From Thiotrichaceae bacterium (lineage in GTDB: Bacteria > Pseudomonadota > Gammaproteobacteria > SZUA-140), in assembly GCA_002401765.2 (NCBI GenBank), contig NVTY02000010.1, positions 48,433 to 112,432 of the forward strand: a DNA stretch of 64,000 nt, written 5' to 3'. The position numbers were made by a program, and so were the translations under genes. Below the pieces are notes generated by a model, which saw nothing but the letters and a program-made list of their open reading frames with translations, had not been told where the DNA came from and searched no databases. This document shows, piece after piece, positions 1 to 64,000 of the stretch (position 1 is the first letter of the stretch; every line of letters starts with the position of its first letter).

Positions 1-1
1 C

Positions 2-472
2 GATGCGGATGGTGATGCACTGACCTTTAGCGTGCAAAATCAGCCGCTTTGGACGGTATTTAACACCACGACGGGTGCGTTGGGCGGCAACCCCGGGGGT
101 GTGGATGTCGGAAGCTATGAGAATATTATCGTATCCGTTTCAGATGGTGAGCAGTTAGTTTCACTCGCTAGTTTTAATCTTGTTGTTAGTGAATCTCTGG
201 TACCCGTAACGGGTAGCGCCACACTGAGCTGGGTAGCGCCTACGACCCGCGTGGATGGCTCTGAGTTCTTGTTGAGTGAGATCGGCGGGTATCGCATCTA
301 TTCGGGTACCAGCGCCGATAGCTTGACCCTCCTCATTGACCTGAATGATCTGACTGCGACTCAGTATGTTGTGGCGGGCTTGAGTGCGGGCACCCATTAT
401 TTTTCGGTCTCTGTTTATGATGCGGTGGGCAGTGAAAGTGATCGGTCGGCAGTCAGGTCTAAAACAATATAA
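2..472 (+). CDS. C-terminal part of a secreted Ig-like/fibronectin-III protein (5' partial)
   Basis: The reading frame is already open at base 2, so the start lies outside the window. The first visible residues (DADGDALTF) and the following stretch to about residue 65 look like the end of a cadherin/putative-Ig module found in bacterial surface proteins. From about residue 66 (ATLSWVAPTTR) to the end a fibronectin type III-like domain is visible, with the usual tryptophan, a GYRIYSG strand and a final strand of alternating hydrophobic residues. There is no transmembrane anchor or LPXTG-like sorting signal in the visible part. Role is probably adhesion or binding outside the cell. Family assignment rests on pattern only. 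Confidence 0.75.
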   Translation, partial: DADGDALTFSVQNQPLWTVFNTTTGALGGNPGGVDVGSYENIIVSVSDGEQLVSLASFNLVVSESLVPVTGSATLSWVAPTTRVDGSEFLLSEIGGYRIYSGTSADSLTLLIDLNDLTATQYVVAGLSAGTHYFSVSVYDAVGSESDRSAVRSKTI

Positions 473-564
473 GTGCTTAAATTTAAGAGGCGTGGTGAGT
501 TTTCGTGGTTTAGTTATCTATTATCTAAAGATAGTGAAATGTGATTTTTAAGTTTTGAGCAACT

Positions 565-951
565 TTAGTTACAGGTGACTTTATGCTCGGCGCGCTCACT
601 GGCCAGGCCTAACGCTTCATCAACGGTTGTGACGCATGTTTGAGGGTTGAAGGGCTTTAGTAGATAAGCGAGTGCACCCAGCGAGATGATGTTCTGAACG
701 GTATTCCATTCTGACTCTGCAGTGACAAACATAAAGGGGAGTTTTAAATCATTGCATTTTTTTGCGAGTGTGCTGCCATTCATATTGGGCATGTGGTAGT
801 CAAGCAAGAGAAGGCAGGGTTTTTCTGCTTCTGCGAGTTTAAGTACCTGACGGCCATCACTCGCCGTTCTTATCGTGTGATGGGGTGATAAGATGAGTTC
901 GAGCAGGGATAGGATTTCGGGGTCATCGTCAGCGATAATTAAATTGGCCAT
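565..951 (-). CDS. Stand-alone response regulator receiver domain (CheY-like)
   Basis: This is a single receiver domain of 128 residues with no output domain. From the chosen ATG (MANLII) the acidic pocket is DDD at residues 8-10, the phospho-acceptor is D51 in LLLLDYHMPNMNG, the switch threonine is T77 and the conserved lysine is K99 in LLKPF. All key receiver residues are present, so it should be phosphorylated by a partner histidine kinase, none of which is in the window. The frame can be extended two codons upstream to a TTG at 957, but AAGGAG lies seven bases before the ATG at 951 and only one before that TTG, so 951 is preferred. Output must pass through protein-protein contact. Confidence 0.9.
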   Translation of the reverse strand: MANLIIADDDPEILSLLELILSPHHTIRTASDGRQVLKLAEAEKPCLLLLDYHMPNMNGSTLAKKCNDLKLPFMFVTAESEWNTVQNIISLGALAYLLKPFNPQTCVTTVDEALGLASERAEHKVTCN

Positions 952-1100
952 CTGCAAACTCCTTTTGCAATGTTTGTGACTTTATTAATATCGGCTGACA
1001 TCGTGATCGCTTGATATAGGTTATTGCTTTTCCAGGGTGCATTTAGAACCTGTTTCTGTTGTGGGTAGGGTCACTTGGTTTTACTTCATAAGATAGATGG

Positions 1101-2906
1101 TTAGTCGGTTGTATTGCCAGTGGTTCGTTGCTGCTCCTGTTGCAATGCCCACATACCGGCATAGACCTTACCGGCTGCAAGTAGTTCACGGTGGTTGCCG
1201 CGCTCAACAATCTGCCCTTGGTCCATCACCAAAATCTGATCGGCATCGATGATGGTGGAGAGGCGGTGGGCAATTACCAGCGTGGTGTGGTTGGTGGCAA
1301 TCTCACTAAAGGCAGAGAGAATCGCTTGTTCAGATTCGGAATCAAGCGCTGAGGTTGCTTCATCAAAGATTAGAATGCGAGGGTTTTTGAGGATCGCACG
1401 TGCAATCGCAATGCGCTGTTTTTCACCGCCAGAGACCTTGAGGCCGCGCTCGCCGACGATGGTTTCATAGCCGTCAGGCAGTGATTTGATAAAGTTTTTT
1501 AGATGTGCCATCTCAGCCGCGCGTTCAATCTCTTCTTTTGCGGCATGCGGTTTTGCATAGGCGATGTTGTAATAGATGGTGTCATTAAATAGCACGGTGT
1601 CTTGCGGCACAATGCCGATCGCTTCGCGCAGGCTCTTCTGGGTGACGTCACGAATGTCTTGCCCATCTATCTTGATGCCTCCATTTTGTACGTCGTAAAA
1701 GCGGAACAGTAGGCGCACTAGGGTGGATTTTCCACCGCCACTGCCACCGACTACGGCGACCTTTTGGCCCGGCTGAATGGTAAAATCGATGTCATTAAGG
1801 ATCTGGCGGTTTTTGTCATAATGAAAGGCGACGTGGTCGAATTGCACTTTACCTTTGGTGACGGCAAGTGCCTTGGCATCCGGTTTATCTTCAATCGCCT
1901 TGTTTTCAGCGAGGATGCCAAACATGCGCTCCATGTCGACCAGTGAGTGTTTGATCTCGCGGTAGACGAAACCAAGGAAGTTCATTGGGATAAACATCTG
2001 CAATAGATAGGCATTGATTAGCACCAGGTCGCCAATCGTTAATTCACCCTCGGCGACGCCTTTGCTGGCGAGCAACATCAGGGTGGTGATGCCAATCGCG
2101 ATGATCACCCCTTGGCCGACGTTGAGCGATGCGAGTGAGGTCTGGTTTTTGACCGCAGCACGTTCCCATACCTGCAGGTTCTCATCGTAGCGACTGGTTT
2201 CAAATTCTTCATTGCCGAAGTATTTAACGGTCTCAAAGTTGATCAGGCTATCGATGGCGCGGGTGTTGGCCTTTGAGTCCATCTCGTTCATCTTGCGGCG
2301 GTATTTCATGCGCCATTCGGTCACAATCAGGGTAAAGGCGATATAGATCACGGCAGTGGCAAACGGCACCAGTGCGAACCAGAGGTTGTAATTGCTAAAG
2401 AGAATGAGTGCAATCAGGGTGATCTCAACCAGCGTTGGTAGAATATTGAAGACCAGAAAGCTGAGTAGAAAACTGATGCCGCGGCTGCCGCGTTCAATAT
2501 CGCGCGAGACACCGCCGGTCTGGCGGTCAAGGTGAAAACTAAGGCTGAGTGCATGCAGGTGGCGGAACACCTGCAGTGCGACGCGGCGTACCGAGCGTTG
2601 CGTCACCTTGGCGAAGATCGCATCGCGCAGTTCTCCAAAAAGTAAGCTGATGATACGCAGTAGGCCGTAGGCGAGCACCAAAAAGATCGGTAGGATGACG
2701 ATATCGACCTGACTGGGGTCGAGCGCATCGACGATCTCTTTGAGCAGCAGTGGTACACCGACAATGGCCACTTTGGCCAGTACCAGGCAGATTAACGCCA
2801 CAACCACCCGTTGTTTGAACTCCCATAGAAAGGGCAGCAGGGTGCGGATGGTCTTCCAGTCGTTGCGTTTTCTATCGGAGGGCGGGGTATCACGGCTGGG
2901 TCTCAT
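1101..2906 (-). CDS. ATM1/HMT-type ABC transporter, fused permease and ATPase
   Basis: This is a half-transporter of about 600 residues. An N-terminal six-helix ABC exporter membrane domain (residues about 30-310) precedes a nucleotide-binding domain with Walker A VGGSGGGKST near residue 390, signature VSGGEKQR, Walker B ILIFDEATSALD and the switch histidine in LVIAHRLST. The sequence is closest to the ATM1/ABCB7 class of homodimeric exporters linked to glutathione-complexed sulfur or metal species; the substrate here cannot be read. It is monocistronic on the minus strand. Start is uncertain: a GTG at 2912 and an ATG two codons later at 2906 are both possible, and neither has a clear Shine-Dalgarno. 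It has no HlyB-type peptidase or CLD domain, so it is not an obvious partner for the giant protein at 20.9-44.4 kb. Confidence 0.88.
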   Translation of the reverse strand: MRPSRDTPPSDRKRNDWKTIRTLLPFLWEFKQRVVVALICLVLAKVAIVGVPLLLKEIVDALDPSQVDIVILPIFLVLAYGLLRIISLLFGELRDAIFAKVTQRSVRRVALQVFRHLHALSLSFHLDRQTGGVSRDIERGSRGISFLLSFLVFNILPTLVEITLIALILFSNYNLWFALVPFATAVIYIAFTLIVTEWRMKYRRKMNEMDSKANTRAIDSLINFETVKYFGNEEFETSRYDENLQVWERAAVKNQTSLASLNVGQGVIIAIGITTLMLLASKGVAEGELTIGDLVLINAYLLQMFIPMNFLGFVYREIKHSLVDMERMFGILAENKAIEDKPDAKALAVTKGKVQFDHVAFHYDKNRQILNDIDFTIQPGQKVAVVGGSGGGKSTLVRLLFRFYDVQNGGIKIDGQDIRDVTQKSLREAIGIVPQDTVLFNDTIYYNIAYAKPHAAKEEIERAAEMAHLKNFIKSLPDGYETIVGERGLKVSGGEKQRIAIARAILKNPRILIFDEATSALDSESEQAILSAFSEIATNHTTLVIAHRLSTIIDADQILVMDQGQIVERGNHRELLAAGKVYAGMWALQQEQQRTTGNTTD

Positions 2907-2960
2907 CCGCACAAGCTACCAGATCGCTGATTAGCAAGCCAATTTTAGTGTTATTCGGTG

Positions 2961-2966
2961 TATAAT
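2961..2966 (+). promoter_or_regulatory. Candidate -10 element for the FmdB-DUF502-aspS run
   Basis: A perfect TATAAT lies in the divergent gap between the ABC exporter (minus strand) and the FmdB gene. No good -35 match is visible at 16-18 bases upstream, so the call rests on the -10 box and position. It would give a leader of roughly 105 bases before the start at 3079. Confidence 0.4.
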
Positions 2967-3078
2967 CACCGGCTGCTGAAATCCCCTTTGTAAACCAGAG
3001 GGAATGGCGGGTATTTAGAAATTTCGTCGATATTGATAGAATATCGATATAAGACGTTGAAGTAATAGAGGAATTGGT

Positions 3079-3342
3079 ATGCCTATTTATGAGTATTCAT
3101 GTAAAGCCTGCGATCATGCGATGGAGGCGATGCAAAAAATGAGTGATGATTCGCTAAAAGATTGCCCAGAATGCGGTAAGTCTGAGCTGAAAAAGTTAAT
3201 TTCGGCTTCCGGTTTTCGCCTCAAAGGCAGTGGCTGGTACGAGACTGACTTTAAAGGTGGCAGCAAGCAGAAGGCGGAAGAGAAGCGAGATAAGGCCTTG
3301 GATTGCGGTGCGCCATCCTGTAGTGCGCCTTGTGTGGATTAA
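3079..3342 (+). CDS. FmdB-family zinc ribbon protein
   Basis: An 87-residue protein beginning MPIYEYSC. Two CxxC knuckles (C8/C11 in CKAC and C29/C32 in CPEC) form the zinc ribbon typical of the FmdB/CxxC_CxxC_SSSS family. The middle part FRLKGSGWYETDFK is also family-typical. The C-terminal tail carries three more cysteines (DCGAPSCSAPCVD), so it may bind a further metal or form disulfides. The family is often found just upstream of DUF502 and aspS, exactly as here. Its function is unknown; DNA or RNA binding is a guess. AGAGGA lies just upstream of the ATG. Confidence 0.93.
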   Translation: MPIYEYSCKACDHAMEAMQKMSDDSLKDCPECGKSELKKLISASGFRLKGSGWYETDFKGGSKQKAEEKRDKALDCGAPSCSAPCVD

Positions 3343-3384
3343 GGCTGGTGTTGGTTAATCTTCATGCCATAGATATTTCGAACC

Positions 3385-4062
3385 ATGTTTAAACGTTATC
3401 TAATTGCGGGTCTGCTGGTGTGGTTACCCTTGGGTGTGACGCTGCTCGTCATTCGTCTGCTGGTGACCTTTATGGACCAGCTGCTGGTGTTTATCCCGGT
3501 TAAATATCAGCCTGAGACCTTGCTGGGTTTTAATATTCCTGGGTTAGGTGTGGTGCTGGCAGTGTTGATTGTGCTGATAACCGGTGTGATCGTGGCCAAT
3601 TTTTTTGGCCGCCAGCTGGTCATAGCATGGGAGTCACTGCTGGGACGAATCCCATTGGTGCGTACCATCTATCACAGTGTTAAGCAGGTGGCGGTGACGA
3701 TCTTTTCATCGCAGGGGAAATCATTCCGCAGCGTGCTGTTGATCGAATATCCACGCAAAGGGATCTACACACTGGCGTTTCAGACCGGTGATGCGGTGGA
3801 CGAGGTGAAGCAGAAAACGGGTAAAGAGTTGATCAATGTCTTTGTCCCGACCACCCCAAACCCGACCTCGGGTTTCTTTATTATGCTGCCCGATGCCGAT
3901 GTTCAGGTGCTCGATATGAGCATTGATGACGCCTTGAAGATGATTATGTCGCTGGGGGTGATTGTGCCGGGTAGTAAGGACAATCCCGAGATTCAGGAGG
4001 CGACGCAGGAGCTATCCGACGCGCTGCGTGGCGAGAAGCCCGACCAAGAGATAAAAAAATAG
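3385..4062 (+). CDS. DUF502 family inner membrane protein
   Basis: A 225-residue protein of the DUF502 family. Two hydrophobic segments lie near the N-terminus (about residues 5-30 and 53-75), followed by a soluble domain with the family signature RIPLVRTIYHSVKQV at about residues 91-105 and VFVPTTPNPTSGFF near residue 152. The conserved NPTSG segment is intact. Homologues usually sit between an FmdB zinc ribbon and aspS, as here, suggesting co-transcription; the gap to FmdB is 42 bases. Physiological role is unknown. A charged C-terminal tail (EKPDQEIKK) follows the domain. Confidence 0.9.
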   Translation: MFKRYLIAGLLVWLPLGVTLLVIRLLVTFMDQLLVFIPVKYQPETLLGFNIPGLGVVLAVLIVLITGVIVANFFGRQLVIAWESLLGRIPLVRTIYHSVKQVAVTIFSSQGKSFRSVLLIEYPRKGIYTLAFQTGDAVDEVKQKTGKELINVFVPTTPNPTSGFFIMLPDADVQVLDMSIDDALKMIMSLGVIVPGSKDNPEIQEATQELSDALRGEKPDQEIKK

Positions 4063-4196
4063 CAGTTAAACGCAGGTTATAGCCAGGGGCGAACAGGTGT
4101 ACAATCCCGTGGACGATGAGGCTGAATGCGCCGTAGTGATTCGTTTTACCCCTTTTCATTTTTAGTTTTTATTCAGATTTATAAGGTTAGAGGATT

Positions 4197-5987
4197 ATGC
4201 GTAGCCATTATTGTGGTCAGGTTAACGAAGATCAGCTGGGTCAGGAGATTGAATTATGCGGTTGGGTACATCGTCGCCGCGACCACGGTGGGGTGATTTT
4301 TATCGATCTACGTGATCGTGAAGGATTGGTGCAGGTGGTGATTGACCCCGATACCGTCGAGGCCTTTGCCACGGCAGAGCGTGTGCGCAGTGAGTATGTT
4401 TTGAAGATCAGTGGTCTGGTGCGCGGTCGTCCAGAAGGGACAATCAATCCCGGCATGGCGACCGGTAAGATTGAAGTGCTGGGGCGCAAGGTTGAGATTC
4501 TTAATACGGCAGAGACCCCGCCATTCCCACTCGATGATGAGCGTGAAGTGGGTGAAGATGTGCGCCTTAAATACCGTTACATCGATCTGCGTCGCCCGGT
4601 GATGTTGCAGCGCATGCGGATGCGTTCACAGATCGCCGGCACGTTGCGTCGTTTCCTAGAAGATAACGGTTTTATGGAGATCGAAACCCCGATCCTGACT
4701 AAATCTACACCAGAGGGCGCGCGTGATTATCTGGTGCCCAGTCGAACTCATCCGGGTGAATTTTTTGCGTTGCCGCAGTCTCCACAGCTCTTTAAGCAGC
4801 TGTTGATGGTGGCTGGTATGGATCGTTACTACCAAATCGTGCGCTGTTTCCGTGATGAAGATCTGCGTGCGGATCGTCAGCCTGAATTTACCCAGCTCGA
4901 TATCGAGACCTCGTTTATGAGTGAAGAAGAGATCATCACGTTAACAGAGCAGATGATCCGTGAGCTGTTTGCCAAGGTGCTGGAGGTCTCATTGGACGAG
5001 CCATTCCCACGCATGAGCTACGACGAAGCGATTGACCGTTTCGGGATTGATCGTCCAGATCTACGTATCCCATTAGAGTTGGTGGATGTGGGCGATGTGA
5101 TGGCGAGTGTTGAGTTTAAAGTCTTCTCTGGCCCGGCGAAAGATGCCAATGGCCGTGTGGCTGCACTGTGCCTGCCGGGTGGTTGTGAGTTGTCGCGTAA
5201 AGAGATTGATGGCTATACCCAATACGTTTCAATCTACGGCGCAAAGGGTCTGGCTTACATTAAGATCAATGATCTGGCCGCTGGGCGTGATGGGCTACAG
5301 TCACCGATTCTGAAGTTCCTGCCGGATGATGCGGTTAACGCCATCATTGAACGCAGCGGTGCACAGAGCGGTGACCTGATCTTCTTTGGTGCCGACAAAG
5401 CAAGCATTGTAAATGAAGCATTGGGTGCGCTACGGGTGAAACTGGGACATGACCGCGGCCTGGTCGAAGAAGGTTGGCGTCCGGTGTGGGTGGTTGACTT
5501 CCCGATGTTTGAACGTGATGAAAAGAATGATCGCTGGACGGCCATTCACCATCCGTTTACCCGCCCTAAAGTGGACGATGCCGCGGCACTGGCGGCTGAT
5601 CCGGGCGGGGCAAAATCGCAAGCCTATGATCTTGTCTTGAACGGCACCGAGGTCGGTGGTGGTTCGATCCGTATTCATAATGTTGAGATGCAGGCAGCAG
5701 TATTAAAGCTGCTGGGGATCAGTGATGAAGAGGCGCAAGCAAAATTTGGTTTCTTATTAGATGCACTGAAATATGGTTGTCCGCCGCATGGTGGCCTTGC
5801 CTTTGGTCTGGATCGCCTGGTGATGTTGATGACGGGCTCGTCATCGATCCGTGAAGTGATTGCATTCCCTAAAACCCAGACCGCAGCTTGTGTGATGACC
5901 GATGCGCCATCGCCAGTGGACGATGCGCAATTGAAAGAGCTGGGTGTGCGCTTGCGTAAAGCGCCTGCGGCTGAAGAGAAGCAATAG
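4197..5987 (+). CDS. aspS: Aspartyl-tRNA synthetase
   Basis: A 596-residue class IIb synthetase of normal bacterial length that charges tRNA-Asp (or tRNA-Asp/Asn if non-discriminating). The N-terminal OB-fold anticodon domain opens with MRSHYCGQV and [11 protein letters not shown]. The catalytic core shows the flipping-loop region [24 protein letters not shown], motif 2 [16 protein letters not shown] and motif 3 [15 protein letters not shown]. The bacterial GAD insertion lies between motifs 2 and 3. The ATG follows a purine-rich AGAGG. It lies 134 bases downstream of DUF502 and 12 bases upstream of nadA, so it probably shares a transcript with nadA. Confidence 0.98.
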
Positions 5988-5999
5988 AGGAGTTCGTTG

Positions 6000-7097
6000 A
6001 TGGTTGCAACTGCGTCTACTATTCAGCAATTTACCGGATTAAGTGACGGCGAGTGCACCGCGCGCATTAATGCCGCGAAGGCAGCACTCGGTGATCGCCT
6101 GATTATTTTAGGTCACCACTATCAGCGTGAAGAGGTCTTTGTTCACGCCGATGTGAGTGGTGACTCGCTAAAACTGTCGCGTGCGGCAGCGGAATCAGAA
6201 GCGGATTACATCATTTTTTGTGGTGTCCACTTTATGGCTGAGGTGGCAGATATTCTGTCGCGTCCAAACCAGATCGCGATGCTGCCTGATCTTTCAGCCG
6301 GTTGTTCGATGGCCGACATGGCAAATCTCGCCAAGGTAGAGCGTGCCTGGCAGGAAATCTCTCGTGTGCTTGATCCCGACGAGCATGTCACGCCTGTTAC
6401 CTATATTAATTCCGCGGCGGATCTAAAGGCTTTTTGTGGTCGTCATGGCGGTGTCGTCTGTACCTCGACTAATGCGCAGCAGATTTTAGAATGGTCGTTT
6501 GAGCGCCGTGAAAAGGTCCTCTTTTTCCCTGACCAGCATCTGGGTCGTAACACTGCCGCGAAGATGGGCATTGCATTAGATGAGATGGTGGTGTGGGATT
6601 TTGATCAACCCTTTGGCGGGCTGAGCAAAGAGCAGATTAAAAACGCAAAAATGATTCTGTGGAAAGGATTTTGCTCAGTGCATCAGATGTTTAAAGCGGA
6701 AGATATCGATCGCTTTCGTGCGATGTATCCCGATGTGAAAGTGATCTCACATCCTGAGGCCTCTTATGAGGTGTGCCAGAAGTCTGATTATGTTGGCTCG
6801 ACCGAGTACATTATTAATACCGTGGCAGCGTCTGCCGCTGGCAGTCGCTGGTTGGTGGGCACTGAATTGAATCTGGTGACTCGCCTGCACGAGCAGCATA
6901 AACACCAGGACAAGTCAGTGCATTTTATGTCGCCAACCGTCAGCATGTGTTCAACCATGTTCCGTGTTGATCCGCAACATCTACTGTGGCAGTTGGAAAA
7001 TCTGGTTGAAGGCAATGTGGTCAACCAGATTACAGTGCCTGCCTCAGATGCGGATGAAGCGCGCGATGCGTTGAATCGGATGTTGGCGATTCGCTGA
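6000..7097 (+). CDS. nadA: Quinolinate synthase NadA
   Basis: A 365-residue quinolinate synthase that condenses iminoaspartate with dihydroxyacetone phosphate in de novo NAD synthesis, using a 4Fe-4S cluster. Family signatures are LGHHYQREEVFVHADVSGDS near residue 35 and cysteines placed as cluster ligands in SAGCSMADM, KGFCSVHQ and SMCSTMFR. The start at 6000 is preferred because AGAGGAG sits seven or more bases upstream; an in-frame TTG at 5997 is too close. It starts 12 bases after the aspS stop. nadB and nadC are not in the window. Confidence 0.96.
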   Translation: MVATASTIQQFTGLSDGECTARINAAKAALGDRLIILGHHYQREEVFVHADVSGDSLKLSRAAAESEADYIIFCGVHFMAEVADILSRPNQIAMLPDLSAGCSMADMANLAKVERAWQEISRVLDPDEHVTPVTYINSAADLKAFCGRHGGVVCTSTNAQQILEWSFERREKVLFFPDQHLGRNTAAKMGIALDEMVVWDFDQPFGGLSKEQIKNAKMILWKGFCSVHQMFKAEDIDRFRAMYPDVKVISHPEASYEVCQKSDYVGSTEYIINTVAASAAGSRWLVGTELNLVTRLHEQHKHQDKSVHFMSPTVSMCSTMFRVDPQHLLWQLENLVEGNVVNQITVPASDADEARDALNRMLAIR

Positions 7098-7118
7098 GCA
7101 GGTGCTTCGGCGAGTGTT

Positions 7119-7189
7119 GAGATTGCTTCGTCACTTTGTTCTTCGTTAGGACATATTTTGATTGTCATCGCGAGCAGTGCGTGGCGCGC
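7119..7189 (+). repeat. Degenerate GATTGCTTCGTC...GTCATCGCGAG palindromic repeat
   Basis: The gap after nadA contains GATTGCTTCGTCAC followed about 35 bases later by ATTGTCATCGCGAGCAG. This resembles the widespread dispersed palindrome whose translation gives the spurious CEERSDEAI peptide; on the minus strand this copy reads NEEQSDEAIS. It is an imperfect, decayed copy. It lies between two same-strand genes and may separate their transcripts. Confidence 0.55.
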
Positions 7190-7227
7190 TCGTTGTTTTC
7201 CGGTTAAGGCCACAACAAGGAACGTTA

Positions 7228-8034
7228 ATGAGCAGAGCAGATAATCAACCCGACTGGGGAGCCCTGGCAGAGAAATTTGATCTGTGGGCGCCGCATATTG
7301 CACCGGTTGGCGATGCATTGCTGGCGGTACTCGATGCGCAACCGGGTGAACATATTCTTGACCTTGCCTCCGGCACTGGCGAACCTGCACTCACCTTGGC
7401 TAAGCGGCAGCCGCTGGTGAAGATTACCGGTACCGATGCAGCGGACGGCATGGTGCAGGTTGCCGCGCGCAAGGCGCGTGAGCAACCACTCGATAACCTT
7501 TCATTTCAAACGATGGCCGCCGAGGCGTTGTCATTTCCTGATGATCATTTTGATCGCCTTTCATGCCGCTTTGGGGTGATGCTGTTTGCAGACCCTGCTA
7601 TGGGATTGCAGCAGATGTACCGTGTTTTGAAACCGGGTGGGCGTTGTGTACTGGCAGTATGGGATACATTGGAGGGGATGACTGGTGTTCACTGGACGCA
7701 ACAGGTGTTTAAGAACCGCATTCCTGAATCGGAACAGCCCGCGGTCGATAAGATTGTCTCAATGAGTGGTGGTGTGCTGGAGAAGTTATTAGCGCAGGCG
7801 GGTTTTGTTGGCATTGAGACGCAGCTCAAGCGCTTCGAATATCAATTCCCAGACTTTGCTGCTTATTGGCAGAACTGTGTTGATTCCGCCATTATGAAGC
7901 AGCAGCTAGACGCCTTAAAAACGGGGCAACTTGATGAGGTGCGCAATGCCTTTGCGGAGTTGGCGGCGCCTTATCAAACCAATGATGGCCTGGTGATCCC
8001 GCATGAATATCGTCTGGCGATCGCGCTTAAGTAG
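7228..8034 (+). CDS. Class I SAM-dependent methyltransferase (UbiE-like)
   Basis: A 268-residue methyltransferase. SAM motif I is LDLASGTGEPALTLA at about residues 46-60. Motif II (acidic residue GTDAAD) follows, then a motif-IV-like DRLSCRFGVMLFAD and post-motif MYRVLKPGGRCVLAVWD near residue 140, as in UbiE/Coq5-type enzymes. The substrate cannot be read. The frame opens at 7162, but AAGGAACGTTA sits directly before the ATG at 7228, which also gives the natural N-terminus MSRADNQP. There is no signal peptide or membrane segment. No neighbouring pathway gene indicates its substrate. Confidence 0.85.
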   Translation: MSRADNQPDWGALAEKFDLWAPHIAPVGDALLAVLDAQPGEHILDLASGTGEPALTLAKRQPLVKITGTDAADGMVQVAARKAREQPLDNLSFQTMAAEALSFPDDHFDRLSCRFGVMLFADPAMGLQQMYRVLKPGGRCVLAVWDTLEGMTGVHWTQQVFKNRIPESEQPAVDKIVSMSGGVLEKLLAQAGFVGIETQLKRFEYQFPDFAAYWQNCVDSAIMKQQLDALKTGQLDEVRNAFAELAAPYQTNDGLVIPHEYRLAIALK

Positions 8035-8280
8035 TCTGTTAGCGGTTGCGTGCAATGGGATCTAATAATATTATCAAAAAATGGTGTTAAGGCTGCGGCA
8101 GGGCGAGGCCTCAATGCAGGCGATGAAGCCTGTTATTTCTTTAACTTGAGGTGCGATCTGTCGTTAACATCTCAATGGGTAGATGTGCTGCAATAATGGT
8201 GGCATCTTTAACAGCCTGGCGTTGGTTCGGTTGTTAGTGTTGTAATGGGTTCTTGGATGAGCGAAAAAAGGAGAATAAAG

Positions 8281-9015
8281 ATGATCAATCGAATGTCGGC
8301 GTTTGCATTGTTAGCAGTGCTATTAGTGGCGAGCTTGCCGTCGCGTGCGGGTGGCAGTGATATTGCGTTACCGGCTGGTTTTGGGCAAGCGACATTTAAT
8401 ACATTGGTAGAGGAGCTGGGTACCGCTGTTGCATACAATTCAGTGGCACCTGCAGAATCGATGGGCATTACTGGCTTTGATATTGGCGTTGTCATTGGCA
8501 GTGTTGACCTGGACGCCACCGTGTGGGACCCGGTGGTGAGTGATAACAGCGCACCTTCAAGCTTGATTGTGCCTAAGTTGATTGTGCGTAAAGGGCTGCC
8601 ATTCGGGGTGGATCTTGGGGTGAGTTATGTCTCGATACCGGACAGTAATGTGACCATCATGGGCGGTGAAATTCGTAAATCGTTACTTGAAGGGTCTACT
8701 GTGATGCCTGCGATTTCATTGTCACTACACACATCGAGCTTAAGTGGGGTTGATGACCTTGATATCAGCACCTATGGCATTGATGTGGGCATCAGTAAGG
8801 GATTTGCAATGTTTACCCCTTATGCCTCCGTTGGTCTGATCTGGCTGGATGGCAGCGAAAATACCACGCTACTGACATTGCAGGACTATGATGACTCAAT
8901 GACGCGTAGCAGTGTCGGTGTGAAGATTGGTTTTATGCCCATCATGAGCCTGACATTGCAGGCCGATATGGCGGAAACGAATAGCTATAACATGAAGCTC
9001 TCGCTGGATTTCTAA
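8281..9015 (+). CDS. Outer-membrane beta-barrel protein, unknown function
   Basis: A 244-residue protein with a clear signal peptide (MINRMSAFALLAVLLVASLPSRAGG, cleavage near residue 23). The rest alternates polar and hydrophobic residues in short strands and ends with the aromatic-terminal strand MKLSLDF, the usual C-terminal signature of an outer-membrane barrel. A strong Shine-Dalgarno AAAGGAG lies eight bases upstream of the ATG at 8281. It converges with the DUF3187 gene with only three bases between stop codons. I do not recognise a specific family. Confidence 0.78.
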   Translation: MINRMSAFALLAVLLVASLPSRAGGSDIALPAGFGQATFNTLVEELGTAVAYNSVAPAESMGITGFDIGVVIGSVDLDATVWDPVVSDNSAPSSLIVPKLIVRKGLPFGVDLGVSYVSIPDSNVTIMGGEIRKSLLEGSTVMPAISLSLHTSSLSGVDDLDISTYGIDVGISKGFAMFTPYASVGLIWLDGSENTTLLTLQDYDDSMTRSSVGVKIGFMPIMSLTLQADMAETNSYNMKLSLDF

Positions 9016-9018
9016 GGG

Positions 9019-10047
9019 CTATTGTTGGTGCTGCATGCGCAGTGCAAAATGAAATGCTACATCCGGTACGGTGCTGGTGACGAGGTCTTCTACGACACCG
9101 ATATCCAGCACCATTTTATTTGCAAATCGGACGCTGCCGCCGATGTTAATCTGCACCGAATCACTGCCGAGGTTTTTCAATGCACTATCATACATGGCGC
9201 TATGGCTATCTAACTGCGCCTTTAATACCATCCAGGGAAAGCGTCCGGGTTGATAATTGACCCCGGCATTGGCGAATCCGACGAGCGCCTTTTGTTGCTC
9301 ATCAAACAAATCACTGCGGCCATTGAGCAGCAGGCCACCACCATAATTAAAAGTATAGCGCTGATAAGTGCGAGTGGTGCTGTGGGCGAGTGAAAAATCA
9401 AGGCCACCGCTGCCGCTCAGTTTTTTAGCTTTGCCGCTGGGTAGCTTCAGGCTGGCGCGCAGTGCACTGCAGTCTGTTTCATCAGCACGGCGGCAGGCTA
9501 GTTGCCACGCGGCAGAGAGTCGGATGTCGCCGATGTTGTTGCTGGTGTTGAGCATACGGAAAGCGGTAGCGCCGTTGCGACGGTATTGATAGTGAAGCTG
9601 GTCGTCCTGGAACTGGTCGCGTTCACTGTTGGTGAGCCCAAAGGCGTCGTGCCAGTTGCGAATGAAGCCATCCAACGTGCCGCCCCGGTGGCTGACAAAA
9701 GGGATGTCGATGCCGATTTCAACCCCCTTCATGCCAAATACAGGTTGTGTAAGGCCGTGGCGAAACATCAGGTTGAGGCGATAGGTTTCGCCGTCAAGGA
9801 TGATCTGCTCCTGTTGCTCAATTTCTGAGATGGAATTGCTGGTGATATCCAGAATGACGTTAGCACTGGTCGAACCACTTTTCATCACAATCCCTTTTTC
9901 CAGTGGGGGTAGCCCATGAAGCTGAATCAATGGGTTTTGATTGGTGTTATAGAAAGGTGAGGTTACTTCGGCGAGGGCCATTGCTGGCATTGCCATTAAT
10001 GTAGCAATGCCGATAGCGCGAATGAATAATGATTGAGTCGATGTCAT
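9019..10047 (-). CDS. DUF3187 family outer-membrane-type protein
   Basis: A 342-residue secreted protein. The signal peptide runs to about residue 26 (MALAEV). It is followed by FYNTNQNPLIQLHGLPP, the N-terminal signature of the DUF3187 family. The remainder is beta-rich, with strands such as LDFSLAHSTT and RYTFNYGGGLLL, and ends in VAFHFALRMQHQQ. Probably a barrel in the outer membrane; function unknown. Three bases separate its stop from that of the barrel gene on the other strand. A 152-bp palindromic element begins 44 bases upstream of its start codon. Confidence 0.85.
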   Translation of the reverse strand: MTSTQSLFIRAIGIATLMAMPAMALAEVTSPFYNTNQNPLIQLHGLPPLEKGIVMKSGSTSANVILDITSNSISEIEQQEQIILDGETYRLNLMFRHGLTQPVFGMKGVEIGIDIPFVSHRGGTLDGFIRNWHDAFGLTNSERDQFQDDQLHYQYRRNGATAFRMLNTSNNIGDIRLSAAWQLACRRADETDCSALRASLKLPSGKAKKLSGSGGLDFSLAHSTTRTYQRYTFNYGGGLLLNGRSDLFDEQQKALVGFANAGVNYQPGRFPWMVLKAQLDSHSAMYDSALKNLGSDSVQINIGGSVRFANKMVLDIGVVEDLVTSTVPDVAFHFALRMQHQQ

Positions 10048-10091
10048 AGTGGTTTTTATCTTTAATGCTTAAATTTTTAGTTTGACTGGAT

Positions 10092-10243
10092 GTAACTACT
10101 CAGCGAGTAGTCAAAATTAACAGTGGCTGCTCAGATCGCCCATGAAATCTGCTAGTTCAAGGCGAAAAATGTGAGTTTACACGTGTAAATGATCATTTTT
10201 TAACGCTGAACTGGTGGATTTCATGGGTTAGCTGAGTAGTTAC
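10092..10243 (+). mobile_element. 152-bp MITE-like palindromic element, copy 1
   Basis: The element begins GTAACTACTCAGC and ends with its exact reverse complement GCTGAGTAGTTAC, giving 13-bp terminal inverted repeats. Inside are a second inverted pair (CCCATGAAATC and GATTTCATGGG) and the perfect central palindrome TTTACACGTGTAAA, so the whole sequence can fold into one long hairpin. It has no coding capacity. A second copy lies at 44403-44554, same orientation and length. Ends starting GTAA recall IS66-family termini, but no transposase is present and I find no clear target-site duplication. Confidence 0.8.
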
Positions 10244-10320
10244 CGGCTGGATTATATAAAGAAACGGGTGCGTTGTGTGTATCATATGATGGCTTGAGGC
10301 GTATGGGGTGTAGTGGCAGG

Positions 10321-11262
10321 ATGAGTGAACAAAACAAAACGCCGGTGATATTTTTGATGGGGCCAACGGCCGCGGGTAAAACCGATATTGCGCTGAAGCT
10401 GGTAGAGGCCTTGCCATGTGAGATTATCAGTGTTGACTCTGCATTGGTCTATCGCGGCATGGATATCGGTACTGCCAAGCCAGATGCAGAGATGTTAGCG
10501 CGCGCACCGCATCGCCTGATTGATATCTGCGAGCCGACTGAGTCCTATTCGGCGGCGCGATTTCGCAATGATGCCTTAGTGGCGATTGACGAAATTATGG
10601 CGCAAGGTAAAATCCCGCTGCTGGTAGGTGGCACAATGCTCTATTACAAGGCATTGAGTGAGGGCTTGTCGCCACTGCCGTCAGCAGATGCAGTGGTACG
10701 GGCGCGCTTGGAGGTGGATGCTGAACGGATCGGTTGGGACGAGATGCATGAGCGACTGGCGCGTATTGACCCCATTTCAGCGGCACGCATCCACAAAAAT
10801 GACCCGCAGCGTATTCAGCGGGCATTAGAAGTGTATGAAATCACGGGTCGCTCCATGACCGAGCTGACGCAGAATGATGAGCGTGAGCCATTCCCTTACC
10901 CCATTAAAAAATTGATTGTCGCGCCACCGGAGCGCGCAGTGTTGCATCGTCGTATCGAACAACGTTTTGCACAGATGATGGCGCAAGGTTTTCTTGACGA
11001 AGTGAAGGGGCTATTTGCACGCGACGATTTGCATGCCGGCCTGCCCGCACTGCGCTCAGTGGGGTACCGCCAGCTATGGATGCATTTGGCCGGAGAATTG
11101 ACGCGGGAAGAGGCGGTTGAACGCGGCATTATCGCCTCACGGCAGCTCGCCAAGCGCCAGCTAACCTGGTTGCGTGCAGAGAAAGATGAAAAATGGGTTG
11201 ACGGCAGTGATAAAAATGTTATGAATGTGGTCTTGAAATTGCTATCGATCGGCACTATCTAA
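10321..11262 (+). CDS. miaA: tRNA dimethylallyltransferase MiaA
   Basis: A 313-residue enzyme that transfers a dimethylallyl group to A37 of tRNAs reading UNN codons. The P-loop is [17 protein letters not shown] at the N-terminus, then the substrate loop [29 protein letters not shown] and [16 protein letters not shown] near the C-terminus, all typical. The frame is open from 10273, but the ATG at 10321 gives the standard MiaA N-terminus. In many gammaproteobacteria mutL is directly upstream; here the palindromic element and the DUF3187 gene occupy that place. hfq follows after 141 bases. Confidence 0.97.
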
Positions 11263-11403
11263 CAAGAAGCGATGGTGCATATCTGTTACCGGCTTGCTAC
11301 AATTAGATAACAATCGAGAGGGATTTCACTTTGTTCTGTGTCGAACAAACGTTTGCAGGAGCGCTGAAAATCCGTCCATCTGTAGGATATAAGGAGAATA
11401 AAA

Positions 11404-11646
11404 ATGGCCAAAGGGCAATCCTTACAAGACCCTTTTTTGAATGCTTTGCGCAAGGAGCGCATCCCTGTTTCAATTTATTTAGTCAATGGCATCAAACTGC
11501 AAGGTCAGGTTGAGTCATTTGACCAATTTGTCGTGTTACTGAAAAATTCAGTTAGCCAGATGGTTTATAAACATGCGATCTCTACCGTGGTACCCGCACG
11601 TAATATTAAGGCGTCACTGTCTGAAGAAACGACTGCGGATGAGTAA
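11404..11646 (+). CDS. hfq: RNA chaperone Hfq
   Basis: An 80-residue Sm-like protein that forms a hexameric ring and pairs small RNAs with mRNAs. The Sm1 region carries [20 protein letters not shown], and the Sm2 motif is YKHAIST with the conserved lysine and histidine of the proximal face. The C-terminal tail is short ([10 protein letters not shown]). A strong AAGGAG lies eight bases before the ATG. It lies between miaA and hflX, as in many gammaproteobacteria. Confidence 0.98.
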
Positions 11647-11688
11647 TGTTGTTAGCTTGAATGCGGTTGTTGGGCGAGGTGCGATGGA

Positions 11689-13092
11689 TTGGTAGATGAA
11701 CTGTTTGACCGCCCGAAAGGCGGTACGCGGGCAATATTGGTTCACCTTGAACTGAGTGCGCGCGATGCGCAGGAAAGTTTAAATGAGTTTTCTGATTTAG
11801 CGGCTTCAGTGGATGTCGAGGTCACCTCGATCGTCACGGGGCGGCGTAAGACGCCCGACCCTAAATATTTTGTCGGTTCTGGTAAAGCGGAAGAGATTCG
11901 AGCGCTGGTGGTGGCGCAAGAGACTGAGCTGGTGCTGTTTAACCATCAGCTTTCGCCCACGCAGGAACGAAACCTGGAGGCGTTATTGAAATGCCGAGTG
12001 GTTGATCGTTCTGGTTTGATTCTGGATATCTTTGCGATGCGTGCCAGCTCGTTTGAAGGAAAACTGCAGGTTGAGTTGGCGCAGCTTAAACATCTTTCGA
12101 CGCGCTTAGTGCGCGGCTGGACCCATCTTGAGCGCCAAAAGGGCGGTATAGGGCTGCGTGGGCCGGGTGAGACCCAGCTTGAAACCGATCGTCGGCTGAT
12201 TGGCGCGCGCATTAAAAAGCTCAATAAACGGCTGGATAAGGTGCGTAAGCAGCGTGAACTGCGCCGCCAGACACGACGTAAGGCGGATGTAGTGACGGTG
12301 TCGCTGGTGGGCTATACCAATGCGGGGAAATCAACGCTCTTTAATCGCCTCACCGGTTCTGATGTCTATGCAGCGGATAAACTCTTTGCGACACTTGACC
12401 CAACGCTGCGTCGTATCGAACTGCCTGCGGCAGGAGCGGTGGTTTTGGTGGATACGGTGGGGTTTATTCGCCACCTGCCGCATGACCTGGTAGCTGCATT
12501 TCGCGCTACTTTAGAAGAGACAGTTGAGGCGAACTTATTGCTGCATGTGATTGATGCGCATGATGATGAACGTCATGCCTATATGGAGCAGGTGAACCGG
12601 GTATTAAAAGAGATCGGCGCGAGTGATATTCCGCAAATAGAGGTTTATAACAAGATTGACCAAGTCGATGGCGTTGCGCCTCGGATTGATTTTGATAAAG
12701 AAGGGCGGCCTTGTCGGGTGTGGCTTTCGGCGCAGTCGGGTGAGGGTGTTGAGTTACTGATGCAGGCATTGACACAGTATTTTCTTGAACTGAAGCAAAC
12801 TCAAGAGAGTGAGCCGGGCGTTGGCGCTGCGTTATTATCACCGCTCGACAGAGTGCTGCAGCGTGAAGATGGCGGGTTAGTTCGGCAGACGTTTTTACTC
12901 GCACCGGATGCAGGACGACTGCGTGCGCAGTTATATGAATGGGACGTGGTGGTGGAAGAGGGCGTTACGGAAGATGGTGAAGGGTACACGGTGGTGATTA
13001 TGGCCACACCAGAACTGTTGGTTTTCCTAGAAAAGCAGGAAGGTTGTTCCATCGTACCGAAAATGGATGTAAAGTTGAGCGGAAGTGCATAA
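11689..13092 (+). CDS. hflX: Ribosome-associated GTPase HflX
   Basis: A 467-residue GTPase that splits or rescues ribosomes under stress. The N-terminal HflX domain opens LFDRPKGGTRAILVHLEL, and the glycine-rich linker GGIGLRGPGETQLETDRR is intact. The G domain has G1 GYTNAGKST, G3 DTVGF and G4 NKID. I see no ATG in frame at the expected place; the ATG at 11684 runs into a stop after three codons. The best start is TTG at 11689, preceded by GAGGTG. The C-terminal domain is somewhat extended relative to short HflX forms. Confidence 0.95.
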   Translation: MVDELFDRPKGGTRAILVHLELSARDAQESLNEFSDLAASVDVEVTSIVTGRRKTPDPKYFVGSGKAEEIRALVVAQETELVLFNHQLSPTQERNLEALLKCRVVDRSGLILDIFAMRASSFEGKLQVELAQLKHLSTRLVRGWTHLERQKGGIGLRGPGETQLETDRRLIGARIKKLNKRLDKVRKQRELRRQTRRKADVVTVSLVGYTNAGKSTLFNRLTGSDVYAADKLFATLDPTLRRIELPAAGAVVLVDTVGFIRHLPHDLVAAFRATLEETVEANLLLHVIDAHDDERHAYMEQVNRVLKEIGASDIPQIEVYNKIDQVDGVAPRIDFDKEGRPCRVWLSAQSGEGVELLMQALTQYFLELKQTQESEPGVGAALLSPLDRVLQREDGGLVRQTFLLAPDAGRLRAQLYEWDVVVEEGVTEDGEGYTVVIMATPELLVFLEKQEGCSIVPKMDVKLSGSA

Positions 13093-13180
13093 GTCCTTGC
13101 GAGGATTTAGTGTTACCCATAGAATCTTGAAAACATGTTAGATTAAGAACTCAAATAAACCGATGCGGATGGGGAAAAAA

Positions 13181-14419
13181 ATGGCTTGGAATGAACCGGG
13201 TGGCTCCAAGGATAATGATCCATGGGGTGGTGGCAAGAAGAATGACCAGGGACCTCCCGATCTTGATGAAGTAGTAAAGAAGTTTCAGGATCAGGTAAGC
13301 AATATCTTTGGTGGTAAGGGCAAAGGCGGCGAAGGTCGGGGCTCTTTCTTTGGGGGTGGCGCGGGTAGCAAGATTGGTCTGGGTGTCGTCGTCGGCGGTG
13401 CGCTATTTCTGTGGGGCCTTACCGGCATCTACATTGTTGATGAAGGTAAGCGTGGTGTGGAGCTGGTTTTTGGTGCGTATAGTGAAACCACTCAGCCGGG
13501 ACCGCATTGGCATCTACCTGCGCCGATCTCGACGGTCGAAATTGTCGATGTATCGCAGATTCGAAACGTTGAAATTGGTTACCGTTCGGGTGTCGATGGT
13601 GGGGCAGCGAAGCGCAGCGTCTTAAACGAAGCGATGATGTTGACGCAGGATGAGAACATCGTTGATGTGAATTTTGCGATTCAGTACCGCATTAAGAATG
13701 CGCAGGACTATCTCTTTAACCTGCGTTCACCGGATGAAACCTTGCGCGAAGCGACTGAGAGTGCGGTGCGTGAAATCGTCGGTAAAAGCAAAATGGATTT
13801 TGTTCTGACCGAAGGGCGTAGCGAGATGGTGCAGAGCGCTGAAATTCTGATTCAGGATATTCTGGATCGTTATGTGTCTGGCCTTCAGATTACCAGTGTG
13901 AATATGCAGGATGCGCAGCCACCCGAGCAGGTGCAGGCGGCCTTCAGTGACGCCGTTAAAGCGCGAGAAGATGAGCAGCGAGTGAAAAATGAAGCAGAGG
14001 CCTATGCCAATGACATCTTGCCGAAGGCACGTGGTGCTGGCGCACGTATGTTTGAAGAGGCGACTGCGTATAAGTCTAAGGTGGTTGCAGAGGCTGAAGG
14101 TCAAACCAGTCGTTTCTTACAGGTACTGACGGAGTATACAAAGGCACCCGTTGTGACACGTGAGCGCATGTATCTGGATGCCATGGAAACGGTTCTGAAT
14201 AATACCAGCAAGGTGATGTTGGATGTTGAAGGCAGTGGCAATCTGCTCTATCTTCCGCTTGACCGCATGATGGCACCGGCAGCGGCTGCTATACCGATGA
14301 TAGAACAGTCATCACAAGCAGCGGAGGTTGCGCGTCAGGTAGCAGAAAGTCGTGCCCGTGACCGCATGGCGGATCAGGTGCGAGCAAGATCAACACTGCG
14401 TAGCAGGGAGACACGATAA
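13181..14419 (+). CDS. hflK: FtsH regulator HflK (SPFH protein)
   Basis: A 412-residue SPFH/prohibitin-type membrane protein that, with HflC, forms a periplasmic cage around FtsH and limits its proteolysis. The N-terminus MAWNEPGG followed by a Gly/Lys-rich stretch is the HflK hallmark. One transmembrane helix (GLGVVVGGALFLWGLTGIYI) lies at about residues 66-87, followed by the SPFH domain and a helical stalk. An upstream in-frame ATG at 13163 would add six residues; I chose 13181 because homologues start MAWNEPGG. The stop overlaps the hflC start by one base (TAATG), so the two are translationally coupled. Confidence 0.96.
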   Translation: MAWNEPGGSKDNDPWGGGKKNDQGPPDLDEVVKKFQDQVSNIFGGKGKGGEGRGSFFGGGAGSKIGLGVVVGGALFLWGLTGIYIVDEGKRGVELVFGAYSETTQPGPHWHLPAPISTVEIVDVSQIRNVEIGYRSGVDGGAAKRSVLNEAMMLTQDENIVDVNFAIQYRIKNAQDYLFNLRSPDETLREATESAVREIVGKSKMDFVLTEGRSEMVQSAEILIQDILDRYVSGLQITSVNMQDAQPPEQVQAAFSDAVKAREDEQRVKNEAEAYANDILPKARGAGARMFEEATAYKSKVVAEAEGQTSRFLQVLTEYTKAPVVTRERMYLDAMETVLNNTSKVMLDVEGSGNLLYLPLDRMMAPAAAAIPMIEQSSQAAEVARQVAESRARDRMADQVRARSTLRSRETR

Positions 14420-15294
14420 TGGATCAGGGTAAAATAATGACAGTGGTGGTTGCACTGATGATCACCGTGTTGGTGGCCTCATTCTGTGTTTTTACCGTTG
14501 ATGAGCGTGAGCGGGCGATTAAGTTCCGCCTGGGTGAGATCGTTAAAACAGATTTCGAGCCAGGCATACATTTTAAACTTCCGTTAGTCAATAACGTGCG
14601 TAAATTTGATGCGCGTATTGTGACGCTAGATTCAGAACCAGAACGCTATCTGACCTCTGAAAAGAAAAACGTGATCGTTGATTCATTTGTGAAGTGGCGG
14701 ATCGCAGATGTCGGTACCTATTACACCGCGATGAGTGGCGATGAGCGTCAGGCCAATCTGCGTCTCTCGCAGATTATTCGAGATGGCCTACGTGGTGAGT
14801 TTGGTAAACGTACCATTCAAGAGGTGGTGTCGGGTGAGCGTGCTGAGATCATGACGATTCTGACGGCGAATGCTTCCGAGCAGGCCAAAGATTTTGGTAT
14901 CGAAGTGGTGGATGTGCGTATTAAACGTATCGATCTCTCTGATGATGTCAGTGTCTCGGTCTTCCGACGTATGGAAGCGGAGCGTGCGCGTGTGGCGAAA
15001 GACCTGCGTTCGAAAGGTGCTGAAGCGGCGGAGCGTATTCGCGCCGATGCCGATCGCCAGCGTACCATTATTATTGCCGATGCCTTTCGTGAAGCAGAGC
15101 AGTTGCGTGGTGAAGGTGATGGTGAAGCGGCCGCGATCTATGCCGCTGCATATACCCAGGACAGCGAGTTCTACTCTTTCTACCGTAGTTTGGACGCCTA
15201 TCGAGTCACATTTAAAGATAAAAGCGATATCATGGTGCTTGAACCAGATAACGATTTCTTTAAATACTTCAAAAACTCTAAAGGCGTAGAGTAA
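14419..15294 (+). CDS. hflC: FtsH regulator HflC (SPFH protein)
   Basis: A 291-residue partner of HflK. One N-terminal membrane helix (MTVVVALMITVLVASFCVFT) is followed by the SPFH domain starting DERERAIKFRLGEIV and a long charged helix rich in Glu, Arg and Ala. Typical HflC endings are present (LEPDNDFFKYF). It is encoded immediately after hflK with a one-base overlap, matching the obligate 1:1 complex. Both subunits are of normal length. Confidence 0.97.
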   Translation: MDQGKIMTVVVALMITVLVASFCVFTVDERERAIKFRLGEIVKTDFEPGIHFKLPLVNNVRKFDARIVTLDSEPERYLTSEKKNVIVDSFVKWRIADVGTYYTAMSGDERQANLRLSQIIRDGLRGEFGKRTIQEVVSGERAEIMTILTANASEQAKDFGIEVVDVRIKRIDLSDDVSVSVFRRMEAERARVAKDLRSKGAEAAERIRADADRQRTIIIADAFREAEQLRGEGDGEAAAIYAAAYTQDSEFYSFYRSLDAYRVTFKDKSDIMVLEPDNDFFKYFKNSKGVE

Positions 15295-15305
15295 TATTGG
15301 TACCG

Positions 15306-15326
15306 CCCGGCGGCTTGTTCGCCGGG
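15306..15326 (+). terminator. Hairpin after hflC
   Basis: CCCGGCG and CGCCGGG form a perfect 7-bp GC stem with a 7-base loop, 12 bases after the hflC stop. The following TAATTTCCC is only weakly T-rich, so this may be an attenuating or RNA-stabilising hairpin rather than a full terminator. Confidence 0.4.
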
Positions 15327-15398
15327 TAATTTCCCTCCGCTTTGTTCCCCGTTATTAGTTATCAGATATCAGTTATTTTCAGGAAGATCCAATAAACC

Positions 15399-15584
15399 AT
15401 GTGGCAGGAGTTATGGATAGCACTCGCGTTGCTGTTGGTGATTGAGGGCATTCTGCCGTTCATCAGTCCCAAAGGGTTACGTGAATCTCTGCTGAAAATG
15501 GCGTGCCTGAGTGACCGTACGCTGCGGATTGGCGGTCTGGTTTGCATGGTATCAGGTGTTCTGCTGCTCTATCTCGTGCGATAA
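15399..15584 (+). CDS. DUF2065 small inner membrane protein (YjeT-like)
   Basis: A 61-residue protein with two predicted membrane helices (residues about 4-22 and 41-59) joined by a short basic loop. The order and sequence (ELWIALALLLVIEGILPFIS, SDRTLRIGG) match the DUF2065/YjeT family, regularly encoded between hflC and hisZ/purA in gammaproteobacteria. Function is unknown; a link to the HflKC/FtsH system is inferred only from position. Confidence 0.9.
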   Translation: MWQELWIALALLLVIEGILPFISPKGLRESLLKMACLSDRTLRIGGLVCMVSGVLLLYLVR

Positions 15585-15642
15585 TAGTTTTAGTCCGCAA
15601 TAAAACTCCTGTGACAGAATAGTTTCCAGCGGCCGGGTGCGC

Positions 15643-15648
15643 TATAAT
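15643..15648 (+). promoter_or_regulatory. Candidate -10 element for hisZ-purA
   Basis: A perfect TATAAT is 82 bases upstream of the hisZ start. No convincing -35 lies 16-18 bases upstream. It could start a transcript for hisZ and purA independent of the hfl genes. Confidence 0.4.
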
Positions 15649-15729
15649 CGCGCATGTGCTTTGTTCGCCTGTTTTAGCAGCGGCATTTTCCCTTAATTGA
15701 TTTGATAGATGAGTGCTTAATGAGGCTCA

Positions 15730-16977
15730 ATGGCCAATAACGTGTCGAAAGAAAAAAATAGCTGGTTACTCCCCGAGGGGATTGATGAATTTTTACCGCC
15801 GCAGGCCGAGCGCCTGGAGCGCTTACGTCGCTCACTGCTGGATCTATATAGCAGTTGGGGCTACGAATATGTGATTCCACCGATGGTAGAATACCTGGAG
15901 TCGCTACTGGTGGGTGCCGGTACTGAGCTGGAACTCGAGACCTTTAAACTGATCGACCAAAAGAGTGGGCGTCTACTCGGGGTGCATGCGGACATGACGC
16001 CGCAGGTAGCGCGTATCGATGCGCATCGCCTTAACCGCGAAGGGCCAACGCGCCTCTGTTACCTGGATGCGGTGTTGCATACTCGTCAGGACGGTTTTTC
16101 TCGTGGCCGTTGTCCGCTGCAGGTGGGGGCAGAACTATACGGTCACGCCGGTATTGAGAGTGATGTTGAGGTCATCCACCTGATGGTGGAAACATTGCGC
16201 CTTGCCGGATTGGGTGAGATCCATGTCGATCTTGGTCATGTCGGTATTTTTCGTGCGTTGGCGCGTGATGCCAATCTAAGCAGCGCGCAGGAGGCGATGT
16301 TGTTTGATGCGTTGCAGCGTAAAGCGAAGCCAGAGATTGGTGAGCTGTTAGCGGATGTTTGTGATGATGCGGATGCACGTTCCATGTTGCTGGCGCTGGT
16401 TGATCTGAACGGCGGTGCCGGGGTGCTGAAAGAGGCGCGCGCAGTGTTGAGCGGTGCGAGTGACGAGGTGCTAACGGCGATTGATACCTTGCAGCAGGTG
16501 GCCGATTTTGCCGCGCAGCGCATGGGTGAACTTTCACTCCATTTTGATCTTGCAGAGCTGCGTGGTTATAGCTACCAGACGGGCATCGTGTTTGCTGCAT
16601 TTGTACCGGGCCACGGCCAGGAAGTGGCGCGAGGTGGTCGTTATGATGACATCGGCAGCGTCTTCGGCCGCGCACGCCCAGCGACTGGCTTTAGCTCGGA
16701 CCTCAAGACATTGATGTTGTTGAGCGATACCGCGGTCTCTAAACCAAGCGCTATCCTTGCCTACCCTTGTGACAACAGTGAACAGCGTGTTGCGTTGCAG
16801 GCCTTTATTACCGCGTTGCGTGAAGATGGCGAACGTGTGATTGAGTTTCTACCGGGGCAGCAAAATGATATGAGCGGCGCCGGTTGTGAGCGCAAGATTG
16901 TTGAGGCTAATGGTCAATGGCAGGTAGTTGAGATTCAGGGTAAAGGGAAAAGGGAAAAGGGAAAAGAAAAAGGGTAG
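15730..16977 (+). CDS. hisZ: ATP phosphoribosyltransferase regulatory subunit HisZ
   Basis: A 415-residue paralogue of the histidyl-tRNA synthetase catalytic core, which pairs with a short HisG to start histidine synthesis. Class II-like motifs are visible: LPEGIDEFLPPQAERLERLR at the start, DMTPQVARIDAHRL, RLCYLDAVLHTR and YTGIVFAAF-like YQTGIVFAAFVPG. The anticodon-binding domain of true HisRS is absent, as expected. hisG is not in the window. The C-terminal tail (KGKREKGKEKG) is encoded by a purine-only run that has a complementary pyrimidine run downstream and looks like an accretion on the normal end. purA follows. Confidence 0.95.
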   Translation: MANNVSKEKNSWLLPEGIDEFLPPQAERLERLRRSLLDLYSSWGYEYVIPPMVEYLESLLVGAGTELELETFKLIDQKSGRLLGVHADMTPQVARIDAHRLNREGPTRLCYLDAVLHTRQDGFSRGRCPLQVGAELYGHAGIESDVEVIHLMVETLRLAGLGEIHVDLGHVGIFRALARDANLSSAQEAMLFDALQRKAKPEIGELLADVCDDADARSMLLALVDLNGGAGVLKEARAVLSGASDEVLTAIDTLQQVADFAAQRMGELSLHFDLAELRGYSYQTGIVFAAFVPGHGQEVARGGRYDDIGSVFGRARPATGFSSDLKTLMLLSDTAVSKPSAILAYPCDNSEQRVALQAFITALREDGERVIEFLPGQQNDMSGAGCERKIVEANGQWQVVEIQGKGKREKGKEKG

Positions 16978-17016
16978 GCGGTTAACTTTACCCTTGTATC
17001 TTTTCCCTTTTCCCTG
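16944..17016 (+). repeat. Purine/pyrimidine inverted repeat spanning the hisZ 3' end
   Basis: A run of repeated GGGAAAA units ends the hisZ frame, and about 40 bases later the complementary TTTTCCCTTTTCCCT occurs. The two arms can pair over about 15 bases, enclosing the hisZ stop codon. This could be a terminator-like structure or a slipped low-complexity repeat. The repeat encodes the last dozen residues of HisZ. Confidence 0.6.
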
Positions 17017-17037
17017 GGTTCAATTAATTCGTTGTAA

Positions 17038-18339
<1,302 letters not shown>

Positions 18340-18379
18340 ACGGGGGATCAGTTCGTGACTCAGTCGGGATCGCATCGAT

Positions 18380-18417
18380 AAAAAAGCCCCTGAGACAGCA
18401 CTGTCTCAGGGTTTTTT
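18380..18417 (+). terminator. Strong bidirectional intrinsic terminator
   Basis: A perfect 11-bp stem (CCCTGAGACAG and CTGTCTCAGGG) with a 2-base loop is flanked by AAAAAA on the left and TTTTTT on the right. It can stop purA transcription on the plus strand and the converging small membrane protein gene on the minus strand. Confidence 0.92.
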
Positions 18418-18427
18418 GTGTGTAGAC

Positions 18428-18805
18428 TTACTTAGTGTCGGCGCTAGCAGTGCTATTCGCTGGTTTGTCTTTGTTGTTCTCTGTTTCTGCTTTAGGATTG
18501 ATGGCGTTGGCCACGCGCCCGATGCCGCAAACAGTTGAGAGTGCGATTTTGTACATCTCAATGCCCGGTTGGATCATGGTATCGACGAGTCCTGGCAGTC
18601 TCGAGATGTAGTAACCCAGCCCCAGGGTGAGCCCGCCCGCGACCAATGTGGCAAAAATACCGCCGCCAAGAAAAGCGCTTAAATTGTACCAAACTGCCAG
18701 TGGTGCCATCAAAATTGAGCCGTACCAGAGCGACAGCACAAATAGAAAAAAGGTGGTAACAATCAGTTGCAGCAGTTTTACGACTAGAACATCTACAGTT
18801 TTCAT
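18428..18805 (-). CDS. Small membrane protein of unknown function
   Basis: A 125-residue protein with an N-terminal hydrophobic segment (about residues 8-27), a second at about 30-43 and a glycine-rich third (about 45-66, GGGIFATLVAGGLTLGLGYYI). It ends in a hydrophilic Asn/Lys/Ala-rich tail (about residues 103-125). I do not recognise the family. It converges on purA across the shared terminator. A possible AAGGA lies about 13 bases before the ATG, rather far. Confidence 0.6.
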   Translation of the reverse strand: MKTVDVLVVKLLQLIVTTFFLFVLSLWYGSILMAPLAVWYNLSAFLGGGIFATLVAGGLTLGLGYYISRLPGLVDTMIQPGIEMYKIALSTVCGIGRVANAINPKAETENNKDKPANSTASADTK

Positions 18806-19289
18806 ATACTTATATTATCCTTGCAGAGCCATTCGAGGCCTTGTGAAACGTGAAATTAATGTTTAATCGCAGATGGTCTCATATTGAAATGAGGGATAGC
18901 AAGGGCGGTATGATTTCTCTGCTTTCGTATGTAAAAAAACCGTCGTGTCCACCGCAGTTTATGACCTTTTAAGTCGTACATGTTTTTTAAGTTCATGTTA
19001 TATTTCATCGATTAGGAACCCTAGCTTATCATCCCGCTATAATTTTAGGTGATGGTGAGTGTTCAGGCTATCAACGTGACGCATTGATCGCATTAGCCTG
19101 GATTGTGTCCGGATTGTTCTGGGGGAGTGCAGAGCCATCTTGAAGAATCTGCATTAGCAAAATTAAGCATGATTATCGAATCTCAAAACTGATGAAACAG
19201 TCGGTGTGGGATTACTGCGTCTGCAATTGGCGTGATGTACGCGGTAAAAAAAAACAATAAAACATTGGCGAGCTGTGCGAGGGATACAC
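18806..19289. other. 484-bp intergenic region before the TolC gene
   Basis: The gap separates the divergent small membrane protein and TolC genes. No credible reading frame with a ribosome site is visible. A TATAAT lies at 19038-19043 without a good -35, and an imperfect inverted pair ACATG/CATGT lies near 18978-19000. It probably carries the promoters of both genes and a leader of some 240 bases for TolC. No RNA gene recognised. Confidence 0.5.
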
Positions 19290-20609
19290 ATGAAGAAAAT
19301 AGTACTGGGCTGTCTGGTCGCTGCGTTTGTGCAGCCTGTGATGGCTGCTGACCTTGTTCAGGTTTACGCATTAGCCAAGCAAAATGATCCTGAACTGCAA
19401 GGGTTCCGCTATCAACATATGGCAGCGGCAGAGGCTTTACCGCAGGCGCGCGCAGCGTTGCTACCCGTGATTACTTTTGATGCGAGTTATACCGAGACCA
19501 AGCAGGATCTGATCGAATCCGATAATGACATCTTTTTTGATGGGGAGGCTGACTACCCTACGGACGAGTACACGCTAACGCTTACCCAGCCGATCTTTAA
19601 CTACGCAAGTTATACCGGCTTTCAGCAGGCCAGGTCTCGCGTTGGTCAGGCCGATGCCGAGTTTGAAACGGCGCGTCAAAGCTTGATTGTGCGTGTGGCA
19701 GAGCGCTACTTTTCTGTATTGGCAGCGGAGGATAGTTTGCGTTTTACCCGCGCAGAGAAAGAGGCAGTTGAGCGACAACTGCTGATTGCTGAAAAGAAGC
19801 TGGCTAATGGCGTTGGTAATATCACTGATAAATATGATGCCAAGGCGCGAGCGGCATCCGTGCGCGCCGCTGAAATTGAAGCGTTGAATGTGCTCGATGA
19901 TACACACCAGGCACTGAGTGAACTGACGAATGAACTAATTACCGAGGTGAGCCCTTTGGCTGAAAACGTTGCCTTACTGCAGCCAGAGCCTCTGGACCCT
20001 GACCGCTGGATTGAAGCGGCGTTAAAACAAAACCCTGCGATTATCTACCAAAAGAAAACGCTGGATGTCACCCGCTATGAGGTGACGCGGCAAAAGGCAG
20101 GGCATTATCCGAAGCTTGATTTGATCTATCGATTCAACGACCGTGATGCCAATGGCTCGCTGTTTGGTGGTGGCAGTGAAGTTGAGTCGCATGACGTTGT
20201 GCTGCGTTTTAATTTACCGCTTTATCAGGGTGGTTTTGTCAGCTCTAAAAGCAAAGAAGCGGCGCATTTACATCAGAAATCACGCATGGACCTACAACGT
20301 AGCCAGCGCGCAGTGAAGCGCGCCGCACGCGCCGCTTATTTCGGTGTGATTAGTGCCATTAGTAAAGTGACGGCGTTTGAACAGGCGGTTGAATCTCAGG
20401 CATTGGCGCTGGGGGCGAAACAGAAAATGTTTGATTCAGGTGTTACCACCTCGCTTGCGGTACTCGATGCGCAGCGTGACCTTTACGCTGCAAAACGAGA
20501 TCATGCGCAGGCGCGTTATGACTACATTATGAATCGCCTTAAATTAGAGCAAGCCGTCGGTACGCTCAATGATGAAGATGTATCGATGGTGAGTGCTTGG
20601 TTGAAGTAA
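19290..20609 (+). CDS. tolC: TolC-family outer membrane channel protein
   Basis: A 439-residue TolC-type protein with signal peptide (MKKIVLGCLVAAFVQPVMA). Two homologous halves are visible, each with long Ala/Gln/Glu-rich helices and short strand regions: LTLTQPIFNYASYTGFQQAR in the first half and VVLRFNLPLYQGGFVSSKSK in the second. It should form the trimeric channel-tunnel for type I-like export or efflux. GCGAGGG precedes the ATG at 19290; a GTG at 19275 would spoil the signal peptide. It stands 292 bases upstream of the giant surface protein, with a HlyD-rich operon beyond it, so it is the obvious outer-membrane component for that system. A general TolC role is not excluded. Confidence 0.93.
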   Translation: MKKIVLGCLVAAFVQPVMAADLVQVYALAKQNDPELQGFRYQHMAAAEALPQARAALLPVITFDASYTETKQDLIESDNDIFFDGEADYPTDEYTLTLTQPIFNYASYTGFQQARSRVGQADAEFETARQSLIVRVAERYFSVLAAEDSLRFTRAEKEAVERQLLIAEKKLANGVGNITDKYDAKARAASVRAAEIEALNVLDDTHQALSELTNELITEVSPLAENVALLQPEPLDPDRWIEAALKQNPAIIYQKKTLDVTRYEVTRQKAGHYPKLDLIYRFNDRDANGSLFGGGSEVESHDVVLRFNLPLYQGGFVSSKSKEAAHLHQKSRMDLQRSQRAVKRAARAAYFGVISAISKVTAFEQAVESQALALGAKQKMFDSGVTTSLAVLDAQRDLYAAKRDHAQARYDYIMNRLKLEQAVGTLNDEDVSMVSAWLK

Positions 20610-20901
20610 TCAATCCTAATAAGGGTGGTTTCATCACAACAGTGGGTTTAAAGTTGAATCTGTTGCCATGGCTGCTTGCTACTAAATTGATTATTAATGA
20701 TATTTTGTTAATTAAGCCTGCTATAAATAAGGTTTAAATAGCCGCTTTTATGATGAAATTTGATCCCTGTTGTTGCATGGATAGACGCGATAACTGTACT
20801 GCCCAGGGATTGCCCAGCTTGACAATAATAAACATGGCCGTCCCCGCGGAAACGAAGTTGGTGAAGTGGGTGGTGGCACGTAACGATGGGATTCTACACC
20901 T
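20610..20901. other. 292-bp intergenic region before the giant gene
   Basis: The first half is AT-rich (TATTTTGTTAATTAAG, then CTATAAATAAGG near 20720), the second GC-richer. A TTGACA occurs at 20819-20824 but has no TATAAT-like partner 17 bases on. No hairpin plus T-run separates TolC from the giant gene, so readthrough from TolC is possible. The giant gene's own ribosome site is weak. Confidence 0.45.
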
Positions 20902-23900
20902 ATGCTCGCTCGCCTAAGACAGTCAATTTGTGCGCGTAAAAAACTTCAGTATGAGATAAGAACTCAGCGAGCGCACAAGCGACTGCAGCAAAGGCAGAAA
21001 TTCCAGTTTGAACCCCTCGAGAGCCGCTTTCTACTGTCGGCCGATGCGATATTGCCACCGATTGCTGAGTTCGATGAAGACAACATCATCGCAGAGCAGG
21101 CGATTGTGGTGGCGCTTGATGATGGTAATTTTGATCAGGCTTCGGCAGCTGATGTTGATGATACTGCGACTGGCGCGTTTGATGGCGCTGACATAGAAAT
21201 TGATTTTTCATCGCTGGTTGATGGTGACCGCGATGCACCCGCACCCGTGGTTGAGCAAGTGGCTGCCGCACCTGCCCCGGCACCATTGAGTGCGCAAGAC
21301 ATCTACCTGATCAACGAACTGAATGGCTCACAGTTGGTCGTGATTGACCCCACGGTTCCCGAATATGAAAGTCTGTTAGAACAGTGGGGCGGCGAAAGTA
21401 AACTAGAGATCATCGACTGGTCTCAACCTGTGGCTGCTGTCACTACTGCGGTGAACCCAGTGCTCGCTGATGAGTCGCAAGAAAGCAACGAAGATGACGG
21501 TGGTCAGCTAACCTCAGCGCTGGATGAAAAAGCACCCGTGGCAGTGGTTGATGCTACTGGTCAAAAAAATAAAGCGGTGATCACTGTTATCTTGCTGGAC
21601 GCCTCACGCAGTGGCATCGACCAGATTAGCGAAATTCTGGCTGAATACACCGGTTACGCGGGTATGCATATTCTGGCTCACGGGGCAGCCGGCACGATGC
21701 GCCTTGGTGCAACGACGCTAAACAGCAGTAACCTTGAACAGCATCGCAGCCAGTTGGCTAGTTGGGGCAGCGCGATGGCGCAGGGGGCAGATCTACTGCT
21801 TTACGGTTGTAATATTGCCGAGGGTAATCTTGGTGCAGCCTTTGTGGAAGACATCAGTGACTACACCGGGCTGGATGTCGCCGCATCAAATGACGCGACT
21901 GGCGGCAACAATGTGGGCGGTGACTGGGTGCTTGAGATGAGCACGGGTGTGATTGAAACTGAGATCTTTGCCGCAGCGGACTATGATCATTTACTAGCGG
22001 CGATCAGTGCCACTGGCACTGTCAATGACGATATCATTACCTTTACTGCGAACAAAGTAACGGGCTCCGCTAATGTTGTGATAGACCCTGCTAACGGTGC
22101 TTTTTCGGTAGCCGACACCATTACAGTTGATGGTGCGGCAGAGGATGATATCTTCAGATTCACCGCCATTCCAAATGCTAAAAGCATGGTGCTGGATGGT
22201 GGTGCGGGTAACGATACGCTTGATTTCTCTGCGCTGGCTAATACAGAGCTCTTTTTCACAGTTAAGGGTAATAAGGGCACTGTCGTGGTGGAAACCGTTG
22301 ACAGAAGTGGCGCTGCACCTGTTTATAAAACCATTCTGACGGCAAAAAATGTAGAGAACATCATTGGTGGTGGGCTTGGCGATACCTTTCTGTTAGCGAA
22401 AGCTGCGGTGCTCAAAGGTGACGTGAGTGGCATGGGTGGCGATGACACCATCATCTTTAGTGCCGGTAGTAAGATCGAGGGTAGCGTTGATGGTGGTCTT
22501 GGGGAGAACACCCTGGCCTACAGTTATAACACCGAAAACAGTCGTCCTGATGTGGGCAAAGCGTTAGATAAAAAATTCTTATTTTCAAAAGATGCTGGTT
22601 ATAAAACGAAGGTTACCGTTGACCAAAAGGCGGGTAAGGCGAGCCACATTAACAGTGGAAATATCGCTGGCATTGACAATATTCAGAAGGTTATTGGCGG
22701 GCGTGATGGCCTTGAGTTAAGCGGTTCTGATGGAAAAGATTCAATTGTTAGTAAAGCCGGTGATAACCAAATAACGGGCGGTAAAGATGATGACACACTC
22801 GATAGCCTGTTAGGCAGCGGCAAAGATGCCTTTATTTTTGGGGATGAGTGGGGGCACGATGTCATCCTGAATGACGCAAGCAATAAAGATGTTTTGGACT
22901 TTAGTCAGGTGACATACAACTTGACCTTTCAGGTTAAAAATAACCTGACGGACGGCATTACGGTAGTCAGCACGGTAGAAAATGCGGCGACGGTCGCGGT
23001 TAAGGCTGCGGCAGCTGCGACGGGGGTTTCGGGTAACGTTGCTAAAGATACCGGGGTAAAAGGAATTGACTTGATTATCGGTGGCATTGGTGAAAACAGC
23101 TATCAATTTAGTGACGAATGGAATAGCAATACCATTATCAATGATACGGCGGCTGGATTAGCGAAGGGGACGTTAGATTTCACTGCCGTTACGCATGATC
23201 TTGTTTTTACCATTACGGCGGCTGGTAAGGTGTTGGTGGCGGCCTCTGTTACTGAAGGCGGTGTGACTTCAACCTATAAAGTTGCGGCCGAAGGTATTGC
23301 GAATATCAAGGGCGGGCTGGGTAACAATACCTATAAGATAGAAGGGGCGGGTAACATTACTGGTTCATTGACCGCTGCTGCGGCGAATCAGGTGGTTGGG
23401 AAAAACAATATACTCGACTATTCTCGATACGGCAGTGCCGCGAGCATTAACTTAACGAATACTGCGGTCACCTTTAGTGATGCGCTACCTGTTGTTGCTG
23501 TGATGGCGGGCCCTGCCGCTCAATTGCCGATACAGGAAGAGTGGACATATGTGGTTGATGTGCTTAAAGGCACGCTAAAATTAGATACGACCAATGCCAA
23601 TACATTAGTTAACTTTAGTAATGCTAATACACACGAAGTGGATGAGCAGAATTTCAAAAAAGCACTCGAGAAACTGATTAATAGAAGTGATTTTTCTGTT
23701 AATAAAGCAGTTGACGAGGTAACAAAAAAGACCACCTTTACCATTACTTTCTCTGAACCAAAGGCGATTCAAAATAGTGCCGGTGCGGGCCTGTTTGATA
23801 CGGATGTAAAGACAAAAATAGCGCAGGCATCGGTTAGTTTGTCGGTGGGGGTTACACCGACTAATGACAATAAAACACAGGTTATTAGCGTCGCTAAAAG

Positions 23901-26900
23901 TGCGACTGTAGGTGAATTTAAATTAAAATATGGCAATGTCGAATTAGCGACAGTGACGATTGATGTGAACACTGATCACAATGCAATTGCGGCAGCTATT
24001 AAGACGGCGCTAGAAGCAGAAGCAACGGATTATAATGTGGCTGTGACCTATGTTGCTGAGCCGCAGGACCACCAATGGACAGTGGTTTTTACCGCAAAAG
24101 TTCCGGCCACTACGCCGGCGTTAGATAGGATTGCCGTGGAGGAAGTGACACCACTTTTTTATGTTTATAAGCTCTCTGTCGTTGGCAATAACGCAGGCAT
24201 AACAAATGTGGCGGGTGTTGGAGGTGTCGACCAGACCTGGTCGGTACATCATAGCGCGACAGATAAGACATTTGATTTGAAGGTGGTATTTAGTGACCTT
24301 GATGGTATCAACCTAACGGCAGATATCACCGCTATTACACACAACATCTCCCCAGACCAATTGCAGCAGAAACTTGAAACAAAAATTCTTGAAGCGATTA
24401 CTGGCCAGCGTTTTGATGTGCCGCCTAAGGTGTTAATTAGTGGCATGGGAACAGCAGATTTTCCATGGCAGATTACCTTTGCCAACATGGGCGTGGTGAC
24501 ACTGACGGCACCTGTTAAAACCTTTACTGCAGAGGCTGATATTACCAAGCACTCGGCCAGTGGTTTTGGCGCCGGTGCTGCAGATAAAGTGACTGGGATT
24601 AATTATGTGATTGGCACGGGTGATGGCAGTGACCGTATTTATGGTGTTGAGCATGTGTCGGGTGAGATCAAGAAGTTCAGATGGAATACGATCACCTTAG
24701 AGGCAGATAAACAGACGCTGTTAATGGATGGCAAGCTTAACCTTCAAACGGGACAGGCTGTTTTATATCAGGCTGCCGCGGCTGGCACGATAAAGGGGCT
24801 TGATGTGGGTACGGTCTATTTTATCTCTGCAGAATATGATGCGGCGACGGCCAAAACCAAAGTGCGGTTTTTTGCTAGCCATGAAGAGATAGCGAAGCTG
24901 GATAATAGCTTTTTTAATAAGGCGAATGCGATAGAGCTGGGCGAGCCTGCTGATGCGGCAGTTGATCAAACGCTGCTGCAAGTGCTACGTACGGAAGGTG
25001 GTTCGGGTAACGATATACTCATTGCAAACATCATTAATGATGCCAATGTGTTAATGGGGGGCGCGGGGAATGACGTACTGGTTGGTGGTAAAAATGCTGA
25101 TTATTTAGATGGTGGTGCGGGCAAAGATACGCTCTACAGTGATGGCACTCACGCGCTGGATGGCGTCGGCGAAGATGTGGTGCGTGGCGGTGCGGGTGAT
25201 GACCATATTTATGGTAATGCAGGCACCGACCATCTATTGGGTGGTACGGGTGATGATTATCTGGTCGGTGGTGCGGGCAGTGATATTGTCAAGGGCGGTA
25301 AAGGTGCCGATAAGTTGGCCATCATTGAAAAGGGTGATGCTAAAGACTATGACCAGTTTCATGGTGGTCAAGGTGGCGACGAGTACCTCTTTAAAGGCGA
25401 GTGGGGCATGGCTAGTCTTAAAGAGACAGGGAGTGGAACCGACACGATTGATCTTTCAACGACCTTTGAAAATACCTTGCATGTACTGAGTAATGGAAGT
25501 TATTTTTCCGCGAATGGAGAGCTGGTCGCAGGAAAACTTATCCTTGATGGCGCTGTCAATGGTTCCATCGAAGAGGTTTTCTTACTCAATGAGTTGAATT
25601 CACTAACCGGTAGTCAGGCATCATCGGGTAGTGTCTTAACACAGCCTGGTTTTAGTCTGCACCAGGTAGCGGATAACAATAAAACGACAGCAACATTAAC
25701 CGCCATCGCAGAACCTAATGTCGGTACAGAGAGCGCCGCGCTGAAATTTCGTTTGATGGTAGATCGTGGCAACGGCCCCGAGGTTTATGATGTCACACTA
25801 CCAAAAGCAACTTATGCGGCCCCGGAAGCGGCTCGGCTTGCCCTGGAAGATGCGCTGATTAATGCCATCAATGGTGTTGTTAACAACGCTGAACTACTGG
25901 CTAAAGTGGGTTTGACGGTTGAGTTGGTAAACGAGCACCTTCAAATTAGTGCAACTGCCGATGGCACGCTCGACGATGGCAATAATGTGATCGCCGCTCG
26001 TATGGAATTCACCGTGAATGCGCTGAACGCGGTGATGGTTGGCGGGAAAGATAACTTTTCAAAATTTGAGACCATTAAGCTGGGAGAGGGTGCCAATACA
26101 TTTGTTTTTGGTAATGACTACTGGGGCGGTGGCAGTTCTGCTGCGACGTTAGCGCAGGCGATTCCATTGGTCGATATGTTGGCGAGGAGCCTGCAAGGCC
26201 AGCTAACGATTGATACCGAAACGCTGCATAAAGAGGGTTCGCCACTGGTACTGGACTTTCGTTCGGTTAATCACGAACTATACTTTAACTTTAGCCCGGT
26301 AGAAGGAAATCCGAATGTTATTGAACTGACGATCCGTACGGTTCAGGATTTAACATTACCAATAGTGGGGATTGGTCCTGAGATTCGCAACGACACTATT
26401 GTTTTTACGCATGTCGATAAAAACGCCACGATTTTGGGTGGACGTTACGCCAATACCTTTAATTTTGACAAAGGCGCCACCTATGAAGGAAAGCTAATTG
26501 GTGGCGAGGGCATTGGCCCATTGACAACATTTGCAGGTCATACTAGCGATAAAGTGCTTGATGCCATCGCCCTGGTTGAGTCAGTCGGCACCGGTTTATC
26601 ATTAAATGACTTTCTGGAAAATGCGATTTTTCAGGTTGAAAATAATCTTAGCTATTCAAATTTTGGTGCGGGATCGGTTGCTGATAATTTGAAGCATGGT
26701 ATTACCACCATCAATATGGAGCAATTGCGCACAGGCGGTGAAGCGAAGTCAAAGGCTGAATTAGCCCAGCAACTGCTCGCGGGTAATTTGGCAGGGCCTC
26801 TCTTTGATAAGCTGATTACAGAGACTACTGGCTTAAGTGGTTCGATGGAAAATGTGAAAAGCGCTAACCTCGGTGATGTGATTGTGCGCTCCGGTATTAA

Positions 26901-29900
26901 TATCGTGCGTGGTACGGATTATGACTTTAGTGATTTAGGTGATTTCAAGAGTAACCCCGCCGCATTTTTATCCAGTGGTGCAGATACTATCAGTATTGGT
27001 GATAACCCATTCTCAATTACGCCCGGGGTTCATATTCTGGCGGGTGGCTCGGGTGCCGATACCTATAAATTTAACAGCCAGTTCTGGGGGGGGGCATTAA
27101 TTCTTGATGATGTCTTTTCACCCAGCCTGGCCCTGGGTGGCGTGGGCGATGCGATTGTTGATGGACTGATTCCGCATGACACACTTGATTTCTCAAATGT
27201 ATACCAGGATCTTTACTATACGGTATTTAATGTTTCGCTTAATGATATCGAGACGATTCAGGCATGGGCTGAAGAAAATGATGCGATACCCGGTGATGGC
27301 TTTCCGATTGATATCGGTGTTTCCGCCGTACTGGTGACTGGCTTTGATCCTTTCGGCGACAATAATACTGAAGCGTTCAGGCTTAGCAATGTGTTATCGG
27401 CTCAGGGTGGGATTGGTAATGCAAATTTTGCCTTTGCGGTGGGCGTTGAAAATATCGCTGCTGGGCGTGGTGATAATACGGTCTACTTTTATGATGGTGC
27501 TGAGATTGGTGGGCGCATTGCCCCTGGTTTTGGTGGTTCATTAAACCTTGACTATAGCGAGTATCATCAAACTCATGTTGGTGCGATTAATAATGATTCT
27601 GATGGGATTGAGACCGATTTAGATACCATCGATACCACTATTTTTCCAGAGGCATTTTTTACCGATGAACTGCCCGACTGGGCGCAGAGTCTGTTTCCTA
27701 GTGTTGACTATACTTACGGTAGCGCGACCGGTTCGGGGGGAGGGGCGCTGGGTGTCGTTGAGGCTGGTAATATTGTGGGTACCCTCGGTGCTGACACCAT
27801 TAATGCGAATCGTTTTGATAATGAGATTAAGGCAGGTGCGGGTGCTGATACCGTTAATGGCGAAGGCGGTGACGATAATATTTATGGAGAGAGTGGCAAT
27901 GACACGCTGAATGGTGGCGCGGGTGAGGATCAGCTGTTTGGTGGGACAGGCAATGATGACCTGAAGGGTGGCGATGGCGATGACTCTTTATTGGCTGGTG
28001 AAGGAAATGACTTTGTTGATGGTGGTGCGGATAAAGATACCTACCAACTGAGTGTTGGTGAAAACAATCACCTCTTTCTATTTCCGGGTGACTCGCGTGA
28101 CTGGATTAATTCAGCAGTCATTTCAGAAGGTGTTAATACTGCATTGACTGGTGGTACCGATAAAGCCTCAGACCCATGGACGCTGACCCATGACTGGGGT
28201 GCCGGTGCGATAATCGAAAAAAATGCGATGACTAATGTTGAGATGATTCTCATCAACAACGCGGCCACATTGCCTCAGAATGCAGTCATCGTGACGCAGG
28301 ATAGCAAGGTTCAAACGATTGCGATTAACCCAACCGGGCTTTCGGGAAAGGGTACCTATTTACTCTATATCGATAGCACCGATGTGATTGACATGAAGGG
28401 CTATGGGGCGAACAAAGTAGACCTGGGTAGCTACGACAGTGTGGCAAACCAACAAACCCTGGTGATCTATGCCAATGAAGAAGATAAGACCAATAGTGCG
28501 AATGCTATTTTAACGTTGGTGATTAATGGCAAAGGGGCTGCTATTACAGAAGCGGACCTCAATTTTACCAGTGCCCCAGCGCTGATGGCAGAGCGTTGGG
28601 TGAGTGAGGCATCAACAACCTATCAATTGATTGAGCAGGACCTGGTTGCGATTCGAGAAGAGGCGATTTCACGCTGGATGGCGGCCACTGGTGATGATCC
28701 GGTGATTGCGGAATACCTGAACAGCCTGGTATTTAGTCTGGCAGACCTGGATGGGCAAAAATTAGCGCAAATCTTTAGCAGTGAAATCCGTATCGATATT
28801 GATGCGGCTGGCAGTGGCTGGTTTGTGGATGCAACCCCCGATGCGGATGAAGAGTTTAGCCTGCTAAGTCAGATGGGATTATCGCTGGCAGACGCCGAGA
28901 GCGATGCCTACGCCAAGTATGATCTGCTATCAGTGATGATGCATGAGATCGGCCATGCGCTTGGCATGGATGATGTGGTTCAAGCAGGTTCGCTAATGAA
29001 CCACGAGCTACGTGGCGGTGTTCGCGCGATGATTGTGATTGATGATGCGGCGCAATTAACGCTCGCCAGCGCACAGCTTGCTAATGAACATGGCGTAGAA
29101 CATTCTGATGAAGAAAAAATTATTGATGGCCTTGCTGATTTTGCGGCCTGGGCAGAGAGTAATATCACGGATGTTTTATTGCCCGATATCATTGAGTTGC
29201 CTTTTTTAAGCCAGGGTTTAAATGCGCTATGGGATCTTTCTGGCGGCAGTGCCTTTACCGATGCGATTGGTGATGGTATCCGCCAGGAAATCCTTGCTGT
29301 TTTTAATGACAACACCACAGTAACCACTGAAGAGTTACTGGCGCTTGCTTCTGTGAGTGCCGCAGACTCTCATCGCTTGTCAGAGTTTCAGGCAACGGTT
29401 GACCTTGGCAGTAACACAACGTTGCTAGATTTAGATCTCGATATTCTGGCTGACCTCGGCCTGGACTTAACCGCGCTTGCCGATCTCTCGATGTCTGAGC
29501 CCTTGCAACTCTCAACGAGTATGTCACTCGATTTTGGTTTTGGCATTGATGCTGCTACAGGTGAATTTTATATTGAGAATCCAACATTATCGGCACATGT
29601 GACGGTTGATCATGATAATCCGCTCGATGTCTCATTAACGGTGGGGCCGGTTGGCATTGGCATTGAACAAGGTAAGATTGAGATTCAGGCGGGTATATTA
29701 GTGCCAACGGAAGGGCGTTATGGCGCGGCTGATTTTGGTAGCTTTAGTGTGGGCGCGCCAGTATTTGATGCCGCTAGCAATTATGAAGTAGACCTGCCGT
29801 TTAAATTACTGGGTGCCATGGCTGGATTGGTCGACGAGGTGGGCAGTATTAGCGGCTCATTTAATAGAGAAGATAGCCCAATTCAGTCTGGTGCTAATCT

Positions 29901-32900
29901 ATTTGCTAGCCAATTTTTCGCACTGATTCCGCAAACATTGAATTTTGACGGGGTTAACTTTGATGCACTAAAAGATCTTACCAATGTGTCATTGGATGCG
30001 GCACTGGAAGGGATTAAAGAGACATTAAGATCGGCGATTAGCGAAGATGGCGCGGCGTATGTTGACCTGCCTTTTCTCAATCAAAGCGCGGTAGACCTGT
30101 TAGGTAATGGCTCGACAGACATTGTACAAACAATTATTGATGCGATTGACGTGGTGCAGGCTAACTTGTCTGATATTAACCATTTTGAAATTGACCTGAA
30201 TCAGGAGATCAATCGCGCGCTAGGATTGGGGCTCGCCATCGGTGATGATGCCGCCGTGGATAGCGCCTATAGCAACCTGATTGAACTCTCTACCCGCCTG
30301 CATGCACATTCAAGTAATGATGACCTTGCACTGGCATTAGCGCAGCAAAACCATGCGGCTGCGTTTGATGATCTACTGTTTGACCGCGACATCAGTGGCG
30401 CGAATGATCGCCTGACGGCATGGGGACTAGACCTTGATTCCACAGACCTGGATATTGCTGAGGCAGTCGTTGATGTGGCTACTTATGCCGCACTAAAAGC
30501 GGATCGTGATCTGCTGGCCGCTAATTCAGGCTTTATGGATGCGATGGCTAATTTGGCTAAGTATGGTCTTGATAGCAATACCCGTGATGCTGAAATTGAA
30601 GCGTTGTTTGACACTACCGATGCTATCGCTAGCGCAGAAGCACAGCGAATTGTTTTGTTGGACGCGGCGGCTAGCGATGATGAAAAGCTGGTGGCGCGTA
30701 TGCAGTTGGCGATGTTAGGCATTGTGATTGGTGACTCAAGCGCTGATGATGACATCACGGCGCTTGATTTTGATGCCTTGTTAAGTCAGGCCACAGAGAT
30801 TACCGCGACTAAAGCGGAGCGTGATCTGTTGGCGAGCGAAACAGTGTTGGTAGACGCGGCTAATCGTTTAGCTGAGCAGGGGGTCAGTGGCAACGCCAGT
30901 GATTTAGCCATTGCCACGGCACTGGTTGGCATTGAAAATCTGCAAGATAGTTATGATGACCGTGACCTGCTCAACGAACATGAGGCGGTGGCGATTACAG
31001 AGGCCATTAATCGTTATGCCACTAGTGGACTCGCACTGGATGCGAGCGATGTGGATGTCGCACTGACATTGATTGACCAGGCAACGCTTGATCTCAGGGT
31101 GATTGATCGTGACCTGCTGCTGCAATACGAGAACAATAAAGCGTTAGATCTGGAATATAGCGACTCTGTATTGGATTTGAGCTTTAGCATAAACAAAGCG
31201 GTGACTGGAAACTACGACCTGGCATTAGACCTGGAAGACCTGCCTGGCCTGGGAGAGCTGCTCACAGGCAATGATCTTTTGACTGTTGATCTGGAGAGTG
31301 ATGGACAGATCTTTGTCGATGCGGATATCTCGCTATATCTTAACTTTGGTTTTGATCTCAGTAGCCTTGGTGATCCTAAGATACTGGTGTATGACGACAG
31401 TCAGGTGATCTTTAATCATCTGACGATTGAAACCATCGACCCTATTGATATCACCGGGAAGTTGACGCTTCTCCCAGGATTAGGTGGTGATGCACTTTCA
31501 CTGACCCTGGCGATTGATGATGCCGAGATATTTGTTGATCTTGAAGGGTCTATTACGCTGGTTGAAGATGACAGTGATGGCGCTTATCTGGTGAGTGAAC
31601 TGGCAGCTGATGCATCGTTATGGAATGTCGATTTGATTGGTAATATTGAGGCAAACTTGCCGATGTACTTCCCGACAGCAAGTATCCCGCTGGGTGGTAC
31701 CACAAAAGATTTTAATGGTGATGGCTATGGCGATAACATATTGCATATTGATGGCCAATTTCGCGGGGATGGCGATTATGATTTAAACTTTATCACCCCT
31801 AACCTGAATCTGGCAGATGCCTTTAATGTCTTTGAAATCCTTAATGACCCAGCCAAAGTGCTGCAAGGTCTTGAAGGGATGTTTGATGGACTCAAATCAT
31901 CTATCGGCGATAAATTTGATAATTTAAATTTGCCATTAGTGGGAGATGCATTGAAAGACGCGCCAGATTTTATCGATGATCTACGCGATTCATTGTTATC
32001 AGCCAAAGGTGCTAATGGTCTATACAGTGGTGGGCTTGGTAAAGCACTACAGGACGAAGCGCTAAAAGATGAAGATGTACGACGCTCAACTATCGAGTTA
32101 ATTCAGGAAGGTCTCTATAACACGCTCGGCCCAGGTGGCATGGATATTCTGAGTGCACCGAAGATGGTTGAAAACCCTTACACAGGCAAGATGGAAGCGG
32201 TTTATGGCCTGGATGGGACAGTCGAGGTGGTTGATATTACATCGCCGGATGATATTCAGTTGGTGATAGAAGGTAATAATCTACAGTTCAATGTGATCAT
32301 TGCGGATGAGGTGTTCCCAACCAAATTGATTGGATTAGATTTTGGCGCATCGCTACCAGGGTTTGACCTTAGCAGTGACGCGGGCCTTGAGATTTCAATG
32401 GACTATGTCTTCGGCTTGGGATTTGGTTTTGGTGCATCAGGTTTCTTTGTGGATACGTCGGGTATTTCAGAGAGTGGTTCTGAGTTTGCTTTAGATCTTG
32501 ATGTTGGTTTAACCGGTGGCGCATCAGCGAAGCTCTTTTTCCTTGAAGTGAGCATTGAAGACTACACCGGTGTGGATGCGGATGGGGATCTCTTTGGAGC
32601 GGGTGATGAAGATGGCCTGAGTGGCTTTAATGGTTCGTTTGACATTGACCTTGGTGATAGCAGTGGTGACGGCAAGTGGGTGATTGTCGGGCCGGGTAGT
32701 GATCTACCCGAAATTAGTGCAACCCTGAGTGCCGAGCTCAATGTTGATCTTTACGCTTCAGCAGGCGTTCCGGCGATTGATCTGAGTGCGCTGGGTTTTG
32801 GTGATTTTTCACTGGAGCTGCCGCCAGTCGAAACCATTATCCATTATGATCAACTGCTGGCAGAAGCGGTGCTGGGAACGAACGGCATCAGTTTTGATAT

Positions 32901-35900
32901 TGGTGGTGAGCCTGAACTCTGGTTTGAAAATGTCAGCGTTGATGCGGGTCAGTTTATTTCTGATTTTGTCGGCCCTATTCTAGACCCGATCATCACTGTG
33001 ATTGAACCAATTCTACCGTTGTTAGAGATGTTGACGCAGGAAATTGGATTTCTTAAAGAGCTAGATGCACCGTTTGTATCACTACGCGACATGGTGGCGT
33101 TGGTGCTTGGCCCGGCAGCAGTTGCACCGATTGATGCGCTGGTATCACTTTCTGACATCATTGATATCGCACGCGAGTTTGCCGACAGTGGCTTGATCAG
33201 CTTCGGTGATTTCGAAATCAACCTGGGTGATGAAAATACGCCATCAACTCCGACACAGACCGAATCGAAAAAGACGAGTAGCTCTGGTAGTGGTTCATCG
33301 GGTAGTGGTTCAAGCGGGAGTGGATCGACTAGCAATAACGATGCAACAAAGAGTCGTATTGATGAATTTTCCTCTCAAGGTAGCTTTGAGCTTTCACTGA
33401 TTCAAGATCCATTTAATGCGGTTAACCTGCTGCTGGGTAATACCGCTGATATCTTTAAATACACCCTGCCAGCACTTAACATCGAGATGGAGTTTGGTAA
33501 ATCAATTCCAATCTTCCCCGGTTTAAATGCGCGCTTTGGTGGCGGTGTTGATCTGGTGACCGATTTTACCTTTGGCTTTGATACACGCGGGTTTAACCAG
33601 TTTGAGGATGGTGGATGGGAAGACCCGCTGTTGCTGTTTAATGGTTTTTACATGGATGACAACATTGTTAATGGTGTTGATAACCCTGAGGTGGTATTTG
33701 GTGTGACACTGTCTGCGGGTGCTTCATTGGGTGTGGGTGGCCTGATTGAAGCGGGTGTTGAAGGTGGCATACGCGGTGAGGTTAAATTTGATTTTAATGA
33801 TGTAGCGCCGGATGATGGAAAATTCTACGCTGATGAGATGTTGAAGCGCCTTGATCAAGGGGTCGAGTGTTTGTTTGATATTGAGGGTTCAGTCTCTGCT
33901 TTTCTCGATGCATTTTTGTGGGTCGGTCTTGATTTAGGCTTCTCTGAAATAACCCTGTATGAATATCGGCATAGCTTTATTAATGAAGTGCTGGCTGATT
34001 TTAGCCATCATTGCGCGGAGCCAGCCACACCGGATATTGCCGATTTCAATAGCACTAACGGTGAGCTAACCCTTCGTTATGAGGGCGCCAATGTGGGCAG
34101 TGCACAGAACTATACGGTTGAATATGTTGATGGGCCGCTTGACCTTGAGGCGCTCTACAATTACGCCGCAGCGTCAACAGAAGATGCTGGCCGTGATGAT
34201 ACTGCGAAGACCTTATGGGTGGATAAAAATGGGCGTAATCTGACTGAGGGTGCCAATGGTTCGGGCTCGCCACTGTCTGATCAAGTGGTGATTAAATCTC
34301 GCGGTGTGATTGAGGTCTATAACGTTGCAGACATCAAGTCGATAACGGCTGTTGGTACCGATGAGACAGATCGCTACACCATCAGTGATGGTGTGATTGA
34401 GCAGGGTGCGCTTACCGCCATTGAACTGATAACCCGTGGTGGGGATGACTATATCAACCTTGGTGGTAAAAACGGGCTGGGTAATGGTGCGCTTGTCAGT
34501 AGTGTGATCGATGCGGGAAGCGGTAACGATGTGATCCATGGTAGTGCCTATGCTGACATCATCAGTGGTGGTAGCGGCAACGATGAGATTTTTGGCTATG
34601 CCGGTGATGATTGGCTTCATGGCGTTGAGGATGGCGTTAGCGCTAACCTGGAAGGGAGTGATTTAACAGCGCGTAACTTTGACCGGATTAGCGGCGGCGC
34701 GGGTGCCGATGAGATTTTTGGTGGTGATGGTGATGACCAGCTCAAGGGTGACTTTGATGAAGAGTTATCTGAAAACCGCACGCTGAATGGCGCTGACATT
34801 ATTCAGGGCGGCGCGGGTAACGATTATATCCTCGGTGGTGGCGGTGATGATGTGCTTTCTGGTGGCAGCGGCAATGATCATCTTGTGGGTGGCAGTGGTG
34901 CTGATACGCTAAATGCAGGTAGTGATAACGACCTGCTTGAAGGTGGTGTTGGCGCGGATACATTACATGGTGACTCAGGTCGAAACACACTAATTGGTGG
35001 TGCAGACGACGATAGTATTTATGGTGGTAGTGGCCAGGATACCGTTGAATGGACTAACGGCGATGGCAGTGATGTTGAGGTGGTGGGTGGCGCTGGCTTT
35101 GATACGCTTATCCTCAAGGTAGTGGGCGAGAATAATGACGTTGTCACGGTGTCGGATAATGCCGGTGAAGCGCTGGTTAACTTCAATGGCCAACTCTTTA
35201 GCCTTGCTTCATTTGAAGGGATTGATCTGGATGTCGGCATTGGTCGAGATACGGTTACGGTTGATGATCTGCGTGGCACATCGATCCAGAGTTTTATTCT
35301 AGATATGGGGCAGGGCGAAGTAACAGAAACTACCCCGGTGAGTAAAATTATCGGCATTGATGTACGCAACGAAATCGCGGTGGTGCAGGTAGAGCCGGTG
35401 ATGGATGGTGTGAATCAGCAGATATTCCTGCCTGATGAGCCATTTGCTAGTGGCCACGAAGAACTGGATGGTTTTTATCAATACACGGTGGGCAGCCCCA
35501 CTTATCTATTCGACGACCATGGTGAGCCGCTGCTTGTTTCTCGTGAGATCGGTGATGAGGGTTATCTCATCCACGATGTGGCGGGTGGCCTACCGGCTGA
35601 TATCTCGGTTGAGTCTTTACGCGAAGTACAAACGCGCAGTGATGCACCACTACAACAGGTGTTTTTACCTGAAGATGAACTGGAAGGTGAGCAAGAAGTT
35701 CTAGAATCATTCTATCGACTTAATGGCGATGCGCAGGGCTACCTTTTTTATACCTCTGGTGCTCCGATATTTGCTGAACATCTAGGGCTTCAAGTTCAGG
35801 CGGTTGAGGGTGGTTTTACTGCTGGACTGACAGTGGATGATTTTTATGCGGTTGAAACGCGTAATCAAATCACAATCACTGCGGGCGAACAGTCAGTGAG

Positions 35901-38900
35901 AGAGATATTTAGTGTGGGTGAGGCGTTCTCCGCTAATCATAGCAGTGACCTTGAGTTCTATCGTGTGGATGCTGAACAGATGGATGGGGTACGTGAATCT
36001 GAACTCGGTTATCTATTTGATGATGAGGGAGAACCTCTACTTGAGATGGTAATGATCGGTGCTGATGAGCATCAGGTGCAGTCTATCGAAGGCGGTTATA
36101 GCGGTGAGTTTGAAATTACCACGACTGACCAGCTCAAGCGCGTTGAAACACGGCTTGTTATTCAATCCAACTCAGAACGTTCAGTGGTTTATGTGCCAGA
36201 ACTTGATGAAGATGGCAATGAGGTTAAAGATTCAGAGGGACGGGTTGTCATGGTGGCCAGTGATGATACCGATTTGTTTGTAAAGCCGCTGTTTGATCTT
36301 GACTACGATGTTGATACCTTGAATATATTCGGTAGCGATGGCGTCGATCAATTTGATGTGAGTACTGAATATAAGGAGAGCTTGTCTACAGATGTGATTG
36401 CTATCCAGCAAGCGGGCGGTGTTCTGTTTAATGTAGTGAATGGCCGAGTCGATAGTGATGTGATCTCGATTGATACTGGCGATGGTGATGACATCATTGA
36501 CGCGAGTGGTATTGAAGTCAATATGCTGGATCACCTGAGTATTATCTCGGGTGGTGATGATGACATCGTGATTGGCAGTGCATTTACCGATATCATTAAT
36601 AGCGGTAGCGGTGATGACACGGTAACGGGTGGTGCGAGTGTTGATACCTTTATTGATGAGTCGGGCAACGACACCCTGGTTGAAGCGCGCAATGAATCTG
36701 GTTTTCGTGATATTTCACTGTTTGATAATTACCTGATTGTCGGTTTCTTGCCTAACGCGGCGCTTGAAACTTACGATAGTTATCGCGCTGGGGCTGAGGT
36801 TGAAAGCCTGCTTTATAACGATGCCCCTATTTTCGAAAATGCCCGTATCTCTGGTGGCGAAAACATTAATGTGTTAGTGGTGGGTGATGATGATGGCGCT
36901 GTGACGGTGGGTGGTAATACCTTGGCTGTCGAAAATTGGGGTGGCAATGTCATCCTTGATAATCAAGGTGGTGGAGGGGGTACCTCTCCTGAGCAATATA
37001 TTGTCTTTATGGATGGCAATGGCGGAATGGATGTCTTGATTGAAGATACTGGCGGTAGTGCTGGTACTGATGAATTGATGATTTATGGTTCTGCGCTCAA
37101 TGAGTTTTACACCCTTGAAGTGCTGAATCCTGGCACTGCAGATGAAGATGCACGTGTACGAGCCAATAAGAACGGTATGCAAGACCTGGTGCATTATGAT
37201 GACCAGCTAGATGGCCTGACGATTAATACACTTGGCGGTGATGATCAGTTGCTGCTAAATGATAATCGGGCTGAAACCACCATTTATAGCGGTTCCGGTG
37301 AAGATAGCATTGTCATTGGTACGGTGGGTACCACCATTGATGAAAACAACATTTCAGTGGTGGATGTCGATAACATGACGCCAGGCATCTCTGTTCTCAC
37401 CAATATCTACGGTGGCAGCGGCGATGACTATTTTGAAGTCAACCATAACCTTGCCACGCTATGGCTCTATGGTAATACCGGTGATGATACCTTTGTACTG
37501 AACACTTTTCTGGTGAAGAAAGATGTCGCTGATACATTGGAAGAGCAGCGGACCCTGGGTATTGTCGGTGGTGAAGGTAAAAACAGCTATGACATGCGGG
37601 TAGATGAAGAAGAGATCGGTGATCTCTATGACTATCTGCAAAATGGTAATGTCATTATTGATGGCGGCCCCGGTACCGATACCATTGTGATTAACGGCAC
37701 CGCGATTAGTGATCTTTTTGTGATTACCGAAAACTTTGTTGCTGGTGCCGGCCGCTATGTGACATTCGAGAATATTGAACGCCTGGAGATTAATGGTGCG
37801 GCGGGGGATGATCAAATCTATGTGCTGAGTACCGCTGAAGGAATGGAAACGGTGGTGCGTGGTGGCTCTGGTAATGATGAAATTCATATGGGCGGTGATG
37901 CACCGGCGGTTCATTTTGATCCGCCTGAATTTCTTTTCAGCCCTGAGGCCGTGTTGGTGCAGAATCTACGTGAAATTTATCCGGTGTTGTCGCAAGACCG
38001 CGCCAGCCACGGTCCCAATGTATATACCGCGTGGGAGAGTGTTGAGTTAACGCATTACTCTAAGCGAGATGGTACGAGCTATGCGCACTATCGTTATACA
38101 TCACCGCTATATAGTTACTCCTCTATCGAGAGTGATCTGCTACGCTGGATTGAAAACAATAAGATCAATTTAATGGAGGTCGCTAACAACCAGCATGTGC
38201 AGGATGTTTCATCTGTATTTGCCTATGATGGTTTTACTTTTTATCAGGCGGGTGATTCCGCTCAGGATCGAGCTTTGATTGGTATTACGGTTCAGAGTTT
38301 GTCTAATAGCTTTAGTCAGTGGGACTCTCATAAATGGAACGAACATCACTCTGCTAAAATTGCGAGCACCGTGAGTTACACCATGGCGGGTTATAACTTT
38401 ATTGATTTTGATGATCGTTACTACCAGGTAAGTTCTGCGATAGCACCGAGTAAACTGTGGTTAGACCCTGATAAATATGCGGTTAAAGAAGCGCGTTCAG
38501 ATGATATGACTGCCTTCAAGGGACATTTAACCATTGATGGTGGCGAGTCCTTTGATGAGTTGGGCAATGCGCATCAAGATCGTTTTGTGGCGCATAATGA
38601 AGATGGCACGGTGACAACGGGCGCATTGGAAGCGCTGCATGATGTGCAGTTGCGTGATGCTGATGGGCGTTGGTTGTTTGACGCGGGCGATGTCGATGCG
38701 AATGATGAAGATGGTGGTTATGACCTGATTGCAACAGGTAATGTTGCGGTTGGTGATGTCTGGACTGTTGATGTTGATGGTGATGCGTTCACATATACCA
38801 GTGTTGACGGTGATGACATCAATGCGGTGCAGGATGCACTGCGGGCGTTGGTACAGGGCCATAGCGATTTCACCACGGCATTAACGATCAATGATAACGA

Positions 38901-41900
38901 AACTGTGGCTACCGCAGATGATCTACGGATATTGAATATTCAACGTGGTGATGGTGGCGAAATTGGCTCGGTGGTGTTTAGTACGACTAATAGTGATTCT
39001 CGTGAAGCGTTGAGCACCAAGGTCTTTGGTGATGCTGCATTAACAGATAGTGACCGCATACTGGAAAGCACGGTTGCATTGACCGGCTTTGGCCAGTTTG
39101 GCACCGAGATCGATAATATCCAGGAAATGGAACTGCGTCTCTCTGATGGCGTTGATACGCTGACCATTGAAGGCAGTATTAATGGCCACACAGAAGTGTC
39201 GCTGGGTGGTGCAGATGATATTGTGAATGTTCTCTCTACCTCCGGTGATGTCACTATTCTGGGTGGCGCAGGGGATGATACTGTCTATATTGGTGATGCG
39301 ACCCATACCACGGATGATATCGCCGGAGCGCTTGTATTTAAGGGCGATGCCCATCGCTATGAAGTTTCTTCGGGTACGGGTGTCATGCTGGATGTGGTGG
39401 ATATTGATGCCACGACTGGACAGCAGAAGATGCTAGCGGTTGAGGTTACTCAGGCGAATCTAAACACTTACTTCCAAAACCCTCCGACCATCAATGACAG
39501 CGATTATTATTTTGATAATGCCGCTGTTTATGATGGTGCCGCTGGTTTCGAGTTGATCGACCCTGTCAGCGGTGAGTTTGTTGAGAAGAGCGGTAAGATC
39601 CAGTATCAAAATGGTCAGACGGTTGCTCAACATGGTAATCAATTGAATGAGAGTGGTGTTGCCATGTCAGCACTGTCAATCACTCATCTGAATAACACAG
39701 TTAATGTTTTTACGGTGAAACCTCAAGTTGAGGAATTTCAGGTCAAGGTTGAAGTCCGTGATACCCACTTGATGGAAGAGACTGAAGTGACCGAGACTTA
39801 TGTTGAGCGGGTGACGTCAGGCGCGGGTAGTAATGATCGTTTACTGATTAATAACCGTAGCTCATTGACGGCGCAGAATGGTCAGTTGAGCGCAACGCAT
39901 GTGACTGGTCTGGGTATGGACGATGGCATTGAATACAGTGGTATTGAAGCGGTTACCATCGATCTAGGTGACTTGGCGGATACCTTTGATATTGTTGGCT
40001 CTTCAGTATCATCAACGCTTAATACCCACGGTGGTGACGATGTAATTAATATCTCGTCTGATGGTGCCACGCTAATGGGAGACCTTGATGGTCTCGATAG
40101 CTCACTGAATATCGATGCGGGTAGTGGTGCTAATGCGCTTAATGTAAGTGATGTTGCGGATAGTACAGGAGATACTGTGTTGATCAGTGATGTTCACATC
40201 AGCGTCGGCGATTCAGATATTCATTATGTGGCTACGGCGGGTAACTTTCTCGGTGGTATCGATGTTCAGCTGGGCAGTGGCGGTAATATTATTACCATAG
40301 ATAGCTTGTTGTCTGATTCTCCAACGACGATACATGCGGGTCTGGGCAGTGATAATGTCACCGTGAGTAACAATAGTGATGCCACACTTGATCATATTAA
40401 TTCACTGTTAACCATTGATGGGCAGAGTGGCATTAATATACTGAATGTTAGTGATGATGGCGAGTCTTCAAACAGTAGCGGTGTATTGAGCGATAACAGC
40501 ATTACCGGTCTGGGAATGGCCATGGATGATATCGCTAAGGGGATTCGTTACAGCAATATCGAACAGCTAACTATCACGCTGGGTAGTGGTGCCGATCAAT
40601 TCCTGGTGATGGATACTCACACAAGGTTAACGCAATTAAACAGTGAAGATGGCATTGATACCATTACGATAGAAGGTGTTTCTGGTATTACGGATGTACT
40701 CACTGGTGCGAGCAGCGATATTTTCCATGTGGGTGTTGCTGGCGCGCTTGATAGTGCGATGCATGCCTTGCTGAACCTTGATGGCGAAAGCAGTGCTGAT
40801 ATTTATAACTTCTACCTGGCGGGTGCTGGGGCTGCATTAATTAATGTGCTGGATAGTGGTGGCAGTCGTGGTGATACCATTAATATTGATGGTACTGCCG
40901 CAGCTGATCAGTTCTTATTGCGCCGTGAATTCATTGCCAAAGTGAACGGTGATGAGGTTGAGCGCATTAACTACAACAGCAATATTGAACTACTGACGAT
41001 TGATAGCTTTGCTGGTGAAGATCGTTTCCATCTTGATGATAATAGCGCTGAAACATTGATTAATACCGGTGATGATAGTGATTACATCCAGGTTGGCCAG
41101 ATGTTCAAGGAAGTGCGTGAACCAGCTCATGTGGTAAGTGGCGATACGTTTGATACGGTTGAAACCACCAAAGGTCTATTGAGTAACGGTATCAACTTTG
41201 AAACTACCATTAATGGTGGTGAGGGTGCTGATAGTTTTCTGGTGATGCATAACCAGGCTCAGCTAAACCTGAATGGTGATGCGGGTGGCGATAGCTTTGT
41301 GGTACGTGCCTTTGCGCTGGTGGTTGGGGAATCCACTCAGAAAGCGACCGATATTGCGGGCGGTGACGATGCTGATTACATCGAATATGCCGAAAATTCA
41401 GCGGTGACGATCGATGGTGGTGATGGTGCTGATCGCGTCGTGGTAGTTGCAACAGAACAAGATGATGTGATTGTGGTTACCGATACGGGTGTCTATGGTG
41501 CTGGGGTGAATGTGAATTTCACCAATATCGAGATCCTTGAGATCGATGCGATGGAGGGGGATGATCGCATCTATATCCAGTCAACTAATAGCGACATGGT
41601 AACGTACATCTACGGTGGTTTAGGCAGTGACAGCTTTTACCTGGGTGCCGATGTACCGCATGATGTGGTGGCAAAAGATGCCGCTGGCAATGATGTGATT
41701 TTTCCTGATGTATTGCAGATGCTTGATCGTATTCAAGGCCCGTTGATTATTCAGGGCGGTCTTGATCTATTGGCTGATCGTACGATTCCTAACGCGCTGA
41801 TGTTACCAACGGAGAGCGATGGTGACGCGTTCGATATCGTTGATCACCCCAACTATCACGTTCGTGAAGAAGAGCAGACGGATACCCTAAACGTATTTGA

Positions 41901-44421
41901 TTATGACAGCACGTTGAATGATGACGGCGTGTTAACAAGGGATCGCCTCTATGGGTTGGGAATGGGCGGGGATCGTTCCTTCGATGATGAGACCTATGGT
42001 GGTGGCATCAGCTATTCTGCCTTTGAAGTGATGAACATTGAGCTGGGCAGTGGTAATGACACGCTAACGGTAGAGTCGACTCATGAAGGTACGACTGATA
42101 TTTCACTGGGCGATGGTAATGACACCTTGAACCTACAGTCGGTTGATGGTGAGACTTCGATTACCGGTGATGGTGGCAATGACATCTTCAATGTTGGTAC
42201 TGAAGCGCCATCTCTGGGTGGCGGCGTGATCAATCAGCTTAATGCTAACGTCACACTGAGCGGTAATAGTGGCAGCGATACCCTGAGTGTGGATGATGCA
42301 GCAGAGACGCGTGATACCCGCATTGATTTGACCGGCTCAACACTCGATAGCGAGTACATGGTTGGTACGCTGAACTACAACACCATGGATGACATCTTTA
42401 TTACCAGCGGCTCTGGTGATGATCTGCTCAATGTGTTGGGAACGCAGGATGGTGCCCATACTCGAATCGATAGTGCGGACGGTAATGATACCTTTAACCT
42501 TTCAAGTGATGGTGATTCACTTGAAGGAACGCTTGATGCGATTGCGGGTGACCTGTCGATAGAAGCTGGGCATGGCGATAACATGCTGAACATCAGTGAT
42601 GCCGGTAGTGATGTTGGTGATCTGGCTGCGGTGATGACACGCGCTTTAATCACCGGGCTTTCAGATGGTGCGATTGAATACGCGGCTACTGATGGGCGTT
42701 TTGCTGGCGGGATTAATCTATGGCTAGGTGAAGGTAATGATGAGCTCACCATCCACAGTACCCGAGCAGATGATGTGACCACGCTATGGCTGAATGGTGG
42801 TGATGACAGCACCACATTCACTGATGATGCCTCGGGCCTTGATGGCGCAACGATTGTCTTTGGTAACGCTGGTGATGATTCAATTGTGACCACCGCGTGG
42901 CACAGTAACCAGATTATATTTGGCGATAGTGGGGAAGTGCGTTATCGCGATAATGTTTATGAAGCATATAACGGCAGCATTATTATCAATAAAACGTTGC
43001 AGGGTATTGAGCGTGTCGAAAGCTCACTGCTGCTAGTGGGGGGTAACGATGTTATATCCGCAGGCAGTGGTGATGATGTGCTGGTTGGCGGCATTGGTGA
43101 TGATGACCTGAGTGGTGCAAGTGGTGATGATCTCTTGATTGGTAGCAATGGTTTTGTGCAGTTTGATAATGTCGGTGATGTGATTCAAGCGGGTGACATT
43201 GCAACGCCAGAGAGTCGTGATGAGAATGAAAGTGCTGTTGGTGTGCTCGGAGTACACATTGTTGGAAGTTCGTACGTAACGGAGGGCAGTCCAGCCTCTT
43301 CAGTTACCGACAATGATACGTTGAGCGGTGGCGATGGTGCTGATGTACTTCTTGGTGGTGATGGTAATGATCGTTTGTTGGGTGGTGGTGGTCGTGATGT
43401 ACTGATTGCTGACGGAGGCCTGATTACAAATGATAAGTCACGGCAACAATCCACTTATGAAACATCGCGCTTTCTAGTCGGTGGTAATGATTATCTGGAT
43501 GGTGGTGCGGGGAATGATATCCTTTTTGCTGGTGCCGGTAATGATTCGTTAGTGGGCTCACTATTTGAAGATATCCTGTTTGGTGGCAATGGCCGCGTGA
43601 CGGTGGAAAATGGCTTTGTCTCATCAATGGTTGGCATCGATAAGAATCAAAATATGACCTCATCGATTGCTTCTGGGCTCTACTCGGATCCTTCTGACAG
43701 GCTGTTGGCTATTCTGGATGAAATTGAACAGGATGCCGCACAACTGATGAGAATAACGGGCGGTGGTTTTGGTAGCGCTGATGTAGAAGAGACGGCGCAG
43801 CTTGAAGCGTCTGAAAAGCCAGTGATGTTGGCGAGTCTTGGCAGCGCTAGCACCGGTGGTTTAATACTGCAGGAACCTGAACTTGAGGTGCATCGAGTGG
43901 TGTATGGCGAAACACTCACCACGATTGCTGAAGATTACCTTGATGACGCGGATCGTTGGTCTGAAATCCAGGCGCTGAATCCTGAGATTACAGATCCAAA
44001 CCTGGTTCCAGCAGGGATGCTGATCAAGTTACCCGCGAAGAATGCAGCCGTTATCACTGATCCATTTGTGGGTCAGCTTGATGCGAATGACGTGCTCGAA
44101 CGGACCATGCTGGGTGGTATTGTGCCGATGGTAGGGGGTGTTGGACATCGTTATTCCGGTTTGAACTATGCTAATGCGGTAGCGGCTAACGAGCCTGGTA
44201 ACGACGTGAATATTGATGAAGTGCTGTTGGGTGTTGCTGCGGCAACCGCCGCGGCAGGCATGCGTTCATCATCTGGCTGGCGTGTATTGCAGGGTCGTGA
44301 TGAACTTGGCGGCGGCGATGAAGTTGGACGCGTTGACGATGAGGGGTACAATCGCCTCAAGAATGATTATGAAGGTAAACAATACCTTCGTTGGAATAAA
44401 GGATCATTACTTAGCGAGTAG
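20902..44421 (+). CDS. Giant LEPR-xLL / DUF4347 / RTX surface protein with metzincin-like and LysM domains
   Basis: A single uninterrupted frame of 7839 residues, about a third of the window. The first 33 residues are very basic and are followed by a LEPR-xLL motif (FEPLESRFLLSAD, residues 36-48); there is no ordinary signal peptide. DUF4347 spans about 214-366. Between 370 and 2290 there are beta modules with a recurrent aromatic-x-Phe...Trp...LDFS pattern (near 644, 734, 1495, 1734, 2055). RTX-type GGxGxDx blocks lie near 1366-1475, 2293-2390, 4534-4717 and 7373-7566. A metzincin-like site HEIGHALGMDD starts at 2681. Then follow helical DRDLL repeats (3161-3412), a Ser/Gly linker (about 4114-4145), three 80-residue tandem repeats (4842-5095), long Asp/Gly-rich beta repeats (5100-7370) and a LysM (7663-7712). 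The protein is strongly acidic. The last codons and stop lie in a 152-bp palindromic element. Adhesion or matrix function is inferred. Confidence 0.95.
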   Translation: MLARLRQSICARKKLQYEIRTQRAHKRLQQRQKFQFEPLESRFLLSADAILPPIAEFDEDNIIAEQAIVVALDDGNFDQASAADVDDTATGAFDGADIEIDFSSLVDGDRDAPAPVVEQVAAAPAPAPLSAQDIYLINELNGSQLVVIDPTVPEYESLLEQWGGESKLEIIDWSQPVAAVTTAVNPVLADESQESNEDDGGQLTSALDEKAPVAVVDATGQKNKAVITVILLDASRSGIDQISEILAEYTGYAGMHILAHGAAGTMRLGATTLNSSNLEQHRSQLASWGSAMAQGADLLLYGCNIAEGNLGAAFVEDISDYTGLDVAASNDATGGNNVGGDWVLEMSTGVIETEIFAAADYDHLLAAISATGTVNDDIITFTANKVTGSANVVIDPANGAFSVADTITVDGAAEDDIFRFTAIPNAKSMVLDGGAGNDTLDFSALANTELFFTVKGNKGTVVVETVDRSGAAPVYKTILTAKNVENIIGGGLGDTFLLAKAAVLKGDVSGMGGDDTIIFSAGSKIEGSVDGGLGENTLAYSYNTENSRPDVGKALDKKFLFSKDAGYKTKVTVDQKAGKASHINSGNIAGIDNIQKVIGGRDGLELSGSDGKDSIVSKAGDNQITGGKDDDTLDSLLGSGKDAFIFGDEWGHDVILNDASNKDVLDFSQVTYNLTFQVKNNLTDGITVVSTVENAATVAVKAAAAATGVSGNVAKDTGVKGIDLIIGGIGENSYQFSDEWNSNTIINDTAAGLAKGTLDFTAVTHDLVFTITAAGKVLVAASVTEGGVTSTYKVAAEGIANIKGGLGNNTYKIEGAGNITGSLTAAAANQVVGKNNILDYSRYGSAASINLTNTAVTFSDALPVVAVMAGPAAQLPIQEEWTYVVDVLKGTLKLDTTNANTLVNFSNANTHEVDEQNFKKALEKLINRSDFSVNKAVDEVTKKTTFTITFSEPKAIQNSAGAGLFDTDVKTKIAQASVSLSVGVTPTNDNKTQVISVAKSATVGEFKLKYGNVELATVTIDVNTDHNAIAAAIKTALEAEATDYNVAVTYVAEPQDHQWTVVFTAKVPATTPALDRIAVEEVTPLFYVYKLSVVGNNAGITNVAGVGGVDQTWSVHHSATDKTFDLKVVFSDLDGINLTADITAITHNISPDQLQQKLETKILEAITGQRFDVPPKVLISGMGTADFPWQITFANMGVVTLTAPVKTFTAEADITKHSASGFGAGAADKVTGINYVIGTGDGSDRIYGVEHVSGEIKKFRWNTITLEADKQTLLMDGKLNLQTGQAVLYQAAAAGTIKGLDVGTVYFISAEYDAATAKTKVRFFASHEEIAKLDNSFFNKANAIELGEPADAAVDQTLLQVLRTEGGSGNDILIANIINDANVLMGGAGNDVLVGGKNADYLDGGAGKDTLYSDGTHALDGVGEDVVRGGAGDDHIYGNAGTDHLLGGTGDDYLVGGAGSDIVKGGKGADKLAIIEKGDAKDYDQFHGGQGGDEYLFKGEWGMASLKETGSGTDTIDLSTTFENTLHVLSNGSYFSANGELVAGKLILDGAVNGSIEEVFLLNELNSLTGSQASSGSVLTQPGFSLHQVADNNKTTATLTAIAEPNVGTESAALKFRLMVDRGNGPEVYDVTLPKATYAAPEAARLALEDALINAINGVVNNAELLAKVGLTVELVNEHLQISATADGTLDDGNNVIAARMEFTVNALNAVMVGGKDNFSKFETIKLGEGANTFVFGNDYWGGGSSAATLAQAIPLVDMLARSLQGQLTIDTETLHKEGSPLVLDFRSVNHELYFNFSPVEGNPNVIELTIRTVQDLTLPIVGIGPEIRNDTIVFTHVDKNATILGGRYANTFNFDKGATYEGKLIGGEGIGPLTTFAGHTSDKVLDAIALVESVGTGLSLNDFLENAIFQVENNLSYSNFGAGSVADNLKHGITTINMEQLRTGGEAKSKAELAQQLLAGNLAGPLFDKLITETTGLSGSMENVKSANLGDVIVRSGINIVRGTDYDFSDLGDFKSNPAAFLSSGADTISIGDNPFSITPGVHILAGGSGADTYKFNSQFWGGALILDDVFSPSLALGGVGDAIVDGLIPHDTLDFSNVYQDLYYTVFNVSLNDIETIQAWAEENDAIPGDGFPIDIGVSAVLVTGFDPFGDNNTEAFRLSNVLSAQGGIGNANFAFAVGVENIAAGRGDNTVYFYDGAEIGGRIAPGFGGSLNLDYSEYHQTHVGAINNDSDGIETDLDTIDTTIFPEAFFTDELPDWAQSLFPSVDYTYGSATGSGGGALGVVEAGNIVGTLGADTINANRFDNEIKAGAGADTVNGEGGDDNIYGESGNDTLNGGAGEDQLFGGTGNDDLKGGDGDDSLLAGEGNDFVDGGADKDTYQLSVGENNHLFLFPGDSRDWINSAVISEGVNTALTGGTDKASDPWTLTHDWGAGAIIEKNAMTNVEMILINNAATLPQNAVIVTQDSKVQTIAINPTGLSGKGTYLLYIDSTDVIDMKGYGANKVDLGSYDSVANQQTLVIYANEEDKTNSANAILTLVINGKGAAITEADLNFTSAPALMAERWVSEASTTYQLIEQDLVAIREEAISRWMAATGDDPVIAEYLNSLVFSLADLDGQKLAQIFSSEIRIDIDAAGSGWFVDATPDADEEFSLLSQMGLSLADAESDAYAKYDLLSVMMHEIGHALGMDDVVQAGSLMNHELRGGVRAMIVIDDAAQLTLASAQLANEHGVEHSDEEKIIDGLADFAAWAESNITDVLLPDIIELPFLSQGLNALWDLSGGSAFTDAIGDGIRQEILAVFNDNTTVTTEELLALASVSAADSHRLSEFQATVDLGSNTTLLDLDLDILADLGLDLTALADLSMSEPLQLSTSMSLDFGFGIDAATGEFYIENPTLSAHVTVDHDNPLDVSLTVGPVGIGIEQGKIEIQAGILVPTEGRYGAADFGSFSVGAPVFDAASNYEVDLPFKLLGAMAGLVDEVGSISGSFNREDSPIQSGANLFASQFFALIPQTLNFDGVNFDALKDLTNVSLDAALEGIKETLRSAISEDGAAYVDLPFLNQSAVDLLGNGSTDIVQTIIDAIDVVQANLSDINHFEIDLNQEINRALGLGLAIGDDAAVDSAYSNLIELSTRLHAHSSNDDLALALAQQNHAAAFDDLLFDRDISGANDRLTAWGLDLDSTDLDIAEAVVDVATYAALKADRDLLAANSGFMDAMANLAKYGLDSNTRDAEIEALFDTTDAIASAEAQRIVLLDAAASDDEKLVARMQLAMLGIVIGDSSADDDITALDFDALLSQATEITATKAERDLLASETVLVDAANRLAEQGVSGNASDLAIATALVGIENLQDSYDDRDLLNEHEAVAITEAINRYATSGLALDASDVDVALTLIDQATLDLRVIDRDLLLQYENNKALDLEYSDSVLDLSFSINKAVTGNYDLALDLEDLPGLGELLTGNDLLTVDLESDGQIFVDADISLYLNFGFDLSSLGDPKILVYDDSQVIFNHLTIETIDPIDITGKLTLLPGLGGDALSLTLAIDDAEIFVDLEGSITLVEDDSDGAYLVSELAADASLWNVDLIGNIEANLPMYFPTASIPLGGTTKDFNGDGYGDNILHIDGQFRGDGDYDLNFITPNLNLADAFNVFEILNDPAKVLQGLEGMFDGLKSSIGDKFDNLNLPLVGDALKDAPDFIDDLRDSLLSAKGANGLYSGGLGKALQDEALKDEDVRRSTIELIQEGLYNTLGPGGMDILSAPKMVENPYTGKMEAVYGLDGTVEVVDITSPDDIQLVIEGNNLQFNVIIADEVFPTKLIGLDFGASLPGFDLSSDAGLEISMDYVFGLGFGFGASGFFVDTSGISESGSEFALDLDVGLTGGASAKLFFLEVSIEDYTGVDADGDLFGAGDEDGLSGFNGSFDIDLGDSSGDGKWVIVGPGSDLPEISATLSAELNVDLYASAGVPAIDLSALGFGDFSLELPPVETIIHYDQLLAEAVLGTNGISFDIGGEPELWFENVSVDAGQFISDFVGPILDPIITVIEPILPLLEMLTQEIGFLKELDAPFVSLRDMVALVLGPAAVAPIDALVSLSDIIDIAREFADSGLISFGDFEINLGDENTPSTPTQTESKKTSSSGSGSSGSGSSGSGSTSNNDATKSRIDEFSSQGSFELSLIQDPFNAVNLLLGNTADIFKYTLPALNIEMEFGKSIPIFPGLNARFGGGVDLVTDFTFGFDTRGFNQFEDGGWEDPLLLFNGFYMDDNIVNGVDNPEVVFGVTLSAGASLGVGGLIEAGVEGGIRGEVKFDFNDVAPDDGKFYADEMLKRLDQGVECLFDIEGSVSAFLDAFLWVGLDLGFSEITLYEYRHSFINEVLADFSHHCAEPATPDIADFNSTNGELTLRYEGANVGSAQNYTVEYVDGPLDLEALYNYAAASTEDAGRDDTAKTLWVDKNGRNLTEGANGSGSPLSDQVVIKSRGVIEVYNVADIKSITAVGTDETDRYTISDGVIEQGALTAIELITRGGDDYINLGGKNGLGNGALVSSVIDAGSGNDVIHGSAYADIISGGSGNDEIFGYAGDDWLHGVEDGVSANLEGSDLTARNFDRISGGAGADEIFGGDGDDQLKGDFDEELSENRTLNGADIIQGGAGNDYILGGGGDDVLSGGSGNDHLVGGSGADTLNAGSDNDLLEGGVGADTLHGDSGRNTLIGGADDDSIYGGSGQDTVEWTNGDGSDVEVVGGAGFDTLILKVVGENNDVVTVSDNAGEALVNFNGQLFSLASFEGIDLDVGIGRDTVTVDDLRGTSIQSFILDMGQGEVTETTPVSKIIGIDVRNEIAVVQVEPVMDGVNQQIFLPDEPFASGHEELDGFYQYTVGSPTYLFDDHGEPLLVSREIGDEGYLIHDVAGGLPADISVESLREVQTRSDAPLQQVFLPEDELEGEQEVLESFYRLNGDAQGYLFYTSGAPIFAEHLGLQVQAVEGGFTAGLTVDDFYAVETRNQITITAGEQSVREIFSVGEAFSANHSSDLEFYRVDAEQMDGVRESELGYLFDDEGEPLLEMVMIGADEHQVQSIEGGYSGEFEITTTDQLKRVETRLVIQSNSERSVVYVPELDEDGNEVKDSEGRVVMVASDDTDLFVKPLFDLDYDVDTLNIFGSDGVDQFDVSTEYKESLSTDVIAIQQAGGVLFNVVNGRVDSDVISIDTGDGDDIIDASGIEVNMLDHLSIISGGDDDIVIGSAFTDIINSGSGDDTVTGGASVDTFIDESGNDTLVEARNESGFRDISLFDNYLIVGFLPNAALETYDSYRAGAEVESLLYNDAPIFENARISGGENINVLVVGDDDGAVTVGGNTLAVENWGGNVILDNQGGGGGTSPEQYIVFMDGNGGMDVLIEDTGGSAGTDELMIYGSALNEFYTLEVLNPGTADEDARVRANKNGMQDLVHYDDQLDGLTINTLGGDDQLLLNDNRAETTIYSGSGEDSIVIGTVGTTIDENNISVVDVDNMTPGISVLTNIYGGSGDDYFEVNHNLATLWLYGNTGDDTFVLNTFLVKKDVADTLEEQRTLGIVGGEGKNSYDMRVDEEEIGDLYDYLQNGNVIIDGGPGTDTIVINGTAISDLFVITENFVAGAGRYVTFENIERLEINGAAGDDQIYVLSTAEGMETVVRGGSGNDEIHMGGDAPAVHFDPPEFLFSPEAVLVQNLREIYPVLSQDRASHGPNVYTAWESVELTHYSKRDGTSYAHYRYTSPLYSYSSIESDLLRWIENNKINLMEVANNQHVQDVSSVFAYDGFTFYQAGDSAQDRALIGITVQSLSNSFSQWDSHKWNEHHSAKIASTVSYTMAGYNFIDFDDRYYQVSSAIAPSKLWLDPDKYAVKEARSDDMTAFKGHLTIDGGESFDELGNAHQDRFVAHNEDGTVTTGALEALHDVQLRDADGRWLFDAGDVDANDEDGGYDLIATGNVAVGDVWTVDVDGDAFTYTSVDGDDINAVQDALRALVQGHSDFTTALTINDNETVATADDLRILNIQRGDGGEIGSVVFSTTNSDSREALSTKVFGDAALTDSDRILESTVALTGFGQFGTEIDNIQEMELRLSDGVDTLTIEGSINGHTEVSLGGADDIVNVLSTSGDVTILGGAGDDTVYIGDATHTTDDIAGALVFKGDAHRYEVSSGTGVMLDVVDIDATTGQQKMLAVEVTQANLNTYFQNPPTINDSDYYFDNAAVYDGAAGFELIDPVSGEFVEKSGKIQYQNGQTVAQHGNQLNESGVAMSALSITHLNNTVNVFTVKPQVEEFQVKVEVRDTHLMEETEVTETYVERVTSGAGSNDRLLINNRSSLTAQNGQLSATHVTGLGMDDGIEYSGIEAVTIDLGDLADTFDIVGSSVSSTLNTHGGDDVINISSDGATLMGDLDGLDSSLNIDAGSGANALNVSDVADSTGDTVLISDVHISVGDSDIHYVATAGNFLGGIDVQLGSGGNIITIDSLLSDSPTTIHAGLGSDNVTVSNNSDATLDHINSLLTIDGQSGINILNVSDDGESSNSSGVLSDNSITGLGMAMDDIAKGIRYSNIEQLTITLGSGADQFLVMDTHTRLTQLNSEDGIDTITIEGVSGITDVLTGASSDIFHVGVAGALDSAMHALLNLDGESSADIYNFYLAGAGAALINVLDSGGSRGDTINIDGTAAADQFLLRREFIAKVNGDEVERINYNSNIELLTIDSFAGEDRFHLDDNSAETLINTGDDSDYIQVGQMFKEVREPAHVVSGDTFDTVETTKGLLSNGINFETTINGGEGADSFLVMHNQAQLNLNGDAGGDSFVVRAFALVVGESTQKATDIAGGDDADYIEYAENSAVTIDGGDGADRVVVVATEQDDVIVVTDTGVYGAGVNVNFTNIEILEIDAMEGDDRIYIQSTNSDMVTYIYGGLGSDSFYLGADVPHDVVAKDAAGNDVIFPDVLQMLDRIQGPLIIQGGLDLLADRTIPNALMLPTESDGDAFDIVDHPNYHVREEEQTDTLNVFDYDSTLNDDGVLTRDRLYGLGMGGDRSFDDETYGGGISYSAFEVMNIELGSGNDTLTVESTHEGTTDISLGDGNDTLNLQSVDGETSITGDGGNDIFNVGTEAPSLGGGVINQLNANVTLSGNSGSDTLSVDDAAETRDTRIDLTGSTLDSEYMVGTLNYNTMDDIFITSGSGDDLLNVLGTQDGAHTRIDSADGNDTFNLSSDGDSLEGTLDAIAGDLSIEAGHGDNMLNISDAGSDVGDLAAVMTRALITGLSDGAIEYAATDGRFAGGINLWLGEGNDELTIHSTRADDVTTLWLNGGDDSTTFTDDASGLDGATIVFGNAGDDSIVTTAWHSNQIIFGDSGEVRYRDNVYEAYNGSIIINKTLQGIERVESSLLLVGGNDVISAGSGDDVLVGGIGDDDLSGASGDDLLIGSNGFVQFDNVGDVIQAGDIATPESRDENESAVGVLGVHIVGSSYVTEGSPASSVTDNDTLSGGDGADVLLGGDGNDRLLGGGGRDVLIADGGLITNDKSRQQSTYETSRFLVGGNDYLDGGAGNDILFAGAGNDSLVGSLFEDILFGGNGRVTVENGFVSSMVGIDKNQNMTSSIASGLYSDPSDRLLAILDEIEQDAAQLMRITGGGFGSADVEETAQLEASEKPVMLASLGSASTGGLILQEPELEVHRVVYGETLTTIAEDYLDDADRWSEIQALNPEITDPNLVPAGMLIKLPAKNAAVITDPFVGQLDANDVLERTMLGGIVPMVGGVGHRYSGLNYANAVAANEPGNDVNIDEVLLGVAAATAAAGMRSSSGWRVLQGRDELGGGDEVGRVDDEGYNRLKNDYEGKQYLRWNKGSLLSE
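21007..21045 (+). other. LEPR-xLL motif coding segment
   Basis: Residues 36-48 of the giant protein read FEPLESRFLLSAD, preceded by 33 residues with many Arg, Lys and Gln. The LEPR-xLL domain is known from N-termini of very large bacterial surface-type proteins and has been treated as a possible targeting element. It takes the place of a Sec signal peptide here, so it is the best candidate for recognition by a dedicated exporter (inference). Confidence 0.85.
21541..21999 (+). other. DUF4347 domain coding segment
   Basis: Residues about 214-366 contain the DUF4347 hallmarks HILAHGAAGTMRLGATTLN, LLLYGCNIAEG and VAASNDATGG, ending in DYDHLLA. The upstream stretch LVVIDPTVPEY (about 148-158) is the usual lead-in. 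DUF4347 is found at the N-terminal end of many giant RTX or cadherin-type adhesins. Its HGxxG and YGCN motifs suggest a protease- or caspase-like fold, but activity is unproven. Confidence 0.85.
24997..25322 (+). repeat. RTX calcium-binding repeat block 1
   Basis: Nonapeptide-type repeats GGSGNDILI, GGAGNDVLVGG, GGAGKDTLYS, GGAGDDHIYGN, GGTGDDYLVGG and GGAGSDIVKGG follow one another. This pattern forms calcium-bound parallel beta-rolls in hemolysin-type proteins. Confidence 0.9.
27778..28072 (+). repeat. RTX calcium-binding repeat block 2
   Basis: Eight or so repeats run from GTLGADTINAN through GAGADTVNGEGGDDNIYG and GGAGEDQLFGGTGNDDLKG to GGADKDTYQL. The spacing is regular at nine residues. 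It precedes the metzincin-like region by about 170 residues. Confidence 0.9.
28588..29016 (+). other. Metzincin-like zinc peptidase segment inside the giant protein
   Basis: Residues about 2563-2705. SEIRIDIDAAGSGWFVDATP precedes the zinc-binding helix HEIGHALGMDD (H2681, E2682, H2685, G2688, D2691), followed after seven residues by GSLMNHE, with M2699 placed like a Met-turn. HExxHxxGxxD with a Met-turn is the metzincin pattern, with Asp as third ligand as in snapalysin-type enzymes. All key residues are present, so it may be an active peptidase, perhaps for self-processing (inference). Confidence 0.75.
30382..31140 (+). repeat. Helical DRDLL repeats, about 40-58 residues apart
   Basis: DRDI/DRDLL/ERDLL-type starts occur at residues 3161, 3201, 3306, 3353 and 3402, with a degenerate QRIVLLD at 3248. 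Each is followed by an Ala/Leu/Asp-rich segment of about 35-50 residues with signs of two helices. This alpha-helical island stands out in an otherwise beta-rich protein. Confidence 0.65.
34501..35050 (+). repeat. RTX calcium-binding repeat block 3
   Basis: The largest RTX block: IDAGSGNDVIHGS, GGSGNDEIFGYAGDDWLHG, GGAGADEIFGGDGDDQLKG, then GGAGNDYILGGGGDDVLSG and on to GGSGQDTVEW. A non-repeat insert (about residues 4573-4593 and 4617-4629) breaks it twice. It begins the second half of the protein. Confidence 0.9.
35425..36186 (+). repeat. Three tandem repeats of about 80 residues plus a partial fourth
   Basis: Units start at residues 4842 (IFLPDEPF), 4921 (VFLPEDEL) and 5003 (IFSVGEAF), each with FY near position 18-20, a GYLF or TYLF motif, GEPLL or GAPIF and an ending VxTR (EVQTR, AVETR, RVETR). 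A shortened fourth start (VVYVPELDED) lies at 5096. The unit does not match a domain I know. Confidence 0.75.
43018..43600 (+). repeat. RTX calcium-binding repeat block 4 (C-terminal)
   Basis: Three clusters of GGxGxDxL repeats (AGSGDDVLVGGIGDDDLSG, GGDGADVLLGGDGNDRLLG, GGAGNDILFAGAGNDSLVG) are separated by non-repeat inserts of about 50-60 residues. Position near the C-terminus is where type I-secreted RTX proteins carry their folding repeats, but a LysM domain rather than a plain secretion signal follows here. Confidence 0.9.
43888..44037 (+). other. LysM domain coding segment
   Basis: Residues 7663-7712 read VHRVVYGETLTTIAEDYL, then WSEIQALNPEITDPNLV and PAGMLIKLP, a complete LysM with its typical start, central NP and closing strand. 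LysM binds N-acetylglucosamine polymers such as peptidoglycan. This suggests the C-terminus is held at the cell wall (inference). Confidence 0.88.
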
Positions 44422-44554
44422 TCAAAATTAACAGTGACTGCTCAGATCGCCCATGAAATCTGCTAGTTCAAGGCGAAAAATGTGAGTTTACACGTGTAAA
44501 TGATCATTTTTTAACGCTGAACTGGTGGATTTCATGGGTTAGCTGAGTAGTTAC
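44403..44554 (+). mobile_element. 152-bp MITE-like palindromic element, copy 2
   Basis: Same length and orientation as the copy at 10092-10243. From TAGCGAG onward the two differ at one position (G at 10126, A at 44437). The left terminal repeat is degenerate here (ATCATTACTTAGC versus GTAACTACTCAGC) because it is also coding: it gives the last residues of the giant protein, and the stop TAG at 44419-44421 lies 16 bases inside the element. The right terminal repeat is intact. Confidence 0.8.
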
Positions 44555-44626
44555 CATTAAATTAAGGCGGATATACTGTCACTAACGGTTTTGAAATAAC
44601 AATTAACAAAAAAGAGGAAATTTTGA

Positions 44627-44947
44627 ATGGCTGATAAAGATAAAGTACAAGCGACCAAAGGTGCGCCAAAAATTCGCTGGGACGATTCAAAAATGCGCAG
44701 CACCTACGCCAACGTCTGTAACGTATCGAGTACACGTGAAGAGGTTACGCTGTTGTTTGGTACCAATCAGGCATGGCACACTGGGCAGCCAGAAGTGTCT
44801 GTTGAGCTGAGTGACCGCATCATTATGAGCCCGTTTGCAGCCAAACGCCTGCTTCATCTTTTGAATAATGTGGTGGGTGAGTATGAAAATCGCTTTGGTG
44901 AACTAGAAATGCCAAAGGGAGCTCAAACACCTGAATCTACAAAATAG
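44627..44947 (+). CDS. DUF3467 family protein
   Basis: A 106-residue soluble protein. The core IRWDDSKMRSTYANVCNVSS, then EEVTLLFGTNQAW and ELSDRIIMSPFAAKRLLHLL, is typical of DUF3467. The family is small, cytoplasmic and of unknown function. It lies between the giant gene and the HlyD/SecA-like operon on the same strand, which suggests an accessory, regulatory or chaperone role (inference from position only). AAAGAGG precedes the ATG by about 10 bases. A hairpin follows its stop. Confidence 0.88.
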   Translation: MADKDKVQATKGAPKIRWDDSKMRSTYANVCNVSSTREEVTLLFGTNQAWHTGQPEVSVELSDRIIMSPFAAKRLLHLLNNVVGEYENRFGELEMPKGAQTPESTK

Positions 44948-44969
44948 ATTCTGAGTGCTGTTTGAATAG

Positions 44970-45000
44970 CCCCTCGATCTGGCCTGCCTGGATCGGGGGG
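44970..45000 (+). terminator. Probable intrinsic terminator after DUF3467
   Basis: CCCCTCGATC pairs with GATCGGGGGG over 10 bp with one G-T pair and an 11-base loop, followed by TTGTCGTTTA. The stem is strong and the T-run modest. It may reduce readthrough into the export operon that begins 100 bases on, implying that operon has its own promoter; no convincing -10 is visible. Confidence 0.55.
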
Positions 45001-45099
45001 TTGTCGTTTATGGTGCAGTGGCCCGATTTCATGGGATACTGTGGATTGACCATAGTTCTATACGATTTAACCTTAAAATAAAGAGTTTTTCTGATTTCG

Positions 45100-46944
45100 A
45101 TGAGTGAGCAATCTCCCGGTGATGGACCTGCGTTAGAGATCGACCCTGCTTTATGGCAGTGTTTTGCTGGCGCTAAAACAGATGCCGAATATTATCAGGC
45201 ATGGTTGCGCCTGCAGTCTGTTTTTATCGGTGATGTTGAACAGTCTGTGTTGGTGTTGCGTGAGGGCGATCAAAATCGTTTTGTTCCGGCTGCCTTTTGG
45301 CCAGAAGATGTGCCGAATGTTGCTCGCTTAAGCAAGATCATTGAACGAGCGATTAAGGAAGAGTGTGGCCTGGTCGCGCCGAGTGAAGGTGCGGATAGTG
45401 CTTATCTGGTCGCCTTTCCACTAGCAGTTGATGGCCGCATACAGGCGGTGGTGGCGATGGTATTGTCGGCACGCTCTAGCCTTGAACTGCAGATGTCGAT
45501 GGGGCGTTTGCAGTGGGGTGGCGGTTGGATTGAGCTGCTGCACCAGCGTCAGGGCAAGCATGATGTCGAGTCAACACAGCATCGCCTGGCTGCCGCCACG
45601 GAGTTGTTAGCCAGTGTGCTCTCTGAGAAACATTGTGACAGCGCCGCAATGAAATGCGTGACAGAGCTTTCGACCTTGCTATCGTGCGACCGCGTTAGTA
45701 TCGGCTTCCTACATCGTCATTACATGAAGGTCATGGCGCTTTCTCATAGCGCTGAGTTTGGTAAAAAGATGAACTTGATTCGTTGCATTGGCAATGTGAT
45801 GGATGAGGCGATGGACCAATGCCATGAGGTGGTCTACCCGGTACCCGATTACCGGGAAAGTGTTTTGACGCGTGCACATGAAGAGCTTTCACGACAGCAT
45901 GGCGGCGATAATATTTTGACCATTCCACTTTATCTGGACGGAGAGTGTTATGCCGCCGTCACGCTAGAGCGCCCGCATGGCATGCCGTTTACTGAAGAGG
46001 AGGCGCGTTACTGTCAAAGTGTGGTCTCGCTGGTGGGGCCCGCACTAGAAGAGAAGCGCCTTAATGATCGCTGGTTGCCTCGCAAGGTGATGGATTCAGG
46101 CTGGCAACAGCTAACGCGTCTTTTTGGTGCCTATTACCTCGGGCGTAAGCTGGTATTGTTGACGATTATTGCGATGGTGGTCTTTTTAAGTCTTTATGAA
46201 GGCGAGTACTACCTCTCTTCTGATTCGGTTTTAGAGAGTTATATCCAACGCATGGTAACGGCCCCTAATGCCGGCTTTATTGAAAGCGCCAATGTGCGCG
46301 CCGGTGACCTGGTTGAAAAAGATGATCTACTGGCGACCCTTGACGATAAGGATTTACGACTTGAACGGATGAAGTGGCTGAGTCAGCGCAGTCAGCTGAA
46401 AAAACAGTATCAGGAAGCGCGTGCATCACGGGATCGTGCCAAGATGAATGTCATTGATGCACAGATTGACCAGGCCGATGCGCAGATTAACCTGGTAGAG
46501 CAGAACTTAACGCGCAGCCGAATCACCGCGCCGTTTAGTGGCCTGGTGGTGAGCGGTGACTTGAGTCAAATGTTGGGTGGTGCGGTGCAACAGGGTGAAC
46601 TGTTGTTTGAACTGGCGCCGCTCGATGCCTACCGCCTGATCATTTATGTCGATGAACGCCGCATCGATGATGTGGTGGATGCGCAACGTGGTGTGTTGGT
46701 GTTGTCATCACTGCCTGATGAAAGATTTCCCTTTGAAGTGAATAAAATAACCCCCGTGTCATCGGTGCGAGAGGGCGGTAATTTTTTCCGCGTTGAGGCG
46801 CGGCTTGATGAGATCTCCGAGCGCTTGCGTCCGGGCATGGAAGGCATCGGAAAGATTTATATCGACGACCGCCTGTTGATCTCAATCTGGACGCGTAATC
46901 TGGTTGAGTGGTGGCAGCTGCTGTTATGGGAGTGGTGGCCGTAG
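45100..46944 (+). CDS. GAF-GAF-transmembrane-HlyD fusion (sensory membrane adaptor)
   Basis: A 614-residue inner-membrane protein. The N-terminal 340 residues look like two tandem GAF-type sensor modules (about 20-165 and 180-330; the second has LLSCDRVSIGFLHRHYM and LTIPLYLDGECYAAVTLER). One membrane helix follows (about 351-368), then a HlyD-type adaptor: lipoyl-like half VTAPNAGFIESANVRAGDLV at about 386-405, helical hairpin to about 470, second half RITAPFSGLVVSGDL and beta-barrel. A cytoplasmic sensor is thus joined directly to a periplasmic adaptor. It is first in an operon with the M50-HlyD and SecA-like genes; 12 bases separate it from the next. The ligand is unknown. Confidence 0.88.
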   Translation: MSEQSPGDGPALEIDPALWQCFAGAKTDAEYYQAWLRLQSVFIGDVEQSVLVLREGDQNRFVPAAFWPEDVPNVARLSKIIERAIKEECGLVAPSEGADSAYLVAFPLAVDGRIQAVVAMVLSARSSLELQMSMGRLQWGGGWIELLHQRQGKHDVESTQHRLAAATELLASVLSEKHCDSAAMKCVTELSTLLSCDRVSIGFLHRHYMKVMALSHSAEFGKKMNLIRCIGNVMDEAMDQCHEVVYPVPDYRESVLTRAHEELSRQHGGDNILTIPLYLDGECYAAVTLERPHGMPFTEEEARYCQSVVSLVGPALEEKRLNDRWLPRKVMDSGWQQLTRLFGAYYLGRKLVLLTIIAMVVFLSLYEGEYYLSSDSVLESYIQRMVTAPNAGFIESANVRAGDLVEKDDLLATLDDKDLRLERMKWLSQRSQLKKQYQEARASRDRAKMNVIDAQIDQADAQINLVEQNLTRSRITAPFSGLVVSGDLSQMLGGAVQQGELLFELAPLDAYRLIIYVDERRIDDVVDAQRGVLVLSSLPDERFPFEVNKITPVSSVREGGNFFRVEARLDEISERLRPGMEGIGKIYIDDRLLISIWTRNLVEWWQLLLWEWWP

Positions 46945-46956
46945 GCCGCGCCTTCG

Positions 46957-49098
46957 ATGAGCGAGTCACTCTTTAGCCAATCCTGGTACCGGGTCTGTGA
47001 CCTGAAGGTGCGCCTGCGCAGCCATGCGAAAATCCTACGCCACACCTACCGTGACCAGGTGTGGTTTGTGTTGCAGGACCATGCGACCGGTAAGTTTCAC
47101 CGTCTCACGCCAGAGGCCTATTCCATCATTAGTTTGATGGATGGTAAACGCACGTTGCAGCAAGTGTGGGAATCCGCCTGTGAACACCTGGGGGATGATA
47201 TGCCGACGCAGGATGAGATGATTACGCTGCTGGGGAGCTTGCATCGTTCTGATGTGTTGCAGGCAGACCGGTTGCCTGATATCGGTGACTTGCAAGAGCG
47301 GCAGCGCACTGGACGGCGCAAAAAAATATTGCAGCAATTCAAATCGCCACTCGGTATTCGCATCCCATTGTTTGACCCTGAGCGCTTTTTACAATGGAGT
47401 TTTCCTTTTGTTAAGCCCTTTATCGGCTGGTTGGGTGCGGTTATCTGGTTGATGGCCGTGGTAACCGCCGTGATATTGGCAAGTGTGAACTGGGAACCGT
47501 TGACCGCCAATGTGGCGGACCGAGTGCTGGCAGCAGATAACTTGATTATGCTGATACTGGTCTATCCACTAGTGAAATTATTACATGAGCTGGGGCATGC
47601 CTACGCGGTTAAACGATGGGGTGGAGAGGTACATGAGGTCGGCATCATGCTGCTTGTTTTTATGCCTGTTCCCTATGTCGAAGCCTCGGCTGCATCGGCC
47701 TATCGCAGTAAATACCAGCGTATCTTTGTCAGTGCTGCGGGGATTTTTGCAGAAGTTTTTCTGGCTGCGCTCGCGATGATCTTATGGAGCTACTCTGAAC
47801 CGGGCGTGATGCGTTCAGTACTGTTTAACGTGATGTTGATTGCGGGCATCTCGACCGTGCTGTTTAACGGTAACCCGCTACTGCGTTTTGATGCCTATTA
47901 TGTGTTGGGCGATCTACTTGAAATTCCGAATTTAGGCGGGCGTGGTAATCAATATGTCGCCTACCTGGCGAAGCGTTATCTGTTGCGAATGAAGGAGGCA
48001 ATCTCTCCGGTTACTGCACCCGGTGAAGCGGGTTGGCTGGGCAGCTATGCGATCACCTCCTTCTTCTATCGTATGTTTATTATGGTGGTGATTATTCTGT
48101 TTGTGGCGACGCAATTTTTTGTGGTGGGGGTTGTGTTGGCAATGTGGGCATTTATCAATACGCTGATAATGCCGCTATGGAAGATTGTTTCGAGTTTTTT
48201 TACTGACCATCAACTTCAGGCACAGCGAGGGCGTGCCTCTGTGTTGGCGCTGGTTTCACTTTCACTAATTTTATTGCTGATATTTGTATTGCCGATGCCG
48301 CTCACAACGCGTGTTGAAGGGGTTAGCTGGGCACCCGAGCAGTCGCAAATACGGATCGCGGCGAATGGCTTTGTAACAACGGTGGTGGCGACGCCGCTGC
48401 AAACCGTTTCGGTTGGTGAACCGTTGGTGGTCACTACTAATCCGGCGGTTGAAGCGCAGGTGAAGATCGCGCAGGCAGAGTTGAACGAGGCGCGTGCGCG
48501 CTATCAAGCAAGTGTTGGCGAGCGAGCCGAACGGGCAGTGATTCGAGAAGAGATCAAGCAGCTAAAAAATGAACTCCAGCGAGAGCAAGAACGACAGGCG
48601 GCATTAACGATTCATAGCCATAGTGATGGGGTGTTTATTGTTAACGATGCGCACAATCTGCCGGGGCGATATATGGTGCGCGGTGACACCTTGGGTTATG
48701 TGATTAACCATCAGCAGATGTTGGTGCGGGCGGTGGTATCACAGGACTTTATTGACCTGCTCAGAAACCGGGCCGCATCCGTTGAAGTGCGTTTTGCATC
48801 TGATATTGCGCATTCCTATGCGGCAGAGGTGATCCAGGAAGTACCCGCGGCGAGCCATCAACTGCCCAGTATGGTGTTGAGTACGCAGGCGGGTGGCATC
48901 ATTGCGGTAGATCCGTCGGCGGAAGACCAGGCGAGTGCCTATCGCAAGATCTTTCAGTTTGAACTGGCGGTGTCCGATGCCAACATTACGCGTATTAATG
49001 AACGGGTCTTTGTCTTGTTTCGTCATCCGCCGGAGCCGTTGGCAAAACGACTTTATCGTGCAGTACGACGTGTATTGCTCAGTCAGTTTGATGCCTGA
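46957..49098 (+). CDS. PqqD-like / M50 metallopeptidase / HlyD fusion membrane protein
   Basis: A 713-residue protein. The N-terminus (about 30-100; FHRLTPEAYSIISLMDGKRT) resembles a PqqD-type peptide-binding domain. A polytopic M50 (site-2-protease-like) core follows, with the zinc motif HELGH at 210-214 and NGNPLLRFDAYY at 304-315, where D312 is the likely third ligand. From about 440 a membrane helix leads into a HlyD-type lipoyl/hairpin region (about 460-700) with FVTTVVATPLQTVSVGEPLV. This build matches proteins annotated as putative peptide zinc metalloproteases in bacteriocin and peptide export loci. It may bind, cut and pass on the export substrate (inference). Its stop is two bases before the SecA-like gene. 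Confidence 0.9.
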   Translation: MSESLFSQSWYRVCDLKVRLRSHAKILRHTYRDQVWFVLQDHATGKFHRLTPEAYSIISLMDGKRTLQQVWESACEHLGDDMPTQDEMITLLGSLHRSDVLQADRLPDIGDLQERQRTGRRKKILQQFKSPLGIRIPLFDPERFLQWSFPFVKPFIGWLGAVIWLMAVVTAVILASVNWEPLTANVADRVLAADNLIMLILVYPLVKLLHELGHAYAVKRWGGEVHEVGIMLLVFMPVPYVEASAASAYRSKYQRIFVSAAGIFAEVFLAALAMILWSYSEPGVMRSVLFNVMLIAGISTVLFNGNPLLRFDAYYVLGDLLEIPNLGGRGNQYVAYLAKRYLLRMKEAISPVTAPGEAGWLGSYAITSFFYRMFIMVVIILFVATQFFVVGVVLAMWAFINTLIMPLWKIVSSFFTDHQLQAQRGRASVLALVSLSLILLLIFVLPMPLTTRVEGVSWAPEQSQIRIAANGFVTTVVATPLQTVSVGEPLVVTTNPAVEAQVKIAQAELNEARARYQASVGERAERAVIREEIKQLKNELQREQERQAALTIHSHSDGVFIVNDAHNLPGRYMVRGDTLGYVINHQQMLVRAVVSQDFIDLLRNRAASVEVRFASDIAHSYAAEVIQEVPAASHQLPSMVLSTQAGGIIAVDPSAEDQASAYRKIFQFELAVSDANITRINERVFVLFRHPPEPLAKRLYRAVRRVLLSQFDA

Positions 49099-49100
49099 AC

Positions 49101-51098
49101 ATGGCTAGCTATCCTGATATTCTGCCTTCCTCTCGCATTCTCCATCTTGAGAAAACCGAACGTAAGATGGGCGCGCTGGATAATGCAATGAAGTCGGTTA
49201 TCACGCCGATTAAATTGCGTTTAACGATACTGCAGCGCCGCCATCTGCGCGGCATGGTGCGCAAGATTATCACTCAGCATGCCACGCTATCATCATTAAC
49301 GAATGACGAACTGCGTGCGCGTGTATTGCAGTTGCGTGGTGAGCTGTTAATCGAAGGGATGCAAGATGCATTGGTGATCCGTGCCTTTGCAATGATCCGT
49401 GAAACCGCGCAGCGCACCCTAGGGATGGCGCACTTTGATTCGCAGCTACTCGCCGGTCTGGCCATCCTCCGTTGCATGGTGATTGAGATGGAGACCGGCG
49501 AAGGAAAGACGCTAACCGCAACACTGCCGGCTGCGACCGCAGCACTCGCTGGCGTACCGGTGCATGTGATTACCGTGAATGATTATTTGGCCGAACGTGA
49601 TGCTGAAAGCATGGCGCCCGTCTATCAATGGCTCGGCCTGAGTATTGGGCATATCACACACGATGTTGAACATGGCATGCGAGCAGAAATTTATGATCGT
49701 GATGTGGTCTACTGCACCAATACGGAGTTGGCATTCGATTATCTCAAAGATCGCATTGTACTGGGCAGTGCTACCCGCCCGTTGCACCTGCATGCAGAAC
49801 AACTACAGGGCAAGCGTAATCGCAGTCATCAACTATTATTGCGTGGGCTTCATTTTGCAATTGTGGATGAGGCCGATAGCGTGCTGATTGATGAGTCACG
49901 TACCCCGCTGGTGATCTCGGGTGGTGAAGATGGTGCAGACAACGGTGAAGAGAAGATGATGCGTGAAGCGCTAGCGCTGGCGCAACAACTTGAAAATGAA
50001 CTGCATTTTACCATCGATAAAGGTGAGGCGAAGATTGAACTGACTGAACGTGGCGAGTTGACCGTTTCTGAATTGGCCGCGGCCTATGGTGCGACCTGGA
50101 GTAGCCATATTCGACAGTTAGAGTTGGCGCGACAGGCGCTTTCTGCCCTCTATCTTTTTCAGCTCGATAAACACTACCTGATACGTGATAACAAGATTCA
50201 GATTATTGATGAGCACACCGGGCGGGTGATGGAGGGGCGTAGCTGGGAGCGTGGTCTGCATCAGTTGATCGAAATCAAAGAAGGCTGCGAGGTGACCAAA
50301 GCGCGTGAAACAAAGGCGCGCATGAGTTATCAACGTTTCTTTCGTCGCTATCGCCATCTGGGCGGGATGACCGGCACGGTGAAAGAGGTCGCGCATGAGC
50401 TGCTATCGGTTTATGCCTTACCGACGATGGCGATTCCGTCACGGCGAGCGTCTCGTCGTATCAACCAGGGGATTCGTATCTTCCAGACGGCTGAAGAAAA
50501 GTGGCGGGCGGTTTGTGATAGAGTGAAAACGCTGCATGAAGATGACCGTCCGATACTCATTGGTGTGCATTCGGTGGCGAGTTCTGAACATTTGAGTGCA
50601 CTGTTGGATGAACTGGGATTGGTGCACCGTGTATTGAATGCCAAGAATGACAGCGAAGAGGCGGCGATTGTGGCGCAGGCGGGCGAATTTGGTTGCATCA
50701 CCATCGCCACTAGTATGGCCGGGCGTGGTACCGACATTAAGCTGGCTGAGGGGGTTGATGAACAGGGCGGTTTGCATGTCATCCTCACTGAACGTTTTGA
50801 AGCGGCACGTATCGATCGACAACTGGCAGGGCGTTGCGCACGTCAGGGGGATGCCGGTAGCTTTGAAGCACTGCTTTCTATGGAAGATTATCTGCTGGAA
50901 CGTTGGGCGGGACCGTTGAGTGCCTGTGCTAGCAGTGGTCTGTTGGCTGCTGTTGGATTGCGCCGCCCGCTATCTCATTGGGCGATGAGGCGTGTACAAA
51001 AACGACAGGAGCGGGCGCATAGTAAGGTGCGCCGTGATGTGTTTAAGATGGATGATAAAATGGGCGAGATGCTCGCGTTTTCAGGAGTAATAGAATAG
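49101..51098 (+). CDS. Shortened SecA-like ATPase
   Basis: A 665-residue SecA-family DEAD-type motor. Walker A METGEGKT has its GEGKT at 133-137, Walker B VDEAD at 255-259, then DESRTPLVISG, YLIRDNKIQIIDEHTGR, GGMTGT (MTGT at 423), GRGTD at 541-545 and the arginine-finger motif QLAGRCARQGDAGS from 574. Housekeeping SecA is around 850-900 residues; here most of the C-terminal scaffold/wing region and the CxCxSG zinc-binding linker are missing, and the chain ends shortly after KVRRDVFKMDD. It is therefore an accessory paralogue, not the main SecA. No SecY-like gene is near. Being locked between M50-HlyD and HlyD genes, it is the likely energy source of this export system (inference). Confidence 0.92.
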   Translation: MASYPDILPSSRILHLEKTERKMGALDNAMKSVITPIKLRLTILQRRHLRGMVRKIITQHATLSSLTNDELRARVLQLRGELLIEGMQDALVIRAFAMIRETAQRTLGMAHFDSQLLAGLAILRCMVIEMETGEGKTLTATLPAATAALAGVPVHVITVNDYLAERDAESMAPVYQWLGLSIGHITHDVEHGMRAEIYDRDVVYCTNTELAFDYLKDRIVLGSATRPLHLHAEQLQGKRNRSHQLLLRGLHFAIVDEADSVLIDESRTPLVISGGEDGADNGEEKMMREALALAQQLENELHFTIDKGEAKIELTERGELTVSELAAAYGATWSSHIRQLELARQALSALYLFQLDKHYLIRDNKIQIIDEHTGRVMEGRSWERGLHQLIEIKEGCEVTKARETKARMSYQRFFRRYRHLGGMTGTVKEVAHELLSVYALPTMAIPSRRASRRINQGIRIFQTAEEKWRAVCDRVKTLHEDDRPILIGVHSVASSEHLSALLDELGLVHRVLNAKNDSEEAAIVAQAGEFGCITIATSMAGRGTDIKLAEGVDEQGGLHVILTERFEAARIDRQLAGRCARQGDAGSFEALLSMEDYLLERWAGPLSACASSGLLAAVGLRRPLSHWAMRRVQKRQERAHSKVRRDVFKMDDKMGEMLAFSGVIE

Positions 51099-51100
51099 TG

Positions 51101-51853
51101 ATGGTGCGATTTCCACGCAAAAAAGGTCTTGTGGTAGCGATGAGTGCTGCGTTATTGATGGCCACCTCATCACTTGCCTTTGCGGCCGATGATCTATTGG
51201 ATGAGCGCTTTGAATGTCTGATTGAGCCCAATACCGTGGTTAAGGTGAGCAGTGAAACCGCGGGGGTGATTGATGAAATCATGGTGCAACGAGGTGCTGG
51301 GGTGAAAAAAGGCGAGGTATTATTTGCCCTGACCACCGGGCGTGAGCGCGCAGCGGTTGAGTTGGCGCAGGCGCAACTCGATTTTAGCCAGCGAAAAGTG
51401 GTGCGCAATGAAGAGCTCTATCAGCAGCAGTTGATCTCTATTCATGAAAAAGATGAGATGGAGACTGAGAGCCAGATTGCTGAACTAGAATTGAAAGAGG
51501 CACAGGAAAACCTGAAAATTCGCAGCATTAAAAGCAAAATTGGCGGGGTAGTGGTAGAGCGCATGGCAGCGGCCGGTGAGCATGTTGGCGCGGCCCCGGT
51601 GATTGTTATCGCGAGTATTGACCCGCTGCATGTAGAGGTAGTGGTGCCAGCAGAATATTTTGGTACGATCAAAAAAAGGGCGAGTGCGTTGTTATACCCC
51701 TTCGACCCTATTGGCGGTGAATATAAAGCAAGGGTGATCGTGGTAGATCCTTTAATCGATGCCGCCAGTGGTACCTTTGGGGTGCGTTTGAAACTGCCCA
51801 ACCCCGGTTATCGTCTGCCCGCGGGGCTGGGTTGTGAGGTGAAATTTCTGTGA
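51101..51853 (+). CDS. HlyD-type periplasmic adaptor subunit
   Basis: A 250-residue adaptor with a signal sequence or N-terminal anchor (LVVAMSAALLMATSSLAFAA). The lipoyl-like half-motif VKVSSETAGVIDEIMVQRGA is followed by a short helical hairpin (about 80-130), the second lipoyl half IKSKIGGVVVERMAAAGEHV and a beta-barrel. Very short for the family, about half the length of many HlyD proteins. The start is ATG at 51101, or GTG at 51098 overlapping the SecA-like stop; AGGAG lies 10-13 bases upstream. Third adaptor-type protein in the operon; its likely outer partner is the TolC protein at 19290. Confidence 0.9.
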   Translation: MVRFPRKKGLVVAMSAALLMATSSLAFAADDLLDERFECLIEPNTVVKVSSETAGVIDEIMVQRGAGVKKGEVLFALTTGRERAAVELAQAQLDFSQRKVVRNEELYQQQLISIHEKDEMETESQIAELELKEAQENLKIRSIKSKIGGVVVERMAAAGEHVGAAPVIVIASIDPLHVEVVVPAEYFGTIKKRASALLYPFDPIGGEYKARVIVVDPLIDAASGTFGVRLKLPNPGYRLPAGLGCEVKFL

Positions 51854-51861
51854 GGTTAGCG

Positions 51862-52296
51862 ATGAGAAAGTGTCACGTAATTATTTCAGCAACGTTATTT
51901 GCCATCAGTCTTGTTGCGCCGGTGAATGCGGCGGAGCGAGCACCGCAAATAATAATCGATGGGTTGCTGGCCTATAAAACGGATGGCGCGGGCGTGGCGG
52001 TTGCCACCTGGCTTAAAGGGAGTGCGTTATCGAGTAAAAAGACCGCTGACCGACTAGAGCAGCAGTTGCAGAAGGTCGGACGTACCTGTGGCCAATATCG
52101 TGGCTACGAAACAGTGCATGTTAATCCTTTTTCAGACAGTGCTCGTTTTGTTTACATGCAACTCAACTACGGCGCATGCCCACTGTTTGGCCGTTTTGTG
52201 GTCTACAACACTGGACGTAGCTGGGTGCTGACGCAGGTGAATTTTAATGCCAATCCAGAGAAGGTATTGCCGCCGCAGCTACTAATATCAGATTGA
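51862..52296 (+). CDS. Small exported protein of unknown function, last gene of the export operon
   Basis: A 144-residue protein with signal peptide (CHVIISATLFAISLVAPVNA). The mature part has two cysteines (in RTCGQYRGYE and GACPLFG) that could form one disulfide, and ends LPPQLLISD. I do not recognise the family. GAGG sits about seven bases before the ATG at 51862; an alternative GTG at 51850 overlaps the stop of the HlyD gene. Tight linkage suggests a periplasmic accessory to the exporter. Confidence 0.75.
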   Translation: MRKCHVIISATLFAISLVAPVNAAERAPQIIIDGLLAYKTDGAGVAVATWLKGSALSSKKTADRLEQQLQKVGRTCGQYRGYETVHVNPFSDSARFVYMQLNYGACPLFGRFVVYNTGRSWVLTQVNFNANPEKVLPPQLLISD

Positions 52297-52322
52297 TTAT
52301 TAATGATGCGTGTACTTCGTTG

Positions 52323-52538
52323 TTACTCTGGGTTTCTCCTAGATTCGTCACCGTAAGTCGTTGTATTCTGAATGATCTGTGCTGGGGTGGGTGGTGTCAG
52401 CGAAAAGGCCTGTTGCTGAGAGAATGTAAGTGCCCAGCCCATCAACCCAGCGATGGCAACCGCAACGAGCCCCATTTTGATGCGACGGTTGCGCTGTCTG
52501 CGCATGATGTAATTAAGAACGGCCGTTTTTTTGTTCAT
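52323..52538 (-). CDS. Possible small single-pass membrane protein
   Basis: A 71-residue frame: a basic N-terminus (MNKKTAVLNYIMRRQRNRR), one hydrophobic segment (about 23-39, GLVAVAIAGLMGWALTF) and a hydrophilic tail. The positive-inside charge pattern is typical of a type II small membrane protein. No clear Shine-Dalgarno is visible. It faces the export operon from the opposite strand. The overlapping plus-strand frame looks non-coding. Confidence 0.45.
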   Translation of the reverse strand: MNKKTAVLNYIMRRQRNRRIKMGLVAVAIAGLMGWALTFSQQQAFSLTPPTPAQIIQNTTTYGDESRRNPE

Positions 52539-52764
52539 CTCAACACGTTACCTGACAGATTTCGGAAGGCAACATGATACTCTTTGTTGGCTATTTGTTC
52601 ACCATTGGCGGCCTTTACAGGCGAGCAAATTGGGCTTGTAACAGCCACCTCATGCACGATCAATGAGTTACAGAAGTCAAGCGCAAAGAGGCAGTGACAC
52701 CCGCTGTAGAGTGTCGTTATAATCCTATTTCCGCGATGTGCGCTAACTCAATTGATGAAGACTT

Positions 52765-53691
52765 ATGTGGTTCAAAAACCTGCAGCTTTACCGTTTTACC
52801 AAACCGTTTGAATATAACGCTGAAACGCTTGAAGCATCGTTACAAACCAAGCCAAGCCGTCTCTGTGGGCCACATGAAGAGATGTGCCAGGGCTGGGGCT
52901 CTCCGATGGGACGCAAAGGCGAGATGCTGGTGCATGCCGCCAATGGTTTTCTAATGATCTGCGCCACCAAAGAAGAGAAGATCCTACCGGCTTCTGTGGT
53001 GCGTGAACATGTGAACGAGCGTGTTGAAAAAATCGAAGAGACACAGGCGCGCAAGGTGCGTAAAAAAGAGCGTGATAACCTGCGTGATGACGTGATGGCC
53101 GAGCTATTGCCCCGAGCACTTAGCCGCACCATACATACTTTCGCTTTTATCGACCCCAAAGAGGGGCTGTTAATAGTGGATACCTCATCGGCTGGCAAGG
53201 CTGAAGAGTTCACCGCACTGCTGCGTAAAACCCTTGGCTCACTACCCGTGGTACCACCGACGCCGAATGAAGCACCGTACGCGGTAATGACCGAGTGGCT
53301 CACCAAAAATAATCACCCGCCTGAGTTCGGTGTTGAAGAAGAATGTGAATTGCGCGCCGCCGATATTGAAGGCAGCGTGGTGCGTTGTAAACGACTCGAC
53401 CTCGGTAGTCCAGAAGTGAAACTACATCTTAAAGAAGGTAAGCTAGTCTCCAAGTTGGCACTCAACTGGCGTGACCGAATTACCTTTGTGCTGGATGAAA
53501 ATTTCGCCATCAAACGCATCCGTTTCCTGGAAATTGTGCAGGACCAGGTGGATGATGTAGACACAGACGATGCTGCTGCACGTTTTGATGTCGACTTCTC
53601 AATCATGACGCTAGAGCTATCACTCTTCATCAAACAGCTATTCGAAGCCTTTGGTGGCGAGAATATTGACGCGTTGGATGAGGCGGCATAG
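52765..53691 (+). CDS. rdgC: Recombination-associated protein RdgC
   Basis: A 308-residue DNA-binding protein of normal length that forms a ring-shaped dimer around DNA and limits RecA filament formation. The N-terminus MWFKNLQLYRFT, the segment GWGSPMGRKGEMLVHAANGF (about 49-68) and ADIEGSVVRCKRLDLGS (about 194-210) are family signatures. It stands alone on the plus strand. Typical of beta- and gammaproteobacteria. Confidence 0.96.
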   Translation: MWFKNLQLYRFTKPFEYNAETLEASLQTKPSRLCGPHEEMCQGWGSPMGRKGEMLVHAANGFLMICATKEEKILPASVVREHVNERVEKIEETQARKVRKKERDNLRDDVMAELLPRALSRTIHTFAFIDPKEGLLIVDTSSAGKAEEFTALLRKTLGSLPVVPPTPNEAPYAVMTEWLTKNNHPPEFGVEEECELRAADIEGSVVRCKRLDLGSPEVKLHLKEGKLVSKLALNWRDRITFVLDENFAIKRIRFLEIVQDQVDDVDTDDAAARFDVDFSIMTLELSLFIKQLFEAFGGENIDALDEAA

Positions 53692-53888
53692 GGTTATATT
53701 TTTGTAGGATGGAAAAATAAGCGTTGTTTTCTTAGCCCGCCAGGCATTGCGCAGCAACACCATTTATTTTTTATCCGGCATGTCTGAAAACATGAAGAGC
53801 ATATGGGGTTGTTGATTGAAAAGGGGCTCACATAGGCTGCGCAATTTTTTCAGCTTTGCTGGCGGTAATTGAATTAAATAAGGTAAAC

Positions 53889-53905
53889 CCCCTGCTTTGC
53901 AGGGG
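53889..53905 (-). terminator. Probable terminator for the DUF3943 gene
   Basis: CCCCTGC-TTT-GCAGGGG is a perfect 7-bp stem with a 3-base loop. Read on the minus strand it is followed by GTTTACCTTATTTA, a weak T tract, 80 bases after the DUF3943 stop. The remaining 300 bases between rdgC and that gene hold nothing else I can identify. Confidence 0.5.
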
Positions 53906-53986
53906 CTCAGTTAACTTGCATTTTAGTGGTTGCATGATTAACCTGCCGCTCTGGGAATCAGGGGGCGCGTCTGGCATCGTTTTTAT

Positions 53987-54883
53987 CTACCAGCGGTAAC
54001 TATATTGCACTCCTAGTACCGGTATCTGAGTCCGGCGGTAACGATTGTCTAATGACGCATCGAAATCGGTGGCGCGGTAGGCTGGTAGTACCATGACTGG
54101 TGATAGCTGAGTGCTCTGCTCATCATCCCCAAACCACTCCTCCGTTTTGGCATTCATCGCCCCTAGCGGGTCTGTTAGCGCCATGATCCAGGCATCCCCC
54201 CAGCTCTCTTCTTCACCGCTGGCATGGCGAGCGCGGATCTCTTTGCGTAACTTCATGAAGTACATACCAAGAAAAGCACCTGCGACAGGGGTCACGATAA
54301 TATCTTGTAGCGAGGGTTCTTCAAAAAAGGCTTCGAAGCCAAATTCAAATGAGGCAGAGAGCGCGGCGGAGTACCAGAATGCCGCATTTTCATCGTAGCC
54401 CCGTTCGCGTGCACGCACGTAGTATGCGCTGCCCCAGTATGGGTGCATGATGTAGTTGATGTCCCATTGGTCGCTATCCCAAACGGCATGGCGGACGTTG
54501 TTTTTGTACTTATCGAAGCTGAATTCATCTTTTTGTTCATCTGACCAGCCGGAGAAACTCTGCGGCGAAATGTAGAGCAGCCCGACAATCGTGACCTGAT
54601 AGGCGAAAAAATATTTGGTATCTTTTATCAAACCTGCTTTGTCGCCACTGTGGGGCGCTGGGGTGTCGATGTCGCCGCTAATCGAATAGATGTTCTGTTG
54701 ATGTGGTTTAGGTTTAATGCCTAGATGCGGAAGCCCCAGGGCTAGCCTGGCGGGGGTGTGCTGTGTTTGGTTTGCTGTATTACTACTTTCAAGCAGTGAG
54801 TAGGGCACTGAAGCCGCTTGAGTGACTGCAGAAAGTAAAATTAAACCCGATAGAGCGCTAATGAGGGCAGTACGTCGTAACAT
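53987..54883 (-). CDS. DUF3943 family exported protein
   Basis: About 298 residues with a signal peptide (ALISALSGLILLSAVTQAAS). The DUF3943 core is visible in HPYWGSAYYVRARERGYDE, ASFEFGFEAFFEEPSLQD and IIVTPVAGAFLGMYF. The C-terminus IPVLGVQYSYRW ends in an aromatic residue, as in outer-membrane barrels. Function unknown. An upstream in-frame GTG at 54913, with AGGA about ten bases before it, would add ten residues; the ATG at 54883 gives the cleaner signal peptide. Confidence 0.85.
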   Translation of the reverse strand: MLRRTALISALSGLILLSAVTQAASVPYSLLESSNTANQTQHTPARLALGLPHLGIKPKPHQQNIYSISGDIDTPAPHSGDKAGLIKDTKYFFAYQVTIVGLLYISPQSFSGWSDEQKDEFSFDKYKNNVRHAVWDSDQWDINYIMHPYWGSAYYVRARERGYDENAAFWYSAALSASFEFGFEAFFEEPSLQDIIVTPVAGAFLGMYFMKLRKEIRARHASGEEESWGDAWIMALTDPLGAMNAKTEEWFGDDEQSTQLSPVMVLPAYRATDFDASLDNRYRRTQIPVLGVQYSYRW

Positions 54884-54919
54884 TTTAGAGTACAAGGGCT
54901 TATCGGGTCTCACGCTGTA

Positions 54920-55378
54920 TTAGATCCTGCTTGACCCGCTGAGGACGGGGAAAATGCAGGGGCTCTGGTTAAATAATTGATGCTGAATGCTACAGCATCG
55001 AGCCGGTCGGCTGCAAGCTGTGTGGGGGGCTGATTTTATCATTCGTAGGTGGACAAGTTGCTCATCAAAAAATGGTTGTTGTTCTTTTGGTACACTAAGA
55101 TCATCGACTAATATGTAATCGATGAACTTTGCGCCCATTGTTCCGATATAACCCAGGTCATTGATCTGAATAGGGACTGGTCGCGTTGCCAATACCGCAG
55201 GCCTTGATCCATGGGTATGGCCGTTCAAATCGATGATAATATGACTGCCTTGGGAGGCGATAAGTTTGGCTACTTCGGCGTCTCTCAAATGCCCAGCTTC
55301 AGAAAGTGGTCGGATGTTTTCATTAAACCCTGTTGCATTGGGCTGTTGTTGGCTCGCCCATAGGTAATCGTAGTGATG
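54920..55378 (-). pseudogene. Remnant of a SPINDLY/OGT-type peptide O-GlcNAc transferase
   Basis: The open stretch reads LSEAGHLRDAEVAKLIASQ, then IIIDLNGHTHGSRPAVLATR, PVPIQINDLGYIGTMGAKFI and DYILVDDL...FFDEQLVHL, which is a central piece of the OGT (TPR/SPINDLY) glycosyltransferase domain. No TPR region lies before it; a stop is met at 55379-55381. After LVHL the family similarity stops and the frame runs into a short unrelated tail. Both ends are gone, so it is a gene fragment, not a working enzyme. Confidence 0.75.
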
Positions 55379-55422
55379 TCAAATTTAGTGCGGTCATGTA
55401 ATTCATAGCGCTAGCGGCATTC

Positions 55423-56604
55423 TTAATGCCTTAAATTGCCATTGATCGCATCGCTCAGTAATGTTGCATATTGTGCTTGGGTCAGAGGGGTGGGGTTACC
55501 TGCCGCGGAGGGGTCCTGAAGTGCCTGAGCGGCGATTTCATCAATACGGCTCTCGTCGATACCTATGCTGCGCAGATCATTTGGAATGCCGATGTGCTTG
55601 CGTAAGGTGATGATGTAGTTGAGTACGGCATCAAAGTCAGCGCTATCGAGTTCGAGATAACGCGCCAGGTGTTGCATGCGGGTATCAATTGCCGTGCGGT
55701 TTTTGAGTAAGACATAAGGCATCAAAATGGCATTAAGCAGGCCATGGTGTGCATCGTAAATAGCGCCAAGGGGGTGGGCCAATGCATGCATTGCGCCGAG
55801 CCCTTTTTGGAAGGCGGTTGCCCCCATGGTGGATGCCATCATCATGTGGCTACGCGCTTCAATGTTTTGCGGCTCTGCACAGGCAATTGCGAGCCACTCT
55901 TTGATGAGGCGCATCCCTTCGAGCGCGATGCCGTCAGCCATCGGATGGTAGGCTAGGGCGCAGTATGCCTCAAGGTTGTGGGATAGCGCATCCATGCCGG
56001 TCGCGGCGGTAATATTTGCGGGTAGCCCAATGGTGAGTTTTGGGTCAGCAATGACAATGCTGGGTAGCATTTTAGGGTGGAAAATGATCTTCTTACAATG
56101 ATGTACTTCATCGACAATGAGTGATGCTCGACCTACCTCTGAGCCGGTGCCAGCCGTTGTGGGGACGGCGATGATTGGGGCGATGCCATTGCTGTCGGCA
56201 CGCCGCCAGTTATCAGCGCTATCTTCAAATGCCCACAGTGGCTGCTTTTGTCCGCTCATCAATGCTATTGCCTTACCCGCGTCGAGTGCGCTGCCACCAC
56301 CAAAGGCGATGATCCCATCATGCCCATTCTGATGATAATGGCTGACGCCATTTTCGATATTTATACCGTTAGGATTCGGCTTAATATCACTGAATAGTCC
56401 GGTGGGAATGCCCTGTGCTTTGTTATGGGCGATCGATTCACCTATCATTGGGAGCTGGCTTAGCCCCGAGTCAGTTACGAGTAATGGATGATGTATGCCG
56501 AGCATTTTACAGGCGGCGGCAAGCTCTGTGATGCGTTCAGCACCGAACCAAAGGGTGGTGGGGTAGTTCCAGTTGCCGTGCTGTTTATTGCTGTTGTTTG
56601 CCAT
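55423..56604 (-). CDS. Iron-containing alcohol dehydrogenase
   Basis: A 393-residue group III (Fe-type) alcohol dehydrogenase. The NAD-binding signature FGGGSALDAGKAIALM lies near residue 100, PTTAGTGSEVGRAS near 150, and the metal-site helix GMDALSHNLEAY near 205, with further histidines in HALAHPLGAIYDAHHG (about 270). It is last in a three-gene minus-strand operon, nine bases after the aldehyde dehydrogenase. With the upstream ligase it could oxidise the alcohol group of a gamma-glutamylated amino alcohol (inference). Confidence 0.92.
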   Translation of the reverse strand: MANNSNKQHGNWNYPTTLWFGAERITELAAACKMLGIHHPLLVTDSGLSQLPMIGESIAHNKAQGIPTGLFSDIKPNPNGINIENGVSHYHQNGHDGIIAFGGGSALDAGKAIALMSGQKQPLWAFEDSADNWRRADSNGIAPIIAVPTTAGTGSEVGRASLIVDEVHHCKKIIFHPKMLPSIVIADPKLTIGLPANITAATGMDALSHNLEAYCALAYHPMADGIALEGMRLIKEWLAIACAEPQNIEARSHMMMASTMGATAFQKGLGAMHALAHPLGAIYDAHHGLLNAILMPYVLLKNRTAIDTRMQHLARYLELDSADFDAVLNYIITLRKHIGIPNDLRSIGIDESRIDEIAAQALQDPSAAGNPTPLTQAQYATLLSDAINGNLRH

Positions 56605-56613
56605 GGTCTTTAA

Positions 56614-57999
56614 TTAGTGACGAAAATGAAATGATTTTGGCTGAGTAAGGCGCTCATAGGCAAACTCAGAAAGAGAGCAACCTTTCCCTGAATTTTTCAC
56701 GCCGCTCCATGCTAGTGCAGGGTCTAGGTAGTCACATCGATTCATGAAACAAGTGCCTGTTTCGAGTTGGTTGCCGATGTTAAAGGCTGAGTCGCGATCA
56801 CGGGTCCAGATTGAAGCGCTCAGGCCGTAAGGCGAGTCATTCATTAGCTTGATCGCCTGCTCATCAGAGTCTACCGACATAATGCCGACGACAGGGCCAA
56901 AGCTTTCGTCGCGCATTACTGACATTGAATGGTCAACATTTAGCAGTACTTGTGGGGCGAGGTAAGCGGTATCTATTTTACTCGCTGGAAATGATTTTTC
57001 ATCAATCGTGGCGCAAGCCCCGCGTTTGATTGCGGCACTGATTTGAGCGCGAACGCGTGTGGCGGCAGCGGCATTAACCATTGGACCGAGCGTGGTATCC
57101 GGGTGTAGCGGATCACCGAGGCGATATTCACGCGTCAATTCAATAAAATTATCACAAAACTTCTGGTATAGCGCTTTGTGAACGTAAATGCGTTCGATGC
57201 CACAGCAGGATTGCCCAGAATTGAAAAATGCCCCGTCGATCAGGTTTTCAACGGCATCTTCCAGCACTGCATCGCTGCGTACGTAGGCGGGGTCTTTACC
57301 ACCAAGCTCCAGACCGAGGTCGATAAAACGCCCAACCGCGGCGGCTTCAATCTCGCGTCCACCCTGAGTTGAACCGGTAAAAGAGACATAGTTGATTGCT
57401 TCATGTTGAATCAATTTTGCGGTGTTAAGGTGATCAAGAAAGAGGTGTTGAAACAGTCCGGCAGGCAATCCGGCTGTCTCAAATGCATCAAAGAGGCGCT
57501 CGGCAGTTAGCGGTGTCTGTGATGAGGGTTTCATTATGACGCTATTACCGGCCATTAATGCCGGAATGATCACATTCACGGCGGTGAGGTAGGGGTAGTT
57601 CCAGGGTACGATTGAGAACACGATGCCGTGCGGTGCTCGATGAATTCGTCTGGTTGTTGCAGCGGATGTTTCTACCTCAATGTTGATGAGTTTATCTGCC
57701 GCAATTCTAGCCATGTGGCGGGCACGTTCGGCAAAGCCTTTGATTTCATCCGGGGTGTAGCGTAGCGGGCGCCCCATTTGCCAGCTTAACTCTTCGGCGA
57801 TGCTTGATTGCCTTGCTAATAGTGCGCTGACGGCTTTGAGGCAGATTTTTTTTCGTATCTCAAGCGGGGTGTTTCGCCATTCGCGCTGTGCCTTCGCTGA
57901 CTTTTCCAGGGCGCGCTCGATTTCTGAGTCGGTTGTATAAGCGCGCTCAGCATAGCTTCGATTATTATTGGGTGAGATAACTTTAAAGGTAGGCATCAT
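56614..57999 (-). CDS. NAD(P)-dependent aldehyde dehydrogenase
   Basis: A 461-residue ALDH-superfamily enzyme. The oxyanion asparagine lies in VPWNYPYL, the catalytic base in LELGGKDPAYV, and the nucleophile is C265 in FNSGQSCCGIERI, followed by SFGPVVGIM. All catalytic residues are intact. Its ATG overlaps the stop of the glutamine-synthetase-like gene (ATGA), indicating translational coupling; a second ATG follows directly. Likely oxidises a gamma-glutamylated aldehyde to the acid, as PuuC does in putrescine breakdown (inference from context). Confidence 0.93.
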   Translation of the reverse strand: MMPTFKVISPNNNRSYAERAYTTDSEIERALEKSAKAQREWRNTPLEIRKKICLKAVSALLARQSSIAEELSWQMGRPLRYTPDEIKGFAERARHMARIAADKLINIEVETSAATTRRIHRAPHGIVFSIVPWNYPYLTAVNVIIPALMAGNSVIMKPSSQTPLTAERLFDAFETAGLPAGLFQHLFLDHLNTAKLIQHEAINYVSFTGSTQGGREIEAAAVGRFIDLGLELGGKDPAYVRSDAVLEDAVENLIDGAFFNSGQSCCGIERIYVHKALYQKFCDNFIELTREYRLGDPLHPDTTLGPMVNAAAATRVRAQISAAIKRGACATIDEKSFPASKIDTAYLAPQVLLNVDHSMSVMRDESFGPVVGIMSVDSDEQAIKLMNDSPYGLSASIWTRDRDSAFNIGNQLETGTCFMNRCDYLDPALAWSGVKNSGKGCSLSEFAYERLTQPKSFHFRH

Positions 58000-59363
58000 A
58001 TGATCTCAAAGTAGCGGTCCATTTCCCAGTCGGTGATATGTTTGCGGAACTCACGTTCCTCCCATTCTCTGCTTGCGGTGTAGTGGTCGACAAAGTGATC
58101 ACCAAAATATTCTCGGGCCATGCTTGACCCTTTAAGTCGTTGTGCGGCTTCCCACAGAGAGGCGGGTAGTTGGCGCGCAGTGGAAAACTGTTGCTCATAG
58201 GCGTTGCCACTGACTTTTTCATCAGGCTCGAGTGCTTGCGCAATACCGGCTAGTCCTGAGGCGAGTGCGGCTGCGAGGATGATGTAAGGATTAGCATCGG
58301 CAGCTGCCACGCGGTATTCCACGCGTTGAGCCGTGGCGCTACCCGTGATGACGCGTAATGCACAGGTGCGATTGTCAACGCCCCAGGTGGCGACGGTGGG
58401 CGCCCAGAAGCCCGGCACCAGGCGTGTATATGAATTGATGGTTGGCGCGATCATGGCGAGTAACTCCGGCATAAACTGTTGCTGGCCTGCAACAAAATGG
58501 CGCATGGTGGCGCTCATGTTATCGGCTTTGTTGGCGTCATAAAAAGCCGAGGCACCTAGCGCATCATTGAGGGATATATGAATGTGCCCGCTCTGCCCGG
58601 GGTGGTCTATCGACCATTTTGCCATGAAGGTTGCGATCAGTCCGGCACGCTGCGCAGTGATTTTGGTGAAGGTCTTAAACAGGGCGGCCTTATCTGCGGC
58701 GTTAAGGGCGTTGTCGTAAGTGATGGCGGCCTCAAGTACGCCGGGGCCAGTCTCTTCATGCAGTCCTTCGATTGGAAAGTCCATGGTTTCACCAAGATCA
58801 AGGATTTGCTGGTATATTTCAGCATCCACACTGTTGCGTAGCACGGAGTAGCCAAAGTTGCCAGGTGCCAGTGGGGTTAAATCTCGATACTGCTTTTTGC
58901 GGATTGATTCACGTGTTTCTTCGAAGATGAAGAACTCATATTCAAAACCGGCGTTAGGAAAGAAGCCCATTTGATTGGCTTTTTCGATTGTGCGTTGTAG
59001 CAGGCCGCGAGGGCAGAGTGTGGCGGCATCCGCGCTAAACTCGCAGAGGAAAAAGAGCGTCTCTTCTTCAAATGGGATATTGCGGCACGATTCAGGAATG
59101 ATGCGGACTGGTACGTCGGGATAGCCGGTCTGCCAGCCAGTAAAATTAACGTTGTCGTAGAGTTGGTCTTTGCTGTCCCAGCCCAGTACGACATTGCAAA
59201 AACCAAAGCCTTTGTCGAGGGCTGAAAAAAACTTTTCTCGTGAGATGTATTTGCCTCGTAATACGCCGTCAATATCGAAAACACCTACCTTTATATGGCG
59301 GATGTTACGCTCATTGACGATATTTTTCGCATCGGCAATACTCTTAACCTCTCTGGCGTGCAT
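57996..59363 (-). CDS. Glutamine synthetase-like gamma-glutamyl ligase (PuuA/GlnA4 type)
   Basis: About 455 residues of the glutamine synthetase superfamily. The ligase core shows GFEYEFFIFEE, EGLHEETGPGVLEA, SGHIHISL, GVDNRTCALRV and RVEYRVAAADANPYIILAAA, which carry the metal, ATP and glutamate ligands. It lacks features of GlnA such as the adenylylation-loop context, and like PuuA or GlnA4 is coupled to dehydrogenases, so it probably gamma-glutamylates an amine. ATG at 59363 follows AAGGA by 11 bases; an ATG at 59387 would add eight residues. First gene of the operon, divergent from a glutamine amidotransferase. Confidence 0.9.
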   Translation of the reverse strand: MHAREVKSIADAKNIVNERNIRHIKVGVFDIDGVLRGKYISREKFFSALDKGFGFCNVVLGWDSKDQLYDNVNFTGWQTGYPDVPVRIIPESCRNIPFEEETLFFLCEFSADAATLCPRGLLQRTIEKANQMGFFPNAGFEYEFFIFEETRESIRKKQYRDLTPLAPGNFGYSVLRNSVDAEIYQQILDLGETMDFPIEGLHEETGPGVLEAAITYDNALNAADKAALFKTFTKITAQRAGLIATFMAKWSIDHPGQSGHIHISLNDALGASAFYDANKADNMSATMRHFVAGQQQFMPELLAMIAPTINSYTRLVPGFWAPTVATWGVDNRTCALRVITGSATAQRVEYRVAAADANPYIILAAALASGLAGIAQALEPDEKVSGNAYEQQFSTARQLPASLWEAAQRLKGSSMAREYFGDHFVDHYTASREWEEREFRKHITDWEMDRYFEII

Positions 59364-59430
59364 TATGGGTTTTGTCCTTGTTATCATGCATGGGTTTTGC
59401 TTAGCGTAAACTGGTGGATCTATTATAGAT

Positions 59431-59461
59431 GCGATAGATATAAAGTATCTAATACTATCGC
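59431..59461. promoter_or_regulatory. Candidate operator between the ligase and amidotransferase genes
   Basis: GCGATAG and CTATCGC form a 7-bp inverted repeat with a 17-base spacer that itself holds AGATA/TATCT. It lies in the 154-bp gap between two divergent catabolic genes, where a repressor site would be expected. No regulator gene is adjacent. Confidence 0.35.
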
Positions 59462-59517
59462 GTAATTCAAACGCTCTTAACAGGTTTTTTGATGGGTTTT
59501 TTAAAAGGCACGGATAA

Positions 59518-60225
59518 ATGAAGATTGGGATCTTGCAGTGTGACTCGGTGAGGTCGCAGTTTAAGGGACAGTATGGTGATTACCCTGAGATGATCACCTC
59601 TCTGTTTCATCCGTTCGCGCCTACTTTCAGCTATGAAGTTTATGATGTTGTGGCGGGCCATTATCCCGCTTTGCTTGATGCGTGTGATGTCTATATCACA
59701 ACGGGCAGCCAGGTCAGTGTTTATGATGATAAGGCGTGGATTGGCGTATTGCAGGCCTTTATTATTCGCTTACGAAAGGCGAAAATAAAGCTAATTGCGA
59801 TCTGCTTTGGTCATCAATTAGTGGCTCAGGCCTTTGGTGGTACGGTAGGGAAGTCTGTTAAGGGGTGGGGGGTGGGGGTGCACGCAATGCAAGTGGCAAC
59901 TGTCGCGCCCTGGATGGATGTATTGCCCATAGACGGTGTTTGTCAGGTGCTGATGAGTCATCAGGACCAGGTGCTTGAATTGCCAGCGCGGGCTAAATTA
60001 ATAGCGGGCAGTGATTTTTGTCCGCATGCGATGTTTCAGCTAGATGAGAGTATTCTTACTATTCAGGGGCACCCAGAGTTTTCAAAACCATATGCAGCGG
60101 CCTTAATGGGCTTTCGTCGTGAATTATTGGGCACACCTGTTTTCACTGCTGGTATCGATTCATTAACACGGCGAACAGATGAGCAGTTGATTGCACAGTG
60201 GGTAATTTCATTTATTTCTCGGTAA
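59518..60225 (+). CDS. Class I glutamine amidotransferase-like hydrolase
   Basis: A 235-residue GATase of the GMP-synthase-like group. The nucleophile elbow is AICFGHQLVAQAFGG (cysteine near residue 99) and the His/Glu pair is in IQGHPEFSKPY near residue 183. No synthetase domain is attached. Placed divergently from a GS-like ligase and two dehydrogenases, it is a candidate for the last step, cleaving the gamma-glutamyl bond to free glutamate, as PuuD does (inference; PuuD is a related but distinct class I GATase). Confidence 0.88.
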   Translation: MKIGILQCDSVRSQFKGQYGDYPEMITSLFHPFAPTFSYEVYDVVAGHYPALLDACDVYITTGSQVSVYDDKAWIGVLQAFIIRLRKAKIKLIAICFGHQLVAQAFGGTVGKSVKGWGVGVHAMQVATVAPWMDVLPIDGVCQVLMSHQDQVLELPARAKLIAGSDFCPHAMFQLDESILTIQGHPEFSKPYAAALMGFRRELLGTPVFTAGIDSLTRRTDEQLIAQWVISFISR

Positions 60226-60251
60226 AAATCTGAGCTAGCACTTAAATCTAA

Positions 60252-61187
60252 ATGACAGTATTTAAAAAAATTTACCTCAAGGCGCTTGGTGTCATGTTAG
60301 CGCTATTTGCGCTGCTCGCATTTGTGCCATTTGGCAGTAGTGCTAACCCGGCTGCCGTGATGACGACCATGGATGCGGGGCATGCTTTTGCCTTTATTTT
60401 GTTGAGTGGGCTATTTTATCTCGCCGTTGAACCCTATGGAAAATGGCGAGCGGTAGTCTCTTCAATGGTAATCTCTGTGCTGCTCATGGTCGCGGTCGAG
60501 CTGGTGCAGCCTTTTGTTGGCAGAACGGCCTCGTTTGCAGATGTGCAGATGGGGCTATTGGGCCTCTTTCTTGCGTTAAGTTCGATGATTGTATGGCGTA
60601 GCCAATGGCATCCGTTATTGAAAATTACTCATCTGTTATTGTTTGTGTTGACGCTCGCCTGGGTCGTTCAGCCAGCGTGGAGTGAATGGCGGGCAGTGTG
60701 GTTGCGAGATCATCAGTTTCCTGTATTGGGTGGTTTTGAGGATGGTTTAGAACAAAGGTTGTGGAAGGCCCATGGCAGAGGGACTTCTATTTCCTTTTCA
60801 GATAAGCATGTTGTCGAAGGTGCATCTTCATTGAAGATTGAAACCAGCGGCCAAGCTTGGAGTGGTGTGCGTTATGCGGCTGGTGATCGGGACTGGCGTG
60901 GCTATCAATACTTAAACATTGAGCTTTATAACGTAGGCGAGCCATTTATGCTGAATTTTCGCATTGATGATGGGGTTCTTATCTCGCCGGGATATGGTGA
61001 TCGCTATAATGGACGGTTTAAGATTGATGCGGGTGCTAATACCATCTTGATTCCATTGGGCGACATTGCCAGGGGGCCGCGTTCGCGTCTATTGGCGCTG
61101 GATAATGTTAGAAAAATGATTCTATTTCTAGGTAGGGAAGAGGCGCAACGGGAGTTTTACCTGGATGGTGTTCATTTAATTCCTTAG
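60252..61187 (+). CDS. VanZ-like membrane protein with C-terminal carbohydrate-binding-like domain
   Basis: A 311-residue protein. The first 150 residues hold four hydrophobic segments with VanZ signatures MDAGHAFAFILLSG and VELVQPFVGRTASFADVQMG. From about residue 160 (LGGFEDGLEQRLW) to the end is a soluble beta-sandwich-like region (SLKIETSGQAWSGVR, YLNIELYNVGEP, FYLDGVHLIP) resembling carbohydrate-binding or galactose-binding folds. The substrate is unknown. It starts 26 bases after the amidotransferase, with no clear Shine-Dalgarno. The fusion suggests an envelope polysaccharide role (inference). Confidence 0.82.
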   Translation: MTVFKKIYLKALGVMLALFALLAFVPFGSSANPAAVMTTMDAGHAFAFILLSGLFYLAVEPYGKWRAVVSSMVISVLLMVAVELVQPFVGRTASFADVQMGLLGLFLALSSMIVWRSQWHPLLKITHLLLFVLTLAWVVQPAWSEWRAVWLRDHQFPVLGGFEDGLEQRLWKAHGRGTSISFSDKHVVEGASSLKIETSGQAWSGVRYAAGDRDWRGYQYLNIELYNVGEPFMLNFRIDDGVLISPGYGDRYNGRFKIDAGANTILIPLGDIARGPRSRLLALDNVRKMILFLGREEAQREFYLDGVHLIP

Positions 61188-61195
61188 TCGTTTTG

Positions 61196-61354
61196 TCAGA
61201 GCAAGCCAAAGTGGCCACCGATTAATAGTACGGAGATGATCGCCGCGACGGTAAACAGTGCAGTTGATAGTAATGGATTCGTTTTGCGGGTCTTCCACCC
61301 AAGATAAAAGAATACGGCCGTAATCAGGTATAAAATGGCGTAACCACGATTCAT
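61196..61354 (-). CDS. 52-residue small membrane protein
   Basis: A short frame beginning MNRGYAILYLITAVFFYLGW, followed by a basic loop (KTRKTNP) and a second hydrophobic helix (STALFTVAAIISVLLIGG), then a stop. Two helices with a positive loop indicate a genuine small inner-membrane protein. The ribosome site is weak (TAAGAG directly before the ATG). Stop is nine bases from the converging VanZ gene's stop. Confidence 0.55.
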   Translation of the reverse strand: MNRGYAILYLITAVFFYLGWKTRKTNPLLSTALFTVAAIISVLLIGGHFGLL

Positions 61355-61484
61355 CTCTTATAACCCGCTGTGTGTGAGGAAGCGTTCATTATAGCGTGAT
61401 TTTCCCTTTGTGTAGCATAGTGTTCGGTATGCTTATGACGGCGTCTGAAAATGGGATGTGGTGTTACTCGTCTCTTCTGGGTGA

Positions 61485-61739
61485 TTAAGTTGACCAGCGT
61501 TTGAGCTTTGCAATTCTTTTAGTCAGTAAACGCGCCATGATTCTGGGAACACCTCCAGCCGTGATATTGTCGATACAGAGTTGCCGCATTTTTTCTGCAT
61601 TAATATCCGGTTGAGCAAAGGCACCATCAACGTAACAGTGGCTGCAATAGTCGCTGTTTTGACTGCCATCCGCATTGCTGCCACCGCCGTTAGGATCGCG
61701 TTTCAGAGGCATTCCGCAACTTTGGCATAACTTGTTCAT
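61485..61739 (-). CDS. Putative zinc ribbon domain protein
   Basis: An 84-residue protein with CQSCGMPL at residues 4-11 and DYCSHCYVDGAF near 31-42, the two knuckles of a treble-clef/zinc-ribbon domain of the type that starts CxSCGMPL. The C-terminal half is helical and basic (ARLLTKRIAKLKRW). AAGGAG lies seven bases before the ATG at 61739, which fixes the start; an upstream extension to 61760 lacks support. Function unknown. Confidence 0.88.
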   Translation of the reverse strand: MNKLCQSCGMPLKRDPNGGGSNADGSQNSDYCSHCYVDGAFAQPDINAEKMRQLCIDNITAGGVPRIMARLLTKRIAKLKRWST

Positions 61740-61785
61740 CTGTATCTCCTTGTCTGGCAATGCGTGTTGTCGAGTAACGACGGCT

Positions 61786-62499
61786 TTATGTGGTGAGTGC
61801 CCAGCGTGGGATTGCTCTCATGCCTTGGTTTAGAATTTGTTCATGTTGTGGGTAGTCGGGCATGTAGCGTTCGACGAGCGCCCAGTAGCGAACTGAATGA
61901 TTCATTTCTTTAGTATGGCATAGCTCATGGATGAACAGATAGCGTACCGTGTTTGGCGGCATAAACAATAACGCGCGGTTGATGCTGATGGTGCCGCTTG
62001 ATGAGCAACTTCCCCAGCGAGTTTTTTGAGCGCGTATGATGGTGCGTTTGAATGTTAGTCCGAGTTCATCGCTGACATTATGCAGCCAAGGCATAAGGAT
62101 TTCATCTGCGCGTCGATTCAGCCACTGTTGCAGTGCTTTTTGGGCACTTTTGTCATCCTGACTGTAGACTCTTAATATATCGTTAGTGGCGGCGACACGT
62201 GCGCATTTTCCTTCAAGGTATTCTAAGCGCCACTGTTGATTGGTTGCCGCGAATTCGAGCGACCCAGGTAGTAACTCTGCGGTGGGATAGAGCGCCGCCA
62301 TCTTTTTTTGCGTCTGCTTAATCCAGTGTTGATGCTCAGCTACAAATGAAGGGACATGTTTCGGATTGATATTTTGGGGCAGTACAACTTCTATTACGCC
62401 GAGCGGAGACACTTTTAGCTGCATCCGTTTTGCTCGCTGGCTGATGCGAATTTGGTACAAGGGCGGGTCGTCGGAAGTCGTCTCTTTTACATTGCTCAT
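61786..62499 (-). CDS. YgjP-like (DUF45, M48-type) metallopeptidase
   Basis: A 237-residue protein of the YgjP/DUF45 family. The signature AQKTRWGSCSSSGTISINRALLF leads into the zinc helix FIHELCHTKEMNHS (HExxH at about 192-196), with a likely third ligand further on. The N-terminal region RAKRMQLKVSPLGVIEVVLP is typical. No signal peptide or membrane segment, so it is cytosolic. The substrate is unknown. Confidence 0.93.
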   Translation of the reverse strand: MSNVKETTSDDPPLYQIRISQRAKRMQLKVSPLGVIEVVLPQNINPKHVPSFVAEHQHWIKQTQKKMAALYPTAELLPGSLEFAATNQQWRLEYLEGKCARVAATNDILRVYSQDDKSAQKALQQWLNRRADEILMPWLHNVSDELGLTFKRTIIRAQKTRWGSCSSSGTISINRALLFMPPNTVRYLFIHELCHTKEMNHSVRYWALVERYMPDYPQHEQILNQGMRAIPRWALTT

Positions 62500-62568
62500 A
62501 GCATTCTATTGTCAACAAGACGAGGCAGGTGTCAATAGTAATTAAGGGCAGTACGGTAACGAGTAGAG

Positions 62569-62604
62569 CTGGCTGGCTGGTTGATCGGCAACCAGGCCAG
62601 CCAG
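62569..62604 (-). terminator. Long hairpin after the ABC-F gene
   Basis: CTGGCTGGCTGGTTG pairs with CAACCAGGCCAGCCAG with one bulge and a 5-base loop. It lies 16 bases beyond the ABC-F stop on the minus strand. No T-run follows on either strand, so it may act in mRNA stabilisation rather than as a classical intrinsic terminator. Confidence 0.4.
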
Positions 62605-62619
62605 TGTGATGAGTTGTAG

Positions 62620-64000
62620 TTAGCCAGTTGCCTTCTGTTTCACTTCTTCAATGCCCTGGCTACGCAGGTATTCATCATAAGTACCATGGTAATCAACCAG
62701 TCCTTTGGGCGTTAGTTCGATGATACGTGTTGCTAGTGAGGAGACGAATTCTCGATCGTGACTCACGAAAAACAGTGTGCCGGGGTAGTTTACCAGCGCA
62801 AGATTGAGTGCTTCAATCGATTCCATATCAAGATGATTGGTCGGCTCATCCATTAGCATGATGTTGGGTAGCTGCTGCATGATTTTGCCAAATAGCATGC
62901 GTCCTTGTTCACCACCGGAAATGACTTGAACTGATTTTTCACACTCGTCTCGGGAGAAAAGCAGGCGACCGAGGGTTCCCCTGATGGTCTGCTCATCATC
63001 ACCAGCCCTGCCCCAGCGGCTCATCCAGTCAAACAGGCTCATGTCGTCTGCAAAATCATCTGCGTGATCCTGTGAAAAGTAGCCGAGATTAGCATTTTCT
63101 GACCATTTCACGATGCCGTGACTAGGCTTAAGATCACCAACCAGACTACGTAGTAGGGTTGTTTTACCGATACCGTTGGGGCCGATGATCGCGACACGTT
63201 CGCCAACTTCCACCATCAGGTTGAGGTTTTCAAACAATATTTCTTCATTAAAGCTCTTCGCCAGCTCACTCACTTCCAGTGCCAGGCGATGCAGTCTTTT
63301 CTCCTGATCGAAGCGGATGAAAGGAGTGATGCGGCTAGAAGGCTTGATCTCGTCGAGTTTTATTTTATCGATCTGCTTGGCACGCGAGGTTGCCTGTTTT
63401 GCCTTAGATGCGTTAGCTGAAAAACGGCTAACAAAGGTTTGCAGTTCTGCGATCTGCGCCTTCTTTTTGGCGTTGTCAGCATACTGTCTTTCGCGAACGA
63501 GTGTGGCGGCGGTCATATACTCGTCGTAGTTGCCAGGATAGATGCGCAATTCGCCGTAATCAAGATCCGCCATGTGGCTACAAACGCTGTTTAGAAAGTG
63601 GCGATCATGCGAGATGATGATCATGGTGCAGTTACGCTGGTTAAGGATGTCCTCAAGCCAGCGAATGGTGTTGATATCGAGGTTATTGGTCGGCTCATCA
63701 AGCAGCATGATGTCTGGGTCAGAAAAGAGTGCTTGAGCCAGCAGTACGCGCAGCTTCCAGCCGGGAGCTACTTCGCCCATCAGGCCAACGTGCTGCTCGA
63801 TTGGAATTTCAAGGCCAAGCAGTAGTTCGCCTGCGCGAGACTCGGCGGTGTAACCATCAAGTTCGCCAAATTCGACTTCAAGCTCGGCCACTTTCATTCC
63901 CTCTTCTTCAGACATCTCAGGCAGGTTGTAGATGCGGTCACGTTCTTTTTTAACTTCCCACAGCTCAGTATGCCCCATGATTACGGTGTCGATGACACTG
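62620..64000 (-). CDS. ABC-F family ATPase (YbiT-like), 5' partial
   Basis: The frame stays open to the window edge, so the N-terminus including the first Walker A is missing. Visible are the end of the first ATPase domain (signature region [13 protein letters not shown], Walker [14 protein letters not shown]), the linker (about 60 charged residues, with [19 protein letters not shown]), the second Walker [12 protein letters not shown], signature [11 protein letters not shown] and Walker [13 protein letters not shown]. No membrane domain. The segment [18 protein letters not shown] at the edge fits the YbiT group. ABC-F proteins act on the ribosome E site in translation control. Confidence 0.95.

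Follow-up and report, generated by a model that had tools for sequence, protein, structure and literature searches.

A short SecA paralogue as the proposed ATPase of an export machine for giant LEPR-XLL surface proteins

The window, a DNA stretch of 64,000 nucleotides, carries a short SecA paralogue, SecA*, which is probably the ATPase that powers, on the cytoplasmic side, an export machine whose cargo is giant surface proteins with LEPR-XLL as their N-terminal signal. The operon around it is conserved in gene content, its nucleotide-binding motifs are intact, SecA* and its relatives form a single clade, and the module is coupled to LEPR-XLL proteins both genome-wide and by position. The module and the motif are each already on record, and what is new here is a probable substrate, the LEPR-XLL giants, together with a candidate leader reader. 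The interpretation given in an earlier note on this DNA stands in part: the separate clade, the lack of a second SecY and the rejection of a truncation hold, while the giant LEPR-XLL neighbour, the PqqD-like domain and the prior publication of the module had escaped it.

Gene content and conservation of the operon

The window encodes, on one strand, a TolC-family channel, a giant protein, a DUF3467 protein, a GAF-HlyD adaptor, a PqqD-like/M50/HlyD fusion (M50-HlyD), SecA* and a small adaptor, followed by a last gene of the run (Table 1). From GAF-HlyD onward, successive genes are separated by 12, 2, -1 and -4 bp, and the tight packing around SecA* which the earlier note had pointed out is real, with a 2-bp gap to M50-HlyD and a 1-bp overlap with the downstream adaptor gene. 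As required of a type I system, the operon has HlyD-type adaptors and a TolC-type channel; however, no ABC transporter was found among its genes, nor in the related modules read.

Table 1. Features of the SecA* locus, in positions of the window
Feature	Position	Strand	Evidence or remark
TolC-family outer membrane channel, 444 aa	19275..20609	+	TIGR01844 308 bits, over cut-off; PF02321 E 2e-55; directly upstream of giant gene
Giant 7,839-aa LEPR-XLL protein, proposed substrate	20902..44421	+	DUF4347, RTX repeats, matrixin-like segment, LysM
LEPR-XLL motif, residues 34-53 (FQFEPLESRFLLSADAILP), proposed export signal	21001..21060	+	NF012209 23.8 bits, cut-off 17
DUF3467 protein, 106 aa	44627..44947	+	PF11950 E 6.5e-26; recurrent locus member
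GAF-HlyD adaptor, 614 aa	45100..46944	+	HlyD_3, HlyD_D23 and GAF matches
PqqD-like/M50/HlyD fusion (M50-HlyD), 713 aa, proposed inner-membrane hub	46957..49098	+	PF02163 E 7.5e-8; model pLDDT 83.7
PqqD-like segment of M50-HlyD, residues 38-98	47068..47250	+	PF05402 in 18 of 20 members; PDB 3g2b E 1.3e-4
M50 HExxH motif HELGH of M50-HlyD, residues 210-214	47584..47598	+	Third ligand D312 at 47890-47892
SecA*, truncated SecA paralogue, 665 aa	49101..51098	+	ATG start; Pfam, alignment, model, tree
SecA* Walker A GEGKT, residues 133-137	49497..49511	+	Translation, alignment
SecA* DEAD box, residues 256-259	49866..49877	+	Translation; invariant among relatives
SecA* preprotein cross-linking domain, residues 284-391	49950..50273	+	PF01043 E 1e-26
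SecA* GRGTD, residues 541-545	50721..50735	+	Invariant among relatives
SecA* arginine-finger region QLAGRCARQG, residues 574-583	50820..50849	+	G577, R578, R581, Q582, G583 invariant
SecA* C-terminal LAFSG tail	51072..51086	+	Common to most relatives
Small periplasmic adaptor (MFP), 251 aa	51098..51853	+	GTG start overlaps SecA* stop by 1 bp; TIGR01730 116.7 bits, over cut-off
148-aa protein, last gene of run	51850..52296	+	No family match; seen solely in close relative L033/L004

The same gene order was found in many Gammaproteobacteria and on alphaproteobacterial plasmids, and the DUF3467 gene keeps its position in loci L033, L034, L100, L106 and L117 as well as on the plasmids. In the related loci, GAF-HlyD, M50-HlyD, SecA* and the adaptor are adjoined by a protein which starts with a LEPR-like motif. 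M50-HlyD is the most constant neighbour and, for that reason, a plausible partner of SecA*, as the earlier note had guessed.

SecA* is a SecA protein that ends early

SecA* belongs to the SecA family by its motor domains and its preprotein cross-linking domain, as judged by Pfam, motifs and fold, with matches far over cut-off to SecA_DEAD (PF07517, E 1.5e-98), P-loop_SecA (PF21090, E 8e-50) and SecA_PP_bind (PF01043, E 1e-26). The motifs GEGKT, DEADS (residues 256-260), GRGTD and QLxGRxxRQG are all present, and an alignment of 19 relatives shows little or no variation at their core residues, which bears out the earlier reading of the nucleotide-binding motifs as intact. The same holds for the description of the protein as short, at 665 aa, and devoid of the usual C-terminal scaffold and zinc linker: its alignment with B. 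subtilis SecA ends at about residue 603 (the closest solved relatives are SecA proteins), and the final element of its AlphaFold model (pLDDT 82, pTM 0.80) is a single helix, residues 622-660, which corresponds to the start of the scaffold helix. SecA* thus has no helical wing, two-helix finger or zinc-binding tail, and nothing of the scaffold beyond this helix. By TM-score, the best Foldseek superpositions of the model were on SecY- and substrate-bound SecA (6itc and 5eul; TM 0.81, rmsd 3.2). Since the end point and the LxFSG tail recur in most relatives, the early stop is a family trait and not a chance truncation.

The curated models of housekeeping SecA and SecA2 do not claim the protein. 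It stays under the cut-offs of the housekeeping models TIGR00963 (576.8 vs 800 bits) and NF009538 (583 vs 814), and under every cut-off of the SecA2 models, namely TIGR03714 (505 vs 930 bits), TIGR04397 (532 vs 1085), TIGR04221 (414 vs 725) and NF012136 (373 vs 1100).

A clade apart from housekeeping SecA

The same genome encodes a second SecA, an open frame of 923 aa on contig C85 which is 42% identical to SecA*, and one SecY; no dedicated second SecY, as in SecA2-SecY2 systems, was found in this genome, which is 92% complete. The absence of a SecY2 noted earlier therefore extends from the window to the genome as searched. In a tree of 49 SecA proteins, built on the motor region common to all of them (a quick tree without bootstrap, with SH-aLRT support), all 29 SecA* rows fall on one side of a single branch (SH-aLRT 100, stem length 1.26), and three of them have long branches. 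On the opposite side lie all housekeeping SecAs, including those of this genome, its relatives, E. coli, Legionella, Shinella, Nocardia and Bacillota, and two Lactobacillus accessory SecAs also fall outside the SecA* clade.

Together with the related loci, this tree (29/29, support 100) confirms the distinct SecA clade tied to HlyD-type operons which the earlier note had expected. That note would have given up its reading if phylogeny had placed SecA* within housekeeping SecA as a recent truncation, or if the genome had lacked any other SecA; the 29 of 29 rows in a separate clade and the 923-aa SecA on C85 speak otherwise in both cases. A recent truncation or pseudogene of housekeeping SecA is ruled out by the tree, by the conserved end point with its LxFSG tail and by the separate 923-aa SecA. 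A Gram-positive SecA2 is ruled out as well, since no SecA2 cut-off is reached, the genome has a single SecY and the tree keeps the two Lactobacillus accessory SecAs outside the clade.

The giant protein and its N-terminus

The giant gene product is a member of the LEPR-XLL family (NF012209), with 23.8 bits against a cut-off of 17 at residues 34-53. At the same place Planc_extracel (PF07595) scores 15.9 bits against a cut-off of 25.5 (E 0.011), and by sequence the motif of the giant appears related to Planc_extracel while not being a member by cut-off. LEPR-XLL is followed by DUF4347, RTX repeats and a matrixin-like segment, with LysM near the end. The N-termini of the LEPR giants are basic and weakly hydrophobic, their best 12-residue mean being 0.8-1.8, against the 2.5 reached by the window's adaptor and TolC; no hydrophobic signal peptide was seen on them, and in this they are unlike a Sec signal peptide. 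LEPR-like starts, read with a loose regular expression, also stand beside related modules, namely FEELEERRLFSGG at L099, FEDLEPRLLLSAD at L102, LESVEPRLLFSAG at L105 and LESQERRILFSAD at L114.

The proposal that Planc_extracel is a new kind of export signal, borne by surface proteins of planctomycetes, goes back to Studholme et al. (2004, as cited in PMC8567305), and in Tuwongella the motif is found on eight of the ten longest proteins (PMC8567305). A tie between the giant of the window and this planctomycete signal is suggested by the overlapping sub-threshold Planc_extracel match, by PMC8567305 and by the report of the module in planctomycetes in 2015.

Co-occurrence of LEPR-XLL and M50-HlyD

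In 274 Gammaproteobacteria, where an operon-type M50-HlyD was defined by at least 430 bits to the alignment and LEPR-XLL by E < 1e-3, 21 genomes carry the former and 19 the latter, and 15 carry both, against 1.5 expected (p 1e-16). Six operon-type genomes lack a strong LEPR match: three of them (G275, G281 and G282) have a visible LEPR-like neighbour missed by the model, and G112 and G197 have weak LEPR matches. A sample of 398 Pseudomonadota, which overlaps partly with the 274 Gammaproteobacteria and in which LEPR was accepted at E up to 0.01 and any M50-HlyD was counted, has M50-HlyD in 90 genomes and LEPR in 54; the two coincide in 52 genomes, where 12.2 would be expected (p 7e-38), and with the operon type the figure is 35 of 37 (p 5e-34). 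One of the two LEPR genomes without M50-HlyD, G556, has a LEPR frame of 64 aa, and its match is probably false. A count by genus, made to limit the non-independence of genomes, finds M50-HlyD in 47 of 213 genera and in 31 of the 32 LEPR genera (p 2e-24).

The coupling is also positional: the distance between a LEPR frame and an M50-HlyD gene is at most 5 kb in 22 genomes and at most 12 kb in 29. As a check, the start of the giant gene was read at five modules on plasmids (Mesorhizobium ciceri, Methylosinus sp. C49, Pseudosulfitobacter, Pontibrevibacter and Alisedimentitalea), and the motif is there in every case, three of these giants being annotated as something else; in Alisedimentitalea, the motif (VEQLEPRLLLAAD) is located in frame just upstream of a mis-called start. 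The case for assigning the M50-HlyD/SecA* module to LEPR-XLL giant proteins as its substrate is strong.

SecA* itself is less constant. Judged by frame length and position among the matches listed, it is present in at least 17 of the 274 Gammaproteobacteria, and among those matches every SecA* genome has an operon-type M50-HlyD, with the proviso that weaker copies may have escaped this count. LEPR proteins without SecA* were found at the type-1 loci of G208 and G223. In type-2 loci, where M50-HlyD scores 60-360 bits, two adaptors, an OEP and LEPR variants such as ALEPRLLFS and LEERVVLDAA were found, and SecA* is mostly absent although LEPR proteins are there; one of these loci, L125, has a divergent SecA of 571 aa. 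A constant pairing of SecA* with M50-HlyD was therefore dropped once loci without SecA* were found. Because of these type-1 and type-2 loci, the constant pair is M50-HlyD and the LEPR signal, and SecA* could be the motor in no more than one branch.

The PqqD-like/M50/HlyD fusion

M50-HlyD is a Peptidase M50 family protein, with PF02163 over cut-off, and its M50 site looks active, because all 23 relatives aligned keep H210, E211, H214 and D312. Its C-terminal part resembles the adaptors MexA, MacA and AcrA. The first approximately 105 residues are PqqD-like: PF05402 matches 18 of 20 members, with a best E of 2.9e-7, the N-terminal profile finds the solved PqqD 3g2b (E 1.3e-4), and several members are named 'PqqD family' in RefSeq. 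The window's own protein, at E 0.0017 and 19.1 bits, is below the Pfam cut-off of 23.4. PqqD-like domains are known as leader readers in RiPP pathways, and we therefore propose, by analogy, that the PqqD-like domain of M50-HlyD is a candidate reader of the LEPR leader.

Proposed export machine

From these observations we infer a route which covers leader recognition, the pore, cleavage and the motor role. The basic, weakly hydrophobic N-terminus of the giant with its LEPR-XLL motif would act as the export signal, and this leader would be bound by the PqqD-like domain at the N-terminus of M50-HlyD. The membrane-embedded M50 part, with its intact HExxH...D site, would form or gate the passage through the inner membrane and might cleave the leader. 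With its nucleotide-binding domains and preprotein clamp retained, SecA* would feed the chain in at the expense of ATP, and GAF-HlyD, M50-HlyD and the small adaptor would join TolC, so that the chain exits in one step. To our knowledge, no M50 protein is known to form a protein channel, which counts against this route.

The modelled form of SecA*, with the clamp and without the SecY-docking parts, would fit a partner other than SecY. The two-helix finger, which touches the chain in SecA-SecY, is missing, and this counts against the motor model. The clamp and the two-helix finger of SecA both have a role in moving the chain, and SecA* may therefore still be a motor without the finger. Beyond the motor role itself, it is quite possible, though we put it forward tentatively, that the module is a separate class of secretion system, i.e., a trans-envelope exporter independent of ABC transporters and SecY, in which an RRE-like/M50 fusion reads an N-terminal LEPR-XLL/Planc_extracel leader, a SecA-derived ATPase is the motor, and TolC-type adaptors lead giants straight out.

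Alternative explanations

The type-2 loci, which pair M50-HlyD with two adaptors, a channel and LEPR proteins mostly without SecA*, and the type-1 loci of G208 and G223, which also lack it, could be explained if M50-HlyD, the adaptor and TolC exported the LEPR proteins with SecA* as an accessory ATPase (for example an unfoldase or chaperone by which the giant chain is held or fed) or a regulator, the energy being provided by proton-motive force or by housekeeping SecA. The missing finger would suit such a role too. We nevertheless consider it unlikely, as SecA*, where present, sits in the operon core, 2 bp from M50-HlyD, with conserved motor residues, and no other energy-coupling gene is recurrent in the related loci read.

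Alternatively, the giant RTX protein might leave through a standard type I system whose ABC gene lies elsewhere, SecA* and M50-HlyD doing something else. The giant has RTX repeats, TolC is common to type I systems, and the genome of the window has an HlyB-type frame on contig C81 and a partial one on C58. These frames made us drop the argument that SecA* must be the motor because no type I ABC transporter exists in the genome, an argument which G072 and G124 still support. However, the C81 frame contains one in-frame stop, M50-HlyD is present in 52 of the 54 LEPR genomes, and the conserved motif is N-terminal, whereas type I secretion signals are C-terminal. Moreover, the single-contig genomes G072 and G124 have LEPR giants (open frames of 13,848 and 3,186 aa in G072, and of 8,630 aa in G124), while at the sensitivity used the only ABC exporters seen in them measure about 580-650 aa, bear no type I signature, lack the N-terminal domain of HlyB/LapB and stay below the PrtD cut-off. 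We regard ordinary type I export as very improbable.

Passage of the giant, or of the adaptors, through the inner membrane by way of SecA* and the housekeeping SecYEG, in the manner of SecA2-only systems and with M50-HlyD and TolC acting afterwards, would agree with the single SecY, as in those systems, with the superposition of the SecA* model on SecY-bound SecA and with a 2015 tree which places the clade next to actinobacterial SecA2 (PMC4452313), but it is hardly credible given that the parts which dock on or reach into SecY (helical wing, most of the scaffold, two-helix finger) are missing, the giants have no hydrophobic signal peptide and no SecA2 model reaches its cut-off.

Relation to known systems

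The proposed export machine has a published counterpart. Kamneva, Poudel and Ward (2015) described a SecA_DEAD module with HlyD and M50 neighbours, also in planctomycetes, and proposed SecA as the ATPase and M50 as the pore, calling the broader biological role 'completely unknown'; in M. extorquens AM1 (operon META1p2402-2399), three of the four module genes showed little or no expression (PMC4452313). The window locus is a member of this module: it has SecA_DEAD without SecA_SW beside GAF-HlyD, M50-HlyD and HlyD genes, and its SecA* stands in a clade apart from the housekeeping SecA of the same genomes (29 rows, SH-aLRT 100). Both share a SecA_DEAD protein without wing-scaffold, the GAF-HlyD, M50-HlyD and HlyD genes, sometimes an OEP, and no ABC gene. 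Unlike the 2015 account, which names no substrate, PqqD-like domain or LEPR link, the present analysis ties the module to LEPR-XLL giants; LEPR, PqqD, giant proteins and adhesins are not mentioned in PMC4452313. No paper linking the LEPR-XLL/Planc_extracel signal to the module was found in the open-licence literature, and a prior report may exist outside it.

Two orphans appear to fit each other, an export-signal motif without a named exporter in the papers found, and a module of 2015 without a known substrate. Some of the largest bacterial proteins bear the related LEPR-XLL motif, and since signal and module occur together almost without exception, both can be put to the test in tractable bacteria. 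Should SecA* be the motor, a SecA-type ATPase would have parted from SecY and been joined to a tripartite exporter, a SecA-driven route which is not described in the literature found beyond the 2015 suggestion; and if the separate class is true, it would explain how the largest proteins of planctomycetes and many Pseudomonadota are exported.

The locus shares HlyD-family adaptors, a TolC-family channel and a giant RTX-repeat cargo with type I secretion (HlyB-HlyD-TolC, or LapB-LapC-LapE for giant RTX adhesins), but it has a SecA-type ATPase and an M50 membrane protein instead of an ABC transporter, and the cargo motif is N-terminal. Similar to accessory SecA2 (streptococcal SecA2-SecY2, and the SecA2-only type of Listeria and mycobacteria), SecA* is a second SecA with an intact motor and would serve particular exported proteins; however, it is shorter, has no SecY2, occurs in a Gram-negative beside TolC-type adaptors, scores below the cut-offs of the SecA2 models, and forms a clade separate from the two Lactobacillus accessory SecAs tested. 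With LEPR-XLL (NF012209) and Planc_extracel (PF07595) proteins the giant has in common a motif at the N-terminus of a very large surface protein, and the difference is that an exporter is proposed here from co-occurrence and adjacency, whereas none is named in the papers found. Finally, a PqqD-like domain fused to M50 is known from PqqD/RRE and RiPP M50 proteases (daptide_HExxH, NF041824), and in M50-HlyD an HlyD part is added; the protein scores 131 bits with NF041824, far under the cut-off of 300, and the cargo encoded beside it is of giant size where the RiPP systems have a small peptide.

Type-2 M50-HlyD operons

A second, more distant family of operons around the PqqD-like/M50/HlyD fusion (M50-HlyD) was found at the type-2 loci L118-L131 and L136, where M50-HlyD is accompanied by two adaptors and an OEP channel, which in two cases carries a C-terminal SPOR domain. 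Variants of the LEPR motif, such as LEPRLLFS and LEERVVLDAA, adjoin these operons, and most of the loci lack a truncated SecA paralogue (SecA*) of any kind. In genome G079, a type-2 M50-HlyD gene directly adjoins a divergent SecA-like gene (L125), whose product may represent a second lineage of SecA* that is further reduced.

Accessory genes and annotation

As well, a SapC-family protein recurs as a member or neighbour of several modules, and its gene is located between M50-HlyD and SecA* in two of them. RefSeq labels SecA* as "prepilin peptidase" or "DEAD/DEAH box helicase" at four loci, names which conceal the family from annotation searches. The start of the giant "calcium-binding protein" of Alisedimentitalea (NZ_CP123586.1 near 183224, plasmid-borne module L167) appears to be mis-called; a LEPR motif lies in frame just upstream of the annotated start.

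Within the window's giant protein lies a matrixin-like zinc site, HEIGHALGMDD; a portion of this protein may therefore be a protease. In the window's own genome, the in-frame TAG in an HlyB-type exporter frame may reflect a pseudogene, an assembly error or a start artefact.

Finally, a downstream cluster on the other strand of the window (55423-60225) encodes, as judged by eye, proteins resembling a ligase of the glutamine synthetase type, an aldehyde dehydrogenase and an alcohol dehydrogenase of the iron type; the next gene looks amidotransferase-like.

Coordinates of accessory features and genomes of the type-2 loci
Feature	Location	Strand	Remark
SapC-family protein	L145:12971-13792		annotated SapC
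SapC-family protein	L167:558-1355		annotated SapC
SapC-family protein	L155:13144-13965		similar N-terminus only
Probable SapC-family protein	L101:12196-12975		similar N-terminus only
Probable SapC-family protein	L106:12897-13616		similar N-terminus only
SecA*	L143:13959-15920		other RefSeq name
SecA*	L144:14034-15950		other RefSeq name
SecA*	L145:13785-15809		other RefSeq name
SecA*	L146:13992-15977		other RefSeq name
Divergent SecA-like protein	L125:4599-6314	-	571 aa, 223 bits
Matrixin-like segment	window 25702-29301		within giant gene; PF00413, E 5e-6
HlyB-type ABC exporter frame	G000:C81:1702-3783	-	one in-frame TAG
Type-2 loci	L118-L131, L136		genomes G195, G118, G212, G137, G252, G134, G241, G079, G057, G255, G180, G130, G211, G246
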